Assembly: GCF_039993895.1 (NCBI RefSeq) | Contig: NZ_CP121194.1 | Location: 1,364,001-1,428,000, forward strand | Source of the DNA: Edaphobacter paludis | GTDB lineage: Bacteria > Acidobacteriota > Terriglobia > Terriglobales > Acidobacteriaceae | Length of the DNA: 64,000 nt | Direction of reading: 5' to 3' | Shown: positions 1 through 64,000 of the stretch, piece by piece | Position numbering within the stretch: the stretch's first letter is position 1 | Layout of the letters: each line of letters opens with the position of its first letter | Made by a program: the position numbers and the translations under genes | The notes under the pieces: generated by a model | What the model saw: the letters and a program-made list of their open reading frames with translations, nothing else | The model's database searches: none | Told to the model about the DNA's origin: nothing

Positions 1-23
1 CAGGTACCTGGGATAGAGCCGGC

Positions 24-806
24 ATGAACGCTGAGACGAATACGTTGATACAGGATTGGCCGCAGTTTCTGATAGCGGCGGTGCTGGTGATGATTCGGTT
101 AAGCGGCCTGATGATGTTTGCCCCGGTGTTCTCCTCTGCGGCGATCGCGCCGCGGATCAAAGCAGGATTTGTCATTGCTATGACGGTGCTGCTGGCGCCC
201 GCCATCGCGACGGTACCTAACGCGAGGGCCACGCTGGATGTGCAGGCGGTGCTGGGCGAACTGGGTGTGGGGTTGGTCTTTGGCCTTTCGCTGATGTTGC
301 TGACAGAGGCGCTCATGTTTGCGGGGATGCTGCTGGGAATGCAGTTCAGTTTTTCGCTGGTGAATCTGATGGATCCGAACTCCATGATCGAAACGCCGGT
401 TCTGGGACAGATGCTCAATTGGTTAGGCGTTCTTGTCATCATTGGTTCTGGATTGGATCGGAGCCTGCTGGCGGCATTGGTGCGGAGCTTTCGAATCGTA
501 CCTGTGGGGCAGGCAGTGATTCAAGCAAAGACTGGTGCCGGATTGGCGATGATGGCTGGCGGGATATTTTTGGCGGGGTTGCAACTTGCGGCACCCGTGA
601 TTGCAGCAGCGCTTGCTGTCGAGATGACAATTTCGCTGGTGGGACGACTATCGCCGCAGCTACCGGCGATGGTGATGAGTATTCCACTGAAGACGATGGT
701 GTCTTACGCCGTTCTGATCGGAAGCCTGGCGGTGTGGCCGGGATGGATCGAGCACCACTTCACAGCGTTGCTCGACGCGGCCGGAAAATTGGTGGCAACC
801 CTATGA
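24..806 (+). CDS. fliR: Flagellar biosynthesis protein FliR
   Basis: FliR is an inner-membrane component of the flagellar type III export gate, working with FliP, FliQ, FlhA and FlhB to pass rod, hook and filament subunits through the membrane. The 260-residue length fits the family (about 255-265). Hydrophobic segments run along the whole protein, and the central region with LVNLMDPNS followed by a polar stretch and another membrane hairpin is typical of FliR. The stop overlaps the start of flhB in an ATGA arrangement (803-806), so the two genes are probably translationally coupled. The 23 bases before the start may hold the end of the preceding gene (a TAG occurs at 13-15), perhaps fliQ, but too little is visible to call it. 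Confidence 0.93.
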   Translation: MNAETNTLIQDWPQFLIAAVLVMIRLSGLMMFAPVFSSAAIAPRIKAGFVIAMTVLLAPAIATVPNARATLDVQAVLGELGVGLVFGLSLMLLTEALMFAGMLLGMQFSFSLVNLMDPNSMIETPVLGQMLNWLGVLVIIGSGLDRSLLAALVRSFRIVPVGQAVIQAKTGAGLAMMAGGIFLAGLQLAAPVIAAALAVEMTISLVGRLSPQLPAMVMSIPLKTMVSYAVLIGSLAVWPGWIEHHFTALLDAAGKLVATL

Positions 807-1948
807 GTGAAAAGGGAACAGAACAGGCCACACCCCAACGGAAGAAGAAGGCGAAAGAAAAGGGAGACGGCGTTCGCAGTCGTGAACTCCTCTCCGCGAT
901 TGCGATGCTTGGCGGCGTGTTGATGCTTGGAGCTACAGCACATGGATTTGTCTCAAGTTGGGGGAAGGTCTATTCAGAAAGCCTGCACTCCGCGGCCGTG
1001 GGCGAGGTGAATGGTGAGCAGCGGTGGAATGAGGCAATTCGAAAGATGCTCGAGCCTGCGCTGTTGCCCGTGGGCCTTGTTCTGGCCGCGAGCTTTACCG
1101 GAGCGCTGATGGCTGGCGTGGCCCAGGCAGGAGGTGTAGAGATTCATCCGAATGCAATTGAGCCGCAGTTCTCGAAGCTAAATCCAGCTACTAATCTGGG
1201 TCATCTGTTCAGTCTGCGGTCTGCCACACGGGTGATGAAGTCGCTGGTGCCCGCTGCTGCGATGGTCATGCTTGGATGGAGCGCGCTAAAGGCGCTGATG
1301 CTGCCGATGCCGGTGATGAGTCTGGTGCGGCTTCCGGCTACGTTTTCGGCGGCGTACGGGCTGGCGTTAGATGCGGCATGGATCACGCTTGCGTGGTCGG
1401 CGCTGGATTATGCGATCGAGTGGAGAAGCTGGAATGAGCGGCTCAAGATGAGCAAGCAGGAGATGCGCGAAGAGATGAAGGATGCGATGGGAAATCCACA
1501 AATTAAGGGACGAATCCGGCAGATACAAAGGGCGATGCGCAAGCGCAAAGTGAAGGCGGACATGTCGAGAGCAAGTGTTGTCATCACCAACCCCACGCAT
1601 TATGCAGTGGCTCTGGAGTTCAGCTTCGAGACGATGCAAGCCCCTGTCGTGCTGGCGAAGGGGCGCGACCTGCTGGCCGCGGAGATTCGTGAAGAGGCGC
1701 GCTGGGCGGGAATTCCAATTATTGAAAATCCTCCATTGGCGCGCAGTCTCTACAAAACTGTCGAGCAGGGGCAATCGATCCCATTTGAACTCTACGCAGC
1801 AGTGGCAGGAATCTTGGCATATCTGTATCGACAAAAAGTAGAAGAACGAATGAAACGGGAACGTCAGGCCCAGCAGGCACAACAGGAAGCCGGGCATCGA
1901 GGAACGGTTGGACTGGTTGGATTGCGCGGTTACGGAGGTGGGATGTGA
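803..1948 (+). CDS. flhB: Flagellar export switch protein FlhB
   Basis: FlhB is the substrate-specificity switch of the flagellar export apparatus: four membrane helices followed by a cytoplasmic domain that cleaves itself so that export changes from hook to filament subunits. The start ATG at 803 overlaps the fliR stop and gives 381 residues beginning MSEKGTEQATPQRKKKAKEKG, the usual basic N-terminus; the reading frame is open further upstream but that part lies inside fliR. The autocleavage motif NPTH is present at about residues 263-266. The C-terminal tail is Gln/Arg-rich. The gene ends four bases into flhA, consistent with one operon. Confidence 0.95.
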   Translation: MSEKGTEQATPQRKKKAKEKGDGVRSRELLSAIAMLGGVLMLGATAHGFVSSWGKVYSESLHSAAVGEVNGEQRWNEAIRKMLEPALLPVGLVLAASFTGALMAGVAQAGGVEIHPNAIEPQFSKLNPATNLGHLFSLRSATRVMKSLVPAAAMVMLGWSALKALMLPMPVMSLVRLPATFSAAYGLALDAAWITLAWSALDYAIEWRSWNERLKMSKQEMREEMKDAMGNPQIKGRIRQIQRAMRKRKVKADMSRASVVITNPTHYAVALEFSFETMQAPVVLAKGRDLLAAEIREEARWAGIPIIENPPLARSLYKTVEQGQSIPFELYAAVAGILAYLYRQKVEERMKRERQAQQAQQEAGHRGTVGLVGLRGYGGGM

Positions 1949-4068
1949 GTGAAGCGTTGATAAAGAAGAGCGGGACTTGGGAAGCCACCAAGCTAAGGCC
2001 GCTACTGCTGCCGGTGGCGGCGATCAGCATGATCTTTGTCATGCTGATTCCAGTGCCGAGTTTTGTGCTGGACTTGTTGCTGGCAGCGTCGATTACGGCG
2101 TCGGTGATTGTTTTTCTGACCGCAGTGCAGGTACGTCGCGCAGTGGATTTTTCTGTATTTCCGACGCTGCTGCTGTTGTTGACCATGTTTCGGTTGTCTC
2201 TGAATCTGGCGTCCAGTCGAAGGATTCTGTTGCACGGACACGAGGGAACACATGCTGCCGGTTCGGTCATCGAGGCCTTTGGGCAGTTTGTGGTCGGTGG
2301 CAATTACGTGGTGGGATTCGTGTTGTTTCTTGCCCTCATCGCGATCCAATTTCTCGTAGTCAGCCATGGTGCCGTACGAACGGCTGAGGTGACAGCCCGC
2401 TTCACACTGGATGCGTTGCCCGGTAAACAGATGGCCATCGACGCGGACATGAATGCCGGCCTAATCGACGAGCAGGGCGCGAGAAAACGGCGGCAGGCAA
2501 TCGCGCGCGAGGCTGAGTTCTATGGCGCGATGGATGGCGCCGCGAGGTTCAACCAGCGCGACTCGATGGCAACCATTTTAATTACGGCGATTAACATCAT
2601 CGCCGGCTTACTGATTGGCGTGCTTCAGCAGGGTGCGGATCTAACGACAGCCGTCAAGACGTATACGATTCTCACCGTCGGCGATGGCCTGGTGACAATG
2701 ATTCCCAGCCTGCTGGTGTCGATTGCAGGGGGCATCGTACTCACGCGCGCCTCTTCTTCGGGGTCACTCGACACAGAGCTTGGGACGCAGTTGCTGCGAG
2801 GAAAAAACACGCTCTGGATCGCCTGTGGGGTTCTACTGGCGCTGGCTCTGATTCCGGGATTGCCGAAGCTGTCGTTTGTGCTGATGGCTGTGGGAGTTGC
2901 ATTGATTGCGCGAAAACTGCCCGCGGCAAAAGAGGAAGCAGTCTTGCTGGCGGATGAGGCGGCGGAAGATGGAGCCACACCAAAAGATAAAACCAAATCG
3001 ATCGACAGCGCTAAGAACGAGAACTTGGCTTCACTGCTGAAGATGGACGAACTGACCCTCGAGATCGGCTTCCAATTGATTCCCATGGTTGATGAGAAAC
3101 AAGGGGGGCAGATGCTCAATCGCGTGAGAGCCCTCCGTCGTCATCTTGCGACGGAGCTTGGGTTCATTGTCCCCCCTATCCACATCACGGACAACCTGCG
3201 GCTGAAGCCGCGAGAGTATGTGGTCAGTCTCCGTGGCATTGAGATAGCACGCTGGCAGACGGAACAAAATTGTCTGCTGGCGGTGAATGCAGACTCGAAG
3301 GCGCGTGCGTTGCCTGGCGTAGAGACGCGAGAACCCGCGTTCGGCGTGTTGGCTCGATGGATTCAGCCAGGGCTGGAAGAGCAGGCATTGGCGGCTGGCT
3401 ATTCCGTGGTTGATCAGACCACGGTCATCGGAACTCATCTCGGCGAGTTGATTCGTCGTCACGCCCACGAACTGCTGGGCAGACAAGAGGTCAAGCGTCT
3501 TCTGGATAGCATGAATGATAGCTATCCCAAGCTGGTCGAAGAGCTGGTTCCGAAGCTGATGACGCTGGGTGAGGTTCAGCGGGTGTTACAGCAGTTATTG
3601 CGCGAACAGGTATCGATCCGTGATCTCGGCTCAATTCTCGAGTATCTGGTAGAAGCGGCACAGTCGTCGAAGAACGTGGTGCATCTGGTGGAGACGGTGC
3701 GCCAGTCGCTTGGACGAGGGCTTATCCATCCGCTGCTTGACGGAGAAGGCAGTCTACGGGTGCTGATGCTGGAGCCGATGCTTGAGGCAGATCTGCTGAA
3801 CACATTCGATCCGAAGAGCACTCTGCTGTTGGGCGATGGTGCCAAGCCAGGAACGATGCCTGTGGATTTTCTGCGTCGGCTTGTTGAATCTGTGAAACGC
3901 CTAACCGGAGGGAACTCTACATCGGCACTTCCCGTGCTCTTATGTCCGAGTCCGGCCCGTTATCATGTGCGGCGTTGGCTGGAGCCGTTTCTGCCGAAGG
4001 TGACAGTACTGGCCCCGGCCGAGATACCGAATGAGATTCGAGTACGAAGTATGGGAACCGTTGGTTGA
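1945..4068 (+). CDS. flhA: Flagellar export gate protein FlhA
   Basis: FlhA forms the nonameric ring of the export gate, with about eight N-terminal membrane helices and a large cytoplasmic domain that docks chaperone-substrate complexes. The 707 residues match the family. The FHIPEP signature region is clear: LDALPGKQMAIDADMNAGLI at about residues 152-171. The start is a GTG at 1945 that overlaps the flhB stop (GTGA) and has the ribosome-binding sequence GGAGGTGG just upstream (1934-1941). FlhF and FlhG genes, often found after flhA, are absent; the sigma factor gene follows directly. Confidence 0.95.
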   Translation: MSEALIKKSGTWEATKLRPLLLPVAAISMIFVMLIPVPSFVLDLLLAASITASVIVFLTAVQVRRAVDFSVFPTLLLLLTMFRLSLNLASSRRILLHGHEGTHAAGSVIEAFGQFVVGGNYVVGFVLFLALIAIQFLVVSHGAVRTAEVTARFTLDALPGKQMAIDADMNAGLIDEQGARKRRQAIAREAEFYGAMDGAARFNQRDSMATILITAINIIAGLLIGVLQQGADLTTAVKTYTILTVGDGLVTMIPSLLVSIAGGIVLTRASSSGSLDTELGTQLLRGKNTLWIACGVLLALALIPGLPKLSFVLMAVGVALIARKLPAAKEEAVLLADEAAEDGATPKDKTKSIDSAKNENLASLLKMDELTLEIGFQLIPMVDEKQGGQMLNRVRALRRHLATELGFIVPPIHITDNLRLKPREYVVSLRGIEIARWQTEQNCLLAVNADSKARALPGVETREPAFGVLARWIQPGLEEQALAAGYSVVDQTTVIGTHLGELIRRHAHELLGRQEVKRLLDSMNDSYPKLVEELVPKLMTLGEVQRVLQQLLREQVSIRDLGSILEYLVEAAQSSKNVVHLVETVRQSLGRGLIHPLLDGEGSLRVLMLEPMLEADLLNTFDPKSTLLLGDGAKPGTMPVDFLRRLVESVKRLTGGNSTSALPVLLCPSPARYHVRRWLEPFLPKVTVLAPAEIPNEIRVRSMGTVG

Positions 4069-4133
4069 ACAGAAGAAATCGCAGGTGAGCGGAAGTGAAA
4101 GCACGAAAGGCAGAGCAAGACACGGAGGAAGTG

Positions 4134-5036
4134 ATGAGCACAGGCAGTGCGGTTCCGGTACAGATTTTGCATGGGTTGTCTCAGGGGCAGCTGCTCGGTG
4201 ACGGACAGGCGACAGAGGCAGCGGTCTTTATTCCATTTACAGACAGTGACAGGCCAAAAGGAAAGCTTGTGAGTGAAAGCGTGATGGACCGCGATCTCAT
4301 GTTGATGGAACATCTCCCGACGGTGCGTTATCTGGCGCGCCGCATCCACGAGCGACTGCCGCAGCACGTGGAACTCGATGATCTCATCTCCGCCGGGGTG
4401 GTGGGACTTATCGATGCTTTTTCAAAGTTCGATCACACTAAGAAAGTCCAGTTCAAAAGCTATGCACAGTTCAGGATTCGCGGTGCGATCCTCGATTCAC
4501 TGCGAACGCTCGACTGGAGTCCAAGAGAGTTGCGTAGAAAAGGAAGAGCGGTGGAAGAGGCGATCCGCTCTGTCACGCAGCGAGTTGGGCGCGCACCATC
4601 GGAACAGGAGATCGCCGGCGAGATGGAGCTGAGTCTGGCCGACTATCAACAACTCCTCGGCGACCTGAAGGGACTGGAGATTGGCAGTCTGCATATAGAA
4701 CGCTCGGAGGATTCGGGAGATGAGGAACTGGCATATATTCCGGGGTCTCCAGAGGAAGATCCATTGTTTCGCTGCCTGAAAGGGGAGATGAAGCAGCGAT
4801 TAGCCGATGCCATTGACGAACTCCCAGAAAAAGAGCGAATGGTATTGACTCTCTATTACTACGAAGAACTGACCATGAAGGAGATTGGACTCACACTCGG
4901 AGTTGTGGAATCGCGGGTCTCACAGATCCATTCCTCTGCTGTCTTGCGGCTGCGCACCGCGCTTGCCGGATTGCGTTCTACTCAATCTGCCAAAGGTGAC
5001 AAGGCTGCGAGTGGCAAGCGGCGCGCTTCGTCCTAA
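4134..5036 (+). CDS. fliA: Flagellar sigma factor sigma-28 (FliA)
   Basis: Alternative sigma factor directing RNA polymerase to late flagellar promoters. Region 2 is seen in DDLISAGVVGLIDAFSKFD and FKSYAQFRIRGAILDSLR; region 4 with its helix-turn-helix in LPEKERMVLTLYYYEELTMK and ESRVSQIHSSA. I chose the ATG at 4134 because GGAGGAA (4124-4130) precedes it at ideal spacing; a GTG at 4095 in the same frame would add 13 residues with a weaker upstream signal. It lies between flhA and fliM. Two promoters of the matching type (TAAA-N15-GCCGATAA-like) lie at 19,028-19,122 in this same window, giving it likely targets: flagellin and motAB. Confidence 0.92.
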   Translation: MSTGSAVPVQILHGLSQGQLLGDGQATEAAVFIPFTDSDRPKGKLVSESVMDRDLMLMEHLPTVRYLARRIHERLPQHVELDDLISAGVVGLIDAFSKFDHTKKVQFKSYAQFRIRGAILDSLRTLDWSPRELRRKGRAVEEAIRSVTQRVGRAPSEQEIAGEMELSLADYQQLLGDLKGLEIGSLHIERSEDSGDEELAYIPGSPEEDPLFRCLKGEMKQRLADAIDELPEKERMVLTLYYYEELTMKEIGLTLGVVESRVSQIHSSAVLRLRTALAGLRSTQSAKGDKAASGKRRASS

Positions 5037-5093
5037 ATCCGGCATCAACTCAATCGAACCAGCGAGAAATAGAGAAGCAAGGAAAGAGGTTTC

Positions 5094-6119
5094 ATGGGCA
5101 AGCAGCTTGAGCAGGGCGATATCGATGCATTATTTGCGGCCGCTGGAGCGAATGTCGCCACCCATGCCACGGCAGACGGAGATTCAATTCCGCCTGAGAG
5201 ATATAACTTCAGCAGAGCAGGTCAAATCAGTAACGAACAGATGCGGGCCATCAGTACAGTGAACGATCTGTTTGCGCGTAATCTGATGCATACCCTTGGA
5301 GCGTGGTTGAGGACTCCGTTGCGGGTGAAGCTGGTAGCGGGTGAGCAGTTGCCGTTCAAGGAGTTTCTGGAGCGGCTCTCGATTCATACCTTTGTCTGTT
5401 CGCTTCGATTGGAACCGCTGGGCGCCGTCGGTTTGCTGGAGCTTGAACTTGCCATTTCGTCACCGATCGTCGATGTCTTATTGGGCGGCGCGGGCAAAGC
5501 GTGGCCAGTACGTGAATTGACCGACATCGAGGAGGCGATTCTCACCTCGGTCGTGCAGCTTACTGTGCAGGAACTTAATCTCGCCTGGCAATCGGTCGGA
5601 CTCGAATTTGTCTTTGAGAAGCGGGAGACGGAGGCGGCAGTGGCTCGCATGATGACTCCAGGTGAAAAGACCTTGTGTGTGAGCTTCGAAGTTCGGATGC
5701 CAGAGGCTCAGGGTGTCCTTAACCTTTGCCTACCGGCTGTTGTGCTCAATGCAATTCTCAGGCGGCTGATCTCAGAAGGAGACCGCCCGCGCAGGCGATC
5801 GAAAGAAGCGCATATGAGGATCAGAGAGTTGTTGGGACAGATGAAAATCGGGACACTGTTGCAGTTTCCACAGATGCGTTTACGCGCCAGCGAGGTGGCG
5901 ACGCTGGTGCCCGGCACGGTGTTGCGGCTGCCGCTGCCGCGTACGTCGGCTGCGGAGTTGCGCGTGGGCAACCTGCATCTTGGACGTGCACATCCTGTAC
6001 GGACGGGAGAACATCGGGGAGCTCAATTGGAAGGCGAGATCGATCGCGATGAAATCAGCGGACATCTCGCCCATGCTTTGGGTCAACAGGCGGATGAAGC
6101 AACAATGAGTGTGAATTGA
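5094..6119 (+). CDS. fliM: Flagellar motor switch protein FliM
   Basis: FliM belongs to the C-ring of the flagellar motor and binds phosphorylated CheY through its N-terminal peptide. That peptide is visible as LEQGDIDALFAAAG at residues 5-18. The middle CheC-like domain follows (PLGAVGLLELELAISSPIVD region) and the C-terminal SpoA domain carries the typical LPLPRT segment. The 341-residue length is normal. An AAAGAGG ribosome-binding site precedes the ATG. The stop is close to the fliN start. Presence of the CheY-binding peptide indicates chemotactic control, although no che gene is in the window. Confidence 0.94.
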   Translation: MGKQLEQGDIDALFAAAGANVATHATADGDSIPPERYNFSRAGQISNEQMRAISTVNDLFARNLMHTLGAWLRTPLRVKLVAGEQLPFKEFLERLSIHTFVCSLRLEPLGAVGLLELELAISSPIVDVLLGGAGKAWPVRELTDIEEAILTSVVQLTVQELNLAWQSVGLEFVFEKRETEAAVARMMTPGEKTLCVSFEVRMPEAQGVLNLCLPAVVLNAILRRLISEGDRPRRRSKEAHMRIRELLGQMKIGTLLQFPQMRLRASEVATLVPGTVLRLPLPRTSAAELRVGNLHLGRAHPVRTGEHRGAQLEGEIDRDEISGHLAHALGQQADEATMSVN

Positions 6120-6133
6120 GCGAGGACGTCGAT

Positions 6134-6439
6134 ATGGATCAGGCGATGAGTGCAGGTGAAACAGCACGAGCAGAGGCGATAAGCCTCTTATGCGATATTG
6201 AGCTCGATGCGTCGTTGCAATTTGGTTCGCGGGAGATGCCTCTGCAAGAGGTGCTGGAACTGGGGCCCGGAGATGTAATTGAACTTGACCGGCATGTGTC
6301 CGAACCGGTGGATCTTGTGATCGGAGACCGGATCGTGGCTCGTGGCGAAGTGGTGATTGTGAGCGGCAACTTCGCTCTTCGGATTACGGAAGTAGCAACG
6401 CCGCAACTGCGGCTGGAGAGCATACGATGCCTTTTCTAA
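6134..6439 (+). CDS. fliN: Flagellar motor switch protein FliN
   Basis: Small SpoA-domain protein that pairs with FliM at the base of the C-ring. Recognised by the segment from LGPGDVIELD through EPVDLVIGDRIVARGEVV to FALRITEV, the conserved FliN/SpoA core. I prefer ATG 6134 (101 residues), preceded by GAGGA (6122-6126); a TTG at 6116 overlapping the fliM stop would add six residues and cannot be excluded. The 3' end overlaps the next gene by 13 bases. Confidence 0.9.
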   Translation: MDQAMSAGETARAEAISLLCDIELDASLQFGSREMPLQEVLELGPGDVIELDRHVSEPVDLVIGDRIVARGEVVIVSGNFALRITEVATPQLRLESIRCLF

Positions 6440-7398
6440 ACAGGACGAGTCATAGTCAGGCAGGCGAAGCCCTGTTGTGGGAAGGCGATGCGTACCTGCC
6501 AAATAGTTCGCCTGAGCGTGGACTAAACGAAGTTGGATTGCCTGCGTTGCTGGCGCAACGACGTTTGTGCGGACACGTCGATTGCTCGAATGGCTGGACG
6601 ATGCCCTGGCGAAGCCGTCGGCGGCCAATCTTTGAGGACCAGTGGGGTTGCAGTGGACGCTGCGTGCTGGCGATGGTTCGCGAGGCGCTTCGCCGGGAAG
6701 CCGGAGATGGAATCACGAGGGCAGCAACAACACCTCACCGCCATAGAGTTCCGCTGGGACTGCTGATGCTGGCGCAGGGTTGGATCACGCATCCTCAGCT
6801 ACAGCGAGCGCTTGAGGCACAGCGTCGGAACGGCACCGGAAAGATCGGTGAGTGGCTGATTGCTGAGTGCGGGCTTGAGGCCGAGCAGGTTACTCGCGGT
6901 TTAAGTATGCAATGGAACTGTCCCGTGCTGAGCGCGGAGGGATTTTTGCCTGAAACAATGGCGCTCGTGATGCCCGGATTTTTTGTTGAAAGATTTGGGT
7001 TGATGCCGCTGCGGATTGCAGGAAGCCGTATTCTCTACCTCGCCTTTGAAGATGGCCTTGACGCTTCGGCTTCGCTGGCCGTCGAGCAGATGGCTGGACT
7101 TAAGGTTGAGAGTGGAGTCCTGAACGAAGTTCATCTACGGGCTGCGCGCCGCAGAGTGTTGCAGTGCGATTCGGTTGAAACGAAGCTCGAAGCGGCTTCC
7201 GATGCGGACACGCTTGCGGGACGGATAACCGCGATTCTCGAGCAGAAGCAGCCTGTCGCATCCCGCCTGGTGCGGTTGCACCAATACTATTGGCTGAGAC
7301 TGTGGCTCGAGGAGGGAACAACCGGGAAGTTGGGCAGGCTTCCCATCAGTCGCGAGGACATGTGTGACTATGTCTTTTCTGTCGGCCCGCAAAGCTGA
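6427..7398 (+). CDS. Stand-alone MshEN/GspE-N-like protein with putative zinc-binding N-terminus
   Basis: Function unknown; 323 residues, overlapping fliN by 13 bases, so co-translated with the motor switch genes. Residues about 108-245 resemble the N-terminal domain of type II secretion / pilus ATPases (MshEN), but no ATPase domain follows. Two 24-residue motifs are visible: the first runs from PLGLLMLAQG to RALEAQ, the second from KIGEWLIAEC to RGLSMQ, separated by six residues. In MshE-type proteins such paired motifs bind cyclic-di-GMP. The N-terminal part has four cysteines (C48, C53, C75, C79; CGHVDC and CSGRC), compatible with a zinc knuckle. It might be a cyclic-di-GMP-responsive regulator of the motor, but that is inference. 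Last gene before the terminator. Confidence 0.75.
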   Translation: MPFLNRTSHSQAGEALLWEGDAYLPNSSPERGLNEVGLPALLAQRRLCGHVDCSNGWTMPWRSRRRPIFEDQWGCSGRCVLAMVREALRREAGDGITRAATTPHRHRVPLGLLMLAQGWITHPQLQRALEAQRRNGTGKIGEWLIAECGLEAEQVTRGLSMQWNCPVLSAEGFLPETMALVMPGFFVERFGLMPLRIAGSRILYLAFEDGLDASASLAVEQMAGLKVESGVLNEVHLRAARRRVLQCDSVETKLEAASDADTLAGRITAILEQKQPVASRLVRLHQYYWLRLWLEEGTTGKLGRLPISREDMCDYVFSVGPQS

Positions 7399-7416
7399 TG
7401 CTGTGCCAAACGTTGA

Positions 7417-7454
7417 GCAGTAAAAAGAGGGCCAAGTGGCCCTCTTTTTACTGC
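7417..7454. terminator. Bidirectional rho-independent terminator of the flagellar operon
   Basis: A perfect 17-bp inverted repeat (7417-7433 with 7438-7454) around a 4-base loop. The stem contains TAAAAAGAGGGCC, so a T-rich stretch follows the GC core on both strands. It lies between two convergent genes and can stop transcription from either side. Confidence 0.9.
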
Positions 7455-7467
7455 GGCGAAGGACAAT

Positions 7468-7899
7468 CTATTGCGAGATTGTGGATGCCGAAGCGGATTC
7501 CGTCGTACCCAGCGTGGATGCTGCCGTTGCTCGATCCGCATCATGATCCGGACCGAGGCCCAGTTTGATGATGGCACGGGAGTCTGGGACCAACTTGGTC
7601 TGCCAGCCATTATCGGCCTGATACTTCTCCATCGCAGCTGAGGTGTTAGCGTCCCAGTGGCCGGAGGGGTCGGAGAGGTAGCCCGATTTGACGAGCGCGG
7701 CTTGAATCTGGGTGGCGCGACTGTCATCAATGGAGCGTTGCCCAATCGACCTTGCAGCTATCTTGGAGTGCTTCTGGCCGCGGGCATGGAACAGGCTGTG
7801 ATGCGATGTGGGGCCGCGGCGAGCGTGAACTACCGCCATCGCGGGCATTGCCGTAGCTATAACGAGTCCAGTGCACAGGACGAGTTGAGCAAACCTCAT
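7468..7899 (-). CDS. Secreted peptidoglycan-binding-domain protein
   Basis: 143 residues with a cleavable-looking signal peptide (hydrophobic LVLCTGLVIATAMPAMA, residues 6-22). The middle part, from ATQIQAALVKSGYLSD to AAMEKYQADNGWQ (about residues 62-100), is the three-helix PG_binding_1 fold. No hydrolase domain is attached, so it is probably a periplasmic wall-binding or scaffolding protein. GAGGT lies nine bases upstream of the ATG. Transcribed toward the flagellar operon and sharing its terminator. The precise role cannot be told from sequence. Confidence 0.8.
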   Translation of the reverse strand: MRFAQLVLCTGLVIATAMPAMAVVHARRGPTSHHSLFHARGQKHSKIAARSIGQRSIDDSRATQIQAALVKSGYLSDPSGHWDANTSAAMEKYQADNGWQTKLVPDSRAIIKLGLGPDHDADRATAASTLGTTESASASTISQ

Positions 7900-8082
7900 T
7901 AAATAGACCTCAAACTTCAGTATGGAATAGATGATGCTCTGCTTCTATTCACCCTTTAACCAGACTACCGCTAGAGTAACTCTTGCACAATAGGAATGAT
8001 ATTCCCCATTTGCGGCACTTTTGGCAGTCAGGATGGATGAAAACTCCAAGGTTGCTCCTTTTGGGAAGAATTATCTCAATAG

Positions 8083-8110
8083 GAAAAGGGGTGCCGAGGA
8101 ACGGCACCCC
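8083..8110 (-). terminator. Rho-independent terminator downstream of htrA
   Basis: Stem GGGGTGCCG (8088-8096) pairs with CGGCACCCC (8102-8110) around AGGAA. Read on the minus strand it is followed by TTTTCC, and it lies about 20 bases past the htrA stop. Confidence 0.75.
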
Positions 8111-8130
8111 CTCTCTTGTACCAAGTAGTT

Positions 8131-9795
8131 CTACGGAAGTGTGCCGCCGATGTAAGAGTTTCCGCTGTTCTTCTGCATGGGGAAGTGAACAACGAAGACC
8201 ACATCGTCTTTGGATTTGAGGGTTGAGACGATGGCCCTGTAGCTGGCCTCGTCAGTAACCGGCTTTTTGTTGATCGCGGTGATGATCAAACCTTTGCCCA
8301 GGTTGATCTCATCGGCGAAGGAGCCGGGACGAACGCTCGTGATAATGACACCTTTGCTGATGCCGGTTTTGGATGCGATGTCCGGAGGAATCGCCGAGAC
8401 GGTGATTCCAAGCGTGGCCTGTCCAGCATCGGACTGCTTCGGCCCGGCATTATTGTCCTCTCCGCCGAGGATATCGGCGTAGGTCTTGGCGCGGTCTCCA
8501 ATGACTACGTTGGCAACGTCCTGCTTCCCGTTGCGGATGTAACCGAGCTTCACGGTCGATCCAACGTGACGCGCAGAGATGTCATTGACCAGATCGTCGC
8601 CGCCTTTGATGTTGCGTCCATCGATCGAAACGATGATGTCGCCTGGCTGTATGCCAGCCTTGGCGGCGCCTCCGCTGGGAGTGACCGTGCTGACGATGAC
8701 ACCATTGGAGAACCCATACATGCGGTTGACCGCAGAGTTGACCGCAGGCTGGAAGCTGACGCCGATGGAGCCGCGTACGACCTTATGCTCCGGCCCGATG
8801 AGCATGTTGTAGATATTCGCAATGGTGTTGGACGGCATGGCGAAACCGACACCCTGCGAGCCCATGGATTGGGTATAGATTGCGGTATTCATGCCGACGA
8901 CCTGGCCAGCCATATCGACCAGCGGGCCACCGGAGTTGCCGGGGTTGATGGCAGCATCTGTTTGGATGAAGCGCTGGAACTGGCTCTGCGAGATGCCGTT
9001 GGGGCCGGGTTCATCGATGGAACGGTCCTTCGCAGAGATGATGCCGGCGGTGACGGTTTTGGAGAGTGCAAATGGGCTGCCGATGGCAAGTACCCAGTCG
9101 CCGACCTGTGCGCCGTCCGAATTACCGAGCTTGACGGTGGGGAGCGGCTTGTCCGTATCGATCTTGATGACGGCGATATCAGTGTCTTTATCGACACCTA
9201 CGACTGTGGCGCGACGGCCTTCATAGCCGGACTGGCCATCGGGGTCGGTGGACAGCTTGACGAAGATCTTATCGGCCCCATCGACTACGTGATTGTTGGT
9301 GATGATGTAGCCGCGGGGATCGACGATGAAGCCGGAACCGAGAGCGCGTCGCTCTCCGCCAGCCATGCCGTCTCCTCCATCTTCGTCACCCTGGCCGCCC
9401 TGACCGCCGAAGAACCGCTTGAAAAAGTCCTGCATGTCGCCCTGCTGGTCATCGCCATTCCCATCCTGGGAAGGAGGACCTTGCAGACCGCGACGCCCGT
9501 GCGGGTTCATAGACTGTTTCGGGATTTCTTCGGTATTAATGTTGACGACGGCTGGTCCCACTTCCTTGACGATCTGGGAGAAGCCGTTGGAGAGCGCTAC
9601 CGGGGAGGGAATCACGATGGGTTTCGCGTCGGAAGTATCGACGGCGGCCTGCTCCTTGCCGCTGACATTTCGCGTGAGAACGGAACCGACGAGGATGCCG
9701 ATAGAGAGTGTGGCGAGGAGGGTGAAGGTCGTCGTGAGGCGGTGGGTGCGCATGCGATCCAGCAGGCTCGGAGAAGGGTTGTTTCGTATATCCAT
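8131..9795 (-). CDS. HtrA/DegP-family serine endoprotease
   Basis: Envelope quality-control protease/chaperone that degrades misfolded proteins. A single N-terminal membrane segment (about residues 20-41) anchors it or serves as signal. The trypsin-like domain has the full catalytic triad: His in NNHVV (about 169), Asp in DTDIAV (about 206), Ser in GNSGGP (about 288). Two PDZ domains follow. Between the anchor and the protease domain lies a low-complexity Gly/Asp/Gln-rich loop (GGQGGQGDEDGGDG), which is unusual. I chose ATG 9795 because GAGGT is found upstream; an ATG at 9822 adds nine residues but has no clear ribosome-binding site. The gene is monocistronic, with its own terminator. Confidence 0.93.
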   Translation of the reverse strand: MDIRNNPSPSLLDRMRTHRLTTTFTLLATLSIGILVGSVLTRNVSGKEQAAVDTSDAKPIVIPSPVALSNGFSQIVKEVGPAVVNINTEEIPKQSMNPHGRRGLQGPPSQDGNGDDQQGDMQDFFKRFFGGQGGQGDEDGGDGMAGGERRALGSGFIVDPRGYIITNNHVVDGADKIFVKLSTDPDGQSGYEGRRATVVGVDKDTDIAVIKIDTDKPLPTVKLGNSDGAQVGDWVLAIGSPFALSKTVTAGIISAKDRSIDEPGPNGISQSQFQRFIQTDAAINPGNSGGPLVDMAGQVVGMNTAIYTQSMGSQGVGFAMPSNTIANIYNMLIGPEHKVVRGSIGVSFQPAVNSAVNRMYGFSNGVIVSTVTPSGGAAKAGIQPGDIIVSIDGRNIKGGDDLVNDISARHVGSTVKLGYIRNGKQDVANVVIGDRAKTYADILGGEDNNAGPKQSDAGQATLGITVSAIPPDIASKTGISKGVIITSVRPGSFADEINLGKGLIITAINKKPVTDEASYRAIVSTLKSKDDVVFVVHFPMQKNSGNSYIGGTLP

Positions 9796-9822
9796 TAGAA
9801 AGTCTGACCTCTTTTCGTGCAT

Positions 9823-10414
9823 TCCGTTGCGCCCGTCCGGTGCGCGGGCGAAAGTCTGAGTATAGTCAATTGTTTCAGATACCCATCTGGTTAGAGGGCA
9901 TCAATGTCTTCACAGTTGTTTAGACGATAGCGACAGCTAAAGGTGATTTGGTTTGCGGTCGGATACGACGGTTCTGATTTGTGCCGAAAGGTCCGTCTCA
10001 TTTCGTATTTAAGGTGAGATCTTGTATGACAGAGTTAAGTGGTCGATACTTCAGGGGGTACCCCTGTACTTTATCGGCAAAGTCTTGCATCTAAAAGACT
10101 TACCGGTAAAGTATTCTTTCTAAATGAGTTAGGCCCAGCGTAACCGCTGGGCCTCTTGCATTTATCTACTTTCATTAATAGTAGCAGACTTGAGGAAACT
10201 CTTTTGCAAAGTCTATTTCTTTTGTTTTGTGTAGGTTAGGTGGCATTGGAGCTTGACAGGACTTTGAGGGGAGTTTGCCGAATCGGGCGAATGCAAAATA
10301 TGGGGGGCTTTCCACTCCGCTCCGGTCGAGATGACGTGCTGTTGTATCTTGCAAAATAGCGCTTCAGGTCACTTAGGGTTGCTACGAAAGCTACGACATT
10401 AGAGGCGCTCTGCT
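9823..10414. other. Intergenic region with hairpins, no gene
   Basis: A 592-base stretch with no convincing ORF between htrA (transcribed leftward) and the end of sdhB. It should contain the htrA promoter. At 10,050 there is a GGGGTACCCC palindrome. Between 10,070 and 10,115 two similar segments occur (ATCGGCAAAGTCTT and ACCGGTAAAGTATT), followed by the hairpin at 10,131-10,154. Near 10,309-10,336, CACTCCGCTCCGGTCGAGATGACG resembles a short intergenic repeat I associate with Acidobacteria. A small RNA ending at the hairpin is possible. Confidence 0.5.
10131..10154. terminator. Hairpin, possible terminator of an unannotated transcript
   Basis: Perfect 10-bp stem AGGCCCAGCG / CGCTGGGCCT with TAAC loop, followed on the plus strand by CTTGCATTTA. 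The T-tract is poor, and no gene ends here on either strand, so it could end a small RNA or be a repeat element. Confidence 0.45.
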
Positions 10415-11176
10415 CTATCGCGTGAAGAGGTCTTTGACCTGCTGGATGAAGACGTCGCGGCCCATGTCGGAGATGGCCTCGGTGAGAGGCAATTCCTTGG
10501 GGCAGGCCTGAACGCAGTTCTGGGCGAAGCTGCACTCCTGAATGCCGCCGTCTCCGGCGAGGGCGCGGAGGCGATCTTCTTTAAGGACGGAGCCGCTTGG
10601 GTCTATATTAAAGAGCTTTACCTGGGCGATGGTGGCAGCGCCGACGAAGTTGGTGACGTCGTTGAACTGGGGGCAGACCTCCATGCAGATGGTGCAGGAG
10701 ATGCAATTGGAGAGCGGGTAGCGCTGCTCCTGAATCTGCGGGGCCTGGCGGGGGCCGGCTCCGAGATCGTAGGAGCCGTCGATGGGGACCCAGGCTTTGA
10801 CGCGCTTGAGGTTCTCGAAGAGGACGCTGCGGTCGACGGCGAGGTCGCGGACTACGGGGAATTTGGAGAGGGGAGCGAGCGTGATGGGCTGGTCGTTATT
10901 GGGTCCGCGTAGCTTATCGACCAGAGCGGAGCAGGCCATGCGGGCCTTGCCGTTGATGAGCATCGCGCAGCTACCGCAGATCTCTTCGAGGCAGTTGGAG
11001 TCGTAGGTGATGGGCGTGGTCTGTTTGCCGGAGACGTCGACGGGATTGAGCGCGATTTCGCCGAGCAGTGAGGTGATGTTCATGCCGGAGCGGTAGGGGA
11101 CCTCGAACTTCTCGGTGGTGGCGGGGGAGTTCGGGTTGGACTGACGCTTGATCTCGACTTTGATGCTCTGTGCCAT
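10415..11176 (-). CDS. sdhB: Succinate dehydrogenase iron-sulfur subunit
   Basis: SdhB carries electrons from the flavoprotein to the membrane quinone site in complex II / fumarate reductase. The [2Fe-2S] site is CLEEICGSC with a later Cys; the [4Fe-4S] and [3Fe-4S] ligands are in CISCTICMEVCP and CSFAQNCVQACPKE. Length 253 is normal. A GGGAG ribosome-binding site precedes the ATG. It is the last gene of sdhC-sdhA-small ORF-sdhB, an order (C, A, B) usual for the Bacillus-type enzyme with a single large membrane subunit. Confidence 0.95.
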   Translation of the reverse strand: MAQSIKVEIKRQSNPNSPATTEKFEVPYRSGMNITSLLGEIALNPVDVSGKQTTPITYDSNCLEEICGSCAMLINGKARMACSALVDKLRGPNNDQPITLAPLSKFPVVRDLAVDRSVLFENLKRVKAWVPIDGSYDLGAGPRQAPQIQEQRYPLSNCISCTICMEVCPQFNDVTNFVGAATIAQVKLFNIDPSGSVLKEDRLRALAGDGGIQECSFAQNCVQACPKELPLTEAISDMGRDVFIQQVKDLFTR

Positions 11177-11295
11177 GCAAATGCTCCCGTAAGACCGGAA
11201 CTCACCCTACGCCTTCGACGCGTGGAGAGTGTGGAGGCCTTTCTTGCTATAGATTTCATTCGCCGGCAGGGGTAGATGCTTGCTGCGGCGGTGCG

Positions 11296-11439
11296 CTAAT
11301 GGTGGCCGATCGGCGGATGGGGTCTCGATCTGAGGGCCTTCTGCCGGTTGTTGGTGCGGATGTTGTACACAAACATATACGTGAGGAAGCAAGCGAATAT
11401 GAGTGCAAGGACGAGATAGACAACGTGTATGCCTGACAT
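11296..11439 (-). CDS. Small single-pass membrane protein in the sdh operon
   Basis: A 47-residue reading frame in the 323-base gap between sdhA and sdhB, same strand. It begins MSGIHVVYLVLALIFACFLT: a short periplasmic start, one strongly hydrophobic helix of about 20 residues, then a basic tail (NIRTNNRQKALRSR). This is the layout of CcmD-like or small respiratory accessory proteins. The upstream ribosome-binding sequence is weak, and the coordinates rest on composition and position only. It could be an accessory subunit of the dehydrogenase or an assembly factor. No homology is claimed. Confidence 0.5.
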   Translation of the reverse strand: MSGIHVVYLVLALIFACFLTYMFVYNIRTNNRQKALRSRPHPPIGHH

Positions 11440-11499
11440 GTCCGGTTAGATGGTGCGAACGAGTTTTGAGGCGATACGTTGTTTGCATCTTGCTGAACC

Positions 11500-13275
11500 T
11501 TAGGCGGTGGCGTCGTAGCGGCGCGGCCGGGGTGGGATGTGGCTGATGTCGACGGCTTCGAACTCGAAGGCGGGGGCATCGTCTTTGAAGGCTGCTTTGG
11601 TGGTCTTGAGGAACTTTTCGTCGTTGCGCTCGGGGAAGTCGGGCTTGTAGTGGGCTCCGCGGGACTCGTCGCGGAGGCGTGCGCCCTGGACGATGACGCG
11701 GCCGAGCTGGAGCATGTTGTAGAGCTGGCGGGTGAAGGCGAAGCTGGTGTTGGCCCACTGGCTCTTGTCGGAGAGGTTGACGTTGCGGTAGCGGTCGAGG
11801 AGCTCGACGATCTTGGCGTCGGCTTCGTCGAGGCCCGCGTTGTAGCGGATGATGGTGGCGTGCTTGGTCATGGTCTCGCCAAGCTCGCGCCATAGCTTGA
11901 AGGGGTTCTCGGTGCCGGGGTTGTTGAGCAGGAGATTGTTGCTCTCCTTCTGGCGTTGGAGTTCGGCGGCGTGGCCACCGTCGCCTTCCTGTGCGGGGAG
12001 CGATTTGGCGTAGGCCAGAGCCTGCGGCCCGGCGACGAAGCCTCCGTAGATGCAGGAGAGCAGGGAGTTGGCGCCGAGGCGGTTGGCTCCGTGGATGGAG
12101 TAGTCGGCCTCGCCCGCGGCAAAAACGCCGGGGATGTTGGTCTGCTGGTTGAAGTCGACCCAGAGCCCGCCCATGGTGTAGTGCATGCCGGGGAAGATCT
12201 TCATGGGGACCTTGCGGGGGTCGTCGCCGACGAACTTCTCGTAGATTTCGAGGATGCCTTCGAGTTTGTGCTGGGCGGCGGGCGGAAGGTGGGAGACGTC
12301 GAGGTAGACCATGGGCTGGCCGTCGATGCCCATGCCGTGCTCGTAGACGACTTTGAAGATGGCTCGGGTGGCTACGTCGCGGGGGACGAGGTTGCCGTAT
12401 TTCGGGTACCACTCTTCGAGGAAGTACCAGCGGTCGCCCTCGGGGATGGATTGCGCGGCTCGCTTGTCGTTCTTGTCGCGGGGCACCCAGACGCGGCCGC
12501 CTTCGCCGCGGGCCGACTCGGACATGAGACGGAGCTTGTCTTCGCCGGGGATGGCGGTGGGGTGGACCTGGATGAACTCGCCGTTGGCGTAGAAGGCTCC
12601 CTGTTGATAGAGCGCGGATTGGGCGGAGCCGGTGCACACCACGGAATTTGTCGATTTGCCGAAGATGGCTCCGTTGCCGCCGGTGCAGACGATGATGGCG
12701 TCGGCGGGGAAGGTGCGGGTCTCCATGGTGCGGAGGTCCATGGCGCAGATGCCGCGTGCGGCTCCCTTGCTGTCGAGGACGGCGGAGAGAAACTCCCAGC
12801 CTTCGTACTTGGTGACTTTGCCCTCGGCCTCGAAGCGGCGGACCTGCTCGTCGAGCGCATAGAGAAGCTGCTGGCCGGTGGTGGCTCCGGCGAAGGCGGT
12901 GCGGTGGAAGAGGGTGCCACCGAAGCGGCGGAAGTCGAGTAGACCTTCGGGCGTGCGGTTGAAGGGGACGCCCATGCGGTCGAGCAGGTCGATGATGGCG
13001 GGGCCTTGCTCGCACATCTGCTTGACGGGGGTCTGGTTGGCGAGGAAGTCGCCGCCGTAGACGGTGTCGTCGAAGTGGGCCCAGGTGCTGTCGCCTTCGC
13101 CCTTGAGGTTCTTGGCGGAGTTAATGCCGCCCTGCGCGCAGACGGAGTGCGAACGCTTGACCGGGACGATGGAGAAGAGGTCGACCTTGCCGCCAGCTTC
13201 GGCGATCTTGATGACGGCGGAGAGTCCGGCGAGGCCGCCACCTACTACGATGATTCTGGGAGTTGCTGCTGCCAT
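11500..13275 (-). CDS. sdhA: Succinate dehydrogenase / fumarate reductase flavoprotein subunit
   Basis: Oxidises succinate to fumarate with covalently bound FAD. The N-terminal dinucleotide fold is IIVVGGGLAGLSAVIKIAEA (residues 8-27). The flavinylation region HSVCAQGGINSAKN follows at about residue 43, and the active-site segment is HPTAIPGEDKLRLMSESARG. The HYTMGGLWVD and ANRLGANSLLS segments are also conserved. Length 591 is normal. GAGG lies about ten bases upstream of the ATG. The gene is separated from sdhC by a short repeat-bearing intergenic region and followed by a small membrane protein gene and sdhB. Confidence 0.96.
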   Translation of the reverse strand: MAAATPRIIVVGGGLAGLSAVIKIAEAGGKVDLFSIVPVKRSHSVCAQGGINSAKNLKGEGDSTWAHFDDTVYGGDFLANQTPVKQMCEQGPAIIDLLDRMGVPFNRTPEGLLDFRRFGGTLFHRTAFAGATTGQQLLYALDEQVRRFEAEGKVTKYEGWEFLSAVLDSKGAARGICAMDLRTMETRTFPADAIIVCTGGNGAIFGKSTNSVVCTGSAQSALYQQGAFYANGEFIQVHPTAIPGEDKLRLMSESARGEGGRVWVPRDKNDKRAAQSIPEGDRWYFLEEWYPKYGNLVPRDVATRAIFKVVYEHGMGIDGQPMVYLDVSHLPPAAQHKLEGILEIYEKFVGDDPRKVPMKIFPGMHYTMGGLWVDFNQQTNIPGVFAAGEADYSIHGANRLGANSLLSCIYGGFVAGPQALAYAKSLPAQEGDGGHAAELQRQKESNNLLLNNPGTENPFKLWRELGETMTKHATIIRYNAGLDEADAKIVELLDRYRNVNLSDKSQWANTSFAFTRQLYNMLQLGRVIVQGARLRDESRGAHYKPDFPERNDEKFLKTTKAAFKDDAPAFEFEAVDISHIPPRPRRYDATA

Positions 13276-13290
13276 TTGATTCTTACCTCA

Positions 13291-13350
13291 GGGGCTAAAG
13301 CCCCTTTCCGTGGATGGCGTTCGGTGGCACGGCTGAAGCCGTGCCCTTAA
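13291..13350. repeat. Acidobacterial-type intergenic hairpin pair
   Basis: Two hairpins in tandem between sdhC and sdhA: GGGGCTAAAGCCCC (13,291-13,304) and GGCACGGCTGAAGCCGTGCC (13,326-13,345). I recognise this combination as a REP-like intergenic element of Acidobacteria. It lies inside the operon, so it may also affect mRNA stability or the sdhC:sdhA ratio. Confidence 0.7.
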
Positions 13351-13356
13351 CAAAAT

Positions 13357-14175
13357 TTACTGTTGCAAAGACGATGGCTCCGGATTGGTTGATCCGGGTG
13401 GCGGAGTCGTTGGAGCAGGCATGGTGACTCCTGCGGGTTGGGCAGGCATAACGTCTGCCGGGGCGTTCTGGTACTTTGGCCCGACGAAGGCGTAGATGCT
13501 GACGAGGCCCATGATGCAGAGGGCTGATCCTGCCGCGGCGCAGACGTAGCCGAACTTCTTGCGGGCCTTGTCGCCGGGGGTGATGCCCCACTTGGCGGCG
13601 AAGAGCCAGACTCCAGCGGAGAAGTGCCAGCAAGTCGCGATCATCGCAATAATATAGATAGCCAGCATCCAGGGGTTGTGGAGCTCGTGCTGGACTTTGG
13701 CGAAGGCTGCGCCGGGATGCTCGGGCAGGCTGACGCCGGAGAAGCGCTGCCGCCAGACATGCTGAATGATGTAAGCCAGCGCGATCACGCCGGTGACTCG
13801 CTGCATGAGGTACAGCTTGTTGCCGACCCAGGGGTAGACATTGACGTTGGAGCGGCCGCGCAGCCAGATGAAGACGCCGTATCCGGCGTGGAAGGCGAGG
13901 GGAATGAAGATGAAGGCCCACTCGAGGATGCGGACAAGCGGAAGGCTGTTGAGGAACTTGACCTGCTGCGCGTAGGCGAGGGGGCCGTTGATGGCTTCGA
14001 AGTTGGAGATGATGTGCTCGACCAGGAAGGCGCCGATGGGGACGATTCCTGAGAGCGAGTGCAGCTTGCGCCAGAAGTAGGAATGACCCTCGCCGGCACG
14101 AAGCGGCTGCACGCCGCCTTTAATCCCGTGGGGATGAGGTGCGGCAGGGGTTGCTGGCGGTGCGGCTGCGGCCAT
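13357..14175 (-). CDS. sdhC: Succinate dehydrogenase cytochrome b subunit
   Basis: Membrane anchor of complex II, of the five-helix, di-heme cytochrome b-558 kind as in Bacillus. Histidines lie in the helices (KLHSLSG, LVEHIISN, FHAGYGV, IIQHVWR, CWHFSAG). I set the start at ATG 14,175 because AAGGAG lies six bases upstream; an upstream ATG at 14,262 would add an unlikely hydrophilic leader. This gives 272 residues. The C-terminal 40 residues are Pro/Ala-rich and probably disordered. First gene of the sdh operon. Confidence 0.92.
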   Translation of the reverse strand: MAAAAPPATPAAPHPHGIKGGVQPLRAGEGHSYFWRKLHSLSGIVPIGAFLVEHIISNFEAINGPLAYAQQVKFLNSLPLVRILEWAFIFIPLAFHAGYGVFIWLRGRSNVNVYPWVGNKLYLMQRVTGVIALAYIIQHVWRQRFSGVSLPEHPGAAFAKVQHELHNPWMLAIYIIAMIATCWHFSAGVWLFAAKWGITPGDKARKKFGYVCAAAGSALCIMGLVSIYAFVGPKYQNAPADVMPAQPAGVTMPAPTTPPPGSTNPEPSSLQQ

Positions 14176-14307
14176 GAGGACTCCTTGAATATCTTGAAGG
14201 GTGCACTGCTGAAGATATAGTGCAGCATGGTGATTATTCCGCTGCGGTCTTGTCAGCGTCAAGAAAAGTGGCTGGATTTGTGCGGTTATCGTTTCGTTTG
14301 TGCGAAT

Positions 14308-14925
14308 TTATAGTGCGTGACTCGTCAGGGCAGCGAGGAGGGCTTTGAAGGCGCGTCCGCGATGGCTGAAGGAGAGCTTGGTTTGGGGGTCGAGTTCGGC
14401 CATGGTTTTGCCGCGTTCGGGTAGATAGAAGAGAGGGTCATAGCCGAAGCCTTCTGAGCCGCGTGGGGCGCGCAGGATTTGGCCTTCGACTTCGCCGCTG
14501 CCGATTGCGAGGACTTTGCCGTCGCGGGCTGCGGCAAGGACGCAATGGTATCGGGCCTGGTGGTGTTCGTGCGGGGTGGCTCGGAGTGCGGCGAGGAGGA
14601 AGAGGTTGTTGCGTTCGTCTGTCGTGGTCTGAGATGGTGCGGGGAAGTTCTCGTCTTCCGCGTAGCGGGCGGAGCGGACGCCGGGTGCGCCTTGCAGTGC
14701 GTCGACTTCGAGGCCGGAGTCGTCGGCGATGACGATTGCGCCGGGTGTGAGCAGAGAGTAGTAGATCGCTTTGGTTCGGGCGTTGCCTTCGAAGGTGGGT
14801 TCGTCTTCGGGAGGCGGGGGGATTTCTTTCAGGTTGGGCAGTGGGGTTAGTGAAATGTCTTGTGTGGCGGCAGCGGCGAAGTCTCGTAGTTTGCCGGGAT
14901 TTGAGGTGGCTATGTAGAGGATCAT
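14308..14925 (-). CDS. rdgB: Non-canonical purine NTP pyrophosphatase (RdgB/HAM1)
   Basis: Hydrolyses dITP, ITP and XTP to monophosphates, keeping deaminated purines out of nucleic acids. The start IATSNPGKLRDFA is the nucleotide-binding signature of the Ham1 family. Further conserved blocks are FEGNARTKA, IADDSGLEVDALQGAPGVRS, GFGYDPLFYLPE, KTMAEL and LSFSHRGRA. Length 205 is typical. No strong ribosome-binding site is seen. Next to the outer membrane protein gene on the same strand, with no functional link evident. Confidence 0.94.
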   Translation of the reverse strand: MILYIATSNPGKLRDFAAAATQDISLTPLPNLKEIPPPPEDEPTFEGNARTKAIYYSLLTPGAIVIADDSGLEVDALQGAPGVRSARYAEDENFPAPSQTTTDERNNLFLLAALRATPHEHHQARYHCVLAAARDGKVLAIGSGEVEGQILRAPRGSEGFGYDPLFYLPERGKTMAELDPQTKLSFSHRGRAFKALLAALTSHAL

Positions 14926-14943
14926 TTTTATCTTCGAACCAGT

Positions 14944-16290
14944 TTAGTGGAGGCGAAAGCGGATGAAGGCGACGACTCCGCAGGGGTGATGTCCGTAAGT
15001 GGAGATGAGAGGATGGGGAGCGATGTAGGTGGTGAATTGTGCTCCGGGGGCGGCTAGCAGGTGCGGGGCTAAGTGGAAGTCGCGGTCGTAGCCGACGGTG
15101 TAAGCCTGAACGTGGCCGATGGGGGACTCTTCGAAGTTGGGTGGGAGTTGGCTGTCGGGAGAGAGAAGGAGTTCGTTGGAGCGGCCTGCGTTTTCGATGC
15201 GGGTCCAGAGATAGTTGCGGTTGGCGAACTGGAGTAGTGATTCGGCGAGGTAGCTGTTCTCTTTGCTGTTGTCGGAGAGCGAGCGAGTACGTCCCCAGAG
15301 GAGCGTGCTCGACCAGTTGCCGGAACGGGTGCCGTCGTGGCGGGTGCCGCCGAAGGGCTTGTTGTACATGATGGAGGCCGTCTGGCGCTGCTGGTCTTCG
15401 TGGGGGTAGAGGGCTTCAGGGCTGACGATATGGGCAATGGAGTATTGGCCACTCCAGTTCGGCGAGGGCGAGAACGTAATGCGCGAGGAGTAACTGTCGA
15501 TGGCGTGCCCGTTGGGAGAGGGTTGGAATCCCCAGCGCTGCTCGGAGGGCTCGCCGCCGTGGAAGCCGGACTCTTCGAAGCGGAGGCCGCGCCAGGTGAT
15601 GCCAGCGGTGAGGACGTTGTAGGCAATGTGCGTGGAATCTTCCTGATGGTGGCCGAGGGCGGCGATGGGATCTTCTGATGCAGAGAGGCGGTGGGGATAG
15701 GCGGTGGGGCCTATGGCTGGGTCGCCGATGGGCGCTGCATAGAAGCTAAGCAGAGTTTGCTTGCCGAGAGGGATGTCGTAGAGAGCGGTAACTTCCATGA
15801 AGAAGTTGTGAGGGTGCTGGCCGTCGATGATGGGTTTGCCGAAGGCGGTCTCACCCTGCTGGAAGAGTTCGGGATATTGGCGGCCACTGACGGTTGCGGG
15901 CTCGAGCGAGAACATTGTTCGCAGAGTGAGTTGGCCGGGGCCGAGATGCCTTGTCGCCATGGGCATGAGCCAGTTTGTGGAGAAGAGTTTGTCGGCGCCG
16001 CGGGGGCCTGATTGCTGTGTGTCGGAGAGAAAAGCGGTGCCGTGGAGCATCAGCATCCATTGGCCGTGGTGCGACATGAGCATGGGAGTTGGCGTGGAGG
16101 CAGGCTCTGCGCTGGTGCCGGAGGAGGCATGGTGGAGTTCTGCTTCGATGAGCGTGGATGGTTGGTGCATGCTGCTCATCTTCATCGGCATGGAACCCAT
16201 GTTCATGCCGGGCATGTCGGGTTGCTGCGCTCGGGTGCCGGCCGGGAAGAGGAAGAGTGCAAGAAGGACTGCGGCGAGGGTGCAGGGCAT
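14944..16290 (-). CDS. Met-rich outer membrane protein, probably metal-related
   Basis: 448 residues with a signal peptide (LAAVLLALFLFPAGTRA, residues 5-21). The mature N-terminus is very methionine-rich: MPGMNMGSMPMKMSSMH, a copper-binding type of sequence seen in CopB- and PcoB-like proteins. The rest has alternating aromatic/polar beta-barrel character and ends in a basic aromatic tail (VAFIRFRLH). AGGAG precedes the ATG. Upstream on the same strand is a Cys/His-rich exported peptide gene, supporting a copper-handling role. This is inference: the barrel itself is not a family I can name. Confidence 0.65.
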   Translation of the reverse strand: MPCTLAAVLLALFLFPAGTRAQQPDMPGMNMGSMPMKMSSMHQPSTLIEAELHHASSGTSAEPASTPTPMLMSHHGQWMLMLHGTAFLSDTQQSGPRGADKLFSTNWLMPMATRHLGPGQLTLRTMFSLEPATVSGRQYPELFQQGETAFGKPIIDGQHPHNFFMEVTALYDIPLGKQTLLSFYAAPIGDPAIGPTAYPHRLSASEDPIAALGHHQEDSTHIAYNVLTAGITWRGLRFEESGFHGGEPSEQRWGFQPSPNGHAIDSYSSRITFSPSPNWSGQYSIAHIVSPEALYPHEDQQRQTASIMYNKPFGGTRHDGTRSGNWSSTLLWGRTRSLSDNSKENSYLAESLLQFANRNYLWTRIENAGRSNELLLSPDSQLPPNFEESPIGHVQAYTVGYDRDFHLAPHLLAAPGAQFTTYIAPHPLISTYGHHPCGVVAFIRFRLH

Positions 16291-16367
16291 AACGGATTCT
16301 TCTCCTGAAGATTGCGTGGTCGGCGTACAGCGTGAATCGCTGTGTGACGGCGAGGCTCAGGGTGGAA

Positions 16368-16697
16368 TCAGATGCGAAGCGTGAGACGTGGGAGGAGCGG
16401 AGGCGGCCAGATGAGTTGATCGGGAGGCGACAGGATAGCGAGGGTGCTTATGCGAATGGCCGAAGTTTCAGCGACTGTGATTTGAGCAGGCTGTTCGATT
16501 GTTATGGTGGTTGCGGTAGCCGAAGGTTGATGGTGGGCGTCGCAGCATACAGGAATCTGCTGGTTGATCGGCTGATGTTTTGTGCAGTGACTGCACGATG
16601 CCTGGCGATGACTCGCTATGTCCATGCAGGATGCAGAGCTGGCGATCAGCATCAACATACAGAGGACTGCGGCGAGACTGCGTATGGCTTGCTTCAT
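16368..16697 (-). CDS. Small exported Cys/His-rich protein
   Basis: 109 residues with a signal peptide (LAAVLCMLMLIASSASC). The mature part contains SHRQASCSHCTKH and VCCDAHHQ, a dense cluster of thiol and imidazole groups that could bind copper or zinc. The C-terminal half is hydrophobic and Pro-rich. It lies 77 bases upstream of the Met-rich outer membrane protein gene, same strand. Similar in style to the two Cys-rich proteins at 32.9-33.8 kb, but without their CCRR and KRGPP motifs. Confidence 0.55.
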   Translation of the reverse strand: MKQAIRSLAAVLCMLMLIASSASCMDIASHRQASCSHCTKHQPINQQIPVCCDAHHQPSATATTITIEQPAQITVAETSAIRISTLAILSPPDQLIWPPPLLPRLTLRI

Positions 16698-16775
16698 TCA
16701 GCACCGGCTCATTTGCAGTATAAATCGAGTAAGACGTGTCGAGTGTCGATACAAGATTGAAGAGCGGAGTTCACC

Positions 16776-17207
16776 ATGTCAACGATAAAAGCGCATACCG
16801 AATATCTGTCCTTCCATACGGACGAACGCTACGAGATGGTCCACATTACACCGCAGATCGAGGAGATTGTGCGTCGCAGCGGTGTTGAGGATGGCCTTTG
16901 CTTTGTGTCTCCGATGCACATTACGGCGGCTATTTATGTGAACGACAATGAGGATGGGCTGATCGAAGATATTGGGACGTGGCTGGAGAAACTTGCTCCG
17001 GCGTGGCCGGGATATAAGCATCATCAGACCGGCGAAGATAATGCCGATGCTCATCTGAAGGCGCTGCTGCTGCATCATGAGACGACGCTGCCGGTTACCA
17101 AAGGACGGCTGGATCTGGGGACATGGCAGCGTATCTTTTATGCGGAGTTCGATGGGCAGCGGCGCAAACGCGTCATCGTGAAGCTGCTGGGCGTCGCAAA
17201 AGAATAA
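16776..17207 (+). CDS. YjbQ / UPF0047 family protein
   Basis: 143 residues, the normal size of this family. Conserved features are [11 protein letters not shown], the [19 protein letters not shown] segment and the C-terminal [20 protein letters not shown], with histidines lining a putative active site. Members can show secondary thiamine-phosphate synthase activity; the physiological role is unclear. Its 3' end overlaps the convergent motB gene by 35 bases. A single-gene unit. Confidence 0.9.
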
Positions 17208-17928
17208 TGTCTACGCGGCGGTTTTGGGCGCGTCCATCTTCGGTTGCGTTGCTGGCTACGGGATGAAACTCCGCATATCCGGCGGCGGAGACATTGGCCG
17301 GATCGATGGGACCGCGTTCGAGGAGAAGGCGTGCAATGGCGGTGGCGCGCGCGGTGGACAGCTCCCAGTTGGTGGCGAATTGAGTGGTGTGGATAGGCAC
17401 GTTGTCGGTGTGACCTTCGATACGCAATGGGCCAGTAGGCAGAGTTTTCGCCAGACTGGAGAGCAGGGGAATGGAGGCGGCGCGGACCTCGGCTGAGCCG
17501 GAGGGAAAGAAGCCGGCCTCATGCAGAGAGATGACGAGGCCCTCTGTTGTGATGCGCATGGTCACGCTGCCTGGTGGAATGTGTCCGGCGGCTACTTGTG
17601 CGGCCAATAAACGGTTCAGGTGCTTTTCTGTCTCCTCTGCTGTTTCTACTCGTATGGAGGGGAGGGGAAGTGGCATTGCGGCTGGGGTCGAGTTGGCGGG
17701 AGCGCTGCGGCGATCGGTAAGGGGAGGGGTTTTTGAGTGGGCCTCAAAGACGCCGAGAGGCGTAAATGCCGATTGCATTGCGGTGGATAGCTCGGTCTGC
17801 TTGGATTTATTTGCCTGGCTGGATGCGAACAGGACAACAAAAAATGCGAAGAGAAGGGTGATGAAGTCGGCATAGGAGACCAGCCAGCGCTCGTGATTGA
17901 CGTGCTCGTGTTTCTTCTTGCGGCTCAT
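17173..17928 (-). CDS. motB: Flagellar motor stator protein MotB
   Basis: MotB couples ion flow to rotation and anchors the stator to peptidoglycan. The N-terminal membrane helix carries the ion-binding Asp in [19 protein letters not shown] (about residues 17-35). The C-terminal OmpA-like domain has [10 protein letters not shown] and [15 protein letters not shown] and ends in [11 protein letters not shown]. The start overlaps the motA stop by four bases (17,925-17,928). At the 3' end it runs 35 bases into the convergent yjbQ-like gene. Confidence 0.95.
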
Positions 17929-18704
17929 GCGGCGATGACCTCGGCTGGTTTTTCAGGTTTGCTGTCGAAGAGGAAGGTGCGGAGTTTCGTTTCGATCATG
18001 CGCGGGTTCATCCCCTCGAGAATGGAGATGACACCTTCGAGCATCATTTCTTTGATCATCTGCTCTTCGCGCTGGCGAATCTTCAGTTTGCCAGCGGCGG
18101 GGAGAAAGACGAGGTTTGCGAGCGCCACTCCGTATATTGTTGCGACGAACGCGACGGCGATGCCGCGACCGACTTCGTCGATGTTATTGAGGTGCTGCAT
18201 GACCTGAATCAGGCCGATGACCGCGCCGATGATGCCGACGGTGGGAGAGTATCCGCCGGCGGCTTCGAAGACTTGCGGGATTTTTTCTTCCATCTCGGTT
18301 TTGTTGTCGATCTCCATCTGCATGATCTTGCGAACTTCGCTGGGTTCGGTCCCGTCGATGGCGAGCATCAATGCCTGTTTGAGAAAAGGGTCTTCTACTC
18401 CAGAGAGATCCTGGTCGAGCGAGACGATTCCACTTTTTCTTGCCTTGTTGGCAAACTTGACGATCTGCATCACGACGGCTTCACCGTCGGAACCGTGGGA
18501 GAAGAAGATAGATGTTGCCTGCTTAAGTGCGGTCAGGAAGATCTTCATGGGAAACTGAAGCATGACTGCGCCGACGGTGCCTCCTATGACGATCATCGCT
18601 GCGGTGGGCTGGGTGATCTGAGAGATGCTGCCGCCTTCGATCATCATGCCTGCCATGATGCCGACGATGGCAAGTGCGATGCCGCCGATGCTGGCGAAAT
18701 CCAT
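17925..18704 (-). CDS. motA: Flagellar motor stator protein MotA
   Basis: Four-helix stator subunit forming the ion channel with MotB. Recognised by the N-terminal ALAIVGIMAGMMIEGGS, the cytoplasmic loop, and the helix-3/4 region GGYSPTVGIIGAVIGLIQVM followed by AVAFVATIYGVALANLVFLP. The SPTVGIIGAV segment with Pro is the ion-channel part. 259 residues is normal. Followed by overlapping motB and preceded by an FlbD/SwrD-like gene. Confidence 0.95.
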   Translation of the reverse strand: MDFASIGGIALAIVGIMAGMMIEGGSISQITQPTAAMIVIGGTVGAVMLQFPMKIFLTALKQATSIFFSHGSDGEAVVMQIVKFANKARKSGIVSLDQDLSGVEDPFLKQALMLAIDGTEPSEVRKIMQMEIDNKTEMEEKIPQVFEAAGGYSPTVGIIGAVIGLIQVMQHLNNIDEVGRGIAVAFVATIYGVALANLVFLPAAGKLKIRQREEQMIKEMMLEGVISILEGMNPRMIETKLRTFLFDSKPEKPAEVIAA

Positions 18705-18725
18705 ATAAAGTCCTCTCCCGGGGGC

Positions 18726-19004
18726 TTAGTCTTTCGATGATTGGCGTTCGAGGTCGCGGATGGTTTTTTGCGCGTCGTGGGCGGACTTCGCGCTGAGCGA
18801 GGCCGCAGCTTCGGGCCACGCTGCGGCGAGGACGCGGGCGCGGTAATCGAGTGTGCGCCGCGAGATCTCGATGGATGGCTCCAAGACAACGAGCTTCTCC
18901 CCGGTAATTAGAGTCAGCACGGTGTCTGGCGCGGATTCGGCGTATTTAATCAGGTCGCAGTTGACGATGAGGCGACTGCCGTTCAAGCGTGTCAGTTCAA
19001 TCAT
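18726..19004 (-). CDS. FlbD/SwrD-family flagellar protein
   Basis: The start MIELTRLNGSRLIVNCDLIK and the segment SAPDTVLTLITGEKLVVLE match the small FlbD/SwrD family, which in Bacillus raises stator power and is found with motAB. The family is usually about 60-80 residues; this one is 92, with an Ala/Lys-rich C-terminal extension. I use ATG 19,004; the ATG at 19,052 would add 16 atypical residues. It heads the flbD-motA-motB operon, with a sigma-28-like promoter just upstream. Confidence 0.85.
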   Translation of the reverse strand: MIELTRLNGSRLIVNCDLIKYAESAPDTVLTLITGEKLVVLEPSIEISRRTLDYRARVLAAAWPEAAASLSAKSAHDAQKTIRDLERQSSKD

Positions 19005-19027
19005 GCGGAGAGGCCCTCTGTCTTGTT

Positions 19028-19054
19028 CTATCGGCAACGATGCCGCCATCAATA
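19028..19054 (-). promoter_or_regulatory. Putative sigma-28 promoter of flbD-motAB
   Basis: On the minus strand TATT, then 15 bases, then GCCGATAG. The -10 part fits the sigma-28 consensus (GCCGATAA) closely; the -35 part differs at two of four positions. It lies 24 bases upstream of the FlbD-like start. Confidence 0.5.
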
Positions 19055-19095
19055 GGAGAGGCAGTCGTGTTGACCAAAAGTAATGGGACAGCGGC

Positions 19096-19122
19096 TAAAG
19101 TGCCTATGCGCCGGGCCGATGA
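19096..19122 (+). promoter_or_regulatory. Sigma-28 promoter of flagellin
   Basis: TAAA (19,096-19,099), exactly 15 bases, then GCCGATGA (19,115-19,122). This is an almost perfect match to the sigma-28 consensus TAAA-N15-GCCGATAA, 134 bases upstream of the flagellin start. Confidence 0.8.
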
Positions 19123-19255
19123 GGTGTGTGAACGCGGAGTCTTCCGCAAGGTGAACCGGAGCTTCTGGCTGCTTGATGGCAGGAGGAGTTTCAGATCAAC
19201 ACCCGGGGACAGTCGACGCGGTAGTTCAAATCGAGCAATACAGGAGTGTTTCCTC

Positions 19256-20764
19256 ATGTCCTTGGGTGTCTTGAACAACATCGCAGCAATCTACGCGCAG
19301 AACAATCTGAACCAGACGCAGAATAGTCTTCAGAATGTTTTGCAGCAGCTCTCCTCCGGTTCGCGCATCAACAGTGGCGCGGACGACGCGGCCGGTCTTG
19401 CCCTGGCAGACGGTCTTCACGCAAACGAAGCAGCGCTGAATCAGTCTTCGCAGAATGCCTCGTCGGGCGTTGGATTGTTGCAGACCGCCGATGGAGCGCT
19501 TTCGCAGGTGACTAACCTGTTGAACCGCGCGGTTACTCTGGCGACCGAAGCGTCCAACGGAACGCTGAACTCCAGCCAGGTCAGCTCAGCGAATCAGGAG
19601 TATCAAAACATCCTGACCGAGATCGGCAATATCGGATCGACGACAAACTTCAACGGGAACAGCGTGTTTTCCAGCACTGCGAAGACAGTATTCGTGAGCG
19701 ATGGAACATCGTCCGGCGCGACCACCTTCAATGAAGTTGTTGGAAGTCTCAGCGCTGCCAGCGTGGGCACGACAGCTCCTGGCGCAGGTGTTACGTCAGC
19801 AATCACCAACCCAGTCCCAGGTGCATCGGTGGCTGCGGTCCAGTCGACCAGCACGTTGACCTTTTCGGCGGGTGGCACGGAATCCGGCACTCTCTCGTTG
19901 GGAGTGGGAACGGGATCTCAGCACGTTATTACAATCGCTGCAGCCACCTCGCAGGCTGCTCTGGCGGCTCAGATCAACGGCGATTCCACCTTTGCAGCAG
20001 AAGGGATCAGTGCATCGCTCGCGGGCAATGTATTGACATTAAAGGGGCCCGCGAACGGATCGGGCAGCCTTGTGATAGGCACGAGCAATGTCGTGGACTC
20101 GACCTCCGGTGCGATCACGCCGACTGTTCCCTCGACTGCATCAGCCGCGATTGCCTCCACTGGATCCATCACGCTGGGTGCGACCACGGACACCATTTCT
20201 GGCACACTGAGTATTGCGGTGGGAGCCGGAGCGGCGCATAGCATCGCCATCGCAGCCGGCACCACAGGTGCGGGCTTGGCTGCTCAGATCAATGGAGACA
20301 GCACTTACAACACGGCGGGTGTTACAGCGGCGTACAACTCCACCACGGGCGCTCTGACGATCTCCGGACCGGCAGCAGGAGCCAGCAACCTCAGCTTTAC
20401 CGGCACCTCCCTCAGCCAGACGACAGTCCTGGGACCCGGAGCCGGAGCCGACTTCACCGGCTCTAGTGCATCTCTCACCGCAGCAAACGCGACGTCAGTT
20501 TTGACCACTGTGACCTCTGCGATCCAGAACATTGACTTCCAGCGCGGTAACATCGGCGCCAACATCAATGAGCTGAATGCGGCATCGAACGTCGCCAGTT
20601 CGGAGTCGGTGAACCTTACCTCTGCCGAAGATAGCGTCCGTTCGACCAACTACGGTCAGGCGACCAGCGACATGGCCAAGTACCAGGTGCTGAGCCAGAC
20701 CGGTATCAGCGCGCTGGCGCAGGCCAACAGCGTTCAGCAGGAGATCCTCAAACTGATGCAATAG
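19256..20764 (+). CDS. fliC: Flagellin
   Basis: Filament subunit, 502 residues. The N-terminal D0/D1 part contains LNQTQNSLQNVLQQLSSGSR and ADDAAGLALADGL; the C-terminal part has NIDFQRGNIGANINELNAAS and ends QQEILKLMQ. The central variable domain includes an internal duplication: two similar blocks of about 85 residues (about 198-285 and 302-390), each with AQINGDST and a LTLKGPA/LTISGPA strand. I start at ATG 19,256, preceded by AGGAG; the frame is open upstream but that part is non-coding leader. Expressed from the sigma-28 promoter at 19,096. Confidence 0.95.
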   Translation: MSLGVLNNIAAIYAQNNLNQTQNSLQNVLQQLSSGSRINSGADDAAGLALADGLHANEAALNQSSQNASSGVGLLQTADGALSQVTNLLNRAVTLATEASNGTLNSSQVSSANQEYQNILTEIGNIGSTTNFNGNSVFSSTAKTVFVSDGTSSGATTFNEVVGSLSAASVGTTAPGAGVTSAITNPVPGASVAAVQSTSTLTFSAGGTESGTLSLGVGTGSQHVITIAAATSQAALAAQINGDSTFAAEGISASLAGNVLTLKGPANGSGSLVIGTSNVVDSTSGAITPTVPSTASAAIASTGSITLGATTDTISGTLSIAVGAGAAHSIAIAAGTTGAGLAAQINGDSTYNTAGVTAAYNSTTGALTISGPAAGASNLSFTGTSLSQTTVLGPGAGADFTGSSASLTAANATSVLTTVTSAIQNIDFQRGNIGANINELNAASNVASSESVNLTSAEDSVRSTNYGQATSDMAKYQVLSQTGISALAQANSVQQEILKLMQ

Positions 20765-20777
20765 GTTCTATTGAAGG

Positions 20778-20813
20778 CGCGGTGGCTGCGGGGTTGTTGG
20801 CGTGGCCGCCGCG
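20778..20813 (+). terminator. Weak hairpin after flagellin
   Basis: CGCGGTGGC pairs with GGCCGCCGCG across a 17-base loop, followed by ATTTCATCTT. It could partly terminate the abundant flagellin transcript before fliD, but the stem has a wobble pair and the T-tract is poor. Confidence 0.35.
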
Positions 20814-20916
20814 ATTTCATCTTCGATGAGATGACATTAACTGCTTCTAATTCGCCCAAGGTCTGCATGGCCTGGTGATTGCTACGGACTGCATGGAATG
20901 GTGACTGGAAGGTGAC

Positions 20917-22275
20917 ATGGGTACGGTCGGAATAAATTTTGGAGCGGCCAGCAGCGGGCAGGGCTTTGATGTGGCGTCCACTGTCACGGCAATTCTCGCG
21001 AGTCAACAGGCGATTGAAAGTCCTTGGAAGAGCCAATTGACCGCGTTGCAGGCACAGGATGCAGTCTTTACGACGCTCGGCACTGATCTTTCGACACTCA
21101 CGACTGCTATGCAGTCGCTGACCGACTTCAACGGCGTGCTGGCGCAAAAACAGGGGGCCAGTTCCGATACCAATGTGCTGGCGTTGACTTCGGCTACTTC
21201 CACCGCTATCGCCGGCAGCCATACTATCTCCGTCACTGCGCTGGCGCAGACATCGTCCGACTACTCGGACACGCTTGCGAATGGAGCGGACACGTTGTCC
21301 GGCAGCCTGACTATTCAGGGACATACGATCACGGTGGACAGCAGCAGCAACACGCTTGCGTCGCTGGCAGGGGCCATCAATCTGGCTGGGATAGGCGTCA
21401 ATGCCAGCGTTATTACCGACGTCTCCGGTTCGCGACTCTCTCTGGTGAGCGGAACCAGCGGCTCAGCAGGGCAGCTTACGATTACCGGCAATAGCCTGAC
21501 CGATGCGACTACGAGTACAGCCATTGGGTTTAATACTGGACAAACCGGACAGGACGCCAGTCTGAACGTGGATGGGGTTGCTCTCCAGAGTGCTTCCAAT
21601 ACTGTGAGCAGCGCGATTCCGGGTGTCACCTTTCAACTGCTGACCTTGTCCGCGGCGCCGGTGCAGGTACAGATCACCAACGATACGTCGGCGGTGGGGA
21701 CAGCCATAGGGAGTGTCGTGGCCGCTTACAATGCCGTGGTCAAAGACATCAATGGTCAGGAAGGGAACGATTCGAGCGGGAACGCTCAACCGCTCTTTGG
21801 CAGCACCACATTGGCTTCGCTGCAGAACGATCTATCGAGCGCGCTCCTTGGCGGAGCCGCGAGCGGTTCCATCAGCAGCATTACTCAATTAGGCATCGGG
21901 TTCAACCAGGACGGGACATTGAGCCTGAACGCTGACAACCTCAATACGGCGTTGAACAACAACTTCTCCGACGTTGTTGGATTTCTGCAGAATGCGAGCA
22001 GCTTTGGACAGACCTTCGCCAACACGCTGAACAACCTTGGTACCCAGTCGCCTAACGGCGCCATTTATCTCGCCCAACAGCAGAACAGCGCGCAGGAAGC
22101 GACACTCACGCAGAGCATCAGTAACGAGGATGCGCTGCTGGCCACGGAAAAAACCACACTTACAACGGAATTGAATACGGCCAACCAGGTTTTGCAGTCG
22201 ATTCCCGCTCAACTCAATCAAGTCAACGAGATGTATAGCGCCGTGACTGGCTACAACACAACTCCAGGAGGATAG
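20917..22275 (+). CDS. fliD: Flagellar filament cap protein FliD
   Basis: FliD caps the growing filament and helps flagellin fold into place. The N-terminus contains GQGFDVASTVTAILASQQAI, typical of FliD; a hook-IN-like segment (SGSLTIQGHTITVDSSSNTL) occurs near residue 130, and the C-terminal domain shows the usual VVAAYNAVVKDIN and ALNNNFSDVVGFLQN. 452 residues is within range. GGAAGGTGAC precedes the ATG. It lies between flagellin and fliS, the standard late-gene order. Confidence 0.94.
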   Translation: MGTVGINFGAASSGQGFDVASTVTAILASQQAIESPWKSQLTALQAQDAVFTTLGTDLSTLTTAMQSLTDFNGVLAQKQGASSDTNVLALTSATSTAIAGSHTISVTALAQTSSDYSDTLANGADTLSGSLTIQGHTITVDSSSNTLASLAGAINLAGIGVNASVITDVSGSRLSLVSGTSGSAGQLTITGNSLTDATTSTAIGFNTGQTGQDASLNVDGVALQSASNTVSSAIPGVTFQLLTLSAAPVQVQITNDTSAVGTAIGSVVAAYNAVVKDINGQEGNDSSGNAQPLFGSTTLASLQNDLSSALLGGAASGSISSITQLGIGFNQDGTLSLNADNLNTALNNNFSDVVGFLQNASSFGQTFANTLNNLGTQSPNGAIYLAQQQNSAQEATLTQSISNEDALLATEKTTLTTELNTANQVLQSIPAQLNQVNEMYSAVTGYNTTPGG

Positions 22276-22279
22276 TCAC

Positions 22280-22753
22280 ATGAATGAGACGAGCTATCAG
22301 CAGCAGGCTTTAGTAGGAGCGACAGGGGTGGAACTTGTGGTCGCTCTCTATGACGCGGCTATCCGCTTTCTTTATCGGGCGATGCAGTGCGTGGAAGAGG
22401 GAGACGTTCGCGGGCGGCGGGTTGCCGTGAACAAGGTGATCGATATCCTGATGTATCTACAGGCACGGCTGCGCCCGGATGTGGGTGCGAGCGTTGCGTC
22501 GTCGCTGGCCGACTTCTATGCTGCGATGTTCACCATGACGCTGGAGGCATCGCATATTGCCTCGAAGGAGCAGTTTGAAGAGGTGATTGCCTGTGTGCGG
22601 AACGTTCGCGATGCATGGGTGATTGTCGCTCGCGATCCGGAGGCGGGAAGGGTACTGCCCCGAGAACTGCGGACGAGAGAAGAGAAGTTTGTGCGGGTCA
22701 CAGAGATTCAGACCACGACGAGCGAACCCGTCGTATCGCGTTGGCTTGCTTAA
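22280..22753 (+). CDS. fliS: Flagellin export chaperone FliS
   Basis: Cytoplasmic chaperone that binds the flagellin C-terminus and prevents premature assembly. The start NETSYQQQALVGATGVELVV and LYDAAIRFLYRAMQCVEEGD are typical, as is DILMYLQARL. At 157 residues it is slightly longer than usual, with a hydrophilic C-terminal tail. The ribosome-binding site CAGGAGG lies upstream; four bases separate it from fliD. Its stop abuts the end of the convergent ABC transporter gene directly. Confidence 0.93.
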   Translation: MNETSYQQQALVGATGVELVVALYDAAIRFLYRAMQCVEEGDVRGRRVAVNKVIDILMYLQARLRPDVGASVASSLADFYAAMFTMTLEASHIASKEQFEEVIACVRNVRDAWVIVARDPEAGRVLPRELRTREEKFVRVTEIQTTTSEPVVSRWLA

Positions 22754-24496
22754 TTATGTAGCGATGGATAATTCTTCTTCGAGCCGCTGCTTTTCAAACA
22801 GGCTGGTGTAATAGCCATTTCGTGCAAGCAACTCATCGTGTGTTCCTCGTTCTGCGATGCGGCCGTTGACCAGCACGGCGATCTGATCGGCGTTGCGCGC
22901 AGTGGAGATGCGATGCGAGATGAAGACAGTGGTGCGGCCCCGCATGCCTTGTCGCAGCCCGCTCAGGATGCGCTCTTCTGTATAGGTATCGACGCTGGCA
23001 AGAGCATCGTCGAGAACGAGAATGCGGGGGTCGCGGATGACTGCGCGGGCGATGGAGGTGCGCTGTTTCTGCCCTCCGGAGAGCGTCACACCGCGCTCAC
23101 CAACCATGGTATCGAACCCTTTTGGGAACTCTAGAATCTCGGTGCTGATGTGGGCGATGCTGGCGGCATCCTCCACTTCTTCGCTGGTGGCGTCAGGCTT
23201 GCCAAAGGCAATGTTTTTGCGGATGGTCTCAGAGAAAAGAAATGTCTCCTGTGGGACAAACCCGATGCTCTTGCGAAGTTCGTCGAGCGTGAAGTGGCGA
23301 ATGGGTTGACCGTCGATGAGGACCGAGCCGGGTGGTGCGTCGTGCAGGCGGGGGATGAGGCTAACCAGGGTTGACTTGCCTGAGCCGGTGGGTCCGACGA
23401 TTGCCAGGCTGGTGCCGGCAGGAATGTGAAGGTTGATGTTGTGCAGGACGTCGGCCGAGTTGGGATACGCGAAGGTGAGATTGCGGAATTCGATGTCGCC
23501 GGTGATAGGGCTGTCGGTGGCGTTTGGATCGTCTGCTATCAAAGGCTTCTGCTTGAGGAGTTCGTCGATGCGGACGACTGAGGCGGTGCCGCGCTGGAAG
23601 AGGTTGACGACCCAGCCGACGGCGATCATGGGCCAAGTGAGCTGCACCATGTAGACGATGAATGAGGTGAACTGACCGACTGAGATGCGGTGGGAGACGA
23701 CTTCGTGACCACCTACGAGCAGCGTAATCATGAGCGACAGGCCGAGGACGAATTCAAGCGTCGGCCAGAGCATGGCCATGAGACGGACGAGGTAGAGGCT
23801 GCGACGGATGTATTCCTGGTTGGCGGTCTCAAAGGAGGCTATCTCGGCCTCTTCCTGAACGAAGGCACGGATGAGGCGGGCTCCTGAGAAGTTCTCCTGC
23901 GCTTTGGCAGAAATGTCAGAGAACATGGCCTGGATGCGCTCGAAGCGGCGATGGATACGCGCGCCGAAGTATTGCACCAGGACCGAGGCGATGGGGAGGG
24001 GAACGAAGGCATAGAGGGTCAGCTTTGGGCTGATGCGAATCATGAAGGGCAGCGCGGCGGCGGTGAAGACGATGGTATTGGCGCTGTACATGATGGCCGG
24101 GCCGAGAAGCTGCCGGACGGCGTTGAGATCGTTGGTCGTGCGAGCCATGATGTCGCCGGTGCGGTGTGTGTGGAAGAAGCTGGCGGACTGGCGTTCGAGA
24201 TTGGCGAAGAGATCGTTGCGGAGGTCGTATTCGATGTCACGTGAGGCGCCGATGATGACCTGTCGTGTGATGTAAAGAAATATGGCGGATAATACGGCAA
24301 TTACGACAAGCCGGAGTGCGTGGTGGACGACTTTGGCTTCGGTGAGGCCATGTTGCATGTCGTCGATTGCGCCGCCGATGACAAGCGGGATGAGGACTTT
24401 GATGACGTTGTAGAAGATGACAGCTACGCCGCCCCAGGCGAGGCTTTTCCAGTATCGCCGGAGGTAGGGGAAGAGCGGTCTGAGTCTTTCGAGCAT
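22754..24496 (-). CDS. ABC exporter, MsbA-like half transporter
   Basis: A fused membrane-ATPase half transporter of 580 residues that works as a homodimer or heterodimer. Six membrane helices lie in residues about 18-310. The nucleotide-binding domain has Walker A GPTGSGKS, Q-loop FVPQETFLF, signature LSGGQKQR, Walker B RILVLDDALASVD and the switch His in FISHR. Aspartate replaces the usual catalytic Glu after Walker B (DDA rather than DEA/DEP), as in degenerate sites of heterodimeric exporters. Substrate cannot be told; lipids or drugs are typical. Confidence 0.9.
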   Translation of the reverse strand: MLERLRPLFPYLRRYWKSLAWGGVAVIFYNVIKVLIPLVIGGAIDDMQHGLTEAKVVHHALRLVVIAVLSAIFLYITRQVIIGASRDIEYDLRNDLFANLERQSASFFHTHRTGDIMARTTNDLNAVRQLLGPAIMYSANTIVFTAAALPFMIRISPKLTLYAFVPLPIASVLVQYFGARIHRRFERIQAMFSDISAKAQENFSGARLIRAFVQEEAEIASFETANQEYIRRSLYLVRLMAMLWPTLEFVLGLSLMITLLVGGHEVVSHRISVGQFTSFIVYMVQLTWPMIAVGWVVNLFQRGTASVVRIDELLKQKPLIADDPNATDSPITGDIEFRNLTFAYPNSADVLHNINLHIPAGTSLAIVGPTGSGKSTLVSLIPRLHDAPPGSVLIDGQPIRHFTLDELRKSIGFVPQETFLFSETIRKNIAFGKPDATSEEVEDAASIAHISTEILEFPKGFDTMVGERGVTLSGGQKQRTSIARAVIRDPRILVLDDALASVDTYTEERILSGLRQGMRGRTTVFISHRISTARNADQIAVLVNGRIAERGTHDELLARNGYYTSLFEKQRLEEELSIAT

Positions 24497-24549
24497 AAGC
24501 GTTGGTCTAGGTGGGCCAGTCGGTTTACGTTGCCTCGGATTAGACGCGA

Positions 24550-25200
24550 TTAGAGGGCCTCTGGATGCGAAGAAGATTGGGTCTGGGCACCGGATGCTGC
24601 CGCGGCCGGTTTGGTCTCCTGTGCGGGTGATTCTGCCGGAGCGGAGCCGGCTTCGGGCTGCGATGTGGAATCTGCGGCGGCGGGCTTGGGGGCAGGAGGT
24701 TCCGGCTGGGTGTCGGACATGCTTACCAGTTCGACATCGAAGACGAGGTTGGACTTGGCGGGAATGACGGGTGGGCGGCCTGTTTCTCCGTAGGCGAGCT
24801 GATAGGGGATGAAGAGACGGCGTTTGCCACCGACGTGCATGCCTTCAAAGCCGGTGTCCCAGCCGATGATGACTCGCTTGGCTCCGTAAGGAAAGCTGAT
24901 GGGTTCGCCGCCGGGATGGTCGTAGGAGGAGTCGAACTTGGTGCCATCAGGAAGCCAGCCGGTGTAGCGGACCGTGTACCACTTCTGGGTCTCGGCGATG
25001 GGGCCTTTGCCAATGATGATGTCGATGTACTTCAGCGAGTAGAGGGGCTTGGGAATTCCGGGCACTCTCGGGATTTTGGGGACAGGGGATGTTGTTGCGG
25101 GGTGATGGTGAACGACGGTAGTTTTATGGGTTGTAGTCTGGGCGGTGGAGGCTACAGTGATGGTGGCCAGCAGGGCGAGCGAGGAGAGCATTAGCTTCAT
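24550..25200 (-). CDS. Secreted FKBP-type peptidyl-prolyl isomerase
   Basis: Assists periplasmic protein folding by prolyl isomerisation. A signal peptide is present (residues 1-20, ending ASTAQ), then a Pro/His-rich linker, then one FKBP domain from about residue 55 to 160: WYTVRYTGWLPDGTKFDSSY, VIIGWDTGFEGMHVGGKRR, IPYQLAYGETG, IPAKSNLVFDVELVS. A 55-residue Ala/Pro/Glu-rich tail follows and is probably disordered. Located upstream of an ABC exporter on the same strand. Confidence 0.92.
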   Translation of the reverse strand: MKLMLSSLALLATITVASTAQTTTHKTTVVHHHPATTSPVPKIPRVPGIPKPLYSLKYIDIIIGKGPIAETQKWYTVRYTGWLPDGTKFDSSYDHPGGEPISFPYGAKRVIIGWDTGFEGMHVGGKRRLFIPYQLAYGETGRPPVIPAKSNLVFDVELVSMSDTQPEPPAPKPAAADSTSQPEAGSAPAESPAQETKPAAAASGAQTQSSSHPEAL

Positions 25201-25222
25201 TGGGGGTCTCAGATTCAGGGAA

Positions 25223-25561
25223 TTAGGAGAGAGTGATGCTTGCGTCGTTGAGGTGCTCGCGCAGGAGGCGTTGTGTGAGGGTCTTCAGGTCTTCTCCGGT
25301 TTTGGGGAGGACGAAGGCGCTGGTGGCCTCGGACCATTCGAGCTTGAAGCTGGTGGAGGTGGCGGAGATCCAGAGCTGGCGGACGGGGGTGTTGGGCGTG
25401 AGAACGAACTTGCTGGTACCGTCTTCGAAGACGATGTTGAGCACGCCGTTGTTCTCTTCGGCTTCGAAGGCCTCGGAGTCCTCTTCGGCGACGATGAGGG
25501 ATTGCTTGAGAGCTTCGAGGGCGCGGTCGTATTCGCGGCGGAACGTTGTTTCGTCGAGCAT
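25223..25561 (-). CDS. cyaY: Frataxin-like iron-binding protein CyaY
   Basis: 112 residues matching the frataxin/CyaY fold: an acidic N-terminal helix (LDETTFRREYDRALEALKQS then EEDSEAFEAEEN), a central sheet with GVLNIVFEDGTSKFVL, PVRQLWISATSTSFKLEW and a C-terminal helix (LKTLTQRLLREHL). CyaY binds iron and modulates Fe-S cluster assembly on IscS/IscU. No isc or suf genes are nearby. It is divergent from tex, with about 70 bases between them. Confidence 0.85.
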   Translation of the reverse strand: MLDETTFRREYDRALEALKQSLIVAEEDSEAFEAEENNGVLNIVFEDGTSKFVLTPNTPVRQLWISATSTSFKLEWSEATSAFVLPKTGEDLKTLTQRLLREHLNDASITLS

Positions 25562-25630
25562 AGCTTTAGTTTAGCGCGGGTGAGTAAGAACGGATTTTCC
25601 AGATGGTTTACCGCTAGGATGGGAATATCC

Positions 25631-27886
25631 ATGGCCGATCCTAAAGTCCTCTCCCCTGAAATTCTTCTTCATATCGCTACTTCGTTGAATGTGCCCATGC
25701 GTGGGTTGGTTGCTGTGATTGAACTGCTCAATGAGGGTGGAACTGTCCCTTTTATTGCGCGGTATCGGAAGGAAGCTACCGGAAATCTTGACGAGGTTCA
25801 GATCCGCGACATCGAGGAGAAGCTGGCTTACTTTCGCGATCTGGTGGCTCGGCGGGAGACGATTCTGGCCTCCATTCTGGAGCAGGGTAAGCTTACGGAT
25901 GATCTGAAGGCGCGCATCGAGGCCACTTTGGATAAGAGCGAGTTGGAGGACCTTTATCTTCCTTACAAGCCGAAGCGGCGGACCAAGGCTACGATTGCCC
26001 GAGAGAAGGGGTTAGAGCCGCTGGCGCTTTATCTGATGGCGCAGGAGAGCGGGGCGCAGTCACTGGCTGAGTTGGCTGCTGGGTTTGTGAATGCAGAGAA
26101 GGAAGTGAACAGTGTGGACGAGGCGCTGGAGGGTGCGCGACATATTGTTGCCGAGGTATTGAGCGAGGATGCCGACTTGCGAAAGGCGCTGCGGCAGCTG
26201 ATGTTTGACGAAGGCGTGATCGTGAGCCGTAAGGCGATGGACGCGGTGGATGAGCAGGAAAAGTTCAAGATGTACTACGAGTATCGTGAGCCGGTGAAGA
26301 CGATTCCGTCGCATAGAATGCTGGCAGTGCGACGGGGTGAGAGCGAGTCAGTACTTTACTTTCTAATCGAGATGGAGCCTCTGCGGGCGTTGGGTGTGAT
26401 GCGTGCGCGAGTGCTGCGAAGAGAGGGAGATTGGACGGCGCAGCTTGAGCTGGCGATCGAGGACGCATGGAAGCGGCTGCTGAATCCTTCGATCCAAGGC
26501 GAGCTTCGGCTGGAATTGAAGAAACGTTCGGAGACGGATGCGATTCAGGTCTTTCGGGATAATTTGCATCATCTGTTGCTGGCTCCTCCGGCAGGGCCGA
26601 TTTCGATTCTGGGGATCGATCCTGGGCTGCGGACTGGCTGCAAGGTTGCCGTGGTGGATGAGACTGGCAAGTTTCTGGCGAATGACGTGCTTTATCTGCA
26701 TACGTCGAAGGGCGCTGCGGATGGCGCGGCGAAGGTGCTGGAGAAGTTGCTGGTGCAGCACAATGTTCGTGCGATTGCGATTGGTAATGGAACGGCTTCG
26801 CGAGAGACAGATGCTTTTGTGCGTGACTTTCTACGCGAGCGGCGGCTGGACAATATCTTTTCGGTGACGGTGAGCGAGTCGGGCGCGAGTATTTATTCGG
26901 CTTCGGATATTGCGCGGCAGGAGTTTCCTGATCTTGATCTGACGGTGCGGGGCGCGATCTCGATTGCGCGGCGGTTGCAGGATCCGCTGTCGGAGTTGGT
27001 GAAGGTCGATCCGAAGTCGATTGGTGTGGGGCAGTATCAGCACGACGTCGATCAGCGGCAGTTGCAGCAGTCGCTGGAGACGGTGATTGAGAGTTGCGTG
27101 AACCGTGTCGGTGTGGATTTGAATACCTCTTCGTGGACGCTGCTGCGCTATGTTTCGGGGATTACGGAGCGGACTGCGCTGAATATCGTCAGCTATCGGA
27201 ATGAGCATGGGCAGTTTCGCTCGCGGGCCGAGTTGAATAAAGTTACCGGGATTGGCGCGAAGACGTTTGAGCAGGCTGCGGGATTTTTGCGGATACGCAA
27301 TGGAGAAAATCCGCTGGATATGACGGCGGTGCATCCTGAGTCGTATGGAGTGGTGGAGGAGATTGCGCGGTCGCTGGATGCTCCTGTGGGCGAGCTGATT
27401 CGCAGGCCGGAGCTGCTGGCGAAGGTGGATGCGAAGCAGCTTTCGGCAGGGACTTACACGCTGAAGGACATTCTTGAGGAGCTAAAGAAGCCGGGGCGTG
27501 ATCCTCGCGACAAGTTCGTTGCGCCGAGCTTCAATGAAACGGTACGGGAGTTCGCCGATGTACAGCCGGAGATGGTGCTGGAGGGCGTGGTGACGAATGT
27601 GACGAAGTTTGGCGCGTTTGTCGATATCGGTGTGCATCAGGATGGGCTGGTGCATGTCAGCGAGTTGTCGAACCGGTTTATTAAGGATCCTTCAGAGGCT
27701 GTGAAAGCGGGACAGATTGTTAAGGTGAAGGTGTTGAGCGCGGATGCGAAGTCGAAGCGGATTGCACTTTCGATGAAGGCGCTGATGGGACCGGCGCAGC
27801 GCGTACAGCGGGAGGCTCCGAAGAAGCCTGAGGTTTCGATGAACGACAAGTTGAATATGCTGAATACGAAGTGGAAGGTTTCTTAG
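25631..27886 (+). CDS. tex: RNA-binding transcription accessory protein Tex
   Basis: Conserved nucleic-acid-binding protein implicated in transcription and stress responses. Features in order: N-terminal helical part with GGTVPFIARYRKEATGNLDE, the YqgF-like RNase-H fold (ILGIDPGLRTGCKVAVVD), helix-hairpin-helix region (VNTSSW-like VDLNTSSWTLLRYVSGIT), and a C-terminal S1 domain (GVVTNVTKFGAFVDIGVHQD) at about residues 645-715. I use ATG 25,631 (751 residues), with AGGATGG upstream; ATG 25,619 is also possible. The frame is open far upstream, but that part overlaps cyaY on the other strand and is not credible coding. Confidence 0.94.
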   Translation: MADPKVLSPEILLHIATSLNVPMRGLVAVIELLNEGGTVPFIARYRKEATGNLDEVQIRDIEEKLAYFRDLVARRETILASILEQGKLTDDLKARIEATLDKSELEDLYLPYKPKRRTKATIAREKGLEPLALYLMAQESGAQSLAELAAGFVNAEKEVNSVDEALEGARHIVAEVLSEDADLRKALRQLMFDEGVIVSRKAMDAVDEQEKFKMYYEYREPVKTIPSHRMLAVRRGESESVLYFLIEMEPLRALGVMRARVLRREGDWTAQLELAIEDAWKRLLNPSIQGELRLELKKRSETDAIQVFRDNLHHLLLAPPAGPISILGIDPGLRTGCKVAVVDETGKFLANDVLYLHTSKGAADGAAKVLEKLLVQHNVRAIAIGNGTASRETDAFVRDFLRERRLDNIFSVTVSESGASIYSASDIARQEFPDLDLTVRGAISIARRLQDPLSELVKVDPKSIGVGQYQHDVDQRQLQQSLETVIESCVNRVGVDLNTSSWTLLRYVSGITERTALNIVSYRNEHGQFRSRAELNKVTGIGAKTFEQAAGFLRIRNGENPLDMTAVHPESYGVVEEIARSLDAPVGELIRRPELLAKVDAKQLSAGTYTLKDILEELKKPGRDPRDKFVAPSFNETVREFADVQPEMVLEGVVTNVTKFGAFVDIGVHQDGLVHVSELSNRFIKDPSEAVKAGQIVKVKVLSADAKSKRIALSMKALMGPAQRVQREAPKKPEVSMNDKLNMLNTKWKVS

Positions 27887-27904
27887 GGTGATGTCGCGAG
27901 CTCT

Positions 27905-28600
27905 TTAACGAGCCGACAATAGTTTTTCGATAATTTGCTGGACTTGTTTTGCCTGTGCGGCGCTGCCTGCTTCGGTGTAGTGAACGCTGCCGTTGTGCAG
28001 GTCGTCGTGAGCGGCCATGAGGGCGTGCTGATCGTCGATGGGGATATGAAAGCGCTGCATGGTGCGGAGGGATTCTGCGTTGCGCTGGTCGATGCGCGGG
28101 TTGGTGGCTCCGCCGGAGTCTGCCGTGTGGACAGGTGTGGTGGTGGCCCAGACTAACTTTGCTCCATTGGATTTTGCTTGCAGAGCTTCAACAAGTTTGG
28201 GAAGGGAACTGCCGTAGGCGGCTTCGGTGTACTTCCATCCGTGCATTCCGTTGTTGAAGTGAATGACGGCAAACTTCAGCGGCATCATTGCGAAGTAGTC
28301 GTCTACCTGCTGGATGAGGCGAGGATCGCCGGAGGCGGCGGAGGTGGCGAAGAGATAACAGTTGGCGCGGCCGGCGAGCAGTTTCGTGACCTCGGGATAG
28401 TAGCCGCGGGTGATGGAGTCGCCGAGGAGAAGGACGTTGGGGAGCGCGGGATTGGGGTTGTCGGGTTTCGCGGCCCATGTCCATTCGATTGTTTCGAGGA
28501 TGCTTTTTTGTGCAGGGTCTTTTGGAGTCTGTGCGATAGAGGCTGGAAGGGCGAGGATAGCGCTCAGGAGAAGAACGACGGTGCGGAGATTACGTTGCAT
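27905..28600 (-). CDS. Secreted SGNH/GDSL hydrolase
   Basis: Signal peptide at residues 1-23 (ending ASIAQ). The nucleophile motif LLLGDSITRG places the serine at residue 62; an Asn block is HFNNGMHGW, and a late His follows in VHYTEAG with an upstream Asp in AAHDDLHNG. These blocks make up the SGNH esterase/lipase fold. AGGGGAA precedes the ATG. The protein probably removes acyl groups from a carbohydrate or lipid outside the cytoplasm; the substrate is unknown. Confidence 0.85.
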   Translation of the reverse strand: MQRNLRTVVLLLSAILALPASIAQTPKDPAQKSILETIEWTWAAKPDNPNPALPNVLLLGDSITRGYYPEVTKLLAGRANCYLFATSAASGDPRLIQQVDDYFAMMPLKFAVIHFNNGMHGWKYTEAAYGSSLPKLVEALQAKSNGAKLVWATTTPVHTADSGGATNPRIDQRNAESLRTMQRFHIPIDDQHALMAAHDDLHNGSVHYTEAGSAAQAKQVQQIIEKLLSAR

Positions 28601-28711
28601 GAGTTCCCCTGTCAGTATTATTTATATGTGAAATTATAATTTCGCTTGTGGTGGCTAGAGATGCTTATAGAACTTCGCTCCCGGCGCTGTCAAATAGTTA
28701 TGTGCGTTGGC

Positions 28712-29977
28712 TTATAGAGAGGCGCCGCGGATGAGCGCGGCCTGGGGAGCATCAGATCCGCTCCAGATTACGTAGATGTCTCCGTCAGGGGAGAGGCTGG
28801 CGGTTGGGTAGCGCTCTCCTGACGTGTCGGCGGGGATGTGGGTTGTCGCTGAGACGTGACCTTTGGTATCGATGCGGAGTGCATAAGGAGTGAGACTGTT
28901 CCAGTCGCCGCTTTTTGTGGATTGGCGACCTGAGAAGACGAGGGCGATGGTGCCGTCGTCGGCCATGGAGAGATAGGGGTGGTTTGCACCTTCGATGCCC
29001 TTGCTGACGGAGATTTCTTTTGAGAAGGTTTGGCCGCCATCGCTCGACGACGTCAGGCGGATGCCGGGGTGACCGCCTGTGGCGGTGTACCACGCGACGA
29101 TAAGCTTATCGCCCTGCACTGCCAGGACTGGGCCGGATTCGGGACAGCCGAAGAGCTTCCAGCGATCGTTGGCGATGCGGACGGGCGCGCCGAAGTGTTC
29201 GCCGTGATCGGTGGAGGTAGCGACGGCAATGTCCCGCTCGTTGTCGGCGTAGACATGGCGGTAAGCGACGTAGACCTTGCCGTTGGCTGCGATGGCGACC
29301 GAGGGACGGCAGCAGGGACAGGCGAGGGTTGCTACTTTTACGTTGTGGTGAAAGGTCGCGCCGCGATCGGTGGAGCGGGCCAGGTAGACATTGAAGGTTC
29401 CGGTGGAGCCTGAGGTGTTGTCGCGGCCATCGAGCCATGCGGCGTAGACGTCACCGTTGGGAGCGACGGCGAGAGTGGCGAAGCCGGAGTAAGACTTGTC
29501 CGTGGCTGGCTTGTCGGTGACCAGGGTCGTCACTGGCGGCGTTGTGCCCATGCCGGAAGAACGGGCTTCTACGAGTTGAGTTTCGTCGGAGTCGTTTTTC
29601 TGCTGCCAGAGTGCGAAGGCATACATCCCATGTGCGACTAGTTGTGGAGCGTTTTCTGCGGAGGTGTTTACGGTTTCGCCGGATGAACTGAGTGTGGTTG
29701 GAGGCATCCAGTGTTCTCCGGCCTCGTGGGACATGCGCAGGATGAGTTCTGTCTTTTCTACGGCGAGGAGATAGAGGCCGCCGGTGACGGTGGCGGCAAT
29801 GATGGGACGTTTTGCCTCGATGCCGAGTACGTGCGGATGGGGTTCGAAGACGAAGGCCTGGTGCTGCGTTTGGATGAGAGGCCGCGTGTACTGCCAGAGA
29901 AGAAACGCAATGATCAGCAGGAACGCTAATGTGAGACTGATTGCAATGGTGCGGTTGATCGAGCTTCTGGTCATCAC
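28712..29977 (-). CDS. BNR-repeat (sialidase-like propeller) exported protein with CPCCRP motif
   Basis: 421 residues with an N-terminal membrane segment (about 10-28). At least three Asp-box motifs are visible: STDRGATF, STDHGEHF and SSDGGQTF, the hallmark of sialidase-type beta-propellers. No obvious catalytic sialidase triad is recognisable, so an enzymatic role is not claimed. CPCCRPS lies between the first and second Asp boxes and could bind a metal ion. It is followed closely upstream by the Oar-like receptor gene (15 bases apart), so the two are probably co-transcribed. Confidence 0.75.
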   Translation of the reverse strand: MMTRSSINRTIAISLTLAFLLIIAFLLWQYTRPLIQTQHQAFVFEPHPHVLGIEAKRPIIAATVTGGLYLLAVEKTELILRMSHEAGEHWMPPTTLSSSGETVNTSAENAPQLVAHGMYAFALWQQKNDSDETQLVEARSSGMGTTPPVTTLVTDKPATDKSYSGFATLAVAPNGDVYAAWLDGRDNTSGSTGTFNVYLARSTDRGATFHHNVKVATLACPCCRPSVAIAANGKVYVAYRHVYADNERDIAVATSTDHGEHFGAPVRIANDRWKLFGCPESGPVLAVQGDKLIVAWYTATGGHPGIRLTSSSDGGQTFSKEISVSKGIEGANHPYLSMADDGTIALVFSGRQSTKSGDWNSLTPYALRIDTKGHVSATTHIPADTSGERYPTASLSPDGDIYVIWSGSDAPQAALIRGASL

Positions 29978-29992
29978 GTTTCCTTTTGATTG

Positions 29993-32845
29993 TTAGAAGT
30001 TCAGGCGGGCTGCGAGTTGGACCTGTCTGGGATCGCCGACTGCGGTTGGGTGGCCGAAGCTGGAGTTGGATGCGTTGGGGTACGTGCCTGTGCCGAAGGT
30101 CCCGTTGGGGATAAGGTCGTTGCGGTGGTTGAGTGCGTTGAAGGCTTCGGCGATGGCTTCGAGACGGAAGCGGTTGCCAAGTGGAAAGGTACGGCTAAGA
30201 CGGGTGTTCATGTTGAAGAAGTTGAAGCCTACACCGGAGTTGCGTGCGATGACAGTTCCGGGTAGCGCACGGGTGCAATTGGTGATGCCGGGCACGCAGG
30301 GGCGCAACGTTGTGCCCTGAATGCTGTTGGTTCCTGTAGTGATGTTGAGGGGGAGCGGCGAATAGTACTGAAGCATGGTGCTGAGGAGGAAGCCGTTGGA
30401 GAGGTGGCTCCATAGGCTGTGTGATGGGTTCATCGAGCTATGAATGGTGCCATCAAAGACGAGGCGGTTTCGCTGGTCGTCGTCGGAGAAACCGCGGTCT
30501 TCAGCTATGTCAAAGTTATTGATAGGAGAGCTGAAGAAGAACTCACCCACGTCGTCAATAGCCTTTGACCAGTTGTAGGAGATGCGATAGGCACCCCAGC
30601 GTGTGGGCTTTTGCTGGAAGGAGACGGAGAGGCCATCGTAGTAGGAGTCGCCTGCGGACTGGTACTGCTTGTTGTTACCGTAGGCGGCGTTGGGGCGGCA
30701 GCCGTTGTTGTTGCCGGTGGCGATGCAGGTGGGAGTGTTCTGGTTGATGGAGGCTAGTAGATGGAGCCCGCGCAGGTGCTGGTAGCTTATGCTCAGAGTG
30801 CTGCTGGCGTTGAGTTGCTGCTCGACTTCGAGGCTGGCCTGTTCAGAGTATGCGTTCTGGATATGTGGGGCCATCGTCGTGAAGTTGACCAGAACTCCGG
30901 TGGGGAGCGTAGTGAGAATGTTGGGGAAGGCGGGGGCTCCGGTTTGCGTGGGTGAGACGCTGACGGTGACGAACGTCGAGCTGTTGATGTTGGTTGTGTT
31001 GCCGCTGGACTGGAGCGCGTTTGAGAGCGGTCGCAAGGGAACTCGATCGTAAAAGATGCCATAGCTGCCGCGCACGACGGTGGTGCGGTGAGTAAAGGGT
31101 GACCAGGCAAAGCCGAGGCGCGGGGAGATATTGTTGGTGTCGGTGGCGATGGATTTCAGGAATTGCAGATCGTAGCGCAGACCGGCGTTGAAGGTGAGGG
31201 ATGGTGTGAGTTTCCACTCGTCCTGCGCGTAGAGGCCGAGGTTGGGGTTGGTCTGAGGGACGATGGGGTTGCCGAAGGATTGCGTATATCCGGAGTTGTT
31301 ATAGGTTCCGTTGAGGAAGTTACTGAGAGACGAAAAGGAGTAGCTGCCTCGGTTGGACATGGGGAAGGTGATGGTGAGGTCGTTGAAGAGGAAGTCCGTA
31401 CCGACTCGCAGGGAGTGATTGCCTGTCTGATGAGAGAGGTTGTCGACTACTTCGTAGAGATTGTCGAGTCGTCCGGTGGGCGACGCGGAGAGTGTGCCGA
31501 AGGATGCAATGCCGGAGATGCTGACGGCGGGACCGATGGCATCGTTGGGCAGCGCGGTCAGGTTGCTTCGAGTGAACTGGCCGCGAGTTTCGTTGACGGT
31601 GCGAGGAGAGATGGTGAAGATATTGCTGATGGCTATGGTCTGGTCGAGATCGTGGAGCGACGCGGCGGCACTGACGGCGCTTAATCCACCGACGCCTCGT
31701 GAGTTCTGACTCTCTACTTCATAAAGACTGTAACGCGCGCTGAGTTGGTCGCTATCGTTGAGGTGATGGTCGATCTTGGCGAAGATGTTATTGGTGCGGA
31801 TTGGGTTGGAGTAAAGCCCGGTGGTGATCTGTGGACCTTGGTATCCGATGGTTTGGAGGTGGCTGTTGATGGCGGCAACGTTGGCGGGAGCGATGGTGAT
31901 AAGGCCGTCCTGATTGAGCTGCTTGCGCTCAAAATTGGCGAAGTAGAAGGTGCGATTGCGCAGGATTGGGCCGGCGAGGCTGGCTCCGTATTGGGCTTGC
32001 GTGATGGGGAGTTTGCTTTGCGAGAGAGCGTTGTCGGCGTTAAGGCGTTGATTGCGCAGGTAGCCGTAGAGACTGCCGTGGAGTGCGTTGGTACCGCTCT
32101 TGGTCACCATGTTGATGTAGCCGCCGAGGGCGCGGCCGAACTCAGCCTGACCGCCGGAGGTGACGACCTGAAACTCGCGGACGACGTCGAGGGCATAGAA
32201 GGTTCCGGTGAGTCCGGCCGCGTCGTCATTGGCAGAGAGACCGTCGACGACGAAGCTGTTGGAGAAGTTGCGCTGGCTGCCGATGGAGATGCCCTGGCCG
32301 GGAACGGCGGATGTTTCGGCGAAGAGTTGAGTGCTGGCAGTGTTGGTGGCGGAGACGCCGGGGACGAGAAGAGCGAGGTCGAGGAAGTTGCGGCCGAGTA
32401 AAGAGAGGTTTTGGATCTCTCCGGGTGAGATTGTATTGGCTACTTCGCTTCGGTTGGTTTCCAGTATCGGGGGTTGGCTGGATACGTTGACTGAGGTTTG
32501 GGTTCCGGCAAGGGCGAGTGAGATTTGCAGGTCGAAATCAGCGCCGACGGTGAGGGTGATGGAGCGGTTCGCTTCGGCGAAACCTTGTTGATGGACCAGG
32601 ACGTTGTAAGTGCCAAGGGAGAGATAGGGAAAGCGGAAACGTCCGTCTTTGCTGGTTGAGGTCGTGCGAGAGAAGTTGGTTGCTGTCTGGGTTGCCGTGA
32701 CGTGCGCGCCGGCGATGACTGCGCCCGATGGGTCGGTTACCCTGCCGCTGAGAGAGGCATTGTTGACGGTTTGCTGCGCGCCGGCTATTGCGATAGCTGC
32801 AAAGATAAATGCGATGACTGCAAGGTGATGCTTAAGAAGCTGCAC
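29993..32845 (-). CDS. Oar-like TonB-dependent receptor with N-terminal carboxypeptidase-regulatory domain
   Basis: Outer-membrane receptor of the large family abundant in Acidobacteria. Signal peptide, then a CarboxypepD_reg-like domain (LSGRVTDPSGAVIAGAHVTA, DGRFRFPYLSLGTYNVLV), a plug (SFVVDGLSAND, GGQAEFGRALGGYINMVTK) and a long beta-barrel ending in a phenylalanine (AARLNF). I prefer the GTG start at 32,845, which has GGAGGA at ideal spacing and begins directly with the signal peptide; the first ATG at 32,890 adds 15 charged residues and lacks a ribosome-binding site. Co-directional with a BNR protein and two Cys-rich peptides. Confidence 0.9.
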   Translation of the reverse strand: MQLLKHHLAVIAFIFAAIAIAGAQQTVNNASLSGRVTDPSGAVIAGAHVTATQTATNFSRTTSTSKDGRFRFPYLSLGTYNVLVHQQGFAEANRSITLTVGADFDLQISLALAGTQTSVNVSSQPPILETNRSEVANTISPGEIQNLSLLGRNFLDLALLVPGVSATNTASTQLFAETSAVPGQGISIGSQRNFSNSFVVDGLSANDDAAGLTGTFYALDVVREFQVVTSGGQAEFGRALGGYINMVTKSGTNALHGSLYGYLRNQRLNADNALSQSKLPITQAQYGASLAGPILRNRTFYFANFERKQLNQDGLITIAPANVAAINSHLQTIGYQGPQITTGLYSNPIRTNNIFAKIDHHLNDSDQLSARYSLYEVESQNSRGVGGLSAVSAAASLHDLDQTIAISNIFTISPRTVNETRGQFTRSNLTALPNDAIGPAVSISGIASFGTLSASPTGRLDNLYEVVDNLSHQTGNHSLRVGTDFLFNDLTITFPMSNRGSYSFSSLSNFLNGTYNNSGYTQSFGNPIVPQTNPNLGLYAQDEWKLTPSLTFNAGLRYDLQFLKSIATDTNNISPRLGFAWSPFTHRTTVVRGSYGIFYDRVPLRPLSNALQSSGNTTNINSSTFVTVSVSPTQTGAPAFPNILTTLPTGVLVNFTTMAPHIQNAYSEQASLEVEQQLNASSTLSISYQHLRGLHLLASINQNTPTCIATGNNNGCRPNAAYGNNKQYQSAGDSYYDGLSVSFQQKPTRWGAYRISYNWSKAIDDVGEFFFSSPINNFDIAEDRGFSDDDQRNRLVFDGTIHSSMNPSHSLWSHLSNGFLLSTMLQYYSPLPLNITTGTNSIQGTTLRPCVPGITNCTRALPGTVIARNSGVGFNFFNMNTRLSRTFPLGNRFRLEAIAEAFNALNHRNDLIPNGTFGTGTYPNASNSSFGHPTAVGDPRQVQLAARLNF

Positions 32846-32913
32846 TGATTCCTCCGGTGGTTCGGGTGCGGCGGACAATTCTTGTGGCATGCCGCACTGT
32901 CCATTTCCTGCGC

Positions 32914-33306
32914 TTAGGAGCGGGAGAGGATCGGTGAAGGAGGGCCGCGCTTCTGGTGGGAACGGTCAGGGGAGAGGCTAAAGGGAGCTTCTGTTTGGGG
33001 CAGGTTAGTCCGAATGCTGACTGTGTCTGCGGAGACTGCTGTCTGAACCTCGTCGGAGACGAAGGGAAGATTGATCGCTATGACCGTGAAGAGGTTGTAG
33101 GGGCAGGTCTCTTGAATGCTTACGGTGTGTGCTTGGCCGGTGTCGCTGGCGGAACGCTGCGCTAGCTTGGCCATCATGCAATGGTGCTTGCCGTCGCGGC
33201 GGCAGCAGACGGGCACGTTCGCATCTACCGCAGACGCCGTGAAGAGCGGCGAGACCAGCGGCAGCGTGAACAGCAACAGCAGCGAGAGGGAGAGAAGGCG
33301 GCGCAC
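32914..33306 (-). CDS. Small exported Cys-rich protein, CCRR/KRGPP family, copy 1
   Basis: 130 residues from a GTG start. Signal peptide MRRLLSLSLLLLFTLPLVSP, then VCCRRDGKHHCMM, a further Cys-Pro (ETCPYN), and a C-terminal QKRGPPSP. The same three blocks recur in the next gene (33,446-33,826), so these are paralogs. The CC..HHC arrangement suggests metal or heme binding. Located just upstream of the Oar-like receptor, same strand. Function unknown. Confidence 0.7.
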   Translation of the reverse strand: MRRLLSLSLLLLFTLPLVSPLFTASAVDANVPVCCRRDGKHHCMMAKLAQRSASDTGQAHTVSIQETCPYNLFTVIAINLPFVSDEVQTAVSADTVSIRTNLPQTEAPFSLSPDRSHQKRGPPSPILSRS

Positions 33307-33445
33307 GAGCGACCCGATGCAGCGATAGTTGGAGATTGGCTTTAGCCGATGACTGGAGGTGATTCGGGTTCGCTGAGGCGTTCCATCAGTATCGGAACCT
33401 TGAGTTGCACGGGCGAACGAAGCGGAGTCAGATCGGCTTCAGAGA

Positions 33446-33826
33446 CTAGGAGGCTTGCGTGGGAGGGCCCCGCTTTTGCCATGCCGTGTCGAGCACAATC
33501 CGGACGTGAGCGTAGATAGGCGCCTTGATTGTGGCGTGATGAACTGATTCACGAAGCAGACGCGCAGTGGCATTAAGCCGGGCATCATTATGCCGGACCA
33601 AGGTGGCTGGTTTGGGATAGAAAGGGCACTTCGTCGAAAGAGTGGAGATTGTGACCTGATGGGCGGAGATGTTCGACCGCCGCATCTTCATCTGGCAGTG
33701 ATGAACTCCATTGCGGCGGCAACAGGCTGGCAGGTTAGCGTCTGAATTTGTGGAGAGCGCAAGTAGAGGTGACACCAGCGGAAAGCTGAAGAGCAGCAAC
33801 AGCGAAAGTGCCAGAAGGCGGCGCAC
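33446..33826 (-). CDS. Small exported Cys-rich protein, CCRR/KRGPP family, copy 2
   Basis: 126 residues from a GTG start, with signal peptide MRRLLALSLLLLFSFPLVSP, the metal-ligand-like ACCRRNGVHHCQM, STKCPFY, and C-terminal WQKRGPPTQ. Clearly paralogous to copy 1, sharing the order of motifs but differing between them. The pair probably arose by tandem duplication. I cannot name the family; it may take part in copper handling together with the receptor and the CPCCRP protein downstream. Confidence 0.7.
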   Translation of the reverse strand: MRRLLALSLLLLFSFPLVSPLLALSTNSDANLPACCRRNGVHHCQMKMRRSNISAHQVTISTLSTKCPFYPKPATLVRHNDARLNATARLLRESVHHATIKAPIYAHVRIVLDTAWQKRGPPTQAS

Positions 33827-33963
33827 ACTGCGATTGTAGCTGACGGCACTTGCAAGGATTTTGCATTGGGAGCGACCCGCGCGAGGCTTCTGCGTTTATT
33901 GAGAGGGTTATCCATCGGGTTCCTGCGAAAGACAGGGTGATTCGCCAGGGTTAAACTTGGTAG

Positions 33964-34506
33964 ATGAATCAGAGATATTTCAAAATGTGTTTGCTGGGGA
34001 TGATGACGTTGGGACTCGCTGGAATGGCACGCGCGCAGACGGCGATTTATGGTGAGTTCACTGCGGCCAAGCTCAGTGCTCCTAATACGTCGTGGATGTA
34101 TGGACCGACGATCGGTTTGTATCACGACTCAGGACATGGGTTGTTGGCCACTGGGCTTGATGTTCGAGGAACCTTTGCGGGTCGTGGAAACACAAATGGA
34201 GCGTATTCCAGCGAGACGCTCGATACCCTGCTGGGCGGAGTGCGGCTTGCGGTGACGCCTCGTGTTTTGCCGTTCAAGCCGTATGGAGAGGTGTTGGGTG
34301 GCTTCGGACATTTGAAGACCGGACAAGGGACAGCGCGGACTTCGTCGACCAAATTTGCCTATCAGTTTGTTGGTGGTGTTGACTTTACCATTTTGCCGAG
34401 GTTGGATTGGCGGGCGGTGGAGTTCAGCTATGGCAGGCTTGCGGGACTCGGCGACAGCTTCGTTCCGAAGACGCTGAGCACGGGAATTGTGTTTCGGCTG
34501 CCGTAA
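33964..34506 (+). CDS. Small outer-membrane beta-barrel protein
   Basis: 180 residues with signal peptide (MCLLGMMTLGLAGMARA region). The mature part shows the alternating pattern of an eight-stranded porin-like barrel: TAIYGEFTAAKLS, LLATGLDVRGTF, LLGGVRLAVTP, PYGEVLGGFGHLKTG, FAYQFVGGVDFTI, AVEFSYGRLAGLG, and a terminal GIVFRLP. Similar to OmpA-like/opacity-type barrels. Divergent from the Cys-rich genes. Function not assignable. Confidence 0.7.
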   Translation: MNQRYFKMCLLGMMTLGLAGMARAQTAIYGEFTAAKLSAPNTSWMYGPTIGLYHDSGHGLLATGLDVRGTFAGRGNTNGAYSSETLDTLLGGVRLAVTPRVLPFKPYGEVLGGFGHLKTGQGTARTSSTKFAYQFVGGVDFTILPRLDWRAVEFSYGRLAGLGDSFVPKTLSTGIVFRLP

Positions 34507-34565
34507 ATGGGCAGCCTCGTACGAATGTATTTTGCGGAATCGCCATTACCTTTTATCATTTAAGG

Positions 34566-35741
34566 ATGACTGAGGTTTTGGAGCAGGAAGCTAAGGGAGC
34601 GCAGACGCACGCGCCGAAGTACACACGCAATAATCCGTATTCTTCGACGGTTACTGTAAACGAGCTATTGACGGCTGAGGGATCGGAAAAAGAAACTCGG
34701 CATGTCGAATTATCGCTCGAAGAGGGAATGACTTATACCCCCGGAGATGCGGTCGGGATTATCCCCGAAAATCGCCCTGAAGCCGTTGCAGAGGTTTTGG
34801 CGGCGCTGGGTTTCAAGGGTGATGAGCGTGTGCTCGACCACTATAAGGTCGAGATCAGTCTCGAGGAGGCGCTGCGGACGCGGCTGGGTATCGGAAAGCT
34901 GGCGCGTGGCAGCGTGAACCAGTACGCAAAGCTGGCCCCCGAGATTGAAGGGCTGAAGGTGATGGTCGGCCCGGAGCACAAGGCGCGCGCAGAGGAGTAT
35001 TGCTGGGGACGCGAATTTGTTGACCTCGCGACGGATTTTCCGCATGTGGTGAAAGATCCGCAAGAGCTGTTCCATGTGCTGCAACGGCTGACGCCGCGGA
35101 TGTACTCCATTGCTTCGAGCCAGGCAATGCACAAGGACAATGTGCAGACGACGGTGCGGGTGGTTCGGTATGACGCGCACGGCCGCACCCGCCAGGGAGT
35201 GGCGAGCGGCCATCTCGGCGACCGCGCCGGCGTGGGTGTGAAGATGCCGATCTTCCTTCATGCGAATGGCAACTTCCGGCTGCCGGAAGACACGTCAGCT
35301 CCCGTCATTATGATTGGACCGGGAACCGGCATTGCGCCGTTCCGCGCCTTTCTCGAAGAGCGGCAGGCCAAAGGCGAACCGGGCGACAACTGGCTCTTCT
35401 TCGGCGAACAGCGAGAGGCGCTGGATTTTCTGTATAAGGACCAACTGCAGAAGATGCACAAGGATGGCGTGCTGACCCATCTGGATACGGCATTTTCACG
35501 GGATCAGGCAAAGAAGGTCTATGTTCAGGATCGCATGCAGGAGAAGGCCGCGGAGTTGTACGCGTGGCTGGAGCGCGGCGCCTATTTCTATGTCTGCGGA
35601 GACGCGACGCGTATGGCGAAGGATGTGGAGACAGCTCTGCTGGATGTGATCGCCAGGGGGTCGAACGGGACGCTTGATCATGCGACAGAGTATCTGGCGG
35701 CAATGAAGAAACAGAAGCGGTATCAGAGAGACGTGTATTAG
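34566..35741 (+). CDS. CysJ-like FAD/NADPH reductase lacking the flavodoxin domain
   Basis: 391 residues matching the C-terminal two domains of sulfite reductase flavoprotein (CysJ) or cytochrome P450 reductase. FAD-binding motif RMYSIASS; NADP-binding GPGTGIAPFRAFLEE; C-terminal YVCGDATRMAKDVETALLDV and a terminal aromatic residue (RDVY). The FMN-binding flavodoxin domain is missing at the N-terminus, so electrons must pass to a separate protein. No hemoprotein sulfite reductase gene is adjacent. The start ATG at 34,566 is the one giving a plausible N-terminus. Confidence 0.88.
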   Translation: MTEVLEQEAKGAQTHAPKYTRNNPYSSTVTVNELLTAEGSEKETRHVELSLEEGMTYTPGDAVGIIPENRPEAVAEVLAALGFKGDERVLDHYKVEISLEEALRTRLGIGKLARGSVNQYAKLAPEIEGLKVMVGPEHKARAEEYCWGREFVDLATDFPHVVKDPQELFHVLQRLTPRMYSIASSQAMHKDNVQTTVRVVRYDAHGRTRQGVASGHLGDRAGVGVKMPIFLHANGNFRLPEDTSAPVIMIGPGTGIAPFRAFLEERQAKGEPGDNWLFFGEQREALDFLYKDQLQKMHKDGVLTHLDTAFSRDQAKKVYVQDRMQEKAAELYAWLERGAYFYVCGDATRMAKDVETALLDVIARGSNGTLDHATEYLAAMKKQKRYQRDVY

Positions 35742-35961
35742 AGAGGTTGAGTCTGTCAGCTAAACAATAATTCAGACCAGTTTCCGGATTCTGGAAGTTG
35801 GCCTGAGTTTCTTGACGGACTTTTTCGATCCTGGCTTGTTAGCGGGTTCAGCAACAGGTGTAGTCCAATTTCTATCTGTGGATACACGTCAATTTACGAG
35901 GAGACTCGATTTACTCGACTTCACACGCAACCATTATTAAAGCGGGATCCATCATACTCAG

Positions 35962-37374
35962 ATGTCTTTCTTTCTAGACACACAGGAGACGACCCAGCGC
36001 TTCGGCAGTCATGTCACGGAGCTCGGCTCTCTACTCGATATCAATCACATCAGGCATGGCTCGCCTAACGACCTCTTCGAATTTGCAAGAACCCTGGACA
36101 GCAGCAGCCAGTTTCGATTGGAACTTTCGGCATGGGTCAAATCGGTGGTGAAACGAGCGAACGATGAACTCCTTCTCACAGATATGATGAGTATCATCGC
36201 TGCATCTGTTGGCGGCCCCTCGGTTACGGAAACCAACGCCGACATCACTGGGCCGACAAGAACCTTGATGGAGTTCCTCCTGGGCACCGGTTGCTGGAGG
36301 CAGTTCGGCGCAGCGTCCCGGCCAATCTCCCCCCGACCCCAACCGCCGACGAAGCAGCGTGTTCCTGCTGAGGAACCGACGTCGGTACGGATCTCTCTGC
36401 CCATATCTACTGGGGGCAGCAGCACCGACGATCGTAGTAGTTTGATTGACATTTCCAATGAACTTCGCCAGACGCTTTCTCGTCTGGAAAGCAGTACGGA
36501 GCAGGTCAAACATCATCTGGACTCCATTGAGCAGCGAATCAGTAAAATAGCACCTACACCTGGGCTTCCGCCTGCACTGGCATCTGTGGGGCTTGAACCG
36601 CTTGTGCATCGTGACATCGGGACTAGCAAGCCCTCCAAGGTTGGACAATCCAATGTAGTTGATATACCCATATCTGATCCAGAACTGCCAAATCGGGGGC
36701 GCGCCGTATTCTTGCATTCAGCCTCTCTCGCTGAATCTCATCCTGAGGAGGATGAATTCTCCTCTCCAACTTTTACTTATGGCACCGACAGAGGAAAGAG
36801 CACCATTGCTCTCTGGATTTTTCTAGCTCTGGTAGTGATTGGCACGGCGATCTTTTTCTTGATTCATTCCGGACAGGGCGTTGCAACACCCGCAGTCTCG
36901 AGTTCAACGTCATCGGCTACAGGGCCGTCACCTTCTTCTCCCGCAATCGAGTCTCATCCCGGCGTTACAGAGAGTGCAGTCGGAGCTACAACTCCACATT
37001 CAATTGCATCCGATGGAGCCTCCTCGAAGGGCGCATCCGGGGATCAGGCTGGTCCCAATCGGCCCACAGTCAGGTATGTCCCCGCTAATGTAATGGAAGG
37101 ATATTTAATTTCGGCACCCAGGCCTCAGTATCCTCCACAAGCTCGGATGGATCACATCGAGGGGCAGGTAGCGTTGCAGGCTACGATATCGAGGAGCGGT
37201 TCGATTGAAACGTTACATGTGGTCAAGGGGCCTCCCTCCCTGCGCGGCGCGGCGATCGACGCTGTGCGCCATTGGCGCTACAGGCCATACACTGCGGATG
37301 GGCAGGCCGTGAAAGTTGCCACTATGGTGTATGTCGATTTCACCTTGCGACCCCCTCCTGCGATGGCTCACTAA
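35962..37374 (+). CDS. TonB C-terminal-domain protein with long cytoplasmic N-region
   Basis: 470 residues. Residues 1-279 are hydrophilic and probably cytoplasmic, with a helical stretch (about 155-195, LRQTLSRLESSTEQVKHHLD) that may form a coiled coil. A single membrane helix follows (about 280-302), then a Ser/Pro/Thr-rich spacer and a TonB_C domain (PQYPPQARMDHIEGQVALQA, IDAVRHWRYRPYT). Canonical TonB has almost no cytoplasmic part, so the large N-region is unusual and may sense or bind something inside the cell. Confidence 0.8.
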   Translation: MSFFLDTQETTQRFGSHVTELGSLLDINHIRHGSPNDLFEFARTLDSSSQFRLELSAWVKSVVKRANDELLLTDMMSIIAASVGGPSVTETNADITGPTRTLMEFLLGTGCWRQFGAASRPISPRPQPPTKQRVPAEEPTSVRISLPISTGGSSTDDRSSLIDISNELRQTLSRLESSTEQVKHHLDSIEQRISKIAPTPGLPPALASVGLEPLVHRDIGTSKPSKVGQSNVVDIPISDPELPNRGRAVFLHSASLAESHPEEDEFSSPTFTYGTDRGKSTIALWIFLALVVIGTAIFFLIHSGQGVATPAVSSSTSSATGPSPSSPAIESHPGVTESAVGATTPHSIASDGASSKGASGDQAGPNRPTVRYVPANVMEGYLISAPRPQYPPQARMDHIEGQVALQATISRSGSIETLHVVKGPPSLRGAAIDAVRHWRYRPYTADGQAVKVATMVYVDFTLRPPPAMAH

Positions 37375-37698
37375 GCGTTCATTTAGCTTCTCGGGTGTTC
37401 ATTGCATGGTAAGTCTGTAGACTGTGCCTGCAGGCCCTTTTGCAAATCAATTATTAGAAGCTTTCGGTCTCTGAGGCGTGTGTCGAAATGCCTTGCCGTT
37501 TCCCGCAAATTATTTCGCCGACGTTCGCCATAAGACTCTTTGTTCGCGTGAGCCTAGGGTGAAAGACCTGCTTATTTAGAGAGTTAGGCATTGCGATTGC
37601 TGGACCTAAGTGTTCCGTATTTTGGTGATCGATTGTCTGCGTGTTTTTCCGACGTCGTCAGCGGAAAAGGTAAGCTGAGTTATGCTTATAGACGGAAT
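37375..37698. other. Intergenic region upstream of tRNA-Leu
   Basis: A 324-base non-coding stretch between the TonB-C gene and the tRNA. TATGCT at 37,681-37,686 is a possible -10 element for the tRNA. A short ORF over this region and the tRNA is not credible. Nothing else recognisable. Confidence 0.4.
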
Positions 37699-37787
37699 GC
37701 CCGGATGGTGGAATCGGCAGACACAGCGGACTTAAAATCCGCAGACCCTAATCGGTCGTGGGGGTTCAAGTCCCCCTCTGGGCACCA
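37699..37787 (+). tRNA. tRNA-Leu (anticodon TAA)
   Basis: Acceptor GCCCGGA pairs with TCTGGGC; D-arm GGTGGAATCGGCAGACAC; anticodon stem GCGGA/TCCGC with loop CTTAAAA, giving anticodon TAA; long variable arm typical of class II; T-arm GGGGGTTCAAGTCCCCC; CCA encoded. It marks the change from the flagellar/housekeeping block to the stress island, and leucine tRNAs are common integration sites. Confidence 0.97.
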
Positions 37788-37983
37788 TAGAATCAATGAC
37801 TTAGAGTCGTTAATTATTTTGGATTTTGGTGATTTTTTTGCTTGGTGACTGTTTGCTTCTATGACGACTAGGGCGAGATCAAAGCGTATGCGACTCTCCT
37901 GTTGCTACTCTCGCCTGAACATGGAGCAAACTGTTTAGTCTGGCATTCCCTCGATATTTGATTCTGCAATTCTGAAATTCAAG

Positions 37984-38898
37984 TCAAGCGTAATGACCTC
38001 GAACGCCAAGTACGGCGACCTTGACTTCGCGGGTTACTTGAGCAACGGTTGACCAAGGAGCGTGGTCTCCAAGAACGTGGGCTCGAAGCCCAATGACGAT
38101 CAAGCTGGCGCACTCCGATTCGGAAACAGCGGCAATGACTTCGGCGACCTTACCATATTCGACACGTACGTCGGCCTTACAGTAGCAATCTGCATCCGGC
38201 GGAATTAGTCGTTTGAGGTCAGCGATAGGCTCATCTTCGCGGCTGGGCGTGGGGCGCTGTTTCATCACATGAAGAAGAGTGAGCTTTGAATGAAAACGTT
38301 CTGCAAGCCCTGTAGCATACTGTGCTGCACGCAATCCGGTTGTCCTCAGGTCGGTCGCAAACAGAATGGAGCGGAAAGGATATCGTTCGGGCCTGCATTG
38401 GGGTCCGACGATCAGGACCGGACACCTCGCCTGGTGCAATACAGCCTCGGCAACCGATCCCAGGGCCAGCCGTTCTAGGCCGCTGGCGCCGTGAGACCCG
38501 ACGACGATCAGGTCTATATTATCTTTGCGTGAAACTTGATTGATGAGATCTACCGTTTCGGCATAAGCAACAGTGATACTGGGCTTTAGCTGGCCGAGCC
38601 CTGGCTCGCTTAGAACGAGTTGATTAATCTGTTCCTTATCTGCATCCAGGTTGGCGTTCAATACTTCGATGGGAACGGCGCCTGTATCGATTCCGTATCC
38701 GACTGGAGTCGCGGCATGCACTATGGACAGCTTCGCTCCGAATGTCTCGCTGATCAAGATTGCCATCTTCAAAGCTAGGGTCGCGGGTCCCGAGAAATCG
38801 GTTGCAACGAGTATCCGTGAGAAAATAATTTCGCTGGTCGCCAAATGCGGTTCCTGGTCGACGGTAGGAAGGGTGGTGGCTGCGTCTCGGGAGTCCAT
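37984..38898 (-). CDS. Tandem universal stress protein (UspA family) 1
   Basis: Two UspA domains in 304 residues. The first starts FSRILVATDFSGPATLALK and has the ATP-binding G-x2-G-x9-GS loop (GSHGASGLERLALGS). The second starts FRSILFATDLRTTGLRAA, but its loop (GLRAHVLGDHAPW) is degenerate. ATG 38,898 has AAAGG seven bases upstream; an ATG at 38,904 is also in frame. Downstream of the ATPase operon, with its own CRP-like palindrome at 38,976. Such proteins help survival during energy or oxygen limitation. Confidence 0.9.
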   Translation of the reverse strand: MDSRDAATTLPTVDQEPHLATSEIIFSRILVATDFSGPATLALKMAILISETFGAKLSIVHAATPVGYGIDTGAVPIEVLNANLDADKEQINQLVLSEPGLGQLKPSITVAYAETVDLINQVSRKDNIDLIVVGSHGASGLERLALGSVAEAVLHQARCPVLIVGPQCRPERYPFRSILFATDLRTTGLRAAQYATGLAERFHSKLTLLHVMKQRPTPSREDEPIADLKRLIPPDADCYCKADVRVEYGKVAEVIAAVSESECASLIVIGLRAHVLGDHAPWSTVAQVTREVKVAVLGVRGHYA

Positions 38899-38975
38899 AA
38901 GCATGCCTTTCGAACCGAAATAACGGTTATAAATTGCGATCGAAGCTCAGACTATTGCTTCAGGTCGATGGGCGC

Positions 38976-38991
38976 GGTGATTTAGATCACA
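38976..38991. promoter_or_regulatory. CRP/FNR-type palindrome A
   Basis: GGTGA-TTTAGA-TCACA, centred 85 bases upstream of the universal stress protein start at 38,898. One mismatch to TGTGA-N6-TCACA. Confidence 0.65.
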
Positions 38992-39061
38992 AAATAGACG
39001 AGGCAAAGGCTATTGGAAACGCAGTGTGCGACCTGTTCCCGCATGACCATCGTCCCCTTCT

Positions 39062-40894
39062 TTAGAAATCCATCAGCTCTTTTGTTGAAACTGATGCACG
39101 AATCGCATTGAGGACGGCAAACAAATCGATGATCTCTTGGCCGATTGACCCCACAAGTGGCGAAAGAAAACCGAGGGCTGCGGCGATCATTCCAAGTGAA
39201 CTGAGTAGCATTCCTCCTATTGCGCTTTGGAGTGCAATTCGCCGCATTCGTCTTCCGATGTGAAGAAGTTCGTCGAGCTTACCGAGCGTGGGTTCAAGAA
39301 TCACAGCTCCGGCCGCTTCTGCCGTAATATCGCTGTTCTGACCGAACGCAACTCCCACGGTTGCAGCCATCATCGCCGGGGCATCATTAATACCATCTCC
39401 AAGAAAGAGTGTCGGTGCTTTCCTAGTTTCGGCGCGCACGATCTCGAGCTTTTCTTCAGGGGTTAGATTCGCACGGACATCTGCAATCCCGACGATAGCG
39501 GCAAGATGCTGGACCTCACTGTCACGATCTCCGGACAGGATCATCAGGTGCTTCACGTGATGCTTTGGTGTAAGGTGGCCAATAAATGACTTTCCTTCTT
39601 TTCTGGGGCGGTCATGAAATCTGAGTAGGCCGGACAAGCGACCATCCACAACGACTACACACTCCATGCCTGAAGTGCTCGGCGGCAAAAGAGTCGCCAT
39701 TTCGGAGGGAAGCTTGCGTCTTCCCGTGACGAGGATTTTCTGTCCCCCGATGTGTCCCGTCAAGCCTTCGCCTGGTTTTTCGCTGATGTTCTCCACGTTT
39801 TGCAGAACAACGCTCCTTTCTTCGGCGGCGCGAAGAATGGCCGCCCCAAGCGGGTGCTTCGAATACTGTTCGAGACTTGCTGCCAAGCGGAGGATATTGA
39901 TGGGGTCGGCGTCAGCAAGACAGACGATGTCGGTGACCACTGGCTCGCCGTGAGTCAATGTTCCTGTTTTATCGAATAACATCGTCTGAATCTGTCCGAC
40001 CTGTTCGAGAACCAAAGGCTTTTTGATGACAATTCCCCGTTTTGCTGAGAGCGAAATGGCTCCAATGATCGATATGGGAATCGCTAACAGGAGGGGACAA
40101 GGTGTGGCGATGACGATGACAGCCAAAAACCGTCCCGGGCTACCACTCGTCAACCATGCAGCCGTGGCCACGATGAGCGCGATCGGCGTGTAAATAGCGC
40201 CTAAACGGTCAGCCAAGCGACGTATCCGGGGAGGATGCTGCTCAGCCATCTTCATCACCTTCATGATGCGTGCGTAGCGTGAATCGGCGGGAAGCTTCTC
40301 GGCCACGATAGTGAGAGCAAAATCTTCATTCAACGCACCGGAGATTACCTGGGAGCCAGCAATTTTCCGCATCCGAAATGGCTCACCTGTCAGAAATGAT
40401 TCATCCATTGTTCCGGTCCCCGATTCAACTGTCCCGTCCACAGGACATATTTCATGCGGGAAGATAATGAGGCGATCACCGATAGCAATATCAGTTACGG
40501 CGATCTCATAGGCTTTGTCATCTATGACGTGATGAGCTACGTTAGGCATGCGTTTAGCTAGCGCGTTCAAAACGGAGGATGCGCGCTGTGTCGCGTAGTC
40601 CTCCAGTGTCTGCCCTCCTGAAAACATCAGGACAATAATGGTTGCGACCAGGTGTTCCCCCAGCATAGTGGCCGCAATGATCGAAAGGCCTGCCAAGAAA
40701 TCGGAACCAAATTGCCGCTTAAGCGCTTCCCGGGATAGAGCGTATAACAAAGGCAACCCACCGACGATGATTGCGAACCATAACGGCAGAGTCGAGATCC
40801 TGTTCTTGACATGGAACGTGTAGTGCAGCAGAAGATACAGAATGATCGCCAGGAACGACACACTTACAGAGATACGATTGTATTTTTCGGTCAT
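39062..40894 (-). CDS. Heavy-metal-type P-type ATPase with TPC motif, no metal-binding N-domain
   Basis: ATP-driven cation pump of 610 residues. Actuator loop LTGEP, phosphorylation site DKTGTLTHGE, hinge GDGINDAPA and the membrane metal-site motif TPCPLLLA are all present; TPC rather than the commoner CPC or SPC points to the less characterised P1B groups. No N-terminal HMA domain. Ion unknown. Its start overlaps the end of the alcohol dehydrogenase gene by four bases (40,891-40,894), so it is the last gene of the HdeD-small protein-ADH-ATPase operon. Confidence 0.9.
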   Translation of the reverse strand: MTEKYNRISVSVSFLAIILYLLLHYTFHVKNRISTLPLWFAIIVGGLPLLYALSREALKRQFGSDFLAGLSIIAATMLGEHLVATIIVLMFSGGQTLEDYATQRASSVLNALAKRMPNVAHHVIDDKAYEIAVTDIAIGDRLIIFPHEICPVDGTVESGTGTMDESFLTGEPFRMRKIAGSQVISGALNEDFALTIVAEKLPADSRYARIMKVMKMAEQHPPRIRRLADRLGAIYTPIALIVATAAWLTSGSPGRFLAVIVIATPCPLLLAIPISIIGAISLSAKRGIVIKKPLVLEQVGQIQTMLFDKTGTLTHGEPVVTDIVCLADADPINILRLAASLEQYSKHPLGAAILRAAEERSVVLQNVENISEKPGEGLTGHIGGQKILVTGRRKLPSEMATLLPPSTSGMECVVVVDGRLSGLLRFHDRPRKEGKSFIGHLTPKHHVKHLMILSGDRDSEVQHLAAIVGIADVRANLTPEEKLEIVRAETRKAPTLFLGDGINDAPAMMAATVGVAFGQNSDITAEAAGAVILEPTLGKLDELLHIGRRMRRIALQSAIGGMLLSSLGMIAAALGFLSPLVGSIGQEIIDLFAVLNAIRASVSTKELMDF

Positions 40895-41892
40895 AGTCCA
40901 TTAGGGAGAATGACGGCCGGGCCACTCAACCTGTCTTCCTTCAGACCACGGAGAGCTTCATTGATCTGATCCAGGCCAAAGGGCACGACTGCAGGTTTTA
41001 GACCGATTTCGGTCGCGACTCTCAGGAAATCTGTCCCATCCTGCCGGGTCATGTTTGTCACGCTGCGGAGTTGTCTCTCGCCCCACAGGAGCGAGTCATA
41101 GTCAAACTGCGGCATGCGATCCAAATGGATAGCATTAATCGCAACGATTCCGCCCTTATCGATCGACCGCAACGCCGCGACCACAACATCCCCCGAAGGA
41201 GCGAAGGTAATTGCAGAATCTAAGAGTTCAGGTGGAACTTCTGTACCGCCGCCGACCCATTCCGCCCCGAGAGTACGTGCCAGCCGCTGGTGATGCGACT
41301 CGCGGGTGGAAACATAGACAAGGCAATTCCACGCCTTGAGTACTTGAAATAAAAGCTGTGCTGACGAACCAAAGCCAAAAAGACCAACGTGCTGGCCCGG
41401 TTTGACTTCCGCAATTCTAAGACTTCGAAAGCCAATGATGCCGGCGCAGAGTAAGGGGGCAGCAGCGCGGTCCTCGAGCGCTTTTGGTAAGGGGAAGAGA
41501 AAGTCCGTTCGTGCAGTCATGTACTCCGCGAACCCGCCATGTTGTGTGTAACCGGTATAGGTGGGATGATCGCAAAGATTTTCGCGGCCGGTTCGACAGA
41601 AATGGCAGGATCCATCTGTGCCCCCAATCCAGGAGACACCCACTCTGTCACCCTTCTGAAAGCTGGGATCGGGAGACTGAACAATCTCTGCAACAATCTG
41701 ATGGCCCGGGATGACCCAGTCCAGCTTTGGGGGCAACTCGCCTTCCACAATATGAAGGTCGGTACGACACACGCCGCAGGCATGGATTTTGAGAAGAGCA
41801 TGTCCTGGCCTTGAGATAGGTATAGGAATCTCCTCAATCCTCAGGGAAGTTTCGTTGAGGGGACCTGGCGTTCTCAAAATTGCCGCTTTCAT
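40891..41892 (-). CDS. Zinc-dependent alcohol dehydrogenase
   Basis: Medium-chain dehydrogenase of 333 residues. Catalytic zinc ligands are in GVCRTDLHIVEGELPPK and GHQIVAE; a structural-zinc-like cluster is CHFCRTGRENLC, with fewer cysteines than usual (three recognisable). The nucleotide fold is GLFGFGSSAQLLFQVLKAWN. I chose ATG 41,892 (AGGGA upstream) over the TTG at 41,910. Together with P-type ATPase and universal stress genes, this combination recurs in low-oxygen/stress clusters of several phyla. The substrate is not known. Confidence 0.9.
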   Translation of the reverse strand: MKAAILRTPGPLNETSLRIEEIPIPISRPGHALLKIHACGVCRTDLHIVEGELPPKLDWVIPGHQIVAEIVQSPDPSFQKGDRVGVSWIGGTDGSCHFCRTGRENLCDHPTYTGYTQHGGFAEYMTARTDFLFPLPKALEDRAAAPLLCAGIIGFRSLRIAEVKPGQHVGLFGFGSSAQLLFQVLKAWNCLVYVSTRESHHQRLARTLGAEWVGGGTEVPPELLDSAITFAPSGDVVVAALRSIDKGGIVAINAIHLDRMPQFDYDSLLWGERQLRSVTNMTRQDGTDFLRVATEIGLKPAVVPFGLDQINEALRGLKEDRLSGPAVILPNGL

Positions 41893-41899
41893 GACATCC

Positions 41900-42091
41900 C
41901 TATTCCGCAACTAGCCACGGGCACCGAACGATAGCCAGGAAGGCGAAAACCTTAAGGACAAAAATAGCTATAGTCCACAATTCCTCTGGCCAAGCCCAAT
42001 CCTCTGACATGGTGAATTGCGATGAATACCCACCGCAAACTGCCTGCGGTGCTGTGAATGATTTGGAGAAGGAATATTGTGAATGTGCCAT
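41900..42091 (-). CDS. Small membrane protein, 63 residues
   Basis: A 63-residue frame starting MAHSQYSFSK with a strong ribosome-binding site, GGAGGACAGAA, directly before the ATG. The C-terminal half has a Trp-rich stretch (EDWAWPEELW) and one hydrophobic helix (TIAIFVLKVFAFLAIV). Only 14 bases separate it from the HdeD-like gene and seven from the dehydrogenase start, so it is inside the operon. Too short for most gene finders; no family recognised. Possibly an accessory subunit or regulator of the P-type ATPase. Confidence 0.65.
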   Translation of the reverse strand: MAHSQYSFSKSFTAPQAVCGGYSSQFTMSEDWAWPEELWTIAIFVLKVFAFLAIVRCPWLVAE

Positions 42092-42105
42092 TTCTGTCCT
42101 CCGGC

Positions 42106-42714
42106 CTATAGACCACGTACATGTGCTAACTCGACGACCTGGTAATCGGCGTACAACATCCGCGCTGCCGTCAGGCACTGTGCCATACCGAATGCGACCA
42201 AATAGCCGTAGATAAGCCACGCGACGTCACGGGACGAAAGACGTTCCCCAAGAACTGCTGCAGCTGCAGCATAAGTAATCAAGAAGAGCAACGCCACGCT
42301 TGCGGCCGCATAATTCCAATGCGATATTGATCGAGTGAAAGCATGCCGCGCAACAATTGATTCTGCCATGGCTGTACAAAGAGCCTGGAATGCAATGAGG
42401 TATAGAAACCAATGAAGAGGAAAGCGGTTGTAAACGACAAAGAATAGAAGGAGGCCGACCAGCACGCCGCAAGCGCCTTGAAGTCGAAGTGCAATTCGTG
42501 GACGTCGGAGAGAGACCATGAAGCTGCTGACAAAGATCACCGTGCTATCCAACACACCATATGCAGCAAGACAGAGAATTGAAACCGCAACGGCGAAGGG
42601 CATCAGTAGCAAAGTGGAGGCCATATCTGGGATCACCATGACAGCGCTGCCTACAATTAGGGCCAGCGCGCCGCGAATCAGAATTGCAATCCAAAAATGG
42701 ACATCGTTTTTCAT
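42106..42714 (-). CDS. HdeD-like (DUF308) membrane protein
   Basis: 202 residues with about six membrane helices. The start region IAILIRGALALIVGSAVMVI followed by PFAVAVSILCLAAYGVLDS resembles HdeD-family acid-resistance proteins. ATG 42,714 is preceded by GGGAGGGTT, an excellent ribosome-binding site; the longer frame to 42,873 runs through the regulatory region. First gene of the operon leading to the dehydrogenase and ATPase. Role: probably membrane stress protection, not proven. Confidence 0.75.
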   Translation of the reverse strand: MKNDVHFWIAILIRGALALIVGSAVMVIPDMASTLLLMPFAVAVSILCLAAYGVLDSTVIFVSSFMVSLRRPRIALRLQGACGVLVGLLLFFVVYNRFPLHWFLYLIAFQALCTAMAESIVARHAFTRSISHWNYAAASVALLFLITYAAAAAVLGERLSSRDVAWLIYGYLVAFGMAQCLTAARMLYADYQVVELAHVRGL

Positions 42715-42767
42715 GAGTAACCCTCCCGGATTCACATCAACAGACAAATGGCTCTCAACAACTGAGC

Positions 42768-42783
42768 GGTGAATTAGATCATG
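42768..42783. promoter_or_regulatory. CRP/FNR-type palindrome B1
   Basis: GGTGA-ATTAGA-TCATG, 61 bases upstream of the HdeD-like start. It departs from consensus at three positions but closely resembles site A (GGTGA-TTTAGA-TCACA). Confidence 0.45.
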
Positions 42784-42865
42784 ACGAACGCGGTACTCCG
42801 TATGGCCTTGGTGGCAAATCATCGGCCAGACAACCGTAAGTTTATGTGCGGATTTACAGCAGAGA

Positions 42866-42881
42866 TGTGACAACCATCACA
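42866..42881. promoter_or_regulatory. CRP/FNR-type palindrome B2
   Basis: TGTGA-CAACCA-TCACA, perfect half-sites, in the divergent promoter region, 104 bases upstream of the universal stress protein at 42,978. Confidence 0.75.
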
Positions 42882-42977
42882 CGCCCGAGTACAAGCGGTC
42901 ACACTTCAGAAAGCTTAGTGAGCAATACTCTACAAGTAATGACGAGAGGTTTTGTTCCATCGACGAAGAGGTGACAA

Positions 42978-43871
42978 ATGGCTGTGATCGGAGACCAAGT
43001 AGGACTGACGGTGGACCGCATTGTTTTGGCAACAGATTTCTCGCCGTCTTCTGAGTCGGCAACTAAATATGCAAAGCTGCTAGCCAAGCGCTTCTCTTCA
43101 AACCTCACCCTTGCTCACGTTGTAGATCTCTCAATGGCTGCCCGTTCCGAGCAAGCAGTAGTTGGGTATCCAATCGGTGATATGCGCCGAGCCAGTAGCG
43201 AAAATTTGGAACGGCTGCTCAAGGACCTGACCTCCGACAGAATTCGCGCCACGGCCCAGATACTGGAGGCCCATAATCCTGCTGCGGCGATAGTGGGTTT
43301 AGCAGAACAACTCAAGGCCGATCTGATCGTGACCGGTACACACGCGCGTCATGGATTGAATAAGGCGATCCTGGGGTCGTGCGCGGAAGGTATTTTTCGG
43401 CATGCAAGCTGTCCTGTCTTTACCGTTGGGCCAAAACTAAAGGCTCCTTCAGCGGAGAATATTGCTTTCGATAGGATCGTCTTTGCGACCGACTTCACCT
43501 CCAGCGCCGCCGAGAAAGCTGCCGTGGCTCTAGCATTCGCACAAGATAGCATGGCGACGATTTATCTCTGCCATGTTCTAAAAGACGCAGGTGCGGACAT
43601 CTCCGAGATGTTTGAACTGCAGGTCAAATTTCAGTCTGCGCTCAAAAAAATGGTCCCACAATCGACCTTGGATTGGTGCACCCCAGAATGCGTGGTGGAA
43701 TTAGGTGAAGTTGCTCCCCATATTCTTGGGCTAGCCAAGAGGGTTGGAGCTGACGTCATTATTTTGGGAGCTCGACGCAGTTCCACGTGGTTCGCACATT
43801 TAGCTGACGGCGTGGTTGGACACGTGCTTGCGAATGCCGAATGCCCCGTGATGACCATCTGCTCGAGCTAA
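42978..43871 (+). CDS. Tandem universal stress protein 2
   Basis: 297 residues, two UspA domains. The first (DRIVLATDFSPSSESATKYA) has the nucleotide loop GTHARHGLNKAILGS; the second (DRIVFATDFTSSAAEKAA) ends in GARRSSTWFAHLADG, a degenerate loop. GAAGAGGTG precedes the ATG. Divergent from the HdeD operon, with the perfect CRP-like site at 42,866 between. Likely followed in the same transcript by the deacetylase gene. Confidence 0.92.
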   Translation: MAVIGDQVGLTVDRIVLATDFSPSSESATKYAKLLAKRFSSNLTLAHVVDLSMAARSEQAVVGYPIGDMRRASSENLERLLKDLTSDRIRATAQILEAHNPAAAIVGLAEQLKADLIVTGTHARHGLNKAILGSCAEGIFRHASCPVFTVGPKLKAPSAENIAFDRIVFATDFTSSAAEKAAVALAFAQDSMATIYLCHVLKDAGADISEMFELQVKFQSALKKMVPQSTLDWCTPECVVELGEVAPHILGLAKRVGADVIILGARRSSTWFAHLADGVVGHVLANAECPVMTICSS

Positions 43872-43941
43872 ATTGCCAGACAAATTGTTCCACCTTGGTT
43901 TCCTTAAGGTGAAATACAAAGCAGCGATCCGAGACAAAACG

Positions 43942-44739
43942 ATGAAACTGAGGAAAGGATTCTTGACGAATTGGCGTCAAATGTTCGTTGTCTGTTTGCT
44001 GCTGGTGTTGTGTGGAAGGCTGATAAAAGCTCAGGAGTTTCCCATCCTTGTCTATCATCGCTTTGATTCCGCAATGCCTGGATTGACAACCGTACGAACA
44101 TCCACATTTGAATTGCAGCTCGAATGGCTCGAAGACCATCATTACCAGATACTTTCTTTACGTACAGTCACCGACAAGTTAAGGACTATGAGGGATACTA
44201 ATGCGCCGGCGGTCGCGATTACAGTCGACGATGGTCATCGTTCGATCTATGCAGAGATGTTTCCATTAATTCTCAAGCACCACATTCCGGTGACTCTATT
44301 TATCTACCCCTCCGTTATCTCAAATGCTTCCTATGCTCTTACATGGGAACAAATTCGACAAATGAAGCGATCCGGTCTGGTCGATGTCCAGTCCCACACT
44401 CTCTGGCATCCGAACTTTCGAAAAGAGCGGGCACGGCTTTCGGATGCTGAATATGAAGCTTTTGTTATTAAGCAACTGACACGTTCTAAGGATATCCTTT
44501 CCAGTCGGTTGGGTGGCCAAATAGATAGTCTCGCTTGGCCTTTTGGAATCCACAATTCTTATCTCGAAAACGCGGCCCAGCGTGCCGGATATAAAACCGC
44601 ATTTGCGTTAGGAGGGGCCCCCGCCCGTGCCGGCGGTAATATGCTCGCCATCCCACGAATACCGGTCTCAGACAACGATACCGGTGCAAGGTTCTATCGA
44701 TTGTTGATGGACCCGAGAAGAAATAGGAGAGAGAAGTAA
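43942..44739 (+). CDS. Exported polysaccharide deacetylase (NodB domain)
   Basis: 265 residues with an N-terminal signal or anchor (FVVCLLLVLCGRLIKA). NodB-domain motifs: the catalytic VDDGHRSIY (motif 1), the metal-binding H-x3-H in SHTLWHPN (motif 2) and SLAWPFG (motif 3). FPILVYHRF near the start is typical of the PgaB/IcaB-type group acting on N-acetylglucosamine polymers. I chose ATG 43,942; a TTG at 43,873 is possible. Its stop overlaps the start of the hydrolase gene (TAATG), so they are translationally coupled. Confidence 0.88.
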   Translation: MKLRKGFLTNWRQMFVVCLLLVLCGRLIKAQEFPILVYHRFDSAMPGLTTVRTSTFELQLEWLEDHHYQILSLRTVTDKLRTMRDTNAPAVAITVDDGHRSIYAEMFPLILKHHIPVTLFIYPSVISNASYALTWEQIRQMKRSGLVDVQSHTLWHPNFRKERARLSDAEYEAFVIKQLTRSKDILSSRLGGQIDSLAWPFGIHNSYLENAAQRAGYKTAFALGGAPARAGGNMLAIPRIPVSDNDTGARFYRLLMDPRRNRREK

Positions 44740-46034
44740 TGCAAATGCTTGTTCGACATTACCTGCTCGTTCTTTTGGTGTTGTTGGCATCATCGGCCTC
44801 TCAGGCGAGTGATGGACGAGTGATCGATGCAAGCACTCATATCGGGATCCCAAATGCTACGGTTACTGTCGGGAACAGCGTCGTTACTACCGATGGCAGC
44901 GGTAGGTTTCATTTCAAAGAGGCGAGCGGGACGATTATGGCTCGAGCGCCCGGGTACCGCGCATCTCGTGCGATGGCGAAGGACACGGTGACGGACGGCG
45001 CAACTATCCCGCTCATTTCATTTTTTCCTAGGGCGCTGTATTTAACGGTGTATGGAATCGGTTCACAGACCTTGCGAGGTGGAGCCATGGCGTTTGCGCG
45101 AGGCGGACAGATCAATGCACTGGTGATCGATTTGAAGGGAGACAGGGGTCTTATCCCCTATCCAACTGCAGTGTCCCTGGCTCGGAGGAGCGGTGCGCGC
45201 CGTCTTACAACAATCCGTGATTTGCCTCGACTTGCCAGCGAACTCCATCGGGCGGGTATTTACGCCATCGCGAGGATTGTTGTCTTCAAAGACAATCCCC
45301 TTGCCGAAGCGCGGTCAGATTTGGCTGTAAAGCGGCGTGACGGCAGTCTATTTCGAGATCGGGAGGGGCTCGCATGGGTGGATCCATTTCAAGCAGAAGT
45401 CCGAACATATAATATCGAAATCGCCGTCGAAGCTGCTGAGGCGGGCTTCGATGAGATTCAGTTCGACTACGTACGGTTTCCCGATGTATCACAAAAACTG
45501 CGCTTTGCTCAAGCGCCAACAGAAGAGATGCGTGTGCAGGCGATTGATCGCTTTCTTACAGAGGCGCGTGAGCGGCTAGTGCCTTACAACGTCTTTCTTA
45601 GCATCGATATCTTCGGCTATGTCTGTTGGAATACTAATGACACAGGTATAGGGCAACAACTTGAGCAAATCGTCAAGATTGTCGACTATCTTTCGCCCAT
45701 GGTATATCCATCCGGATACAAATATGGGATACCCGGCTGCCAAGAGCCCGTCTCTCATCCCTATGAGATCGTCCACGATACTTTGGAGAATGCGCGACGA
45801 CGTGCAAATGTATCGCCTCAGCGATTTCGTCCATGGTTGCAAGCGTTCAGGGACTACGCATTTGATCATCGTGCCTTCGGCCCGTCTCAAGTCGCAGAGC
45901 AGATTCGTGCAGCTGACGAGTTTGGAACAGACGGATGGATGCTCTGGAACCCTCACAATCGATATGACGATCTTGGATTAGATACTCTTCATCCTCTCAC
46001 TAGAACGGCAATACCACCTCGGCCGGACCAGTAG
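44739..46034 (+). CDS. DUF4015-type putative glycoside hydrolase
   Basis: 431 residues with signal peptide, an N-terminal carboxypeptidase-regulatory-like sandwich (RVIDASTHIGIPNATVTVG, TDGSGRFHFKEA; about residues 27-90), then a TIM-barrel-like domain of the DUF4015 kind: INALVIDLKGDRGLIPYPTA, DEIQFDYVRFPD, SIDIFGYVCW, VDYLSPMVYPSGY, FRPWLQAFRDYA. Acidic residues in the FDYVRFPD and SIDIFG strands could be catalytic. Coupled to the deacetylase gene, so both probably act on the same extracellular polysaccharide. Confidence 0.82.
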   Translation: MQMLVRHYLLVLLVLLASSASQASDGRVIDASTHIGIPNATVTVGNSVVTTDGSGRFHFKEASGTIMARAPGYRASRAMAKDTVTDGATIPLISFFPRALYLTVYGIGSQTLRGGAMAFARGGQINALVIDLKGDRGLIPYPTAVSLARRSGARRLTTIRDLPRLASELHRAGIYAIARIVVFKDNPLAEARSDLAVKRRDGSLFRDREGLAWVDPFQAEVRTYNIEIAVEAAEAGFDEIQFDYVRFPDVSQKLRFAQAPTEEMRVQAIDRFLTEARERLVPYNVFLSIDIFGYVCWNTNDTGIGQQLEQIVKIVDYLSPMVYPSGYKYGIPGCQEPVSHPYEIVHDTLENARRRANVSPQRFRPWLQAFRDYAFDHRAFGPSQVAEQIRAADEFGTDGWMLWNPHNRYDDLGLDTLHPLTRTAIPPRPDQ

Positions 46035-46166
46035 CGTCATGGTGAGCGCGAACGCTTTGTAAGAGGTGTTTCGGATGACGCAAACAAGGGTTTCGATTTC
46101 CATAATCGTTAGAGACGGATTTCTGGGATGCAGACGAGAATCTTCCCGTGAACCATCGATTGTTCT

Positions 46167-46499
46167 CTATGTTGTTGATGGAGTCGTGTATTTCTCTCTC
46201 AATTCGGCGGGCCACTTCCAGTTTCTTATTTCGGGTCTGTCCTGCCCTTCGGTGTATGCGTAGGCAATACTTTCGATGATCTGCCCTTTTCCAGATAGCA
46301 GTTCGAAATACTAGCAGGCGCTCCATGGCCCGGACCGCCAATAGGCATCCATTCTCTGAAGGTCTTGAGCAGTCAATACCCGATCGGAAATCGCCAATGG
46401 TGATTCGTTGCCCTGGGATAATTCCATAACTTTCACGCTCCTACTCTTAAATTCGACTGGTCCCAATCTTGAGTTAGCACCTCTCAGGGGGTCTACCAA
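46167..46499 (-). pseudogene. Remnant of phosphoketolase (xfp-like), internally deleted
   Basis: Only the two ends of a phosphoketolase are recognisable. The upstream part reads LTAQDLQRMDAYWR, the typical beginning of the enzyme, and breaks at a stop. Further down, in another frame, is GQDRPEIRNWKWP, matching the conserved C-terminus (usually HGEDMPEIRNWKWP). Roughly 750 central residues are missing. A plausible original start is ATG 46,427. A CRP-like palindrome sits upstream at 46,540. The gene once would have split xylulose- or fructose-phosphate into acetyl-phosphate. Confidence 0.7.
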
Positions 46500-46539
46500 A
46501 ATCTGATAACTAATATTGGGGCAGTCTTTTCACGTAGAT

Positions 46540-46555
46540 GGTGACGATTGTCACA
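46540..46555. promoter_or_regulatory. CRP/FNR-type palindrome C
   Basis: GGTGA-CGATTG-TCACA, one mismatch from the consensus, about 120 bases upstream of the phosphoketolase remnant on the minus strand. Confidence 0.6.
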
Positions 46556-46668
46556 ATGAGTTGGTGGTGGATCTGGGTAATTGCTGCGAACAGAACTAGT
46601 TTATTAGCCCTGATCAATCGGCACTCTGATGAGTGCTAACGCCCTACCATGCACATCTTTTGGAGTCT

Positions 46669-46684
46669 TGTGATGCGCGTCACA
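46669..46684. promoter_or_regulatory. CRP/FNR-type palindrome D
   Basis: TGTGA-TGCGCG-TCACA, perfect half-sites, centred 107 bases upstream of the decaheme cytochrome start at 46,784. Confidence 0.75.
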
Positions 46685-46783
46685 GTCGATTTCCTACATC
46701 GAGTCGTATCCTTCACTCGTTATTCAAGTGGGTAGGTAATCCTCTGTATGTCGTACTCTCGCGTCCTTTGAGGAAAATTGCAC

Positions 46784-47713
46784 ATGCGGCATTGGTTCTA
46801 TACGCTCGCGATTCTACTATGGATGAGCGGGGCAGGGGGAGTCGTGTCTGCGCAGGCGGATGGCGCGTTGCAACCGCAGACTGCAATATCTTCCCGAAAG
46901 GCAGTTTTGAACCCGACAGATTACGTCGGTTCGGAAACCTGTGCCCTGTGCCACGCCGATCTCACAAAAAAGTTCGACTCCAATCCTCATTCGAAACTTG
47001 TGCTAATGCACGGCGGCAAAGGTGTTACTTGCGAGAGCTGCCATGGTTCGGCCAAAGCCCACGTGGAGTCGGGTGGTGATGTAACCAAGATCTTTCGATT
47101 CACAAAGGCAACACCAAAAGAGGTGGATCAAAAGTGCCTCAGTTGCCATCTGGGGACACACGCTAACTTCGATCGTTCCGCTCACGGCGCAGCCGGCGTC
47201 AGTTGTATCGGTTGCCACAGCAATCATGCCTTCCAGAGTGAGGCGCATCTCTTGAAGGTAGAAGAGCCGAAGTTGTGCTACAGCTGCCATACGGATGTGA
47301 AGGCCGCCTTCGCCCAGCCCTTTCATCACAAGGTAAATGAAGGTCTGCTTGTTTGCACTGATTGTCATAATCCCCATGGCACTTTCCAGGACAAACTGCT
47401 CAAGACGAATGCAGATCAGAATGCCGTCTGCACGAAGTGTCATGCGGAGACTCTTGGTCCATTTGTCTACGAACATCCTCCGCTGAAGCTGGAGGGTTGC
47501 ACCTCTTGCCATCTTCCTCATGGTTCGCCGAATGCAAGGCTGCTCAACCGGAGCAACGTCAATTCGCTGTGCCTGCAGTGTCATTCGGCGTCGATGAACT
47601 TTACGGCACCCGGTACGCCTTCGTTCCATAACCAGGCTAATCAGTATCAGGCCTGCACCAACTGCCACGTTCAGATACACGGCTCAAACGCCAGCAACGT
47701 TTTCTTCAAGTAA
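46784..47713 (+). CDS. Decaheme c-type cytochrome, DmsE/MtrA-like
   Basis: 309 residues with a signal peptide and ten CxxCH heme motifs between residues about 53 and 295: CALCH, CESCH, CLSCH, CIGCH, CYSCH, CTDCH, CTKCH, CTSCH, CLQCH, CTNCH. This count and size match MtrA/PioA/DmsE, which sit in the periplasm and inside the outer-membrane barrel to carry electrons across the outer membrane. ATG 46,784 has TTGAGGA upstream; a TTG at 46,778 is also in frame. Next gene is the barrel partner. First gene of a five-gene cluster to 52,395. Confidence 0.92.
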   Translation: MRHWFYTLAILLWMSGAGGVVSAQADGALQPQTAISSRKAVLNPTDYVGSETCALCHADLTKKFDSNPHSKLVLMHGGKGVTCESCHGSAKAHVESGGDVTKIFRFTKATPKEVDQKCLSCHLGTHANFDRSAHGAAGVSCIGCHSNHAFQSEAHLLKVEEPKLCYSCHTDVKAAFAQPFHHKVNEGLLVCTDCHNPHGTFQDKLLKTNADQNAVCTKCHAETLGPFVYEHPPLKLEGCTSCHLPHGSPNARLLNRSNVNSLCLQCHSASMNFTAPGTPSFHNQANQYQACTNCHVQIHGSNASNVFFK

Positions 47714-47724
47714 GGGAGGGCCAC

Positions 47725-49917
47725 ATGATGAGCTCAAATTCCATGATGTCGCTCCTCCCGAATCGATGGCGCATGGCTTTGGCTGTTTCGTCCATCTTCA
47801 TCACTGTGGGTCTCATTATGGGTACTCCGTCAAGCGCACAGGATAAATCCCCCGTAACCATGCCAACCCCTTCGGACAATATTCGTTATGGATACGTCAT
47901 CCATCAGTCGGTCGATCTCGGCGGACACATCGTGGATCATTCCGGGAGTGGCGCAGTTTACGACACGATGGTCAACCTGCAGTCAGGGCCACGCATACTC
48001 AATCAATCCCTGGATTTGCGCGCTGTGAATCCATCCCATGCGATCCTGTTCGATCACCTCTCCACGAGCAGCTTCGGCTACGGAGGCGATCCCAACAGTG
48101 TCTCGTTTCTCAACGTCGTCAAGGGTAAACTTTACGATTTTCGGGGAAGCTTTCGCCGGGATCGCCAGTATTTCGACTACAACCTATTGGCTAATCCCCT
48201 GATCCCACCGACGTCGAGCCCCTACGTTCCTCTCCTGGACACGCCACATCTCTACAACACTGTGCGTCGCATGACCGACCTCAATCTCACATTGGCTCCG
48301 CTGTCAATTGTCAGTGTGCGCCTCAGCTACAACCACAACATCAGCGAAGGGCCTTCCAACAGCACACTTCACTATGGCACCGAAGCCCTTCTTAGCCAGT
48401 TCTGGCGCAACTCGACTGACAGTTGGATAGTCGGCGCTGACTGGAAACCCGTCCAGCGCACCTCATTCAGTTACGACGAGTTCATTACACATTACAAAGG
48501 GAACACCAGTTGGCAGCTTACGGGGCTTAACTACCAGCTATCCAATGGAACTCCGGTCAGCCTGGGAATAGACATATCTTCTATCTGGAAGACTCCCTGC
48601 GCAGCGCCCTTCAGGGTAGATGGCACAGTCAGTCCAACTTGCAACGGCTATCTCGCTTATAGCCGTTCCGCACCCACACGCACACTAATTCCAACCGAGC
48701 AACTTCGTTTCCAGAGTGCATCTATTCCAAATATAACGATGAATGGACGGCTCCTCTACAGTGCTGCCACCAACAATCTGGATCATTTAAACGAAATGTT
48801 CAACGGCCTTTCTTCGAAGATCCGTGAATCGCTCATAACGGGGGCTGCCCGTGTCCATCGCATCAACGTCAATGGCGACTACAGCCTCACATGGCAGATC
48901 ACTCCTACGATTATTGCCACAAATCTCTTCGACTTCTGGGATTTCCGCATGCCGGGAACGAACAACTTCACCACGACTACCTATGCCGGGACTACAATGC
49001 TTGCACCTCCTGGTGCCGCAACCACGACAACAGCGTCTGATTACCAATTTCTCAATCAGAAGACGAAAACCAACACGTTTGTGGTTGCGTGGGATGTCAC
49101 GGGCCGTGCACGTGTGTCGGTCGGCTACCGCTATCGCAGCCGCATTATCACGGATGCTGGCGGAGATTTCATACCCATTCACGAAAACTGGGGACTCTTC
49201 GGAGTCTCGCTCAGGCCAACGCCTCAATGGCGCATCAACCTTAATGTAGATGCCATGTACGCCGACAATGCCTTTACACGCATCAGCCCACGCCAGTTGC
49301 AACATTACATTATGCGGACCACCTACAAGCCGCATCTATGGCTCACTTTTTCCGGAACGGTCAACATCCGCGAGAGCCGAGACAATATTCAGACGGTTAA
49401 TCATCTGGAACACAATCGCGATTTTTCTTTCGGGACGTCGATCTCTCCCAGTGAGCATTGGTCACTTGACCTAAACTACGCCTACGACAGCGTGTACTCC
49501 AGCACCATTGAGTGCTATGCGTCTACTCCCGCTCCGTCTTTATCTGGAATAGCACCGCCAGTCTGCGTTGCGGCAGGAACTCCGTGGCTCAGCACCGGAT
49601 ATTACAATGCGCCTACGCAATTCGGCTCTATCGGATTCATGTTGTCGCCCGTCAAGCGTGTACGTCTCAATGGGGGCTACCAGATGTCGACAGTCAACGG
49701 TACAAGTAACTTCATCAATATTCGTCAGGTGAGCGGCTCACTTCAGTCGCAGTTTCAGTCGCCATACGCCAATCTAGTTATAGATATTGCGCCCAACTGG
49801 TCCTGGAAGGCCAACTACAACTATTACGGCTATGGTGAAGGTTCACCCATCGGCCCCACGCTGCCTCGGAGCTTTCGCGGGAATGTCTACACTCTCGCGG
49901 TTCATTATGCTTTCTAG
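47725..49917 (+). CDS. Outer-membrane beta-barrel, MtrB/PioB-like partner
   Basis: 730 residues with a signal peptide (VSSIFITVGLIMGTPSSA). The mature part is a long series of amphipathic strands rich in Tyr, Trp and Ser, ending in the outer-membrane signature YTLAVHYAF. Position directly after the decaheme cytochrome (11 bases) and size fit the MtrB/PioB barrel that encloses MtrA. The sequence itself is divergent, so the assignment rests on context and architecture. GGGAGGG precedes the ATG. Confidence 0.8.
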   Translation: MMSSNSMMSLLPNRWRMALAVSSIFITVGLIMGTPSSAQDKSPVTMPTPSDNIRYGYVIHQSVDLGGHIVDHSGSGAVYDTMVNLQSGPRILNQSLDLRAVNPSHAILFDHLSTSSFGYGGDPNSVSFLNVVKGKLYDFRGSFRRDRQYFDYNLLANPLIPPTSSPYVPLLDTPHLYNTVRRMTDLNLTLAPLSIVSVRLSYNHNISEGPSNSTLHYGTEALLSQFWRNSTDSWIVGADWKPVQRTSFSYDEFITHYKGNTSWQLTGLNYQLSNGTPVSLGIDISSIWKTPCAAPFRVDGTVSPTCNGYLAYSRSAPTRTLIPTEQLRFQSASIPNITMNGRLLYSAATNNLDHLNEMFNGLSSKIRESLITGAARVHRINVNGDYSLTWQITPTIIATNLFDFWDFRMPGTNNFTTTTYAGTTMLAPPGAATTTTASDYQFLNQKTKTNTFVVAWDVTGRARVSVGYRYRSRIITDAGGDFIPIHENWGLFGVSLRPTPQWRINLNVDAMYADNAFTRISPRQLQHYIMRTTYKPHLWLTFSGTVNIRESRDNIQTVNHLEHNRDFSFGTSISPSEHWSLDLNYAYDSVYSSTIECYASTPAPSLSGIAPPVCVAAGTPWLSTGYYNAPTQFGSIGFMLSPVKRVRLNGGYQMSTVNGTSNFINIRQVSGSLQSQFQSPYANLVIDIAPNWSWKANYNYYGYGEGSPIGPTLPRSFRGNVYTLAVHYAF

Positions 49918-49971
49918 TTTTAACAATCGGACGTCATTTCAGTCCGCCAAACTACCAGAGGAGTATTCCAG

Positions 49972-50292
49972 ATGATGAAGTACATTACTCACGGTACCGC
50001 AATTGGCTTAGTTATATTGTTCGCTGCGCTTACGAGTTTCGGTCAAAGTGGTGTCGATATCTACAAAGCCAAATGCCAGATGTGTCATGGCGCTGACGGA
50101 TTTGGTAACACGCCGGCGGGTAAGGCTATGAAAACACGCCCACTCAATTCCCCCGATGTTTTGAAAGAGTCGGACACCGATCTTATTACCGTGATCAAGA
50201 ATGGAAAAAACAAGATGCCTGCTTTTTCCGGCAAACTCACTGATCCGCAGATCCACGACATCATAGAGTATGTTCACACTTTGCAAAAGTGA
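49972..50292 (+). CDS. Small periplasmic cytochrome c
   Basis: 106 residues: signal peptide (IGLVILFAALTSFGQ), one heme site CQMCHG, and a methionine ligand region KNKMPAFSG, then the C-terminal helix IHDIIEYVHTLQK. A class I cytochrome c that could shuttle electrons between the cytochrome b/c complex and the decaheme cytochrome or a terminal oxidase. GAGGAG precedes the start. Confidence 0.93.
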   Translation: MMKYITHGTAIGLVILFAALTSFGQSGVDIYKAKCQMCHGADGFGNTPAGKAMKTRPLNSPDVLKESDTDLITVIKNGKNKMPAFSGKLTDPQIHDIIEYVHTLQK

Positions 50293-50366
50293 AAGACATT
50301 ACGGGCAAGAAGACGCGGTCGCTGAAATGACGCCAACTAAAATCTCGCAAACCAAGGAGTGGATTA

Positions 50367-50915
50367 ATGGAACTGATACCAGAGACTAAGGACGAATTTA
50401 AAGTGGAACCTTCGGGGCGTCGTTCATTTCTGGGTGCGTTGCTCGGGATGAGTGCAGTAGGGGTGAGTGCGCTGTTGGCGATTCCACTCGTGCGGTTTTC
50501 CACGTATCCGCTGCGTAGACGTGCGACAGAAACCGACTGGTCAGACGTAGGACCGGTGGACGAATTCAACTCGCTCACGGAGCCGCTAGCGAAGACCATA
50601 ACTTTGGAACGCCGAGATGCCTGGCAGACCACTTCGTCGCAGACCGCGGTCTATGTATTGCCATCGAAGACTGGGCAATTCCGTATATTGTCACCCATCT
50701 GCCCACATCTGGGATGCTCGGTTCGTTGGGAAGGGACTCAAGATAAATTCATTTGTCCATGCCACTCTGGATCGTTTACGGCAGGTGGACAACGCATTGC
50801 AGGGCCGCCTCCTCGCTCTATGGACATCCTTGAATCTAGAGTGGAGGGCGGAATGTTGAAGGTGCGCTACCAATATTTTCGCCAATTAGTTTCCAACAAA
50901 GAAGTAATGGCCTGA
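50367..50915 (+). CDS. Rieske iron-sulfur protein
   Basis: 182 residues. A twin-arginine-type leader GRRSFLGALLGMSAVG forms the membrane anchor. Cluster ligands are in CPHLGC (Cys-x-His) and CPCHSGSF (Cys-x2-His), with the two disulfide cysteines. It transfers electrons from quinol to cytochrome c in bc-type complexes. Immediately followed by the cytochrome b/c gene (13 bases). Confidence 0.94.
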   Translation: MELIPETKDEFKVEPSGRRSFLGALLGMSAVGVSALLAIPLVRFSTYPLRRRATETDWSDVGPVDEFNSLTEPLAKTITLERRDAWQTTSSQTAVYVLPSKTGQFRILSPICPHLGCSVRWEGTQDKFICPCHSGSFTAGGQRIAGPPPRSMDILESRVEGGMLKVRYQYFRQLVSNKEVMA

Positions 50916-50928
50916 GGCGGATGAGTCT

Positions 50929-52395
50929 ATGACGAACCAACCTTCACCTAAGTCGACAGGGAGCCCCAACATCGCAACCAAGCTCGATGACTGGCTGGAC
51001 CAACGCACCGGCATAGACTCGATCTTGCATGAGACTCTCGATGAGCCTATTCCGGGAGGCGCCAGCTGGGCTTATATTTTTGGCTCGGGGTTGCTCTTCC
51101 TCTTTGTTTCGCAAGTCATTACCGGCGTCTTCCTTGCCCTATACTATGTTCCGTCAGCCGATCACGCGCATACAGTCGTATCGTACATTGTGAAAGAAGT
51201 GACCTCGGGATCATTCATTCGTAGCATTCATGCGTATGGATCGAGTGGCATCATTATTCTGCTTTTGCTGCACATCGGGCAGACCATCCTCTATGGTTCC
51301 TACAAAGGGCGTCGCGAACTGCTTTGGCTCTCAGGCTGTATTTTGTTGGCGCTGATGCTTGGAATGGCCTTCACCGGCTATCTACTACCCTGGGATGAGA
51401 AAGCGTATTTTGCTACCGCTGTCGGAACAAACCTGGTTGCAGAAGTGCCTTTTATCGGCCCAATATTACAGAAGCTTTTACGGGGAGGTGATCAAATGGG
51501 CACTTTGACGCTCTCCCGTTTCTATGTGCTGCACGTCTTCGTGTTGCCAGCAATGATTATAGGTTTTGTCGCAGCGCATGTGTTTTTCTTTCGCAAAGCT
51601 GGAGCAGCCGGCCCGATCAGAGAGGATCCAATCAAACCCAAGCTTCCGGCCGTTCCGTTTTATCCCCGTCAGGTATTCATGGATGCGGTCTTTGCAGTGG
51701 TGTTGATCGGGATACTGGCGATCATCGCAAAAGCCATTCCGATGAGCTTGGGACCAGCTGCTAACCCGGCGGACACGCATTTTCTCCCACGTCCCGAATG
51801 GTATTATCGACCAGCCTTTCAATGGCTTAAGTATCTGAGTGGGCACTGGTCTTTGATGGGTGGCATTTTTCTGCCAGCGTTGCTCGCGTTGATCTTTGCC
51901 GGAGCGCCATTTCTGGATCGGAGGCTCGAACGTCGTCCACGGCGAAGGCCAATCTCGGTGGGAGCATTCGTTATTTTCTTGCTCGCCTATATATCTCTCG
52001 GCATAGCCAGCTACAGAGATGACTACCGCGACCCTGGCATGGCGGTGCAGATGCACAAGCAGGATGAGGATGCGAAGGCCTTCATGCAGAAGCCTTTCGT
52101 CCCGGAAGCGGCTGCGGGAAGCCCAGTAGCCGCGCTGGCTGCTGCTGATCCGAAGGTGCTGAAGGGACTAGCTATCTTTCAGGCTCAGTCATGCAACTCA
52201 TGCCACGGAGAAGGTGGGATAGGAACAGCGGCTGCTGGTCCGTTGACAGGTGTCGGCCTAAAGTACACAGATGCGCAACTTATCGCGCTGATTCATGCTC
52301 CCAATAGCTCTATGACCAACGGCGGCATGACTCCGGTCACTTTGAAGGCGGAGGATCTCGAGGCCTTGGCGGCATATCTAGACACACTGCGCTGA
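50929..52395 (+). CDS. Cytochrome b fused to a C-terminal cytochrome c domain
   Basis: 488 residues. The cytochrome b part has paired heme-ligand histidines (HAYGSSGIIILLLLH and HVFVLPAMIIGFVAAH, each 14 residues apart) and the Qo-site PEWYYRPAFQWLKY motif. After a hydrophobic helix it continues into a cytochrome c domain with CNSCHG at about residue 424. With the Rieske protein it forms an alternative quinol:cytochrome c oxidoreductase. Last gene of the cluster. Confidence 0.94.
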   Translation: MTNQPSPKSTGSPNIATKLDDWLDQRTGIDSILHETLDEPIPGGASWAYIFGSGLLFLFVSQVITGVFLALYYVPSADHAHTVVSYIVKEVTSGSFIRSIHAYGSSGIIILLLLHIGQTILYGSYKGRRELLWLSGCILLALMLGMAFTGYLLPWDEKAYFATAVGTNLVAEVPFIGPILQKLLRGGDQMGTLTLSRFYVLHVFVLPAMIIGFVAAHVFFFRKAGAAGPIREDPIKPKLPAVPFYPRQVFMDAVFAVVLIGILAIIAKAIPMSLGPAANPADTHFLPRPEWYYRPAFQWLKYLSGHWSLMGGIFLPALLALIFAGAPFLDRRLERRPRRRPISVGAFVIFLLAYISLGIASYRDDYRDPGMAVQMHKQDEDAKAFMQKPFVPEAAAGSPVAALAAADPKVLKGLAIFQAQSCNSCHGEGGIGTAAAGPLTGVGLKYTDAQLIALIHAPNSSMTNGGMTPVTLKAEDLEALAAYLDTLR

Positions 52396-52708
52396 CCCGC
52401 AATCATCATTCGCGACTAGACATCGCTTTACGGCAGACCACAAGCTCATCGAATCTGCCAGAGTGTCAAGAGTTATTAAGCAATGATTTCACACAAAGCG
52501 TGCGTTGCTACTACTTTCATTGTTGACAAAACTTCGACCGCACTTAATGCAGGCTGCCACCAGATTCCATGAGCCGTTAAAGATGTATGGATGTTTTTTT
52601 GAATATTTATGGTGTTCAGTTGATTGGTTTTCCTATTGTGATGACCATCACATTTTATTGCCTACAACCCAAGATATGGTGAAGATCTGATCCTTCGGAG
52701 GAACGAAG
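52396..52708. other. Intergenic region with promoter for universal stress protein 3
   Basis: 313 bases, visibly AT-rich, with no credible ORF. It contains the CRP-like site E. No strong terminator hairpin for the cytochrome cluster was seen. Confidence 0.5.
52637..52652. promoter_or_regulatory. CRP/FNR-type palindrome E
   Basis: TGTGA-TGACCA-TCACA, perfect half-sites, centred 64 bases upstream of the universal stress protein start at 52,709. Confidence 0.75.
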
Positions 52709-53596
52709 ATGAGACTATTTGAGGACCACCTTGAATTTGGCTCCAACTCGATATTACTTGCGACAGATTTGTCTTCATCTTCTGACACGGCAACGGTGTA
52801 TGCAGCGCAACTTGCGCGAAGATATAACGCCAAGATTACCGCCTTAGAAGTCTTCGATTATGCCTGGGCAGGTAGCCCAAAGACCGGAGGGATCCCCATC
52901 GGTCTTGCCGTCATGGAATCTGCAGCCGAAGATGCCTTGGAGGAATTGCGGGTTAATTTGTGCAAGGAAAAGGTGCAGTGCGATGCCATGCTCGTTGATG
53001 GCGATCCAGCAAGTGAAATCCTGAAGGCAATTGCCCAAAAGAATGTTGATGTTGTCGTCTTAGGGACGCATGGTAAAGAGGGATTCGATCGTTTCGCCTG
53101 GGGTTCTGTGGCTGAGGAGGTCTTACGAAAAGCGAGTTGCGCGGTTCTAATTGTTGGCCCCAAAGTTCCCAGGCCCACACAGTACGAATTAACACTTCGG
53201 AATTTAGTATTTGCTACAGACTTTAGTCCTCCATCGAGGAGAGCCGCCTCTTACGCGTTCACGCTAGCCTCTGATTTCGACGCATGTCTGCACCTGGTTC
53301 ACATTTTGCCCTCTTCGATTGAGGGATGTTCAGATGAAACAGAACTTGCAAATGCTTCTAAGCAAGCTTTGATAGTTATAAGTCAGAACCAAACCTCGGC
53401 TTGTCACAATTTAAGCAATGAAGTCAGTTATGGTGAACATGTTGACGACGCGATTCTTGCGCGTGCAGACGTGGACAGTGCCGATTTGATTGTCTTGGGA
53501 GTACGGAGGGCATCCCAGTTGGCATCTCATGTTCCCGACATCACATCTCACATCATTGGTGAAGCGAAATGTCCTGTTCTGACTATAAGTTCATAG
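52709..53596 (+). CDS. Tandem universal stress protein 3
   Basis: 295 residues, two UspA domains. First domain NSILLATDLSSSSDTATVYA with loop GTHGKEGFDRFAWGS; second domain NLVFATDFSPPSRRAASYA with degenerate loop GVRRASQLASH. Same layout as the other three in the island, but clearly divergent in sequence. CGGAGGAACG precedes the ATG. Convergent with the pentapeptide gene, 35 bases away. Confidence 0.9.
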   Translation: MRLFEDHLEFGSNSILLATDLSSSSDTATVYAAQLARRYNAKITALEVFDYAWAGSPKTGGIPIGLAVMESAAEDALEELRVNLCKEKVQCDAMLVDGDPASEILKAIAQKNVDVVVLGTHGKEGFDRFAWGSVAEEVLRKASCAVLIVGPKVPRPTQYELTLRNLVFATDFSPPSRRAASYAFTLASDFDACLHLVHILPSSIEGCSDETELANASKQALIVISQNQTSACHNLSNEVSYGEHVDDAILARADVDSADLIVLGVRRASQLASHVPDITSHIIGEAKCPVLTISS

Positions 53597-53631
53597 TAAT
53601 GAGGAAAGTCGAATACCGGAGGAGCTTTCTG

Positions 53632-54279
53632 TTATCCGACGCAATGCGCTGTAGGGAGGTTCTCTTTCCGGATGACAGAGATATTTGCATTCCAGACTGC
53701 ATCGGCATTAATGGTTGCATGTTTGAAGGTCGTATTTTCATCGAAAACTGCGCCTCGGAAGCTGGCTCCTAAGAGCTCTGCATAGCTCAAATCGGCTCCA
53801 GTAAGGATGGCATTACTCAGATCAGCCCCACAAAGGTTCGCGGCCCTAAGCTTTGAATCGCTCATATTTACGCCTTTGAGGTTAGCGCTCATCATATCTG
53901 CGTCGGTGAGATTGGCTTCGATAAGTATAGTACCGCGCAGATCGGAATACCTGAGTGTGGCGTGTGGCAGATTGGCTTTATGGAGATTCGCGCTTCTGAG
54001 CCTAACTCCCTTGAGGCTGGCGGTTGCAAAATCGGCTCCCTGGAGGTCTGCGCCGCGAAGATCAGCACCCGCGAGATCGGAGCCTGTGAAGTTAACATGG
54101 CTAAGATCGGCATGCCTAAAATCAGTTCCGCACAATTTTGCACCCACGAGGCTTGCATTACGTAATTGCGCACCGCGCATATCATCTCCCGCCAAATCGA
54201 GACGTATTCCCTCTGTCCCCAAAGTCTTCAGCCAGACTGCATGCAGTTCAAGTCTCTTCGAGATTGAAAAGTCTTTCAT
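53632..54279 (-). CDS. Pentapeptide-repeat protein
   Basis: 215 residues of which about 150 are A(D/N)LxX-type pentapeptides: GADLRGADLQGADFATASLK and LTDADMMSANLKGVNMSDSK, about thirty repeats. They form a right-handed quadrilateral beta-helix. Some family members (Qnr, MfpA) protect DNA gyrase by mimicking DNA; many others have unknown roles. ATG 54,279 has GGAG seven bases upstream; ATG 54,291 adds four residues. No export signal, so cytoplasmic. Own CRP-like site upstream at 54,407. Confidence 0.9.
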   Translation of the reverse strand: MKDFSISKRLELHAVWLKTLGTEGIRLDLAGDDMRGAQLRNASLVGAKLCGTDFRHADLSHVNFTGSDLAGADLRGADLQGADFATASLKGVRLRSANLHKANLPHATLRYSDLRGTILIEANLTDADMMSANLKGVNMSDSKLRAANLCGADLSNAILTGADLSYAELLGASFRGAVFDENTTFKHATINADAVWNANISVIRKENLPTAHCVG

Positions 54280-54406
54280 GACTAGCTCCATCTTTGTCAG
54301 GTCAAGGTCCAGACCGCTGTTAAGGGCTGTATCAATTGACGACGAAACTTGCCCCGGATTTTTGAGATCCTAAAGAAAGAATCTACGAGTCAGGGTGTGC
54401 AAGATC

Positions 54407-54422
54407 TGTGATGTCGATCACA
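54407..54422. promoter_or_regulatory. CRP/FNR-type palindrome F
   Basis: TGTGA-TGTCGA-TCACA, perfect half-sites, 135 bases upstream of the pentapeptide-repeat gene and just beyond the end of glgX. Confidence 0.72.
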
Positions 54423-54492
54423 GTGCGCAATCGATATGATTGCACCCAGACGATTCAGATGCAAGCATCGGAGAAGCGGAATGTCAGATGGA

Positions 54493-56679
54493 TCAATTTG
54501 TAGACTCTCCGAAGTTTTCTTCTTCTGAAGATCGAGGCAGACAGTCTATTTGTATCGAATGGTTATTCATGATGTAGTTGTAATACAAGATGACGATGGA
54601 TCGCGGATTGACCGCATAACTAGTCCCGTCGACCCGTATTCCATTTCTTTCCTCAACGATATCGTCAGGAGAGGGCAGCGAGGTGTCAATTAGACGTAGC
54701 CAGCCTCCGTTCGGTTCGTTCGTGACAGGAGGGAGTTCAAACTCCAATGGTTTCCAATAGGCATTGATCGCGATGTAATGGACCTGGCCAACCGATGAGT
54801 CTTGCAATGAGAAGGCAATACTATGGGAGTTGCTGTTCCAGTCAGGCTTGCCCAGTTTAACCCCATGCCATTCGATACGGGTCCTGCTCAAATACTCTTC
54901 CAGAGTCTCTTGTCGATCTCCGCCTCTCCCGCCAAAGTTGAGTCGAATGCGAATCATGAGCTGTACAAACCGGAGGAGATCGCAGTTGGCAGCACAGAGC
55001 CCCCAATCGAACCAAGAGGTCTCGTTATCCTGGCAGTATGGATTGTTATTGCCGGATTGCGTTCGTCGAACTTCATCTCCCATAAGTATCATCGGCGTAC
55101 CGGCCGAGATCAGTGTGAGAGTGAAGAAATTCTTCATCTGCTGCGCCCGGAGGATCGTAATCTCGGCATTGTTAGTTGGGCCTTCGATTCCGCAGTTCCA
55201 ACTGAAATTTACGTCTGTGCCATCGCGGTTAAGCTCATGGTTTGCTTCATTGTGTTTGCTGTTGTAGGAGACCAGATCATTGAGAGTGAAGCCGTCATGG
55301 CACGTAACGAAGTTGATACTCTGCGCTGGCGAATGAGTGGCCGTTCTATACAGATCGAGGCTACCGGTTAAACGTTCCCTAAGCTTAAGGACAGTATTCG
55401 GATCACCTCTAACAAAACATCGAATGTCATCGCGAAATTGTCCGTTCCATTCCTTCCACTTGTCCTGTCCGAAACTGCCGACCTGATATAAGCCACCTTT
55501 GTCCCATGCCTCAGCAATTAGCTTCGTACCTGCGAGGACGGGATCCGAATCGATTTCCCAAACGATCGGAGAATTTACCATTGGCTCACCTGACTCGCTT
55601 CGGGAAAAGATCGAGGCGAGATCAAAACGAAAGCCGTCTACGTGCATCTCTGAGACCCAATATCTTAGACTATCGAGAATGAGGCGTTTGACCACTGAAT
55701 GGTTTGCCTTGAGAGTATTGCCGGCACCAGTGTAGTTTGCATACGTAGATTTATCCTTATTAAGTAAATAGTAAAAACTGTTTTCTAGTCCACGAAAACA
55801 TAGAGTGGGGCCGTGCTCATCAGACTCAGCAGTGTGGTTGTATACAACATCGAGGATTACCTCAATCCCAGCACGGTGGAGTTCCTTTACCATAGTTCTA
55901 AATTCATCGAGACAAGCAATAGGATCACTCGAGGTACTATAGGCCAGATGAGGAGCAAAAAAAGACACTGGACTATAGCCCCAGTAATTGCTAAGTCCCG
56001 GCGGAGCGTCTTGGGCGTCAAACTGGAAGATGGGTAGTAGTTCGACCGCCGTGATCCCTAACTCTTGGAGATACGAAATCTTTTCGATGACCCCAAGATA
56101 GGTACCTCGCTTCACCCTATCTAGACCCGAGGCATGGTGTCGTGTAAAACCTCCCACATGCATCTCGTAGATGACAGTCTCGCGGAAGGATCGGTTGAGT
56201 GGCCTGTCTCCCTCCCAATCGAAGTTGCTGAGATCAGCCACAACGGTCTTCATTGCGGAAGCCGCATTATTCCCTGGTTGGCTGGAAGCCGCGCGGCTAT
56301 AGAGTTTACCAACGGCAACACTCTTGCCATAAGGATCGATCAGGACTTTCTGACTGTCAAAACGATGTCCGCTTGAAGGATTGTCTGGGCCATAGGCGCG
56401 ATATCCATAAAGTTGTCCCGACCGTATTGCGGGTACAAAGATGTGCCAGTAATGAGACGTGCGATGGAGATCTGGATCAAGACGGATGATGCGGGCTGGC
56501 TGAAGGGAATCCACATGGTCAAACAGAACAATCTCCATTCCCGTGGCGGTAGCTGAAAAAACGCTAAAGTTTGTACCGTCAGGACTCACTGTAGGGCCAA
56601 GGGGATAGGGATGGCTGACAGATCTCTCCTGAGAGGTAAATTTATGCGGCTCTGCACGTACGTGATGCCAGTTACCCAT
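54493..56679 (-). CDS. glgX: Glycogen debranching enzyme GlgX-type
   Basis: GH13 isoamylase that removes short side chains left by phosphorylase. N-terminal CBM48-like part (YPLGPTVSPDGTNFSVFSAT); catalytic regions DVVYNHTAE, DGFRFDLAS (nucleophile Asp), LIAEAWD (acid Glu) and VTCHDGFTLNDLVSY. I chose ATG 56,679, preceded by GGAG; an ATG at 56,769 would add 30 residues and overlap glgP by 13 bases. 728 residues, normal. Third gene of the usp-glgP-glgX unit. Confidence 0.92.
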   Translation of the reverse strand: MGNWHHVRAEPHKFTSQERSVSHPYPLGPTVSPDGTNFSVFSATATGMEIVLFDHVDSLQPARIIRLDPDLHRTSHYWHIFVPAIRSGQLYGYRAYGPDNPSSGHRFDSQKVLIDPYGKSVAVGKLYSRAASSQPGNNAASAMKTVVADLSNFDWEGDRPLNRSFRETVIYEMHVGGFTRHHASGLDRVKRGTYLGVIEKISYLQELGITAVELLPIFQFDAQDAPPGLSNYWGYSPVSFFAPHLAYSTSSDPIACLDEFRTMVKELHRAGIEVILDVVYNHTAESDEHGPTLCFRGLENSFYYLLNKDKSTYANYTGAGNTLKANHSVVKRLILDSLRYWVSEMHVDGFRFDLASIFSRSESGEPMVNSPIVWEIDSDPVLAGTKLIAEAWDKGGLYQVGSFGQDKWKEWNGQFRDDIRCFVRGDPNTVLKLRERLTGSLDLYRTATHSPAQSINFVTCHDGFTLNDLVSYNSKHNEANHELNRDGTDVNFSWNCGIEGPTNNAEITILRAQQMKNFFTLTLISAGTPMILMGDEVRRTQSGNNNPYCQDNETSWFDWGLCAANCDLLRFVQLMIRIRLNFGGRGGDRQETLEEYLSRTRIEWHGVKLGKPDWNSNSHSIAFSLQDSSVGQVHYIAINAYWKPLEFELPPVTNEPNGGWLRLIDTSLPSPDDIVEERNGIRVDGTSYAVNPRSIVILYYNYIMNNHSIQIDCLPRSSEEENFGESTN

Positions 56680-56756
56680 CCTGCTCTCCGTTAGACGCAA
56701 ATGCTCATATCTTTGGCTCGCCCTAACACTGTAAGTCCAAATGGTGCGCTCGGTTA

Positions 56757-59270
56757 CTATCGTCCCCATAAGATTCGCTCAGTTTCGAGCGGCACAAAAG
56801 CATTCGCATGATACGGGATGACCCGTGGAGTGAAGTCGCTAGCGGGACGAGCTGCAGATACCTTTGCCAAGTAAATCTGTGAGTTCGGGTCCGAGCATCC
56901 TTCACATGCAGTCATTACTTCGCGAACCGGTACGCTACCCTGCGCTGCATTCGCATACAGCTCTACTCTCAGTTCATGTGGATCGAGGTCACCAAGGAAC
57001 ACCTGAATGCGGAAAAAATGTTGATTATCATGCGTTTCGCTGTCCATTGTTCCAAATCGCATGTTGCTCCATTTTTCTGCAATCTTTTTCTGCCAACGGA
57101 GCAAATCAATACCCAGCTTACTGTTGTCGGATGCACGTTCGCGAAAACCGATAGCGGCGGGAAGATAATAGTGGTCAGTATATTCGCGAACGGCGCGCCC
57201 CGCAGAAAATCTTGGGGTAAGCCGAGCCATACTTTCGCGGATGCGCCCCAACCACTGGGACGGCATTCCCTTGTCATTTCGGTCGTAGAATTCTGGAACT
57301 ATGACTTCCTCTAGTAGCCCATACAGGGTTTCGGCTTCCACTGCGTCTAATGCAGGATCACCACCGTGTTCTCGCCCGTCCCCTATAGCCCATCCAACCT
57401 CGGGGGAGTAAGCTTCTGCCCACCAACCGTCAAGTTCAGAAAGATTCAGTCCGCCATTGACAAGGACCTTCATTCCACTCGTCCCGCAAGCCTCCCAGGG
57501 GCGCTCCGGTGTGTTGATCCACAGATCGATACCTTGTACGATTTCCTGTGCGAGCAGCATGTCATAATCGCTTAGGAATAGGACATGAGCGCCTACCTCT
57601 GAGTGTTTGATGAAGTTGTTCCACTGCTCGATCAGTGCCTGTCCCGGAAAATCCTGAGGATGGGCCTTACCAGCCAAAATTAGCTGCAGCGGACGCCCCG
57701 GATTAGAAAGAAGGCGGATCAGTCTCTCAGGATTGTGTAGCAGAAGATTGGGTCGTTTATAGGTGGCGAAACGCCGCGCAAAACCAATTGTCATCACATT
57801 GTCGTCGAAGATTTTGGTGGCGACAAGTTGTCTTTTACCCTCCGATGCAAGTTGCCGCTCGTACCGCACGCTTATCCGATCGATCAATGCTTTTCGGCTT
57901 GCAGTACGCAGTTGCCACAGTTGAGCATCGGTCAACTGGCGAATGTCATCTTCTACAGGGCGATCTCCACGCCAGCGCTTCTTGCCGCAAGCTGTGGTCC
58001 AGAGTGTGTCTGCCGCAGCTGAATCCCATGTCGGTACATGAATGCCATTGGTCACGGAGCCTATGGGAACTTCTTCTTGCGGCCATCGCGGGAAAAGCGA
58101 TTGGAAGATTTGCCGGCTAACCTGGCCATGCAGCTTGCTCACGCCATTTATCTGGCCGCTGCCACGGAGTGCGAGATAGGCCATGTTGAAACATTCCGAA
58201 ATGTCGGTTGCGTTCTGCCTGCCCAGTGCAAGCAGATCCTCAAGCGGAAGAGCGAGCTCTTCCTTCGCGTAACGGCTAAGATACTTGCGCACAAGTTCAG
58301 GGTTGAAACGATCAAACCCCGCGTCCACTGCAGTGTGCGTCGTAAATATATTTCCGACCCGTGTGACCATCAAGGCCAGATGGAAGGAGGTTGCGTGATC
58401 TTCCATATAGCATCGTGTTCTTTCAAGAATGGCAAAGGCGGCATGACCTTCGTTCAGATGGCATACTTCAGGCTGTATCCCTAAGGCTCGCAGCAAACGC
58501 CAGCCCCCAATGCCAAGAACGATCTCCTGTTTTAAACGCATCTCTGCATCGCCTCCATAGAGCTCACTTGTAATACCTCTATAAGCAGCGGTATTGGCGA
58601 AATCGTTCGAATCGAGCAAATATAGCTTAGTCCTTCCGATCGAGGCCTCCCAGCAACGTATCCAGATTTTGGATCCGGGAAGTTGAATCTGCAGCCGTAA
58701 CCATTCACCATCCGGTTGCCGTAGCGGGCGTATGGGTAATTGGCCTGGATCATTAACCGGATAGAGTACTTGCTGACGGCCTTCCGCATCGAAATTTTGA
58801 CGGAAGTATCCTTGGCCGTAGAGTAGTCCGATTCCGATTACTGGAACGCCTAGGTCGCTGGCAGCTTTCATCTGATCTCCTGCGACGTTGCCGAGTCCTC
58901 CTGAGTAGATTGGCAGGGCTTCTGTCAACATGAACTCCATGCTGAAGTAGGCGACTGCCGTGAGAGAAAAACCAGGGTGCTTTTTCTGGAACCATGCATC
59001 GGATTTATAAGACTGATAATTTGTGCTGAGCAAGTCGTCGAGGTGTTGACGAAATTCTAACGTTGTCAACGCAGCCCGGATCTTCTCTCTAGATACCGTC
59101 TGTAGGACGACCCATGGATTTTGCGTAGCCTCCCACAATTCGGGATCCAGATATTTCCACAAGTTATCCGCCGCATGATTCCAGGACCAATGCAGGTTCA
59201 GCGCAAGCTCCGCCAATGCATCGAGTCCTTCTATCTTCGACCAACCGGTGACTGCCTTCGGATCGTTCAT
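56757..59270 (-). CDS. glgP: Alpha-glucan (glycogen) phosphorylase
   Basis: Releases glucose-1-phosphate from glycogen using pyridoxal phosphate. The N-terminus has the DUF3417 region typical of the short bacterial type (LALNLHWSWNHAADNLWKYL). Further blocks: YFSMEFMLTEALPIYSGGLG, HLNEGHAAFA, VTNGIHVPTW, and the cofactor-lysine region EACGTSGMKVLVNG. ATG 59,270 has GGAG five bases upstream; ATG 59,312 is also in frame. 837 residues. Between usp 4 and glgX on the same strand, so reserve breakdown is tied to the stress regulon. Confidence 0.94.
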   Translation of the reverse strand: MNDPKAVTGWSKIEGLDALAELALNLHWSWNHAADNLWKYLDPELWEATQNPWVVLQTVSREKIRAALTTLEFRQHLDDLLSTNYQSYKSDAWFQKKHPGFSLTAVAYFSMEFMLTEALPIYSGGLGNVAGDQMKAASDLGVPVIGIGLLYGQGYFRQNFDAEGRQQVLYPVNDPGQLPIRPLRQPDGEWLRLQIQLPGSKIWIRCWEASIGRTKLYLLDSNDFANTAAYRGITSELYGGDAEMRLKQEIVLGIGGWRLLRALGIQPEVCHLNEGHAAFAILERTRCYMEDHATSFHLALMVTRVGNIFTTHTAVDAGFDRFNPELVRKYLSRYAKEELALPLEDLLALGRQNATDISECFNMAYLALRGSGQINGVSKLHGQVSRQIFQSLFPRWPQEEVPIGSVTNGIHVPTWDSAAADTLWTTACGKKRWRGDRPVEDDIRQLTDAQLWQLRTASRKALIDRISVRYERQLASEGKRQLVATKIFDDNVMTIGFARRFATYKRPNLLLHNPERLIRLLSNPGRPLQLILAGKAHPQDFPGQALIEQWNNFIKHSEVGAHVLFLSDYDMLLAQEIVQGIDLWINTPERPWEACGTSGMKVLVNGGLNLSELDGWWAEAYSPEVGWAIGDGREHGGDPALDAVEAETLYGLLEEVIVPEFYDRNDKGMPSQWLGRIRESMARLTPRFSAGRAVREYTDHYYLPAAIGFRERASDNSKLGIDLLRWQKKIAEKWSNMRFGTMDSETHDNQHFFRIQVFLGDLDPHELRVELYANAAQGSVPVREVMTACEGCSDPNSQIYLAKVSAARPASDFTPRVIPYHANAFVPLETERILWGR

Positions 59271-59324
59271 TGGGTACTCCGGATGTTGATCATGGTGTGG
59301 AACCAGATACATCTTGATCCGGAC

Positions 59325-60200
59325 TCAGCAGACAGTTAGAACCGGGCAGTTCGCAGCTGCGAGCAGCGCAGGTGTAAGACCAGTCCGAACATATTCAACC
59401 CAGAAGGAAGGCTTCCTCGCCCCGAGCACAATGAGATCGGCATTGACCCGGCTTGCAAGTGCAAGGATTGCTTCCGATGATTTTCCGTGTTCCACAATAC
59501 ATTTCGGATTGCACCAGTCGTGAACGGATTCAGGGATCAGTGCCTCGAGGGAGGAGATAGATCTGGCTTCGCTGTCATCATGGTTCAACTTGTCCTCTTC
59601 AGTAAGGACATGGCATAGATACACCTTGGCACCACATGTTTGCCCCAGAGAGAGCGCAAGGCCGGCCGCTTTTGACGCTTGCGAAGAGAAGTCCGTCGCA
59701 TACACAATGCGCTCAAAGCAAACCGGAAAGTTGGGTGGAGGTAGGACGTGCGGACCTACCGTTAGTATCGGGCAAGGTGCTGTGCGGATGACTGCTTCTG
59801 CTGTGGAGCCGAGAGCGAGCTTCTTAAATCCGTGTTTGGATGTTGTCCCAAGGACAATCAAGTCGGCATTGGAGTTGACGGCCTCTTCAACGATCAGAGA
59901 TGCCGGCTGAAATCCTTCAATTACTTTTCTGGTGACTGTTATTCCGGCAATATGTTCGGCAAGCCGTCGCAAGTCATTTTCACTGGTGCGTCGAAGCGCC
60001 TCGAGAGTAGATTCATGGATAACTTCCATGGATGGCAGAGTGAGAGAGAGATCGACGATCGTCGCGAGTTCTAGCGTAGATGAATAATGCAAGGCCAGCC
60101 CGACGGCGTAAGCCTGCGCTATCTCGGACGCAGGAGAGAAATCCGTCGCCAACATAATCCGCTCAAACTTGACTGGTCGTTGCAGGTCAATTGCTGCCAT
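59325..60200 (-). CDS. Tandem universal stress protein 4
   Basis: 291 residues, two UspA domains. First domain ERIMLATDFSPASEIAQAYA with loop GTTSKHGFKKLALGS; second domain ERIVYATDFSSQASKAAGLA with degenerate loop GARKPSFWVEYVRTG. ATG 60,200 is preceded by an ideal CGGAGGACTT; the frame extends to 60,347 through the promoter region. Closest in pattern to universal stress protein 2. CRP-like site G lies 64 bases upstream. Probably co-transcribed with glgP and glgX. Confidence 0.92.
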   Translation of the reverse strand: MAAIDLQRPVKFERIMLATDFSPASEIAQAYAVGLALHYSSTLELATIVDLSLTLPSMEVIHESTLEALRRTSENDLRRLAEHIAGITVTRKVIEGFQPASLIVEEAVNSNADLIVLGTTSKHGFKKLALGSTAEAVIRTAPCPILTVGPHVLPPPNFPVCFERIVYATDFSSQASKAAGLALSLGQTCGAKVYLCHVLTEEDKLNHDDSEARSISSLEALIPESVHDWCNPKCIVEHGKSSEAILALASRVNADLIVLGARKPSFWVEYVRTGLTPALLAAANCPVLTVC

Positions 60201-60256
60201 AAGTCCTCCGTTGATCTCGACACATTTTGAAGTTAATCCTGGCCTAGCAAACGTGT

Positions 60257-60272
60257 TGTGATTCTGGTCACG
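60257..60272. promoter_or_regulatory. CRP/FNR-type palindrome G
   Basis: TGTGA-TTCTGG-TCACG, one mismatch, centred 64 bases upstream of universal stress protein 4, exactly the spacing seen for site E. Confidence 0.68.
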
Positions 60273-60282
60273 AAATGTCAGG

Positions 60283-61752
60283 CTAATGAGAAGCCTGTTT
60301 TGGAGAGGGAAGCTTGGTAGTTTCCCATCCACCCCCCAGAGCCTCAATCAGTTGCACGGTTGCAAGCTTCTGTTGCGTTTGGAAACCCACGTAGGTCTGT
60401 TGGTAGACCAAAAGACTCACCTGGGCGGTCAAGACGTTCAGATATGGGTCGAGTCCAGCTGTATTGCGTGCCATAGCCTGAGACACATACCTTCTGGCTG
60501 ATTGCACGGCCGCATCCTGCTCCTGCAGATCCTGCGACAGGATGCGAAGGGCTGCAAGATTGTCTTCCACTTGCTGAAAGGCTGTAAGGGCTGTCTGCCG
60601 ATAATTTGCGACGGATTCGTCATACATGGCCCTATACTGAGCGGCAGTCGCCCTACGTAATCCACTATCAAGGAGGGTCTCCATGGCGGCTGGGCCGATC
60701 GACCAGAAGCGGCTTGGCCACGCGAACCAATCCGCGAAAGACAGGCTCTCAATCCCTCCTGTAGCACTCAGCAGGACGTTCGGAAAGTAAGCGGTCCTGG
60801 CCACGCCGATTTGTGCGTTCGCTGCTGCTATGGCCCGTTCTGTCGTGGCGATATCCGGTCTCCGCTCCAACAACTCGGCAGGAACTCCAATGGGTATCTG
60901 CGGAAGATGAACATCCTTCGTCGCTGCCGGAAGTGAAACGGCGGAGGGGGGCTTTCCCAGCAGAACGGCGATTGCATGCTCGTACTGAGCGCGAGCGATG
61001 TCGAGATTCGTGTCCTGCGCCTGAGCCGCTTTCAATTGTGATTCTGCGGCTGCCACTGCCTCCTCGGTGGCCAAGCCGCTCTTCATGAGACCTCGGGTCA
61101 GGCTCAGATACTTCTGCCAGGCCATGAGTGTCGAGTCTAGAATTTCCTTTTGTGCCTCGACACCGCGAAGCTGAAAGTAATCAGATGCCAGGTCGGCATG
61201 GGCGAGGAGGCGGACATTCTCCATGTCGGCGGCACTGCTCTGCGCGGTATATGCATTTACCTGGACATTCTTCCGGACGCGGCCCCAGAAGTCCGGCTCC
61301 CATGATGCAGTCACTGGAAAGCTGTACTCGGTGTAGGTTGTCCCTGAAGCCGCTACTGTATAAGGAACGACAGCTACCCTTGAATTTGAAAGAGCCGGAG
61401 TGGTTGTGACTGTAGGGAAATATTGTGAGCGAGTCTGCCGCACCACTGCGCGAGCCGCGTCATAACGGGCAATAGCGGCAGCAATGTTCTGGTTTCCTGC
61501 GTCAACGCGCTCTTCCAGTGCGTTTAGTTGCGGATCTTGAAACATCTGCCACCATCGCCCCCGGATGGCTCCGTCCTTCGGCTCGGCAGTTTTCCAGAGG
61601 GAGGGCCCCTTCTCTTCGTAGCTTGGAGTTGTAGGAACAGCCGGTAGGCGATACGCAGGTCCAAGGTGGCAACCGCTCGCAAGCAGGCACAGCATTACCA
61701 GAGAGGCTCGTGCCACATGAGCAATAACAGTATGAAATCTGGGTGCATTCAT
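60283..61752 (-). CDS. Outer membrane factor lipoprotein (NodT/OprM family)
   Basis: 489 residues with a lipoprotein signal (LVMLCLLASGC; lipidated Cys about 28). TolC-like helical repeats: WWQMFQDPQLNALEERVDAG and the second half ERRPDIATTERAIAAANAQI, a standard family signature. It provides the outer-membrane channel of a tripartite exporter. GAGGAAG precedes the ATG. Follows the HlyD-like gene by 12 bases in the same operon. Confidence 0.93.
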   Translation of the reverse strand: MNAPRFHTVIAHVARASLVMLCLLASGCHLGPAYRLPAVPTTPSYEEKGPSLWKTAEPKDGAIRGRWWQMFQDPQLNALEERVDAGNQNIAAAIARYDAARAVVRQTRSQYFPTVTTTPALSNSRVAVVPYTVAASGTTYTEYSFPVTASWEPDFWGRVRKNVQVNAYTAQSSAADMENVRLLAHADLASDYFQLRGVEAQKEILDSTLMAWQKYLSLTRGLMKSGLATEEAVAAAESQLKAAQAQDTNLDIARAQYEHAIAVLLGKPPSAVSLPAATKDVHLPQIPIGVPAELLERRPDIATTERAIAAANAQIGVARTAYFPNVLLSATGGIESLSFADWFAWPSRFWSIGPAAMETLLDSGLRRATAAQYRAMYDESVANYRQTALTAFQQVEDNLAALRILSQDLQEQDAAVQSARRYVSQAMARNTAGLDPYLNVLTAQVSLLVYQQTYVGFQTQQKLATVQLIEALGGGWETTKLPSPKQASH

Positions 61753-61764
61753 CGTCTTCCTCGC

Positions 61765-62847
61765 CTAGTGGCCGATATACACATCGACCAATTCACCCGG
61801 ATAAAGGTTCACGTTTTTTGGCCGGTCGAGTTGAAAGATGATTGGAAGCACCCTCACGTCGACGCGCTCCTGCCTCTGATTGGAGAGTTCGATCTTGGGT
61901 GATATGAATGGCTGAATACGGTCGAAGGTAAGTGGAATTTCTGTCGTCGTTCCACGAACCGTCATGCGGGCCTTGATTTGCGAACTCGGGGGTAAATGCG
62001 ATACCAGGATTTCATCGACATAACAGCGCACATTGAGATGATTTCCCGAATTGCTCAGCGAAATGATCGGATTCGATCCCTGAGTGTATGTGTCGTACGC
62101 GCCCTGCTGGGATACGTACGCCCCCGCAACAGTGTTGACCACGAGGACCACGCCATCCTGAGGAGCCAGCAGCATATACTTCGCGAGCAACGCGCGGGAG
62201 GAGGCATATGCCTTCATAAGTGCGTCATACTGCTTCTGCTGATTGGCGATGTCGTAGACCCAAGCGCCGGCTTTAGATAGATCGTATTGTCGTTTAGCTA
62301 CATCGAGGTTCCGTTCGGCTACAGCCTTCGCGTTGATGGCACCATCGAGAGCATCCTTGCTGATTGAGCCGGGGTCGATCTTGTAAGCAGCCAGCTGCTT
62401 ATCCAACTCATCCGATGCCGTTTTGAGACTAGCCCCTGCAGCATTCATCTGTGCCACGGTTACGTCCAGAGTCTCTTTCCGAGGCTCGGCTTTCAGTTCG
62501 TCCAGCATTGCGTGGGCAGCCTGCGCCTGCGAGAGTTGCTGCTCGGTCGTAGCACGCTGGATCGAATCGTCGATGAGCAACAGCGGGGTACCCTTTTTCA
62601 CCAACTGACCTTCACTTACAAAGATCCGTTTCACTGTGCCCGGGACTTCGGGATACATATTGATGTTTTCGCCGCTAGTCTGCACACCCTCTACAATGCC
62701 TTCGGCGTAGATTCCATCAAAATAGGGATTCGCGGCAGGATTGAACAAAGGCGGTTGAGCGGCCCGCGTGATCGTGGCAAAGTAAGCTACGTAGCAAGCA
62801 CCGAGCAGCCCTAACGCTGAGAGAATGAATAGCCATTTAATTTTCAT
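61765..62847 (-). CDS. HlyD-like periplasmic adaptor subunit
   Basis: 360 residues. N-terminal membrane anchor (LFILSALGLLGACYVAYFA), then the first half of a biotinyl-lipoyl-like fold (MYPEVPGTVKRIFVSEGQLV), a long coiled coil (about residues 95-225), the second half (YMLLAPQDGVVLVVNTVAGA) and a barrel domain. It joins the ABC permease to the outer membrane factor. GGGAGG precedes the ATG; it overlaps the end of the ABC ATPase gene by 11 bases. Confidence 0.9.
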   Translation of the reverse strand: MKIKWLFILSALGLLGACYVAYFATITRAAQPPLFNPAANPYFDGIYAEGIVEGVQTSGENINMYPEVPGTVKRIFVSEGQLVKKGTPLLLIDDSIQRATTEQQLSQAQAAHAMLDELKAEPRKETLDVTVAQMNAAGASLKTASDELDKQLAAYKIDPGSISKDALDGAINAKAVAERNLDVAKRQYDLSKAGAWVYDIANQQKQYDALMKAYASSRALLAKYMLLAPQDGVVLVVNTVAGAYVSQQGAYDTYTQGSNPIISLSNSGNHLNVRCYVDEILVSHLPPSSQIKARMTVRGTTTEIPLTFDRIQPFISPKIELSNQRQERVDVRVLPIIFQLDRPKNVNLYPGELVDVYIGH

Positions 62848-63553
62848 CGTGCCTCCCGTCCTCTTCGCTTCTCAGCCTACCGTCTTCCATGTGCAGGATT
62901 CTGGTCGCGAATTCGTAGATTCTGCTGTCGTGAGTAACGATGAGGATGCAACGATTTTCGTTAAGCACCTTCTCCTTGACGAAACTAACTATCGCGCGCC
63001 CGGTATCTCCGTCGAGCGAGGCCGTCGGCTCGTCCATTATAAGAATGTCTGGCTGACCGACGATCGCGCGGGCGATGGCTACGCGCTGCTGTTCGCCGCC
63101 GCTGAGCTTCACAGGCGGAAGATTCGCACGTCCTTTGAGCCCTACAATTTCAAGATATTTCATTGCCTCTTCGATCGCCTTGTCCCATTCGATGTGCTTC
63201 AGGATAAGAGGAATGGCGACATTTTCCGCCACAGTCAATCTCGGAAAAAGGTGGTAATCCTGAAAGGCGAACCCAATCTTGTTGAGCCGAAAGGCTGCCA
63301 GCTCATCGGTCGTGAGAGTCCAAAGATTCATTTTCTCGGCGATGACAGTGCCCGCATCTGGCCGCAGAATTCCAGAGAGGACGCTGAGCAGTGTTGTCTT
63401 GCCGCTGCCCGAAGGACCGACCACATAGATCATCTCGCCAAAGCGCATCTCCAGATTGACGTCCCGTAATGCGGCGGTTCGAACCTCTCCCTCGCCGAAC
63501 CACTTTGTGATTCCATCGGCCTTGATCGCTATCTTAGTGTCGATGGTTGGCAT
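62837..63553 (-). CDS. ABC transporter ATPase, MacB/LolD/DevA type
   Basis: 238 residues. Walker A GPSGSGKTT, Q-loop GFAFQDYHLFPRLT, signature LSGGEQQRVAIARA, Walker B ILIMDEPTASLD and switch His in VTHDSRI. Composition and length are those of ATPases that pair with FtsX/MacB-like permeases. Next to the permease gene (two-base gap) and the adaptor gene. Confidence 0.93.
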   Translation of the reverse strand: MPTIDTKIAIKADGITKWFGEGEVRTAALRDVNLEMRFGEMIYVVGPSGSGKTTLLSVLSGILRPDAGTVIAEKMNLWTLTTDELAAFRLNKIGFAFQDYHLFPRLTVAENVAIPLILKHIEWDKAIEEAMKYLEIVGLKGRANLPPVKLSGGEQQRVAIARAIVGQPDILIMDEPTASLDGDTGRAIVSFVKEKVLNENRCILIVTHDSRIYEFATRILHMEDGRLRSEEDGRHDEN

Positions 63554-63555
63554 TT

Positions 63556-64000
63556 CTAGCCCCTGAAGATGTCAAATGACTCGATGCGAAGAACTCTTCG
63601 TATGCCGATGTAGCTGGAAAACCCGGCGATGATGACAACCATGCCGAGGGCAAGGAGCAGATTTTTATAGGTAAGCATCGCGGCGTAGTCGGGAAGCCGC
63701 ATCTTTGCCAAGGTCATGGCGAGAGTGGAAAGTCCGATGCCAAGGCCGTAGCCTGTCAACGCGGTGAATGTGGCCTGAAAAAGGATCATGAAGATCAGGA
63801 CGCGGCTGCTTGTGCCGATCGCTTTTAAGGCACCGAACTTGTCGATGTTTTCGAGGATGAACGTGTAAAACGTTTGCCCCGAGATTGACAATCCCACGAT
63901 GAAGCTAATGGTGGTCATCAGCATGATGTTCATGCCGAGACCGGTCTGAAAAACGTAGAAATTTGAGATCCTTCGCTCAAACTGCTCACGCGTCAGCGCA
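63556..64000 (-). CDS. ABC transporter permease, DevC/FtsX type, 5' end beyond window
   Basis: Only the C-terminal 147 residues are visible; the frame is open to the window edge (ALTREQFERRISNFYVFQTG precedes the first internal ATG at 63,933). Three membrane helices of the FtsX-like domain are seen: TISFIVGLSISGQTFYTFIL, FQATFTALTGYGLGIGLSTL and LGMVVIIAGFSSYIGIRRVL. QTFYTFILENIDKFGALKAIG resembles DevC-family permeases. First recognised gene of the exporter operon in this window. Confidence 0.85.
   Translation of the reverse strand, partial: ALTREQFERRISNFYVFQTGLGMNIMLMTTISFIVGLSISGQTFYTFILENIDKFGALKAIGTSSRVLIFMILFQATFTALTGYGLGIGLSTLAMTLAKMRLPDYAAMLTYKNLLLALGMVVIIAGFSSYIGIRRVLRIESFDIFRG

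Follow-up and report, generated by a model that had tools for sequence, protein, structure and literature searches.

A predicted MtrAB-type conduit encoded with a bc-type complex in Edaphobacter paludis, and its putative place in a Crp/Fnr-type regulon

By which route do electrons enter or leave the inner membrane behind an outer-membrane conduit? This step decides the energy yield of extracellular respiration, and the inner-membrane partners named in excerpts of the conduit literature are of the NapC/CymA, ImoA or CbcL/ImcH type. The window analysed here, a stretch of 64,000 nucleotides from Edaphobacter paludis (contig NZ_CP121194.1, positions 1,364,001 to 1,428,000), holds an operon in which a decaheme cytochrome and a barrel are encoded next to a Rieske protein and a cytochrome b. 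The initial annotation read this linkage as extracellular electron transfer in either direction. The five genes are as follows.

46784..47713, plus strand: DECA, periplasmic ten-heme c-type cytochrome of the MtrA/DmsE family (CxxCH motifs, TIGR03508, 6r2q_A)
47725..49917, plus strand: BARREL, predicted MtrB-fold outer-membrane beta-barrel, 730 aa (AlphaFold2, PDB structure match)
49972..50292, plus strand: CYTC, monoheme class I cytochrome c (PF13442/PF00034)
50367..50915, plus strand: RIESKE, [2Fe-2S] protein (PF00355)
50929..52395, plus strand: CYTB, cytochrome b (b6 and subunit IV regions) with a fused C-terminal monoheme cytochrome c (PF00033, PF00032, PF13442)

The conduit genes and the bc-type complex

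The genes at 46784-52395 lie on one strand with gaps of 11, 54, 74 and 13 bp in the ORF list, just as the annotation had described them, and neither the ORF list nor Pfam places an oxidase, oxidoreductase or rhodanese gene within the operon. Homologous clusters in other Acidobacteria, a check proposed at the outset, do exist: the five-gene order is identical in five more genomes (G005, G015, G025, G026 and G167). Conduits of this kind are linked to a further, distinct cytochrome b lineage elsewhere in the phylum (the nine-heme lineage was chosen for its proximity to barrels, and its linkage is by selection). Because the order recurs and because this second lineage is conduit-linked as well, the linkage of conduit and bc genes is not a matter of chance.

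The decaheme ORF can start with TTG at 46778 or with ATG at 46784, the ATG being more likely. The ten CxxCH motifs claimed for it are there when counted: ten of the window's 17 matches to TGY-N6-TGYCAY fall at 46940-47668, with 4.3 expected in the whole window. DECA scores 256.5 bits with the DmsE-family decaheme model of NCBIfam (TIGR03508, cut-off 192.2), and in the solved Mtr complex its match is MtrA (6r2q chain A), aligned over residues 45-305 at E 1.3e-36. A structure model of the decaheme alone is poor (pLDDT 56.6). A ten-heme ORF adjoins the barrel in all 13 barrel regions of relatives.

For the barrel, the relationship to MtrB is visible by structure comparison only. The AlphaFold2 model (mean pLDDT 79.8) has MtrB (6r2q chain B) as its top match in the PDB, with a Foldseek E of 9.3e-14 and a VIA Z of 26.4 over 567 aligned residues at 3.8 A; the runner-up has Z 16.6, and identity to MtrB in the structure alignment is only 12%. 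This agrees with the 730-residue outer-membrane barrel first reported. A barrel profile run against PDB sequences did not find MtrB (top match OmpX, E 0.059), and the barrel has no match in Pfam and NCBIfam at E 0.01; since barrels diverge fast, this does not exclude membership of the MtrB type. By profile and predicted structure, the two proteins are thus a putative MtrAB-type pair. An extracellular MtrC/OmcA-type cytochrome had been reported as absent, and in the whole genome no protein exceeds the cut-off of the OmcA/MtrC family (top 20.7 of 209.3 bits). MtrAB lacking MtrC passes electrons in vitro (PMC4245776, in excerpt).

Pfam upholds the remaining assignments, i.e. the monoheme c, the Rieske protein and the cytochrome b/c fusion. 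From its sequence, CYTC (CQMCH, with a methionine in KMPAF) looks His/Met-ligated and hence perhaps of high potential; this would perhaps suit a bc complex, yet would be uphill to low-potential decahemes. It is presumed to be the periplasmic shuttle. Tyr and Ser are marks of high-potential Rieske proteins, and RIESKE, with the cluster motif CPHLGC...CPCHSGSF, reads as having neither, which would fit menaquinol. CYTB has two His pairs, at 101/115 (spacing 14) and 202/217 (spacing 15), as well as PEWY. By motifs and Pfam, RIESKE and CYTB are predicted to form a bc-type complex. Of the term "alternative bc-type complex" used in the initial annotation, the bc-type part therefore stands, Rieske and cytochrome b both being matched by Pfam, and the reading as alternative complex III falls, these two being present in the operon. 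An alternative complex III seems to be encoded elsewhere in the genome, in a pentaheme cluster (locus L159) named by a look at the sequence and not by profile. The operon's bc complex is also distinct from another, housekeeping-type bc complex of this genome, which adjoins a cytochrome oxidase. Near-full-length COX1 genes number three in the genome. Profile, predicted structure and recurring order support the claimed linkage of a conduit to a bc complex in an acidobacterium, and would fit its reading as extracellular electron transfer.

Inner-membrane modules and outer-membrane partners in relatives

Relatives of the conduit were collected with one peptide pattern, and the best 80 of 103 loci were kept. 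In these 80, the inner-membrane module is a NapC/NrfH-like pentaheme protein (PF03264) in 49 and Rieske with CYTB in 2; 4 have only an 11-heme-type protein, 11 have none, 12 have none but a short flank, and 2 without a called barrel ORF (L082, L083) were counted apart. One locus, L041, with a barrel match of 92 residues only, was excluded from neighbourhood counts, and L044 and L114 appear to be the same as G005 and G015 and are not independent. Since the conduit of close relatives stands mostly with a NapC/NrfH-like protein and twice with the bc type, the inner-membrane module is exchangeable on the same conduit. Homologues consistently linked to an unrelated reductase had been named as grounds for refuting the idea; the module of most relatives does differ, yet it is of a quinol-dehydrogenase type. 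CYTC accompanies 48 of the 49 NapC-type and both bc-type conduits of this set of the best 80 of 103. Of the same 80 loci, 12 encode a [NiFe]-hydrogenase large subunit in their flank (up to 10 kb), four of these on the opposite strand. In G012 a single small gene separates it from the decaheme gene, which follows downstream on the same strand. Among near relatives the barrel is sporadic (14 of 41 genomes).

The cytochrome b can be followed in the same way. In a tree of 22 cytochrome b rows, CYTB falls into a 12-row clade (support 96/98), the branching order inside it being unresolved and long branches being flagged for the housekeeping and G201 rows. All 12 rows adjoin an outer-membrane electron protein: MtrAB-type in 7, Cyc2 in 4 and, in 1, a triheme cytochrome with a barrel-like end. 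The clade consists of the top of a ranking over the phylum plus G005, G025 and G026, whose linkage was already known. Among the best matches listed in that ranking, 10 of the first 11 (at least 54% identity, own included) are conduit-linked, the exception being G207, and 0 of the next 13 (40-46% identity). Counted from the barrel side, in two lists of matches, a cytochrome b is encoded no more than 3 kb away in at least 11 of the 89 genomes that carry a barrel. In G309 and G126, the barrel nature comes from sequence reading, as the barrel profile matched neither. A pentaheme gene is present at L035, and Rieske genes at L124 and L129.

In five loci of other Acidobacteriaceae (L133-L136, L142), a Rieske gene adjoins a cytochrome b-c 54-56% identical to CYTB. 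Cyc2 is described by the motif AxPxFAR[Q/K][T/Y] upstream of CxxCH in proteins of >365 aa (PMC8406198, in excerpt), and the neighbours in these five loci have AVPSFARQT[GD]LSCNVCH in ORFs of 439-476 aa, in agreement with both motif and length; two of them have no Pfam/NCBIfam match. The 12-row bc clade is thus repeatedly paired with outer-membrane electron proteins.

Crp/Fnr-type sites around the operon

Upstream of the decaheme gene, and at several other genes of the window, lie palindromes of one type.

46669..46684, no strand: perfect Crp/Fnr-type palindrome TGTGATGCGCGTCACA, ~100 bp before the decaheme ATG (genome scan)
46540..46555, no strand: second Crp/Fnr-type palindrome, one mismatch
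42866..42881, no strand: perfect palindrome, preceding the gene for a universal stress protein at 42978 (plus strand) and at the start of the 42106-42873 ORF (minus strand)
52637..52652, no strand: perfect palindrome, preceding the gene for a universal stress protein at 52709
54407..54422, no strand: perfect palindrome, upstream of the pentapeptide-repeat gene 53632-54291 (minus strand)
60257..60272, no strand: one-mismatch palindrome, at the start of a minus-strand run of universal stress protein, glucan phosphorylase and glycogen debranching enzyme
37984..60347, no strand: part of the putative regulon island inside the window (Pfam/NCBIfam and sites)

The island includes universal stress proteins at 37984-38904, 42978-43871 and 52709-53596 (Pfam) and at 59325-60347 (by a look at the sequence), together with a P-type ATPase, an alcohol dehydrogenase, a glycogen debranching enzyme and a phosphorylase. 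The site at 52637..52652 suggests that the conduit operon ends upstream of the stress protein gene at 52709. The core GTGA-N6-TCAC is a post-hoc motif, spotted by eye in the promoter, and its tests are clustering in the genome and occurrence in other genomes. Ten perfect TGTGA-N6-TCACA sites exist in the genome, nine of them within 49.6 kb. At 59 of 74 related loci the core stands before the decaheme gene, compared with 5.2% of 1480 random 510-bp windows. In a further set of conduit loci it is found at 7 of 13 (the window, L029, L030, L032, L035, L122 and L123) and is absent at L028, L031, L036, L037, L038 and L040. Three of the six bc-type conduit genomes have it upstream (the window's, G015 and G167); upstream of the decaheme gene in G005, G025 and G026 it was not found.

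The classical FNR box, TTGAT-N4-ATCAA, was considered for these promoters and rejected. The form TTGAY-N4-RTCAA occurs 5 times in the window where 6.6 are expected, i.e. not above chance, TTGA-N6-TCAA precedes none of the 74 decaheme genes, and the looser TTG-N8-CAA precedes 12 of 74, against 6.8% of random windows. The common palindrome reads as Crp-like.

A Crp/Fnr-family regulator is encoded within 2 kb of the decaheme gene at 30 of 68 loci, in 28 cases divergently; 29 of these 30 regulators have C-x2-C-x7-9-C, and 29 of the 30 loci have the site. Its homologue on the island lies 41 kb away (genome positions 1451662-1452351) and has PF00027, PF13545 and PF00325 with an N-terminal cysteine cluster, CQNCTPKNQHAFC, the domain make-up of the FNR type; the spacing of the cysteines differs from that in E. 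coli FNR. Switches of the Crp/Fnr type are often tied to low oxygen. Going by the sites, the conduit operon appears to belong to a Crp/Fnr-type regulon with stress genes.

Direction of electron flow and known systems

On balance, we favour the reading that the operon is a dedicated quinone-linked extracellular electron transfer chain, most likely outward, under a Crp/Fnr-type switch that it would share with stress genes. In the proposed route, the inner-membrane complex of Rieske protein and cytochrome b-c would exchange electrons with menaquinone, CYTC and the cytochrome c domain of CYTB would take them across the periplasm, and the decaheme, seated in the MtrB-type barrel, would pass them through the outer membrane. 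The acceptor outside could be Fe(III), a soluble mediator or humics. What would set a bc complex apart from modules of the NapC or CymA type is energy conservation via a Q-cycle, an advantage where acceptors are of high potential, as they are in acidic soils rich in iron. The regulator would turn the outlet on alongside the stress genes; the outlet probably operates at low oxygen, and might allow the cell to respire substances outside it once air runs out. The NapC/NrfH-type modules of related loci, and the [NiFe]-hydrogenases near some of them, speak for the outward direction. Observations against this reading as a whole are the lack of an MtrC/OmcA match over the cut-off, the pairing of the bc clade with Cyc2, the perhaps high potential of CYTC, the sporadic barrel, the three COX1 genes, the core in only three of six bc-type genomes and the published argument of Eichorst 2018 on acidobacterial mtrA/mtrB.

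A wider proposal is more tentative and falls somewhat short of even confidence: in Acidobacteria, the distinct bc clade may be a plug-in energy-conserving module for unrelated wires (MtrAB-type, Cyc2, triheme cytochrome-barrel), replacing the NapC type here within a low-oxygen survival regulon. If this is true, the plug-in module would mean proton-translocating extracellular respiration matched to acid soils, where iron potentials are high, with the bc complex of a multi-conduit clade as energy-conserving partner, and the abundant, poorly understood soil Acidobacteria would gain a concrete, regulated route for cycling iron or humics. Earlier, the iron route was left open, as mtrA/mtrB stood without complete mtr/omc operons (excerpt of PMC5900883).

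The operon could instead be an inward chain, in which Fe(II) or another outside donor feeds terminal oxidases and, uphill via the bc complex, the quinone pool; we consider this unlikely, if still worth serious weight. Pio/Mto and the Acidithiobacillus Fe(II) chain are precedents. Cyc2, of the Fe(II) oxidase type, is the nearest other pairing of the bc clade, which points inward: Cyc2-motif proteins adjoin the bc complexes of five relatives in the best 11 matches, and among bc-type conduit genomes G026 has a strong Cyc2 match elsewhere (54%) and G015 a RuBisCO-family match. The E. paludis genome encodes oxidases and, as in Pio/Mto, has no MtrC over the cut-off. However, a search of the same genome gave neither a Cyc2 nor a RuBisCO match, the oxidase genes stand outside the operon, related conduits are mostly of the NapC/NrfH type, some with a hydrogenase nearby, and a regulon shared with stress genes is a better fit to low oxygen. 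A chain that reverses as the redox state changes, and would thereby buffer the quinone pool, seems improbable. The bc clade is paired with Cyc2 and MtrAB-type conduits alike, and Mto and Mtr, though related, serve opposite directions (PMC13390432, in excerpt), but the idea is unspecific. Still less probable is an operon for one soluble compound (DMSO-like, selenite/tellurite or another detoxification) instead of general extracellular respiration. DECA does belong to a family named after DmsE, and CYTB has ExtP of the Geobacter selenite/tellurite operon as a hit below the cut-off; in that operon, too, a porin-like protein and a Rieske are encoded (PMC5877670, in excerpt). Yet the E. paludis operon encodes no oxidoreductase or rhodanese, and CYTB reaches only 189.8 of the 290 bits required by the ExtP model (NCBIfam NF040969). 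Least probable are unrelated neighbours or a decaying conduit: although the barrel is sporadic, the frames are open with short gaps, the order is kept in the five further genomes and the regulatory site is conserved in relatives.

The favoured outward, quinone-linked chain has likenesses in several known systems. In Shewanella MtrAB (6r2q), the decaheme is of the same family, the barrel has the same fold and the genes are adjacent; here, a bc complex and a monoheme c are in the operon and MtrC is absent over the cut-off. The inner-membrane partner in Shewanella is CymA. Rhodopseudomonas PioAB and Sideroxydans MtoAB also have decaheme and barrel without MtrC, in clusters with a small periplasmic redox protein; what differs is PioC, a HiPIP, and ImoA, an inner-membrane protein with four hemes (excerpts of PMC10654088 and PMC13390432). 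The words 'Rieske' and 'cytochrome bc' do not occur in PMC13390432. MtrAB in Acidobacteria is already known: mtrA/mtrB homologues, the same genes of the same family, were reported by Lipson 2013 (PMC3669403) and Eichorst 2018 (PMC5900883), the latter arguing that they do not imply Shewanella- or Geobacter-type iron reduction, and the excerpts of both leave a linked bc complex, an exchangeable module and a common regulatory site unmentioned. The peptide-pattern set also includes Edaphobacter aggregans, Silvibacterium bohemicum and Terracidiphilus gabretensis. In the open-licence papers searched, neither an MtrAB-bc linkage nor the Crp/Fnr-type regulon was found. The Geobacter cluster extHIJKLMNOPQS likewise has genes for a Rieske protein (ExtO), multiheme cytochromes, a porin-like protein and, as ExtP, a cytochrome b. 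Its porin-like protein, ExtI, is small, however, and the cluster is described as having no analogue among known porin-cytochrome clusters (PMC5877670, in excerpt). The Cyc2-bc loci of other Acidobacteriaceae share the cytochrome b-c and its adjoining Rieske with the present operon; there, the outer-membrane part is a monoheme Cyc2-type protein instead of a decaheme-barrel pair, and the cytochrome b fusion carries four CxxCH.

The operon and its predicted outer-membrane conduit

Five genes lie in the same direction at 46784-52395, with intergenic gaps of 11, 54, 74 and 13 bp, just as the initial annotation had described them:

DECA, gene 1, ten-heme cytochrome
BARREL, gene 2, 730-residue barrel
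CYTC, gene 3, monoheme cytochrome c
RIESKE, gene 4, Rieske protein
CYTB, gene 5, cytochrome b fused at its C terminus to a cytochrome c domain

The proposed likeness to MtrA and MtrB was borne out for both conduit proteins. DECA scores 256.5 bits against a cut-off of 192.2 with the NCBIfam DmsE-family profile, and its residues 45-305 align with MtrA in the Mtr complex structure (6r2q_A; E 1.3e-36). The PDB sequence table names this chain cystathionine beta-synthase, apparently a labelling error, the entry title being that of the Mtr complex. BARREL has no match among Pfam and NCBIfam models, and a PDB sequence search with its profile found no MtrB; the best structure for its AlphaFold2 model (25-row alignment, mean pLDDT 79.8) is MtrB (6r2q_B; Z 26.4, 567 residues, 3.8 A; the next has Z 16.6). 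A model of DECA alone was poor (pLDDT 56.6). As also annotated, no MtrC/OmcA-type cytochrome is seen: no MtrC was found over the cut-off in the genome.

CYTB has a PEWY motif and His pairs at 101/115 and 202/217. The cluster motif of its Rieske partner is CPHLGC...CPCHSGSF, and that of a second Rieske/cytochrome b set (L140), which lies around 1.243-1.249 Mb next to a cytochrome oxidase (COX1 at 1242951), is CPCHGGAY; the window's bc complex is separate from this set. The window's Rieske protein has neither Tyr nor Ser at the cluster, which suggests that its potential is lower, like that of menaquinol-type proteins. At C1:115001-128000 (L159) a pentaheme protein is followed by genes resembling alternative complex III, with COX1 downstream at 132181, so three quinol:cytochrome c oxidoreductases appear to be encoded in this genome. 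A COX1-like gene at C1:2183154-2185110 runs over several frames with TAG and TGA inside and is apparently broken, and C1:3362001-3380000 (L158) contains two more seven-heme ORFs (391 and 598 aa) with no recognised barrel gene adjoining.

Inner-membrane modules and the cytochrome b clade

One conduit type carries differing inner-membrane modules among relatives, since pentaheme, Rieske plus CYTB, and 11-heme-type proteins are found at related loci. The barrel is present in 14 of 41 near genomes, and a ten-heme ORF adjoins it in all 13 relatives' regions read. In these, the conduit is followed by a bc-type module in four (G005, G015, G025, G026), a NapC-like pentaheme protein in three (G009, G012, G017), a triheme protein in two (one tested: PF03264) and no recognised module in four, including L033, which is cut by a contig end. 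With the additional genome G167, homologous bc-type clusters, which the initial annotation had suggested looking for in other Acidobacteria, do occur there. A named scan was made with a single peptide pattern; of its 103 relatives the best 80 were kept. The titles of 79 name Acidobacteria or a group within it, that of L044 just a bacterium. Among these best 80, a pentaheme module is found at 49 loci, Rieske plus CYTB at two (the G005 and G015 contigs again), and an 11-heme-type protein as the only module at four; the module is absent at 11, absent with a short flank at 12, and the BARREL ORF was not called at two. CYTC accompanies 48 of the 49 NapC-type and both bc-type conduits. The pentaheme protein tested, from L030, matches NapC/NirT (PF03264) and, below the cut-off, NrfH. 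The annotated link to a bc-type reductase is shared by some relatives, and the 49 pentaheme loci carry another quinol-dehydrogenase type instead. A third module, a 13-heme plus an 11-heme protein, is seen on conduits L086, L088, L096, L106, L116 and L117; the 13-heme protein tested, from L086, has a cytochrome b561-type domain (PF01292).

Across the phylum, profiles of BARREL and CYTB matched 89 and 273 of 396 acidobacterial genomes. Comparing the two match lists, cytochrome b lies within 3 kb of the barrel in at least 11 of the 89 (G000, the genome studied here; G015; G167; and G283, G407, G325, G333, G372, G293, G413 and G049), where by our estimate chance would give well below one (about two cytochrome b genes per ~5 Mb). 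The last eight, from several acidobacterial families, have a second linked type (L123-L130): DECA, BARREL, Rieske, cytochrome b (~358 aa) and a nine-heme cytochrome, with CYTC in most.

A maximum-likelihood tree built from 22 cytochrome b rows places the window's CYTB in a 12-row clade (support 96/98); the genome's housekeeping cytochrome b, the nine-heme type and G201 all lie outside it. Six clade rows have the window's gene order. In G126 cytochrome c, Rieske and CYTB precede DECA and a barrel-like ORF, and the neighbour in G309 is a 690-aa protein that has three CxxCH and looks barrel-like at its C-terminal end. In four rows a Cyc2-type protein adjoins cytochrome b; these four form one clade, so not all cases are independent. 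L133-L136 and L142 have the Cyc2 motif of Keffer et al. 2021 (PMC8406198), and on this basis their proteins are putatively Cyc2. Among the matches listed in the phylum search, an outer-membrane electron protein lies beside 10 of the 11 top-ranked CYTB matches (exception G207, L141) and none of the 13 next-ranked (40-46% identity; L137, L143-L154; three stretches <10 kb).

A predicted Crp/Fnr-type regulon

The palindrome TGTGATGCGCGTCACA, about 100 bp 5' of the DECA ATG, was spotted by eye in the promoter and then tested. With up to one mismatch the window contains 7 sites against 1.9 expected (as many in 0 of 100 shuffles), all at or beyond 38976. The 4.04-Mb genome has 10 perfect sites, nine inside 1406866-1456406; a reversed control pattern gave one. 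Among the genes next to perfect or one-mismatch sites are those of the conduit itself, of universal stress proteins and P-type ATPases, of a PAS-domain histidine kinase and a pentapeptide-repeat protein, and a run that includes glucan phosphorylase and debranching enzyme. GTGA-N6-TCAC lies upstream of DECA at 59 of 74 named loci (from the best 80 of 103 relatives) versus 5.2% of 1480 random windows from the same loci, at 7 of 13 other conduit loci checked, and in three of six bc-type conduits (the window, G015 and G167; not G005, G025 or G026). A Crp/Fnr-family regulator is encoded within 2 kb of DECA at 30 of 68 loci, divergently in 28; 29 of the 30 regulators have C-x2-C-x7-9-C, and 29 of the 30 loci have the site. 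None of the 13 cytochrome b loci lacking a conduit has such a regulator at 90 bits. In the window the classical FNR box is no commoner than chance, and TTGA-N6-TCAA occurs upstream of DECA at none of the same 74 loci. A homologue with the cysteines lies in the window's own island at 1451662-1452351, 41 kb from DECA. The conduit is thus a predicted regulon member here and in many relatives; the kind of protein, together with the genes under shared control, suggests that the signal may be oxygen or NO.

The regulon island spans about 55 kb (window 36000-64000, genome 1402976-1458044). Some 35-36 kb into the window GC content and GC skew fall, and every palindrome site in the window lies past that point. 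The island encodes two P-type ATPases, the kinase, the regulator and seven proteins of the universal-stress type, three of them identified by Pfam and the others by inspecting the sequence.

Direction of electron flow and known systems

Outward flow alone has, in our judgement, slightly better than even chances. It is favoured because related conduits carry NapC/NrfH-type modules, because [NiFe]-hydrogenase large subunits flank them, because the regulator is FNR-like, and because the genome has no RuBisCO and no Cyc2 match, which also speaks against the rival reading that electrons pass inward through the conduit. Inward flow draws on the pairing of the window's bc clade with Cyc2, on matches in two of the bc-type conduit genomes (to Cyc2 at another locus of G026, to the RuBisCO family in G015), and on the finding of no MtrC over the cut-off and the presence of oxidases in the genome. 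The hydrogenase large subunits occur within flanks of up to 10 kb at 12 of the best 80 of 103 relatives' loci (conduit's strand 8, other strand 4); in G012 (L029) the gene precedes DECA on its strand, separated from it by a single small gene. [NiFe] hydrogenase genes near MtrAB-type conduits suggest that relatives may carry out hydrogen-driven extracellular respiration. Such genes were seen within a few kb at L042, L054, L056 and L077 (strand opposite the conduit), L104 (large subunit Hyd-2-like), L029 and G003 C1:2369851-2371389. In the genome studied here, C1:565001-577000 (L160) has large-subunit matches in two differing frames with hyp-like genes adjoining, possibly a frameshift or sequencing error.

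As for outward flow, menaquinol lies at about -80 mV (PMC13390432) and the iron couple ranges from ~0 at pH 7 up to +770 mV at pH 2 (PMC8406198), so acid pH leaves room for a proton-translocating bc step. Which inner-membrane protein Geobacter uses likewise depends on the potential of the acceptor (ImcH, CbcL; PMC5877670).

Acidobacterial mtrA/mtrB or porin-cytochrome genes have already been published, complete mtr/omc operons being noted as missing (PMC3669403, PMC5900883, PMC7399161, PMC10654088); iron reduction by Acidobacteria at low oxygen has also been published (PMC8790237). A search of open-licence papers found no account of an acidobacterial MtrAB joined to a bc complex, of the window's bc clade as common to MtrAB and Cyc2, or of the regulon. 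MtrAB in Acidobacteria is thus known, while the bc linkage, the clade shared with Cyc2 and the regulon are apparently new. The Geobacter ext system also combines Rieske and cytochrome b with a porin-like protein, but it is not an MtrAB system (PMC5877670).
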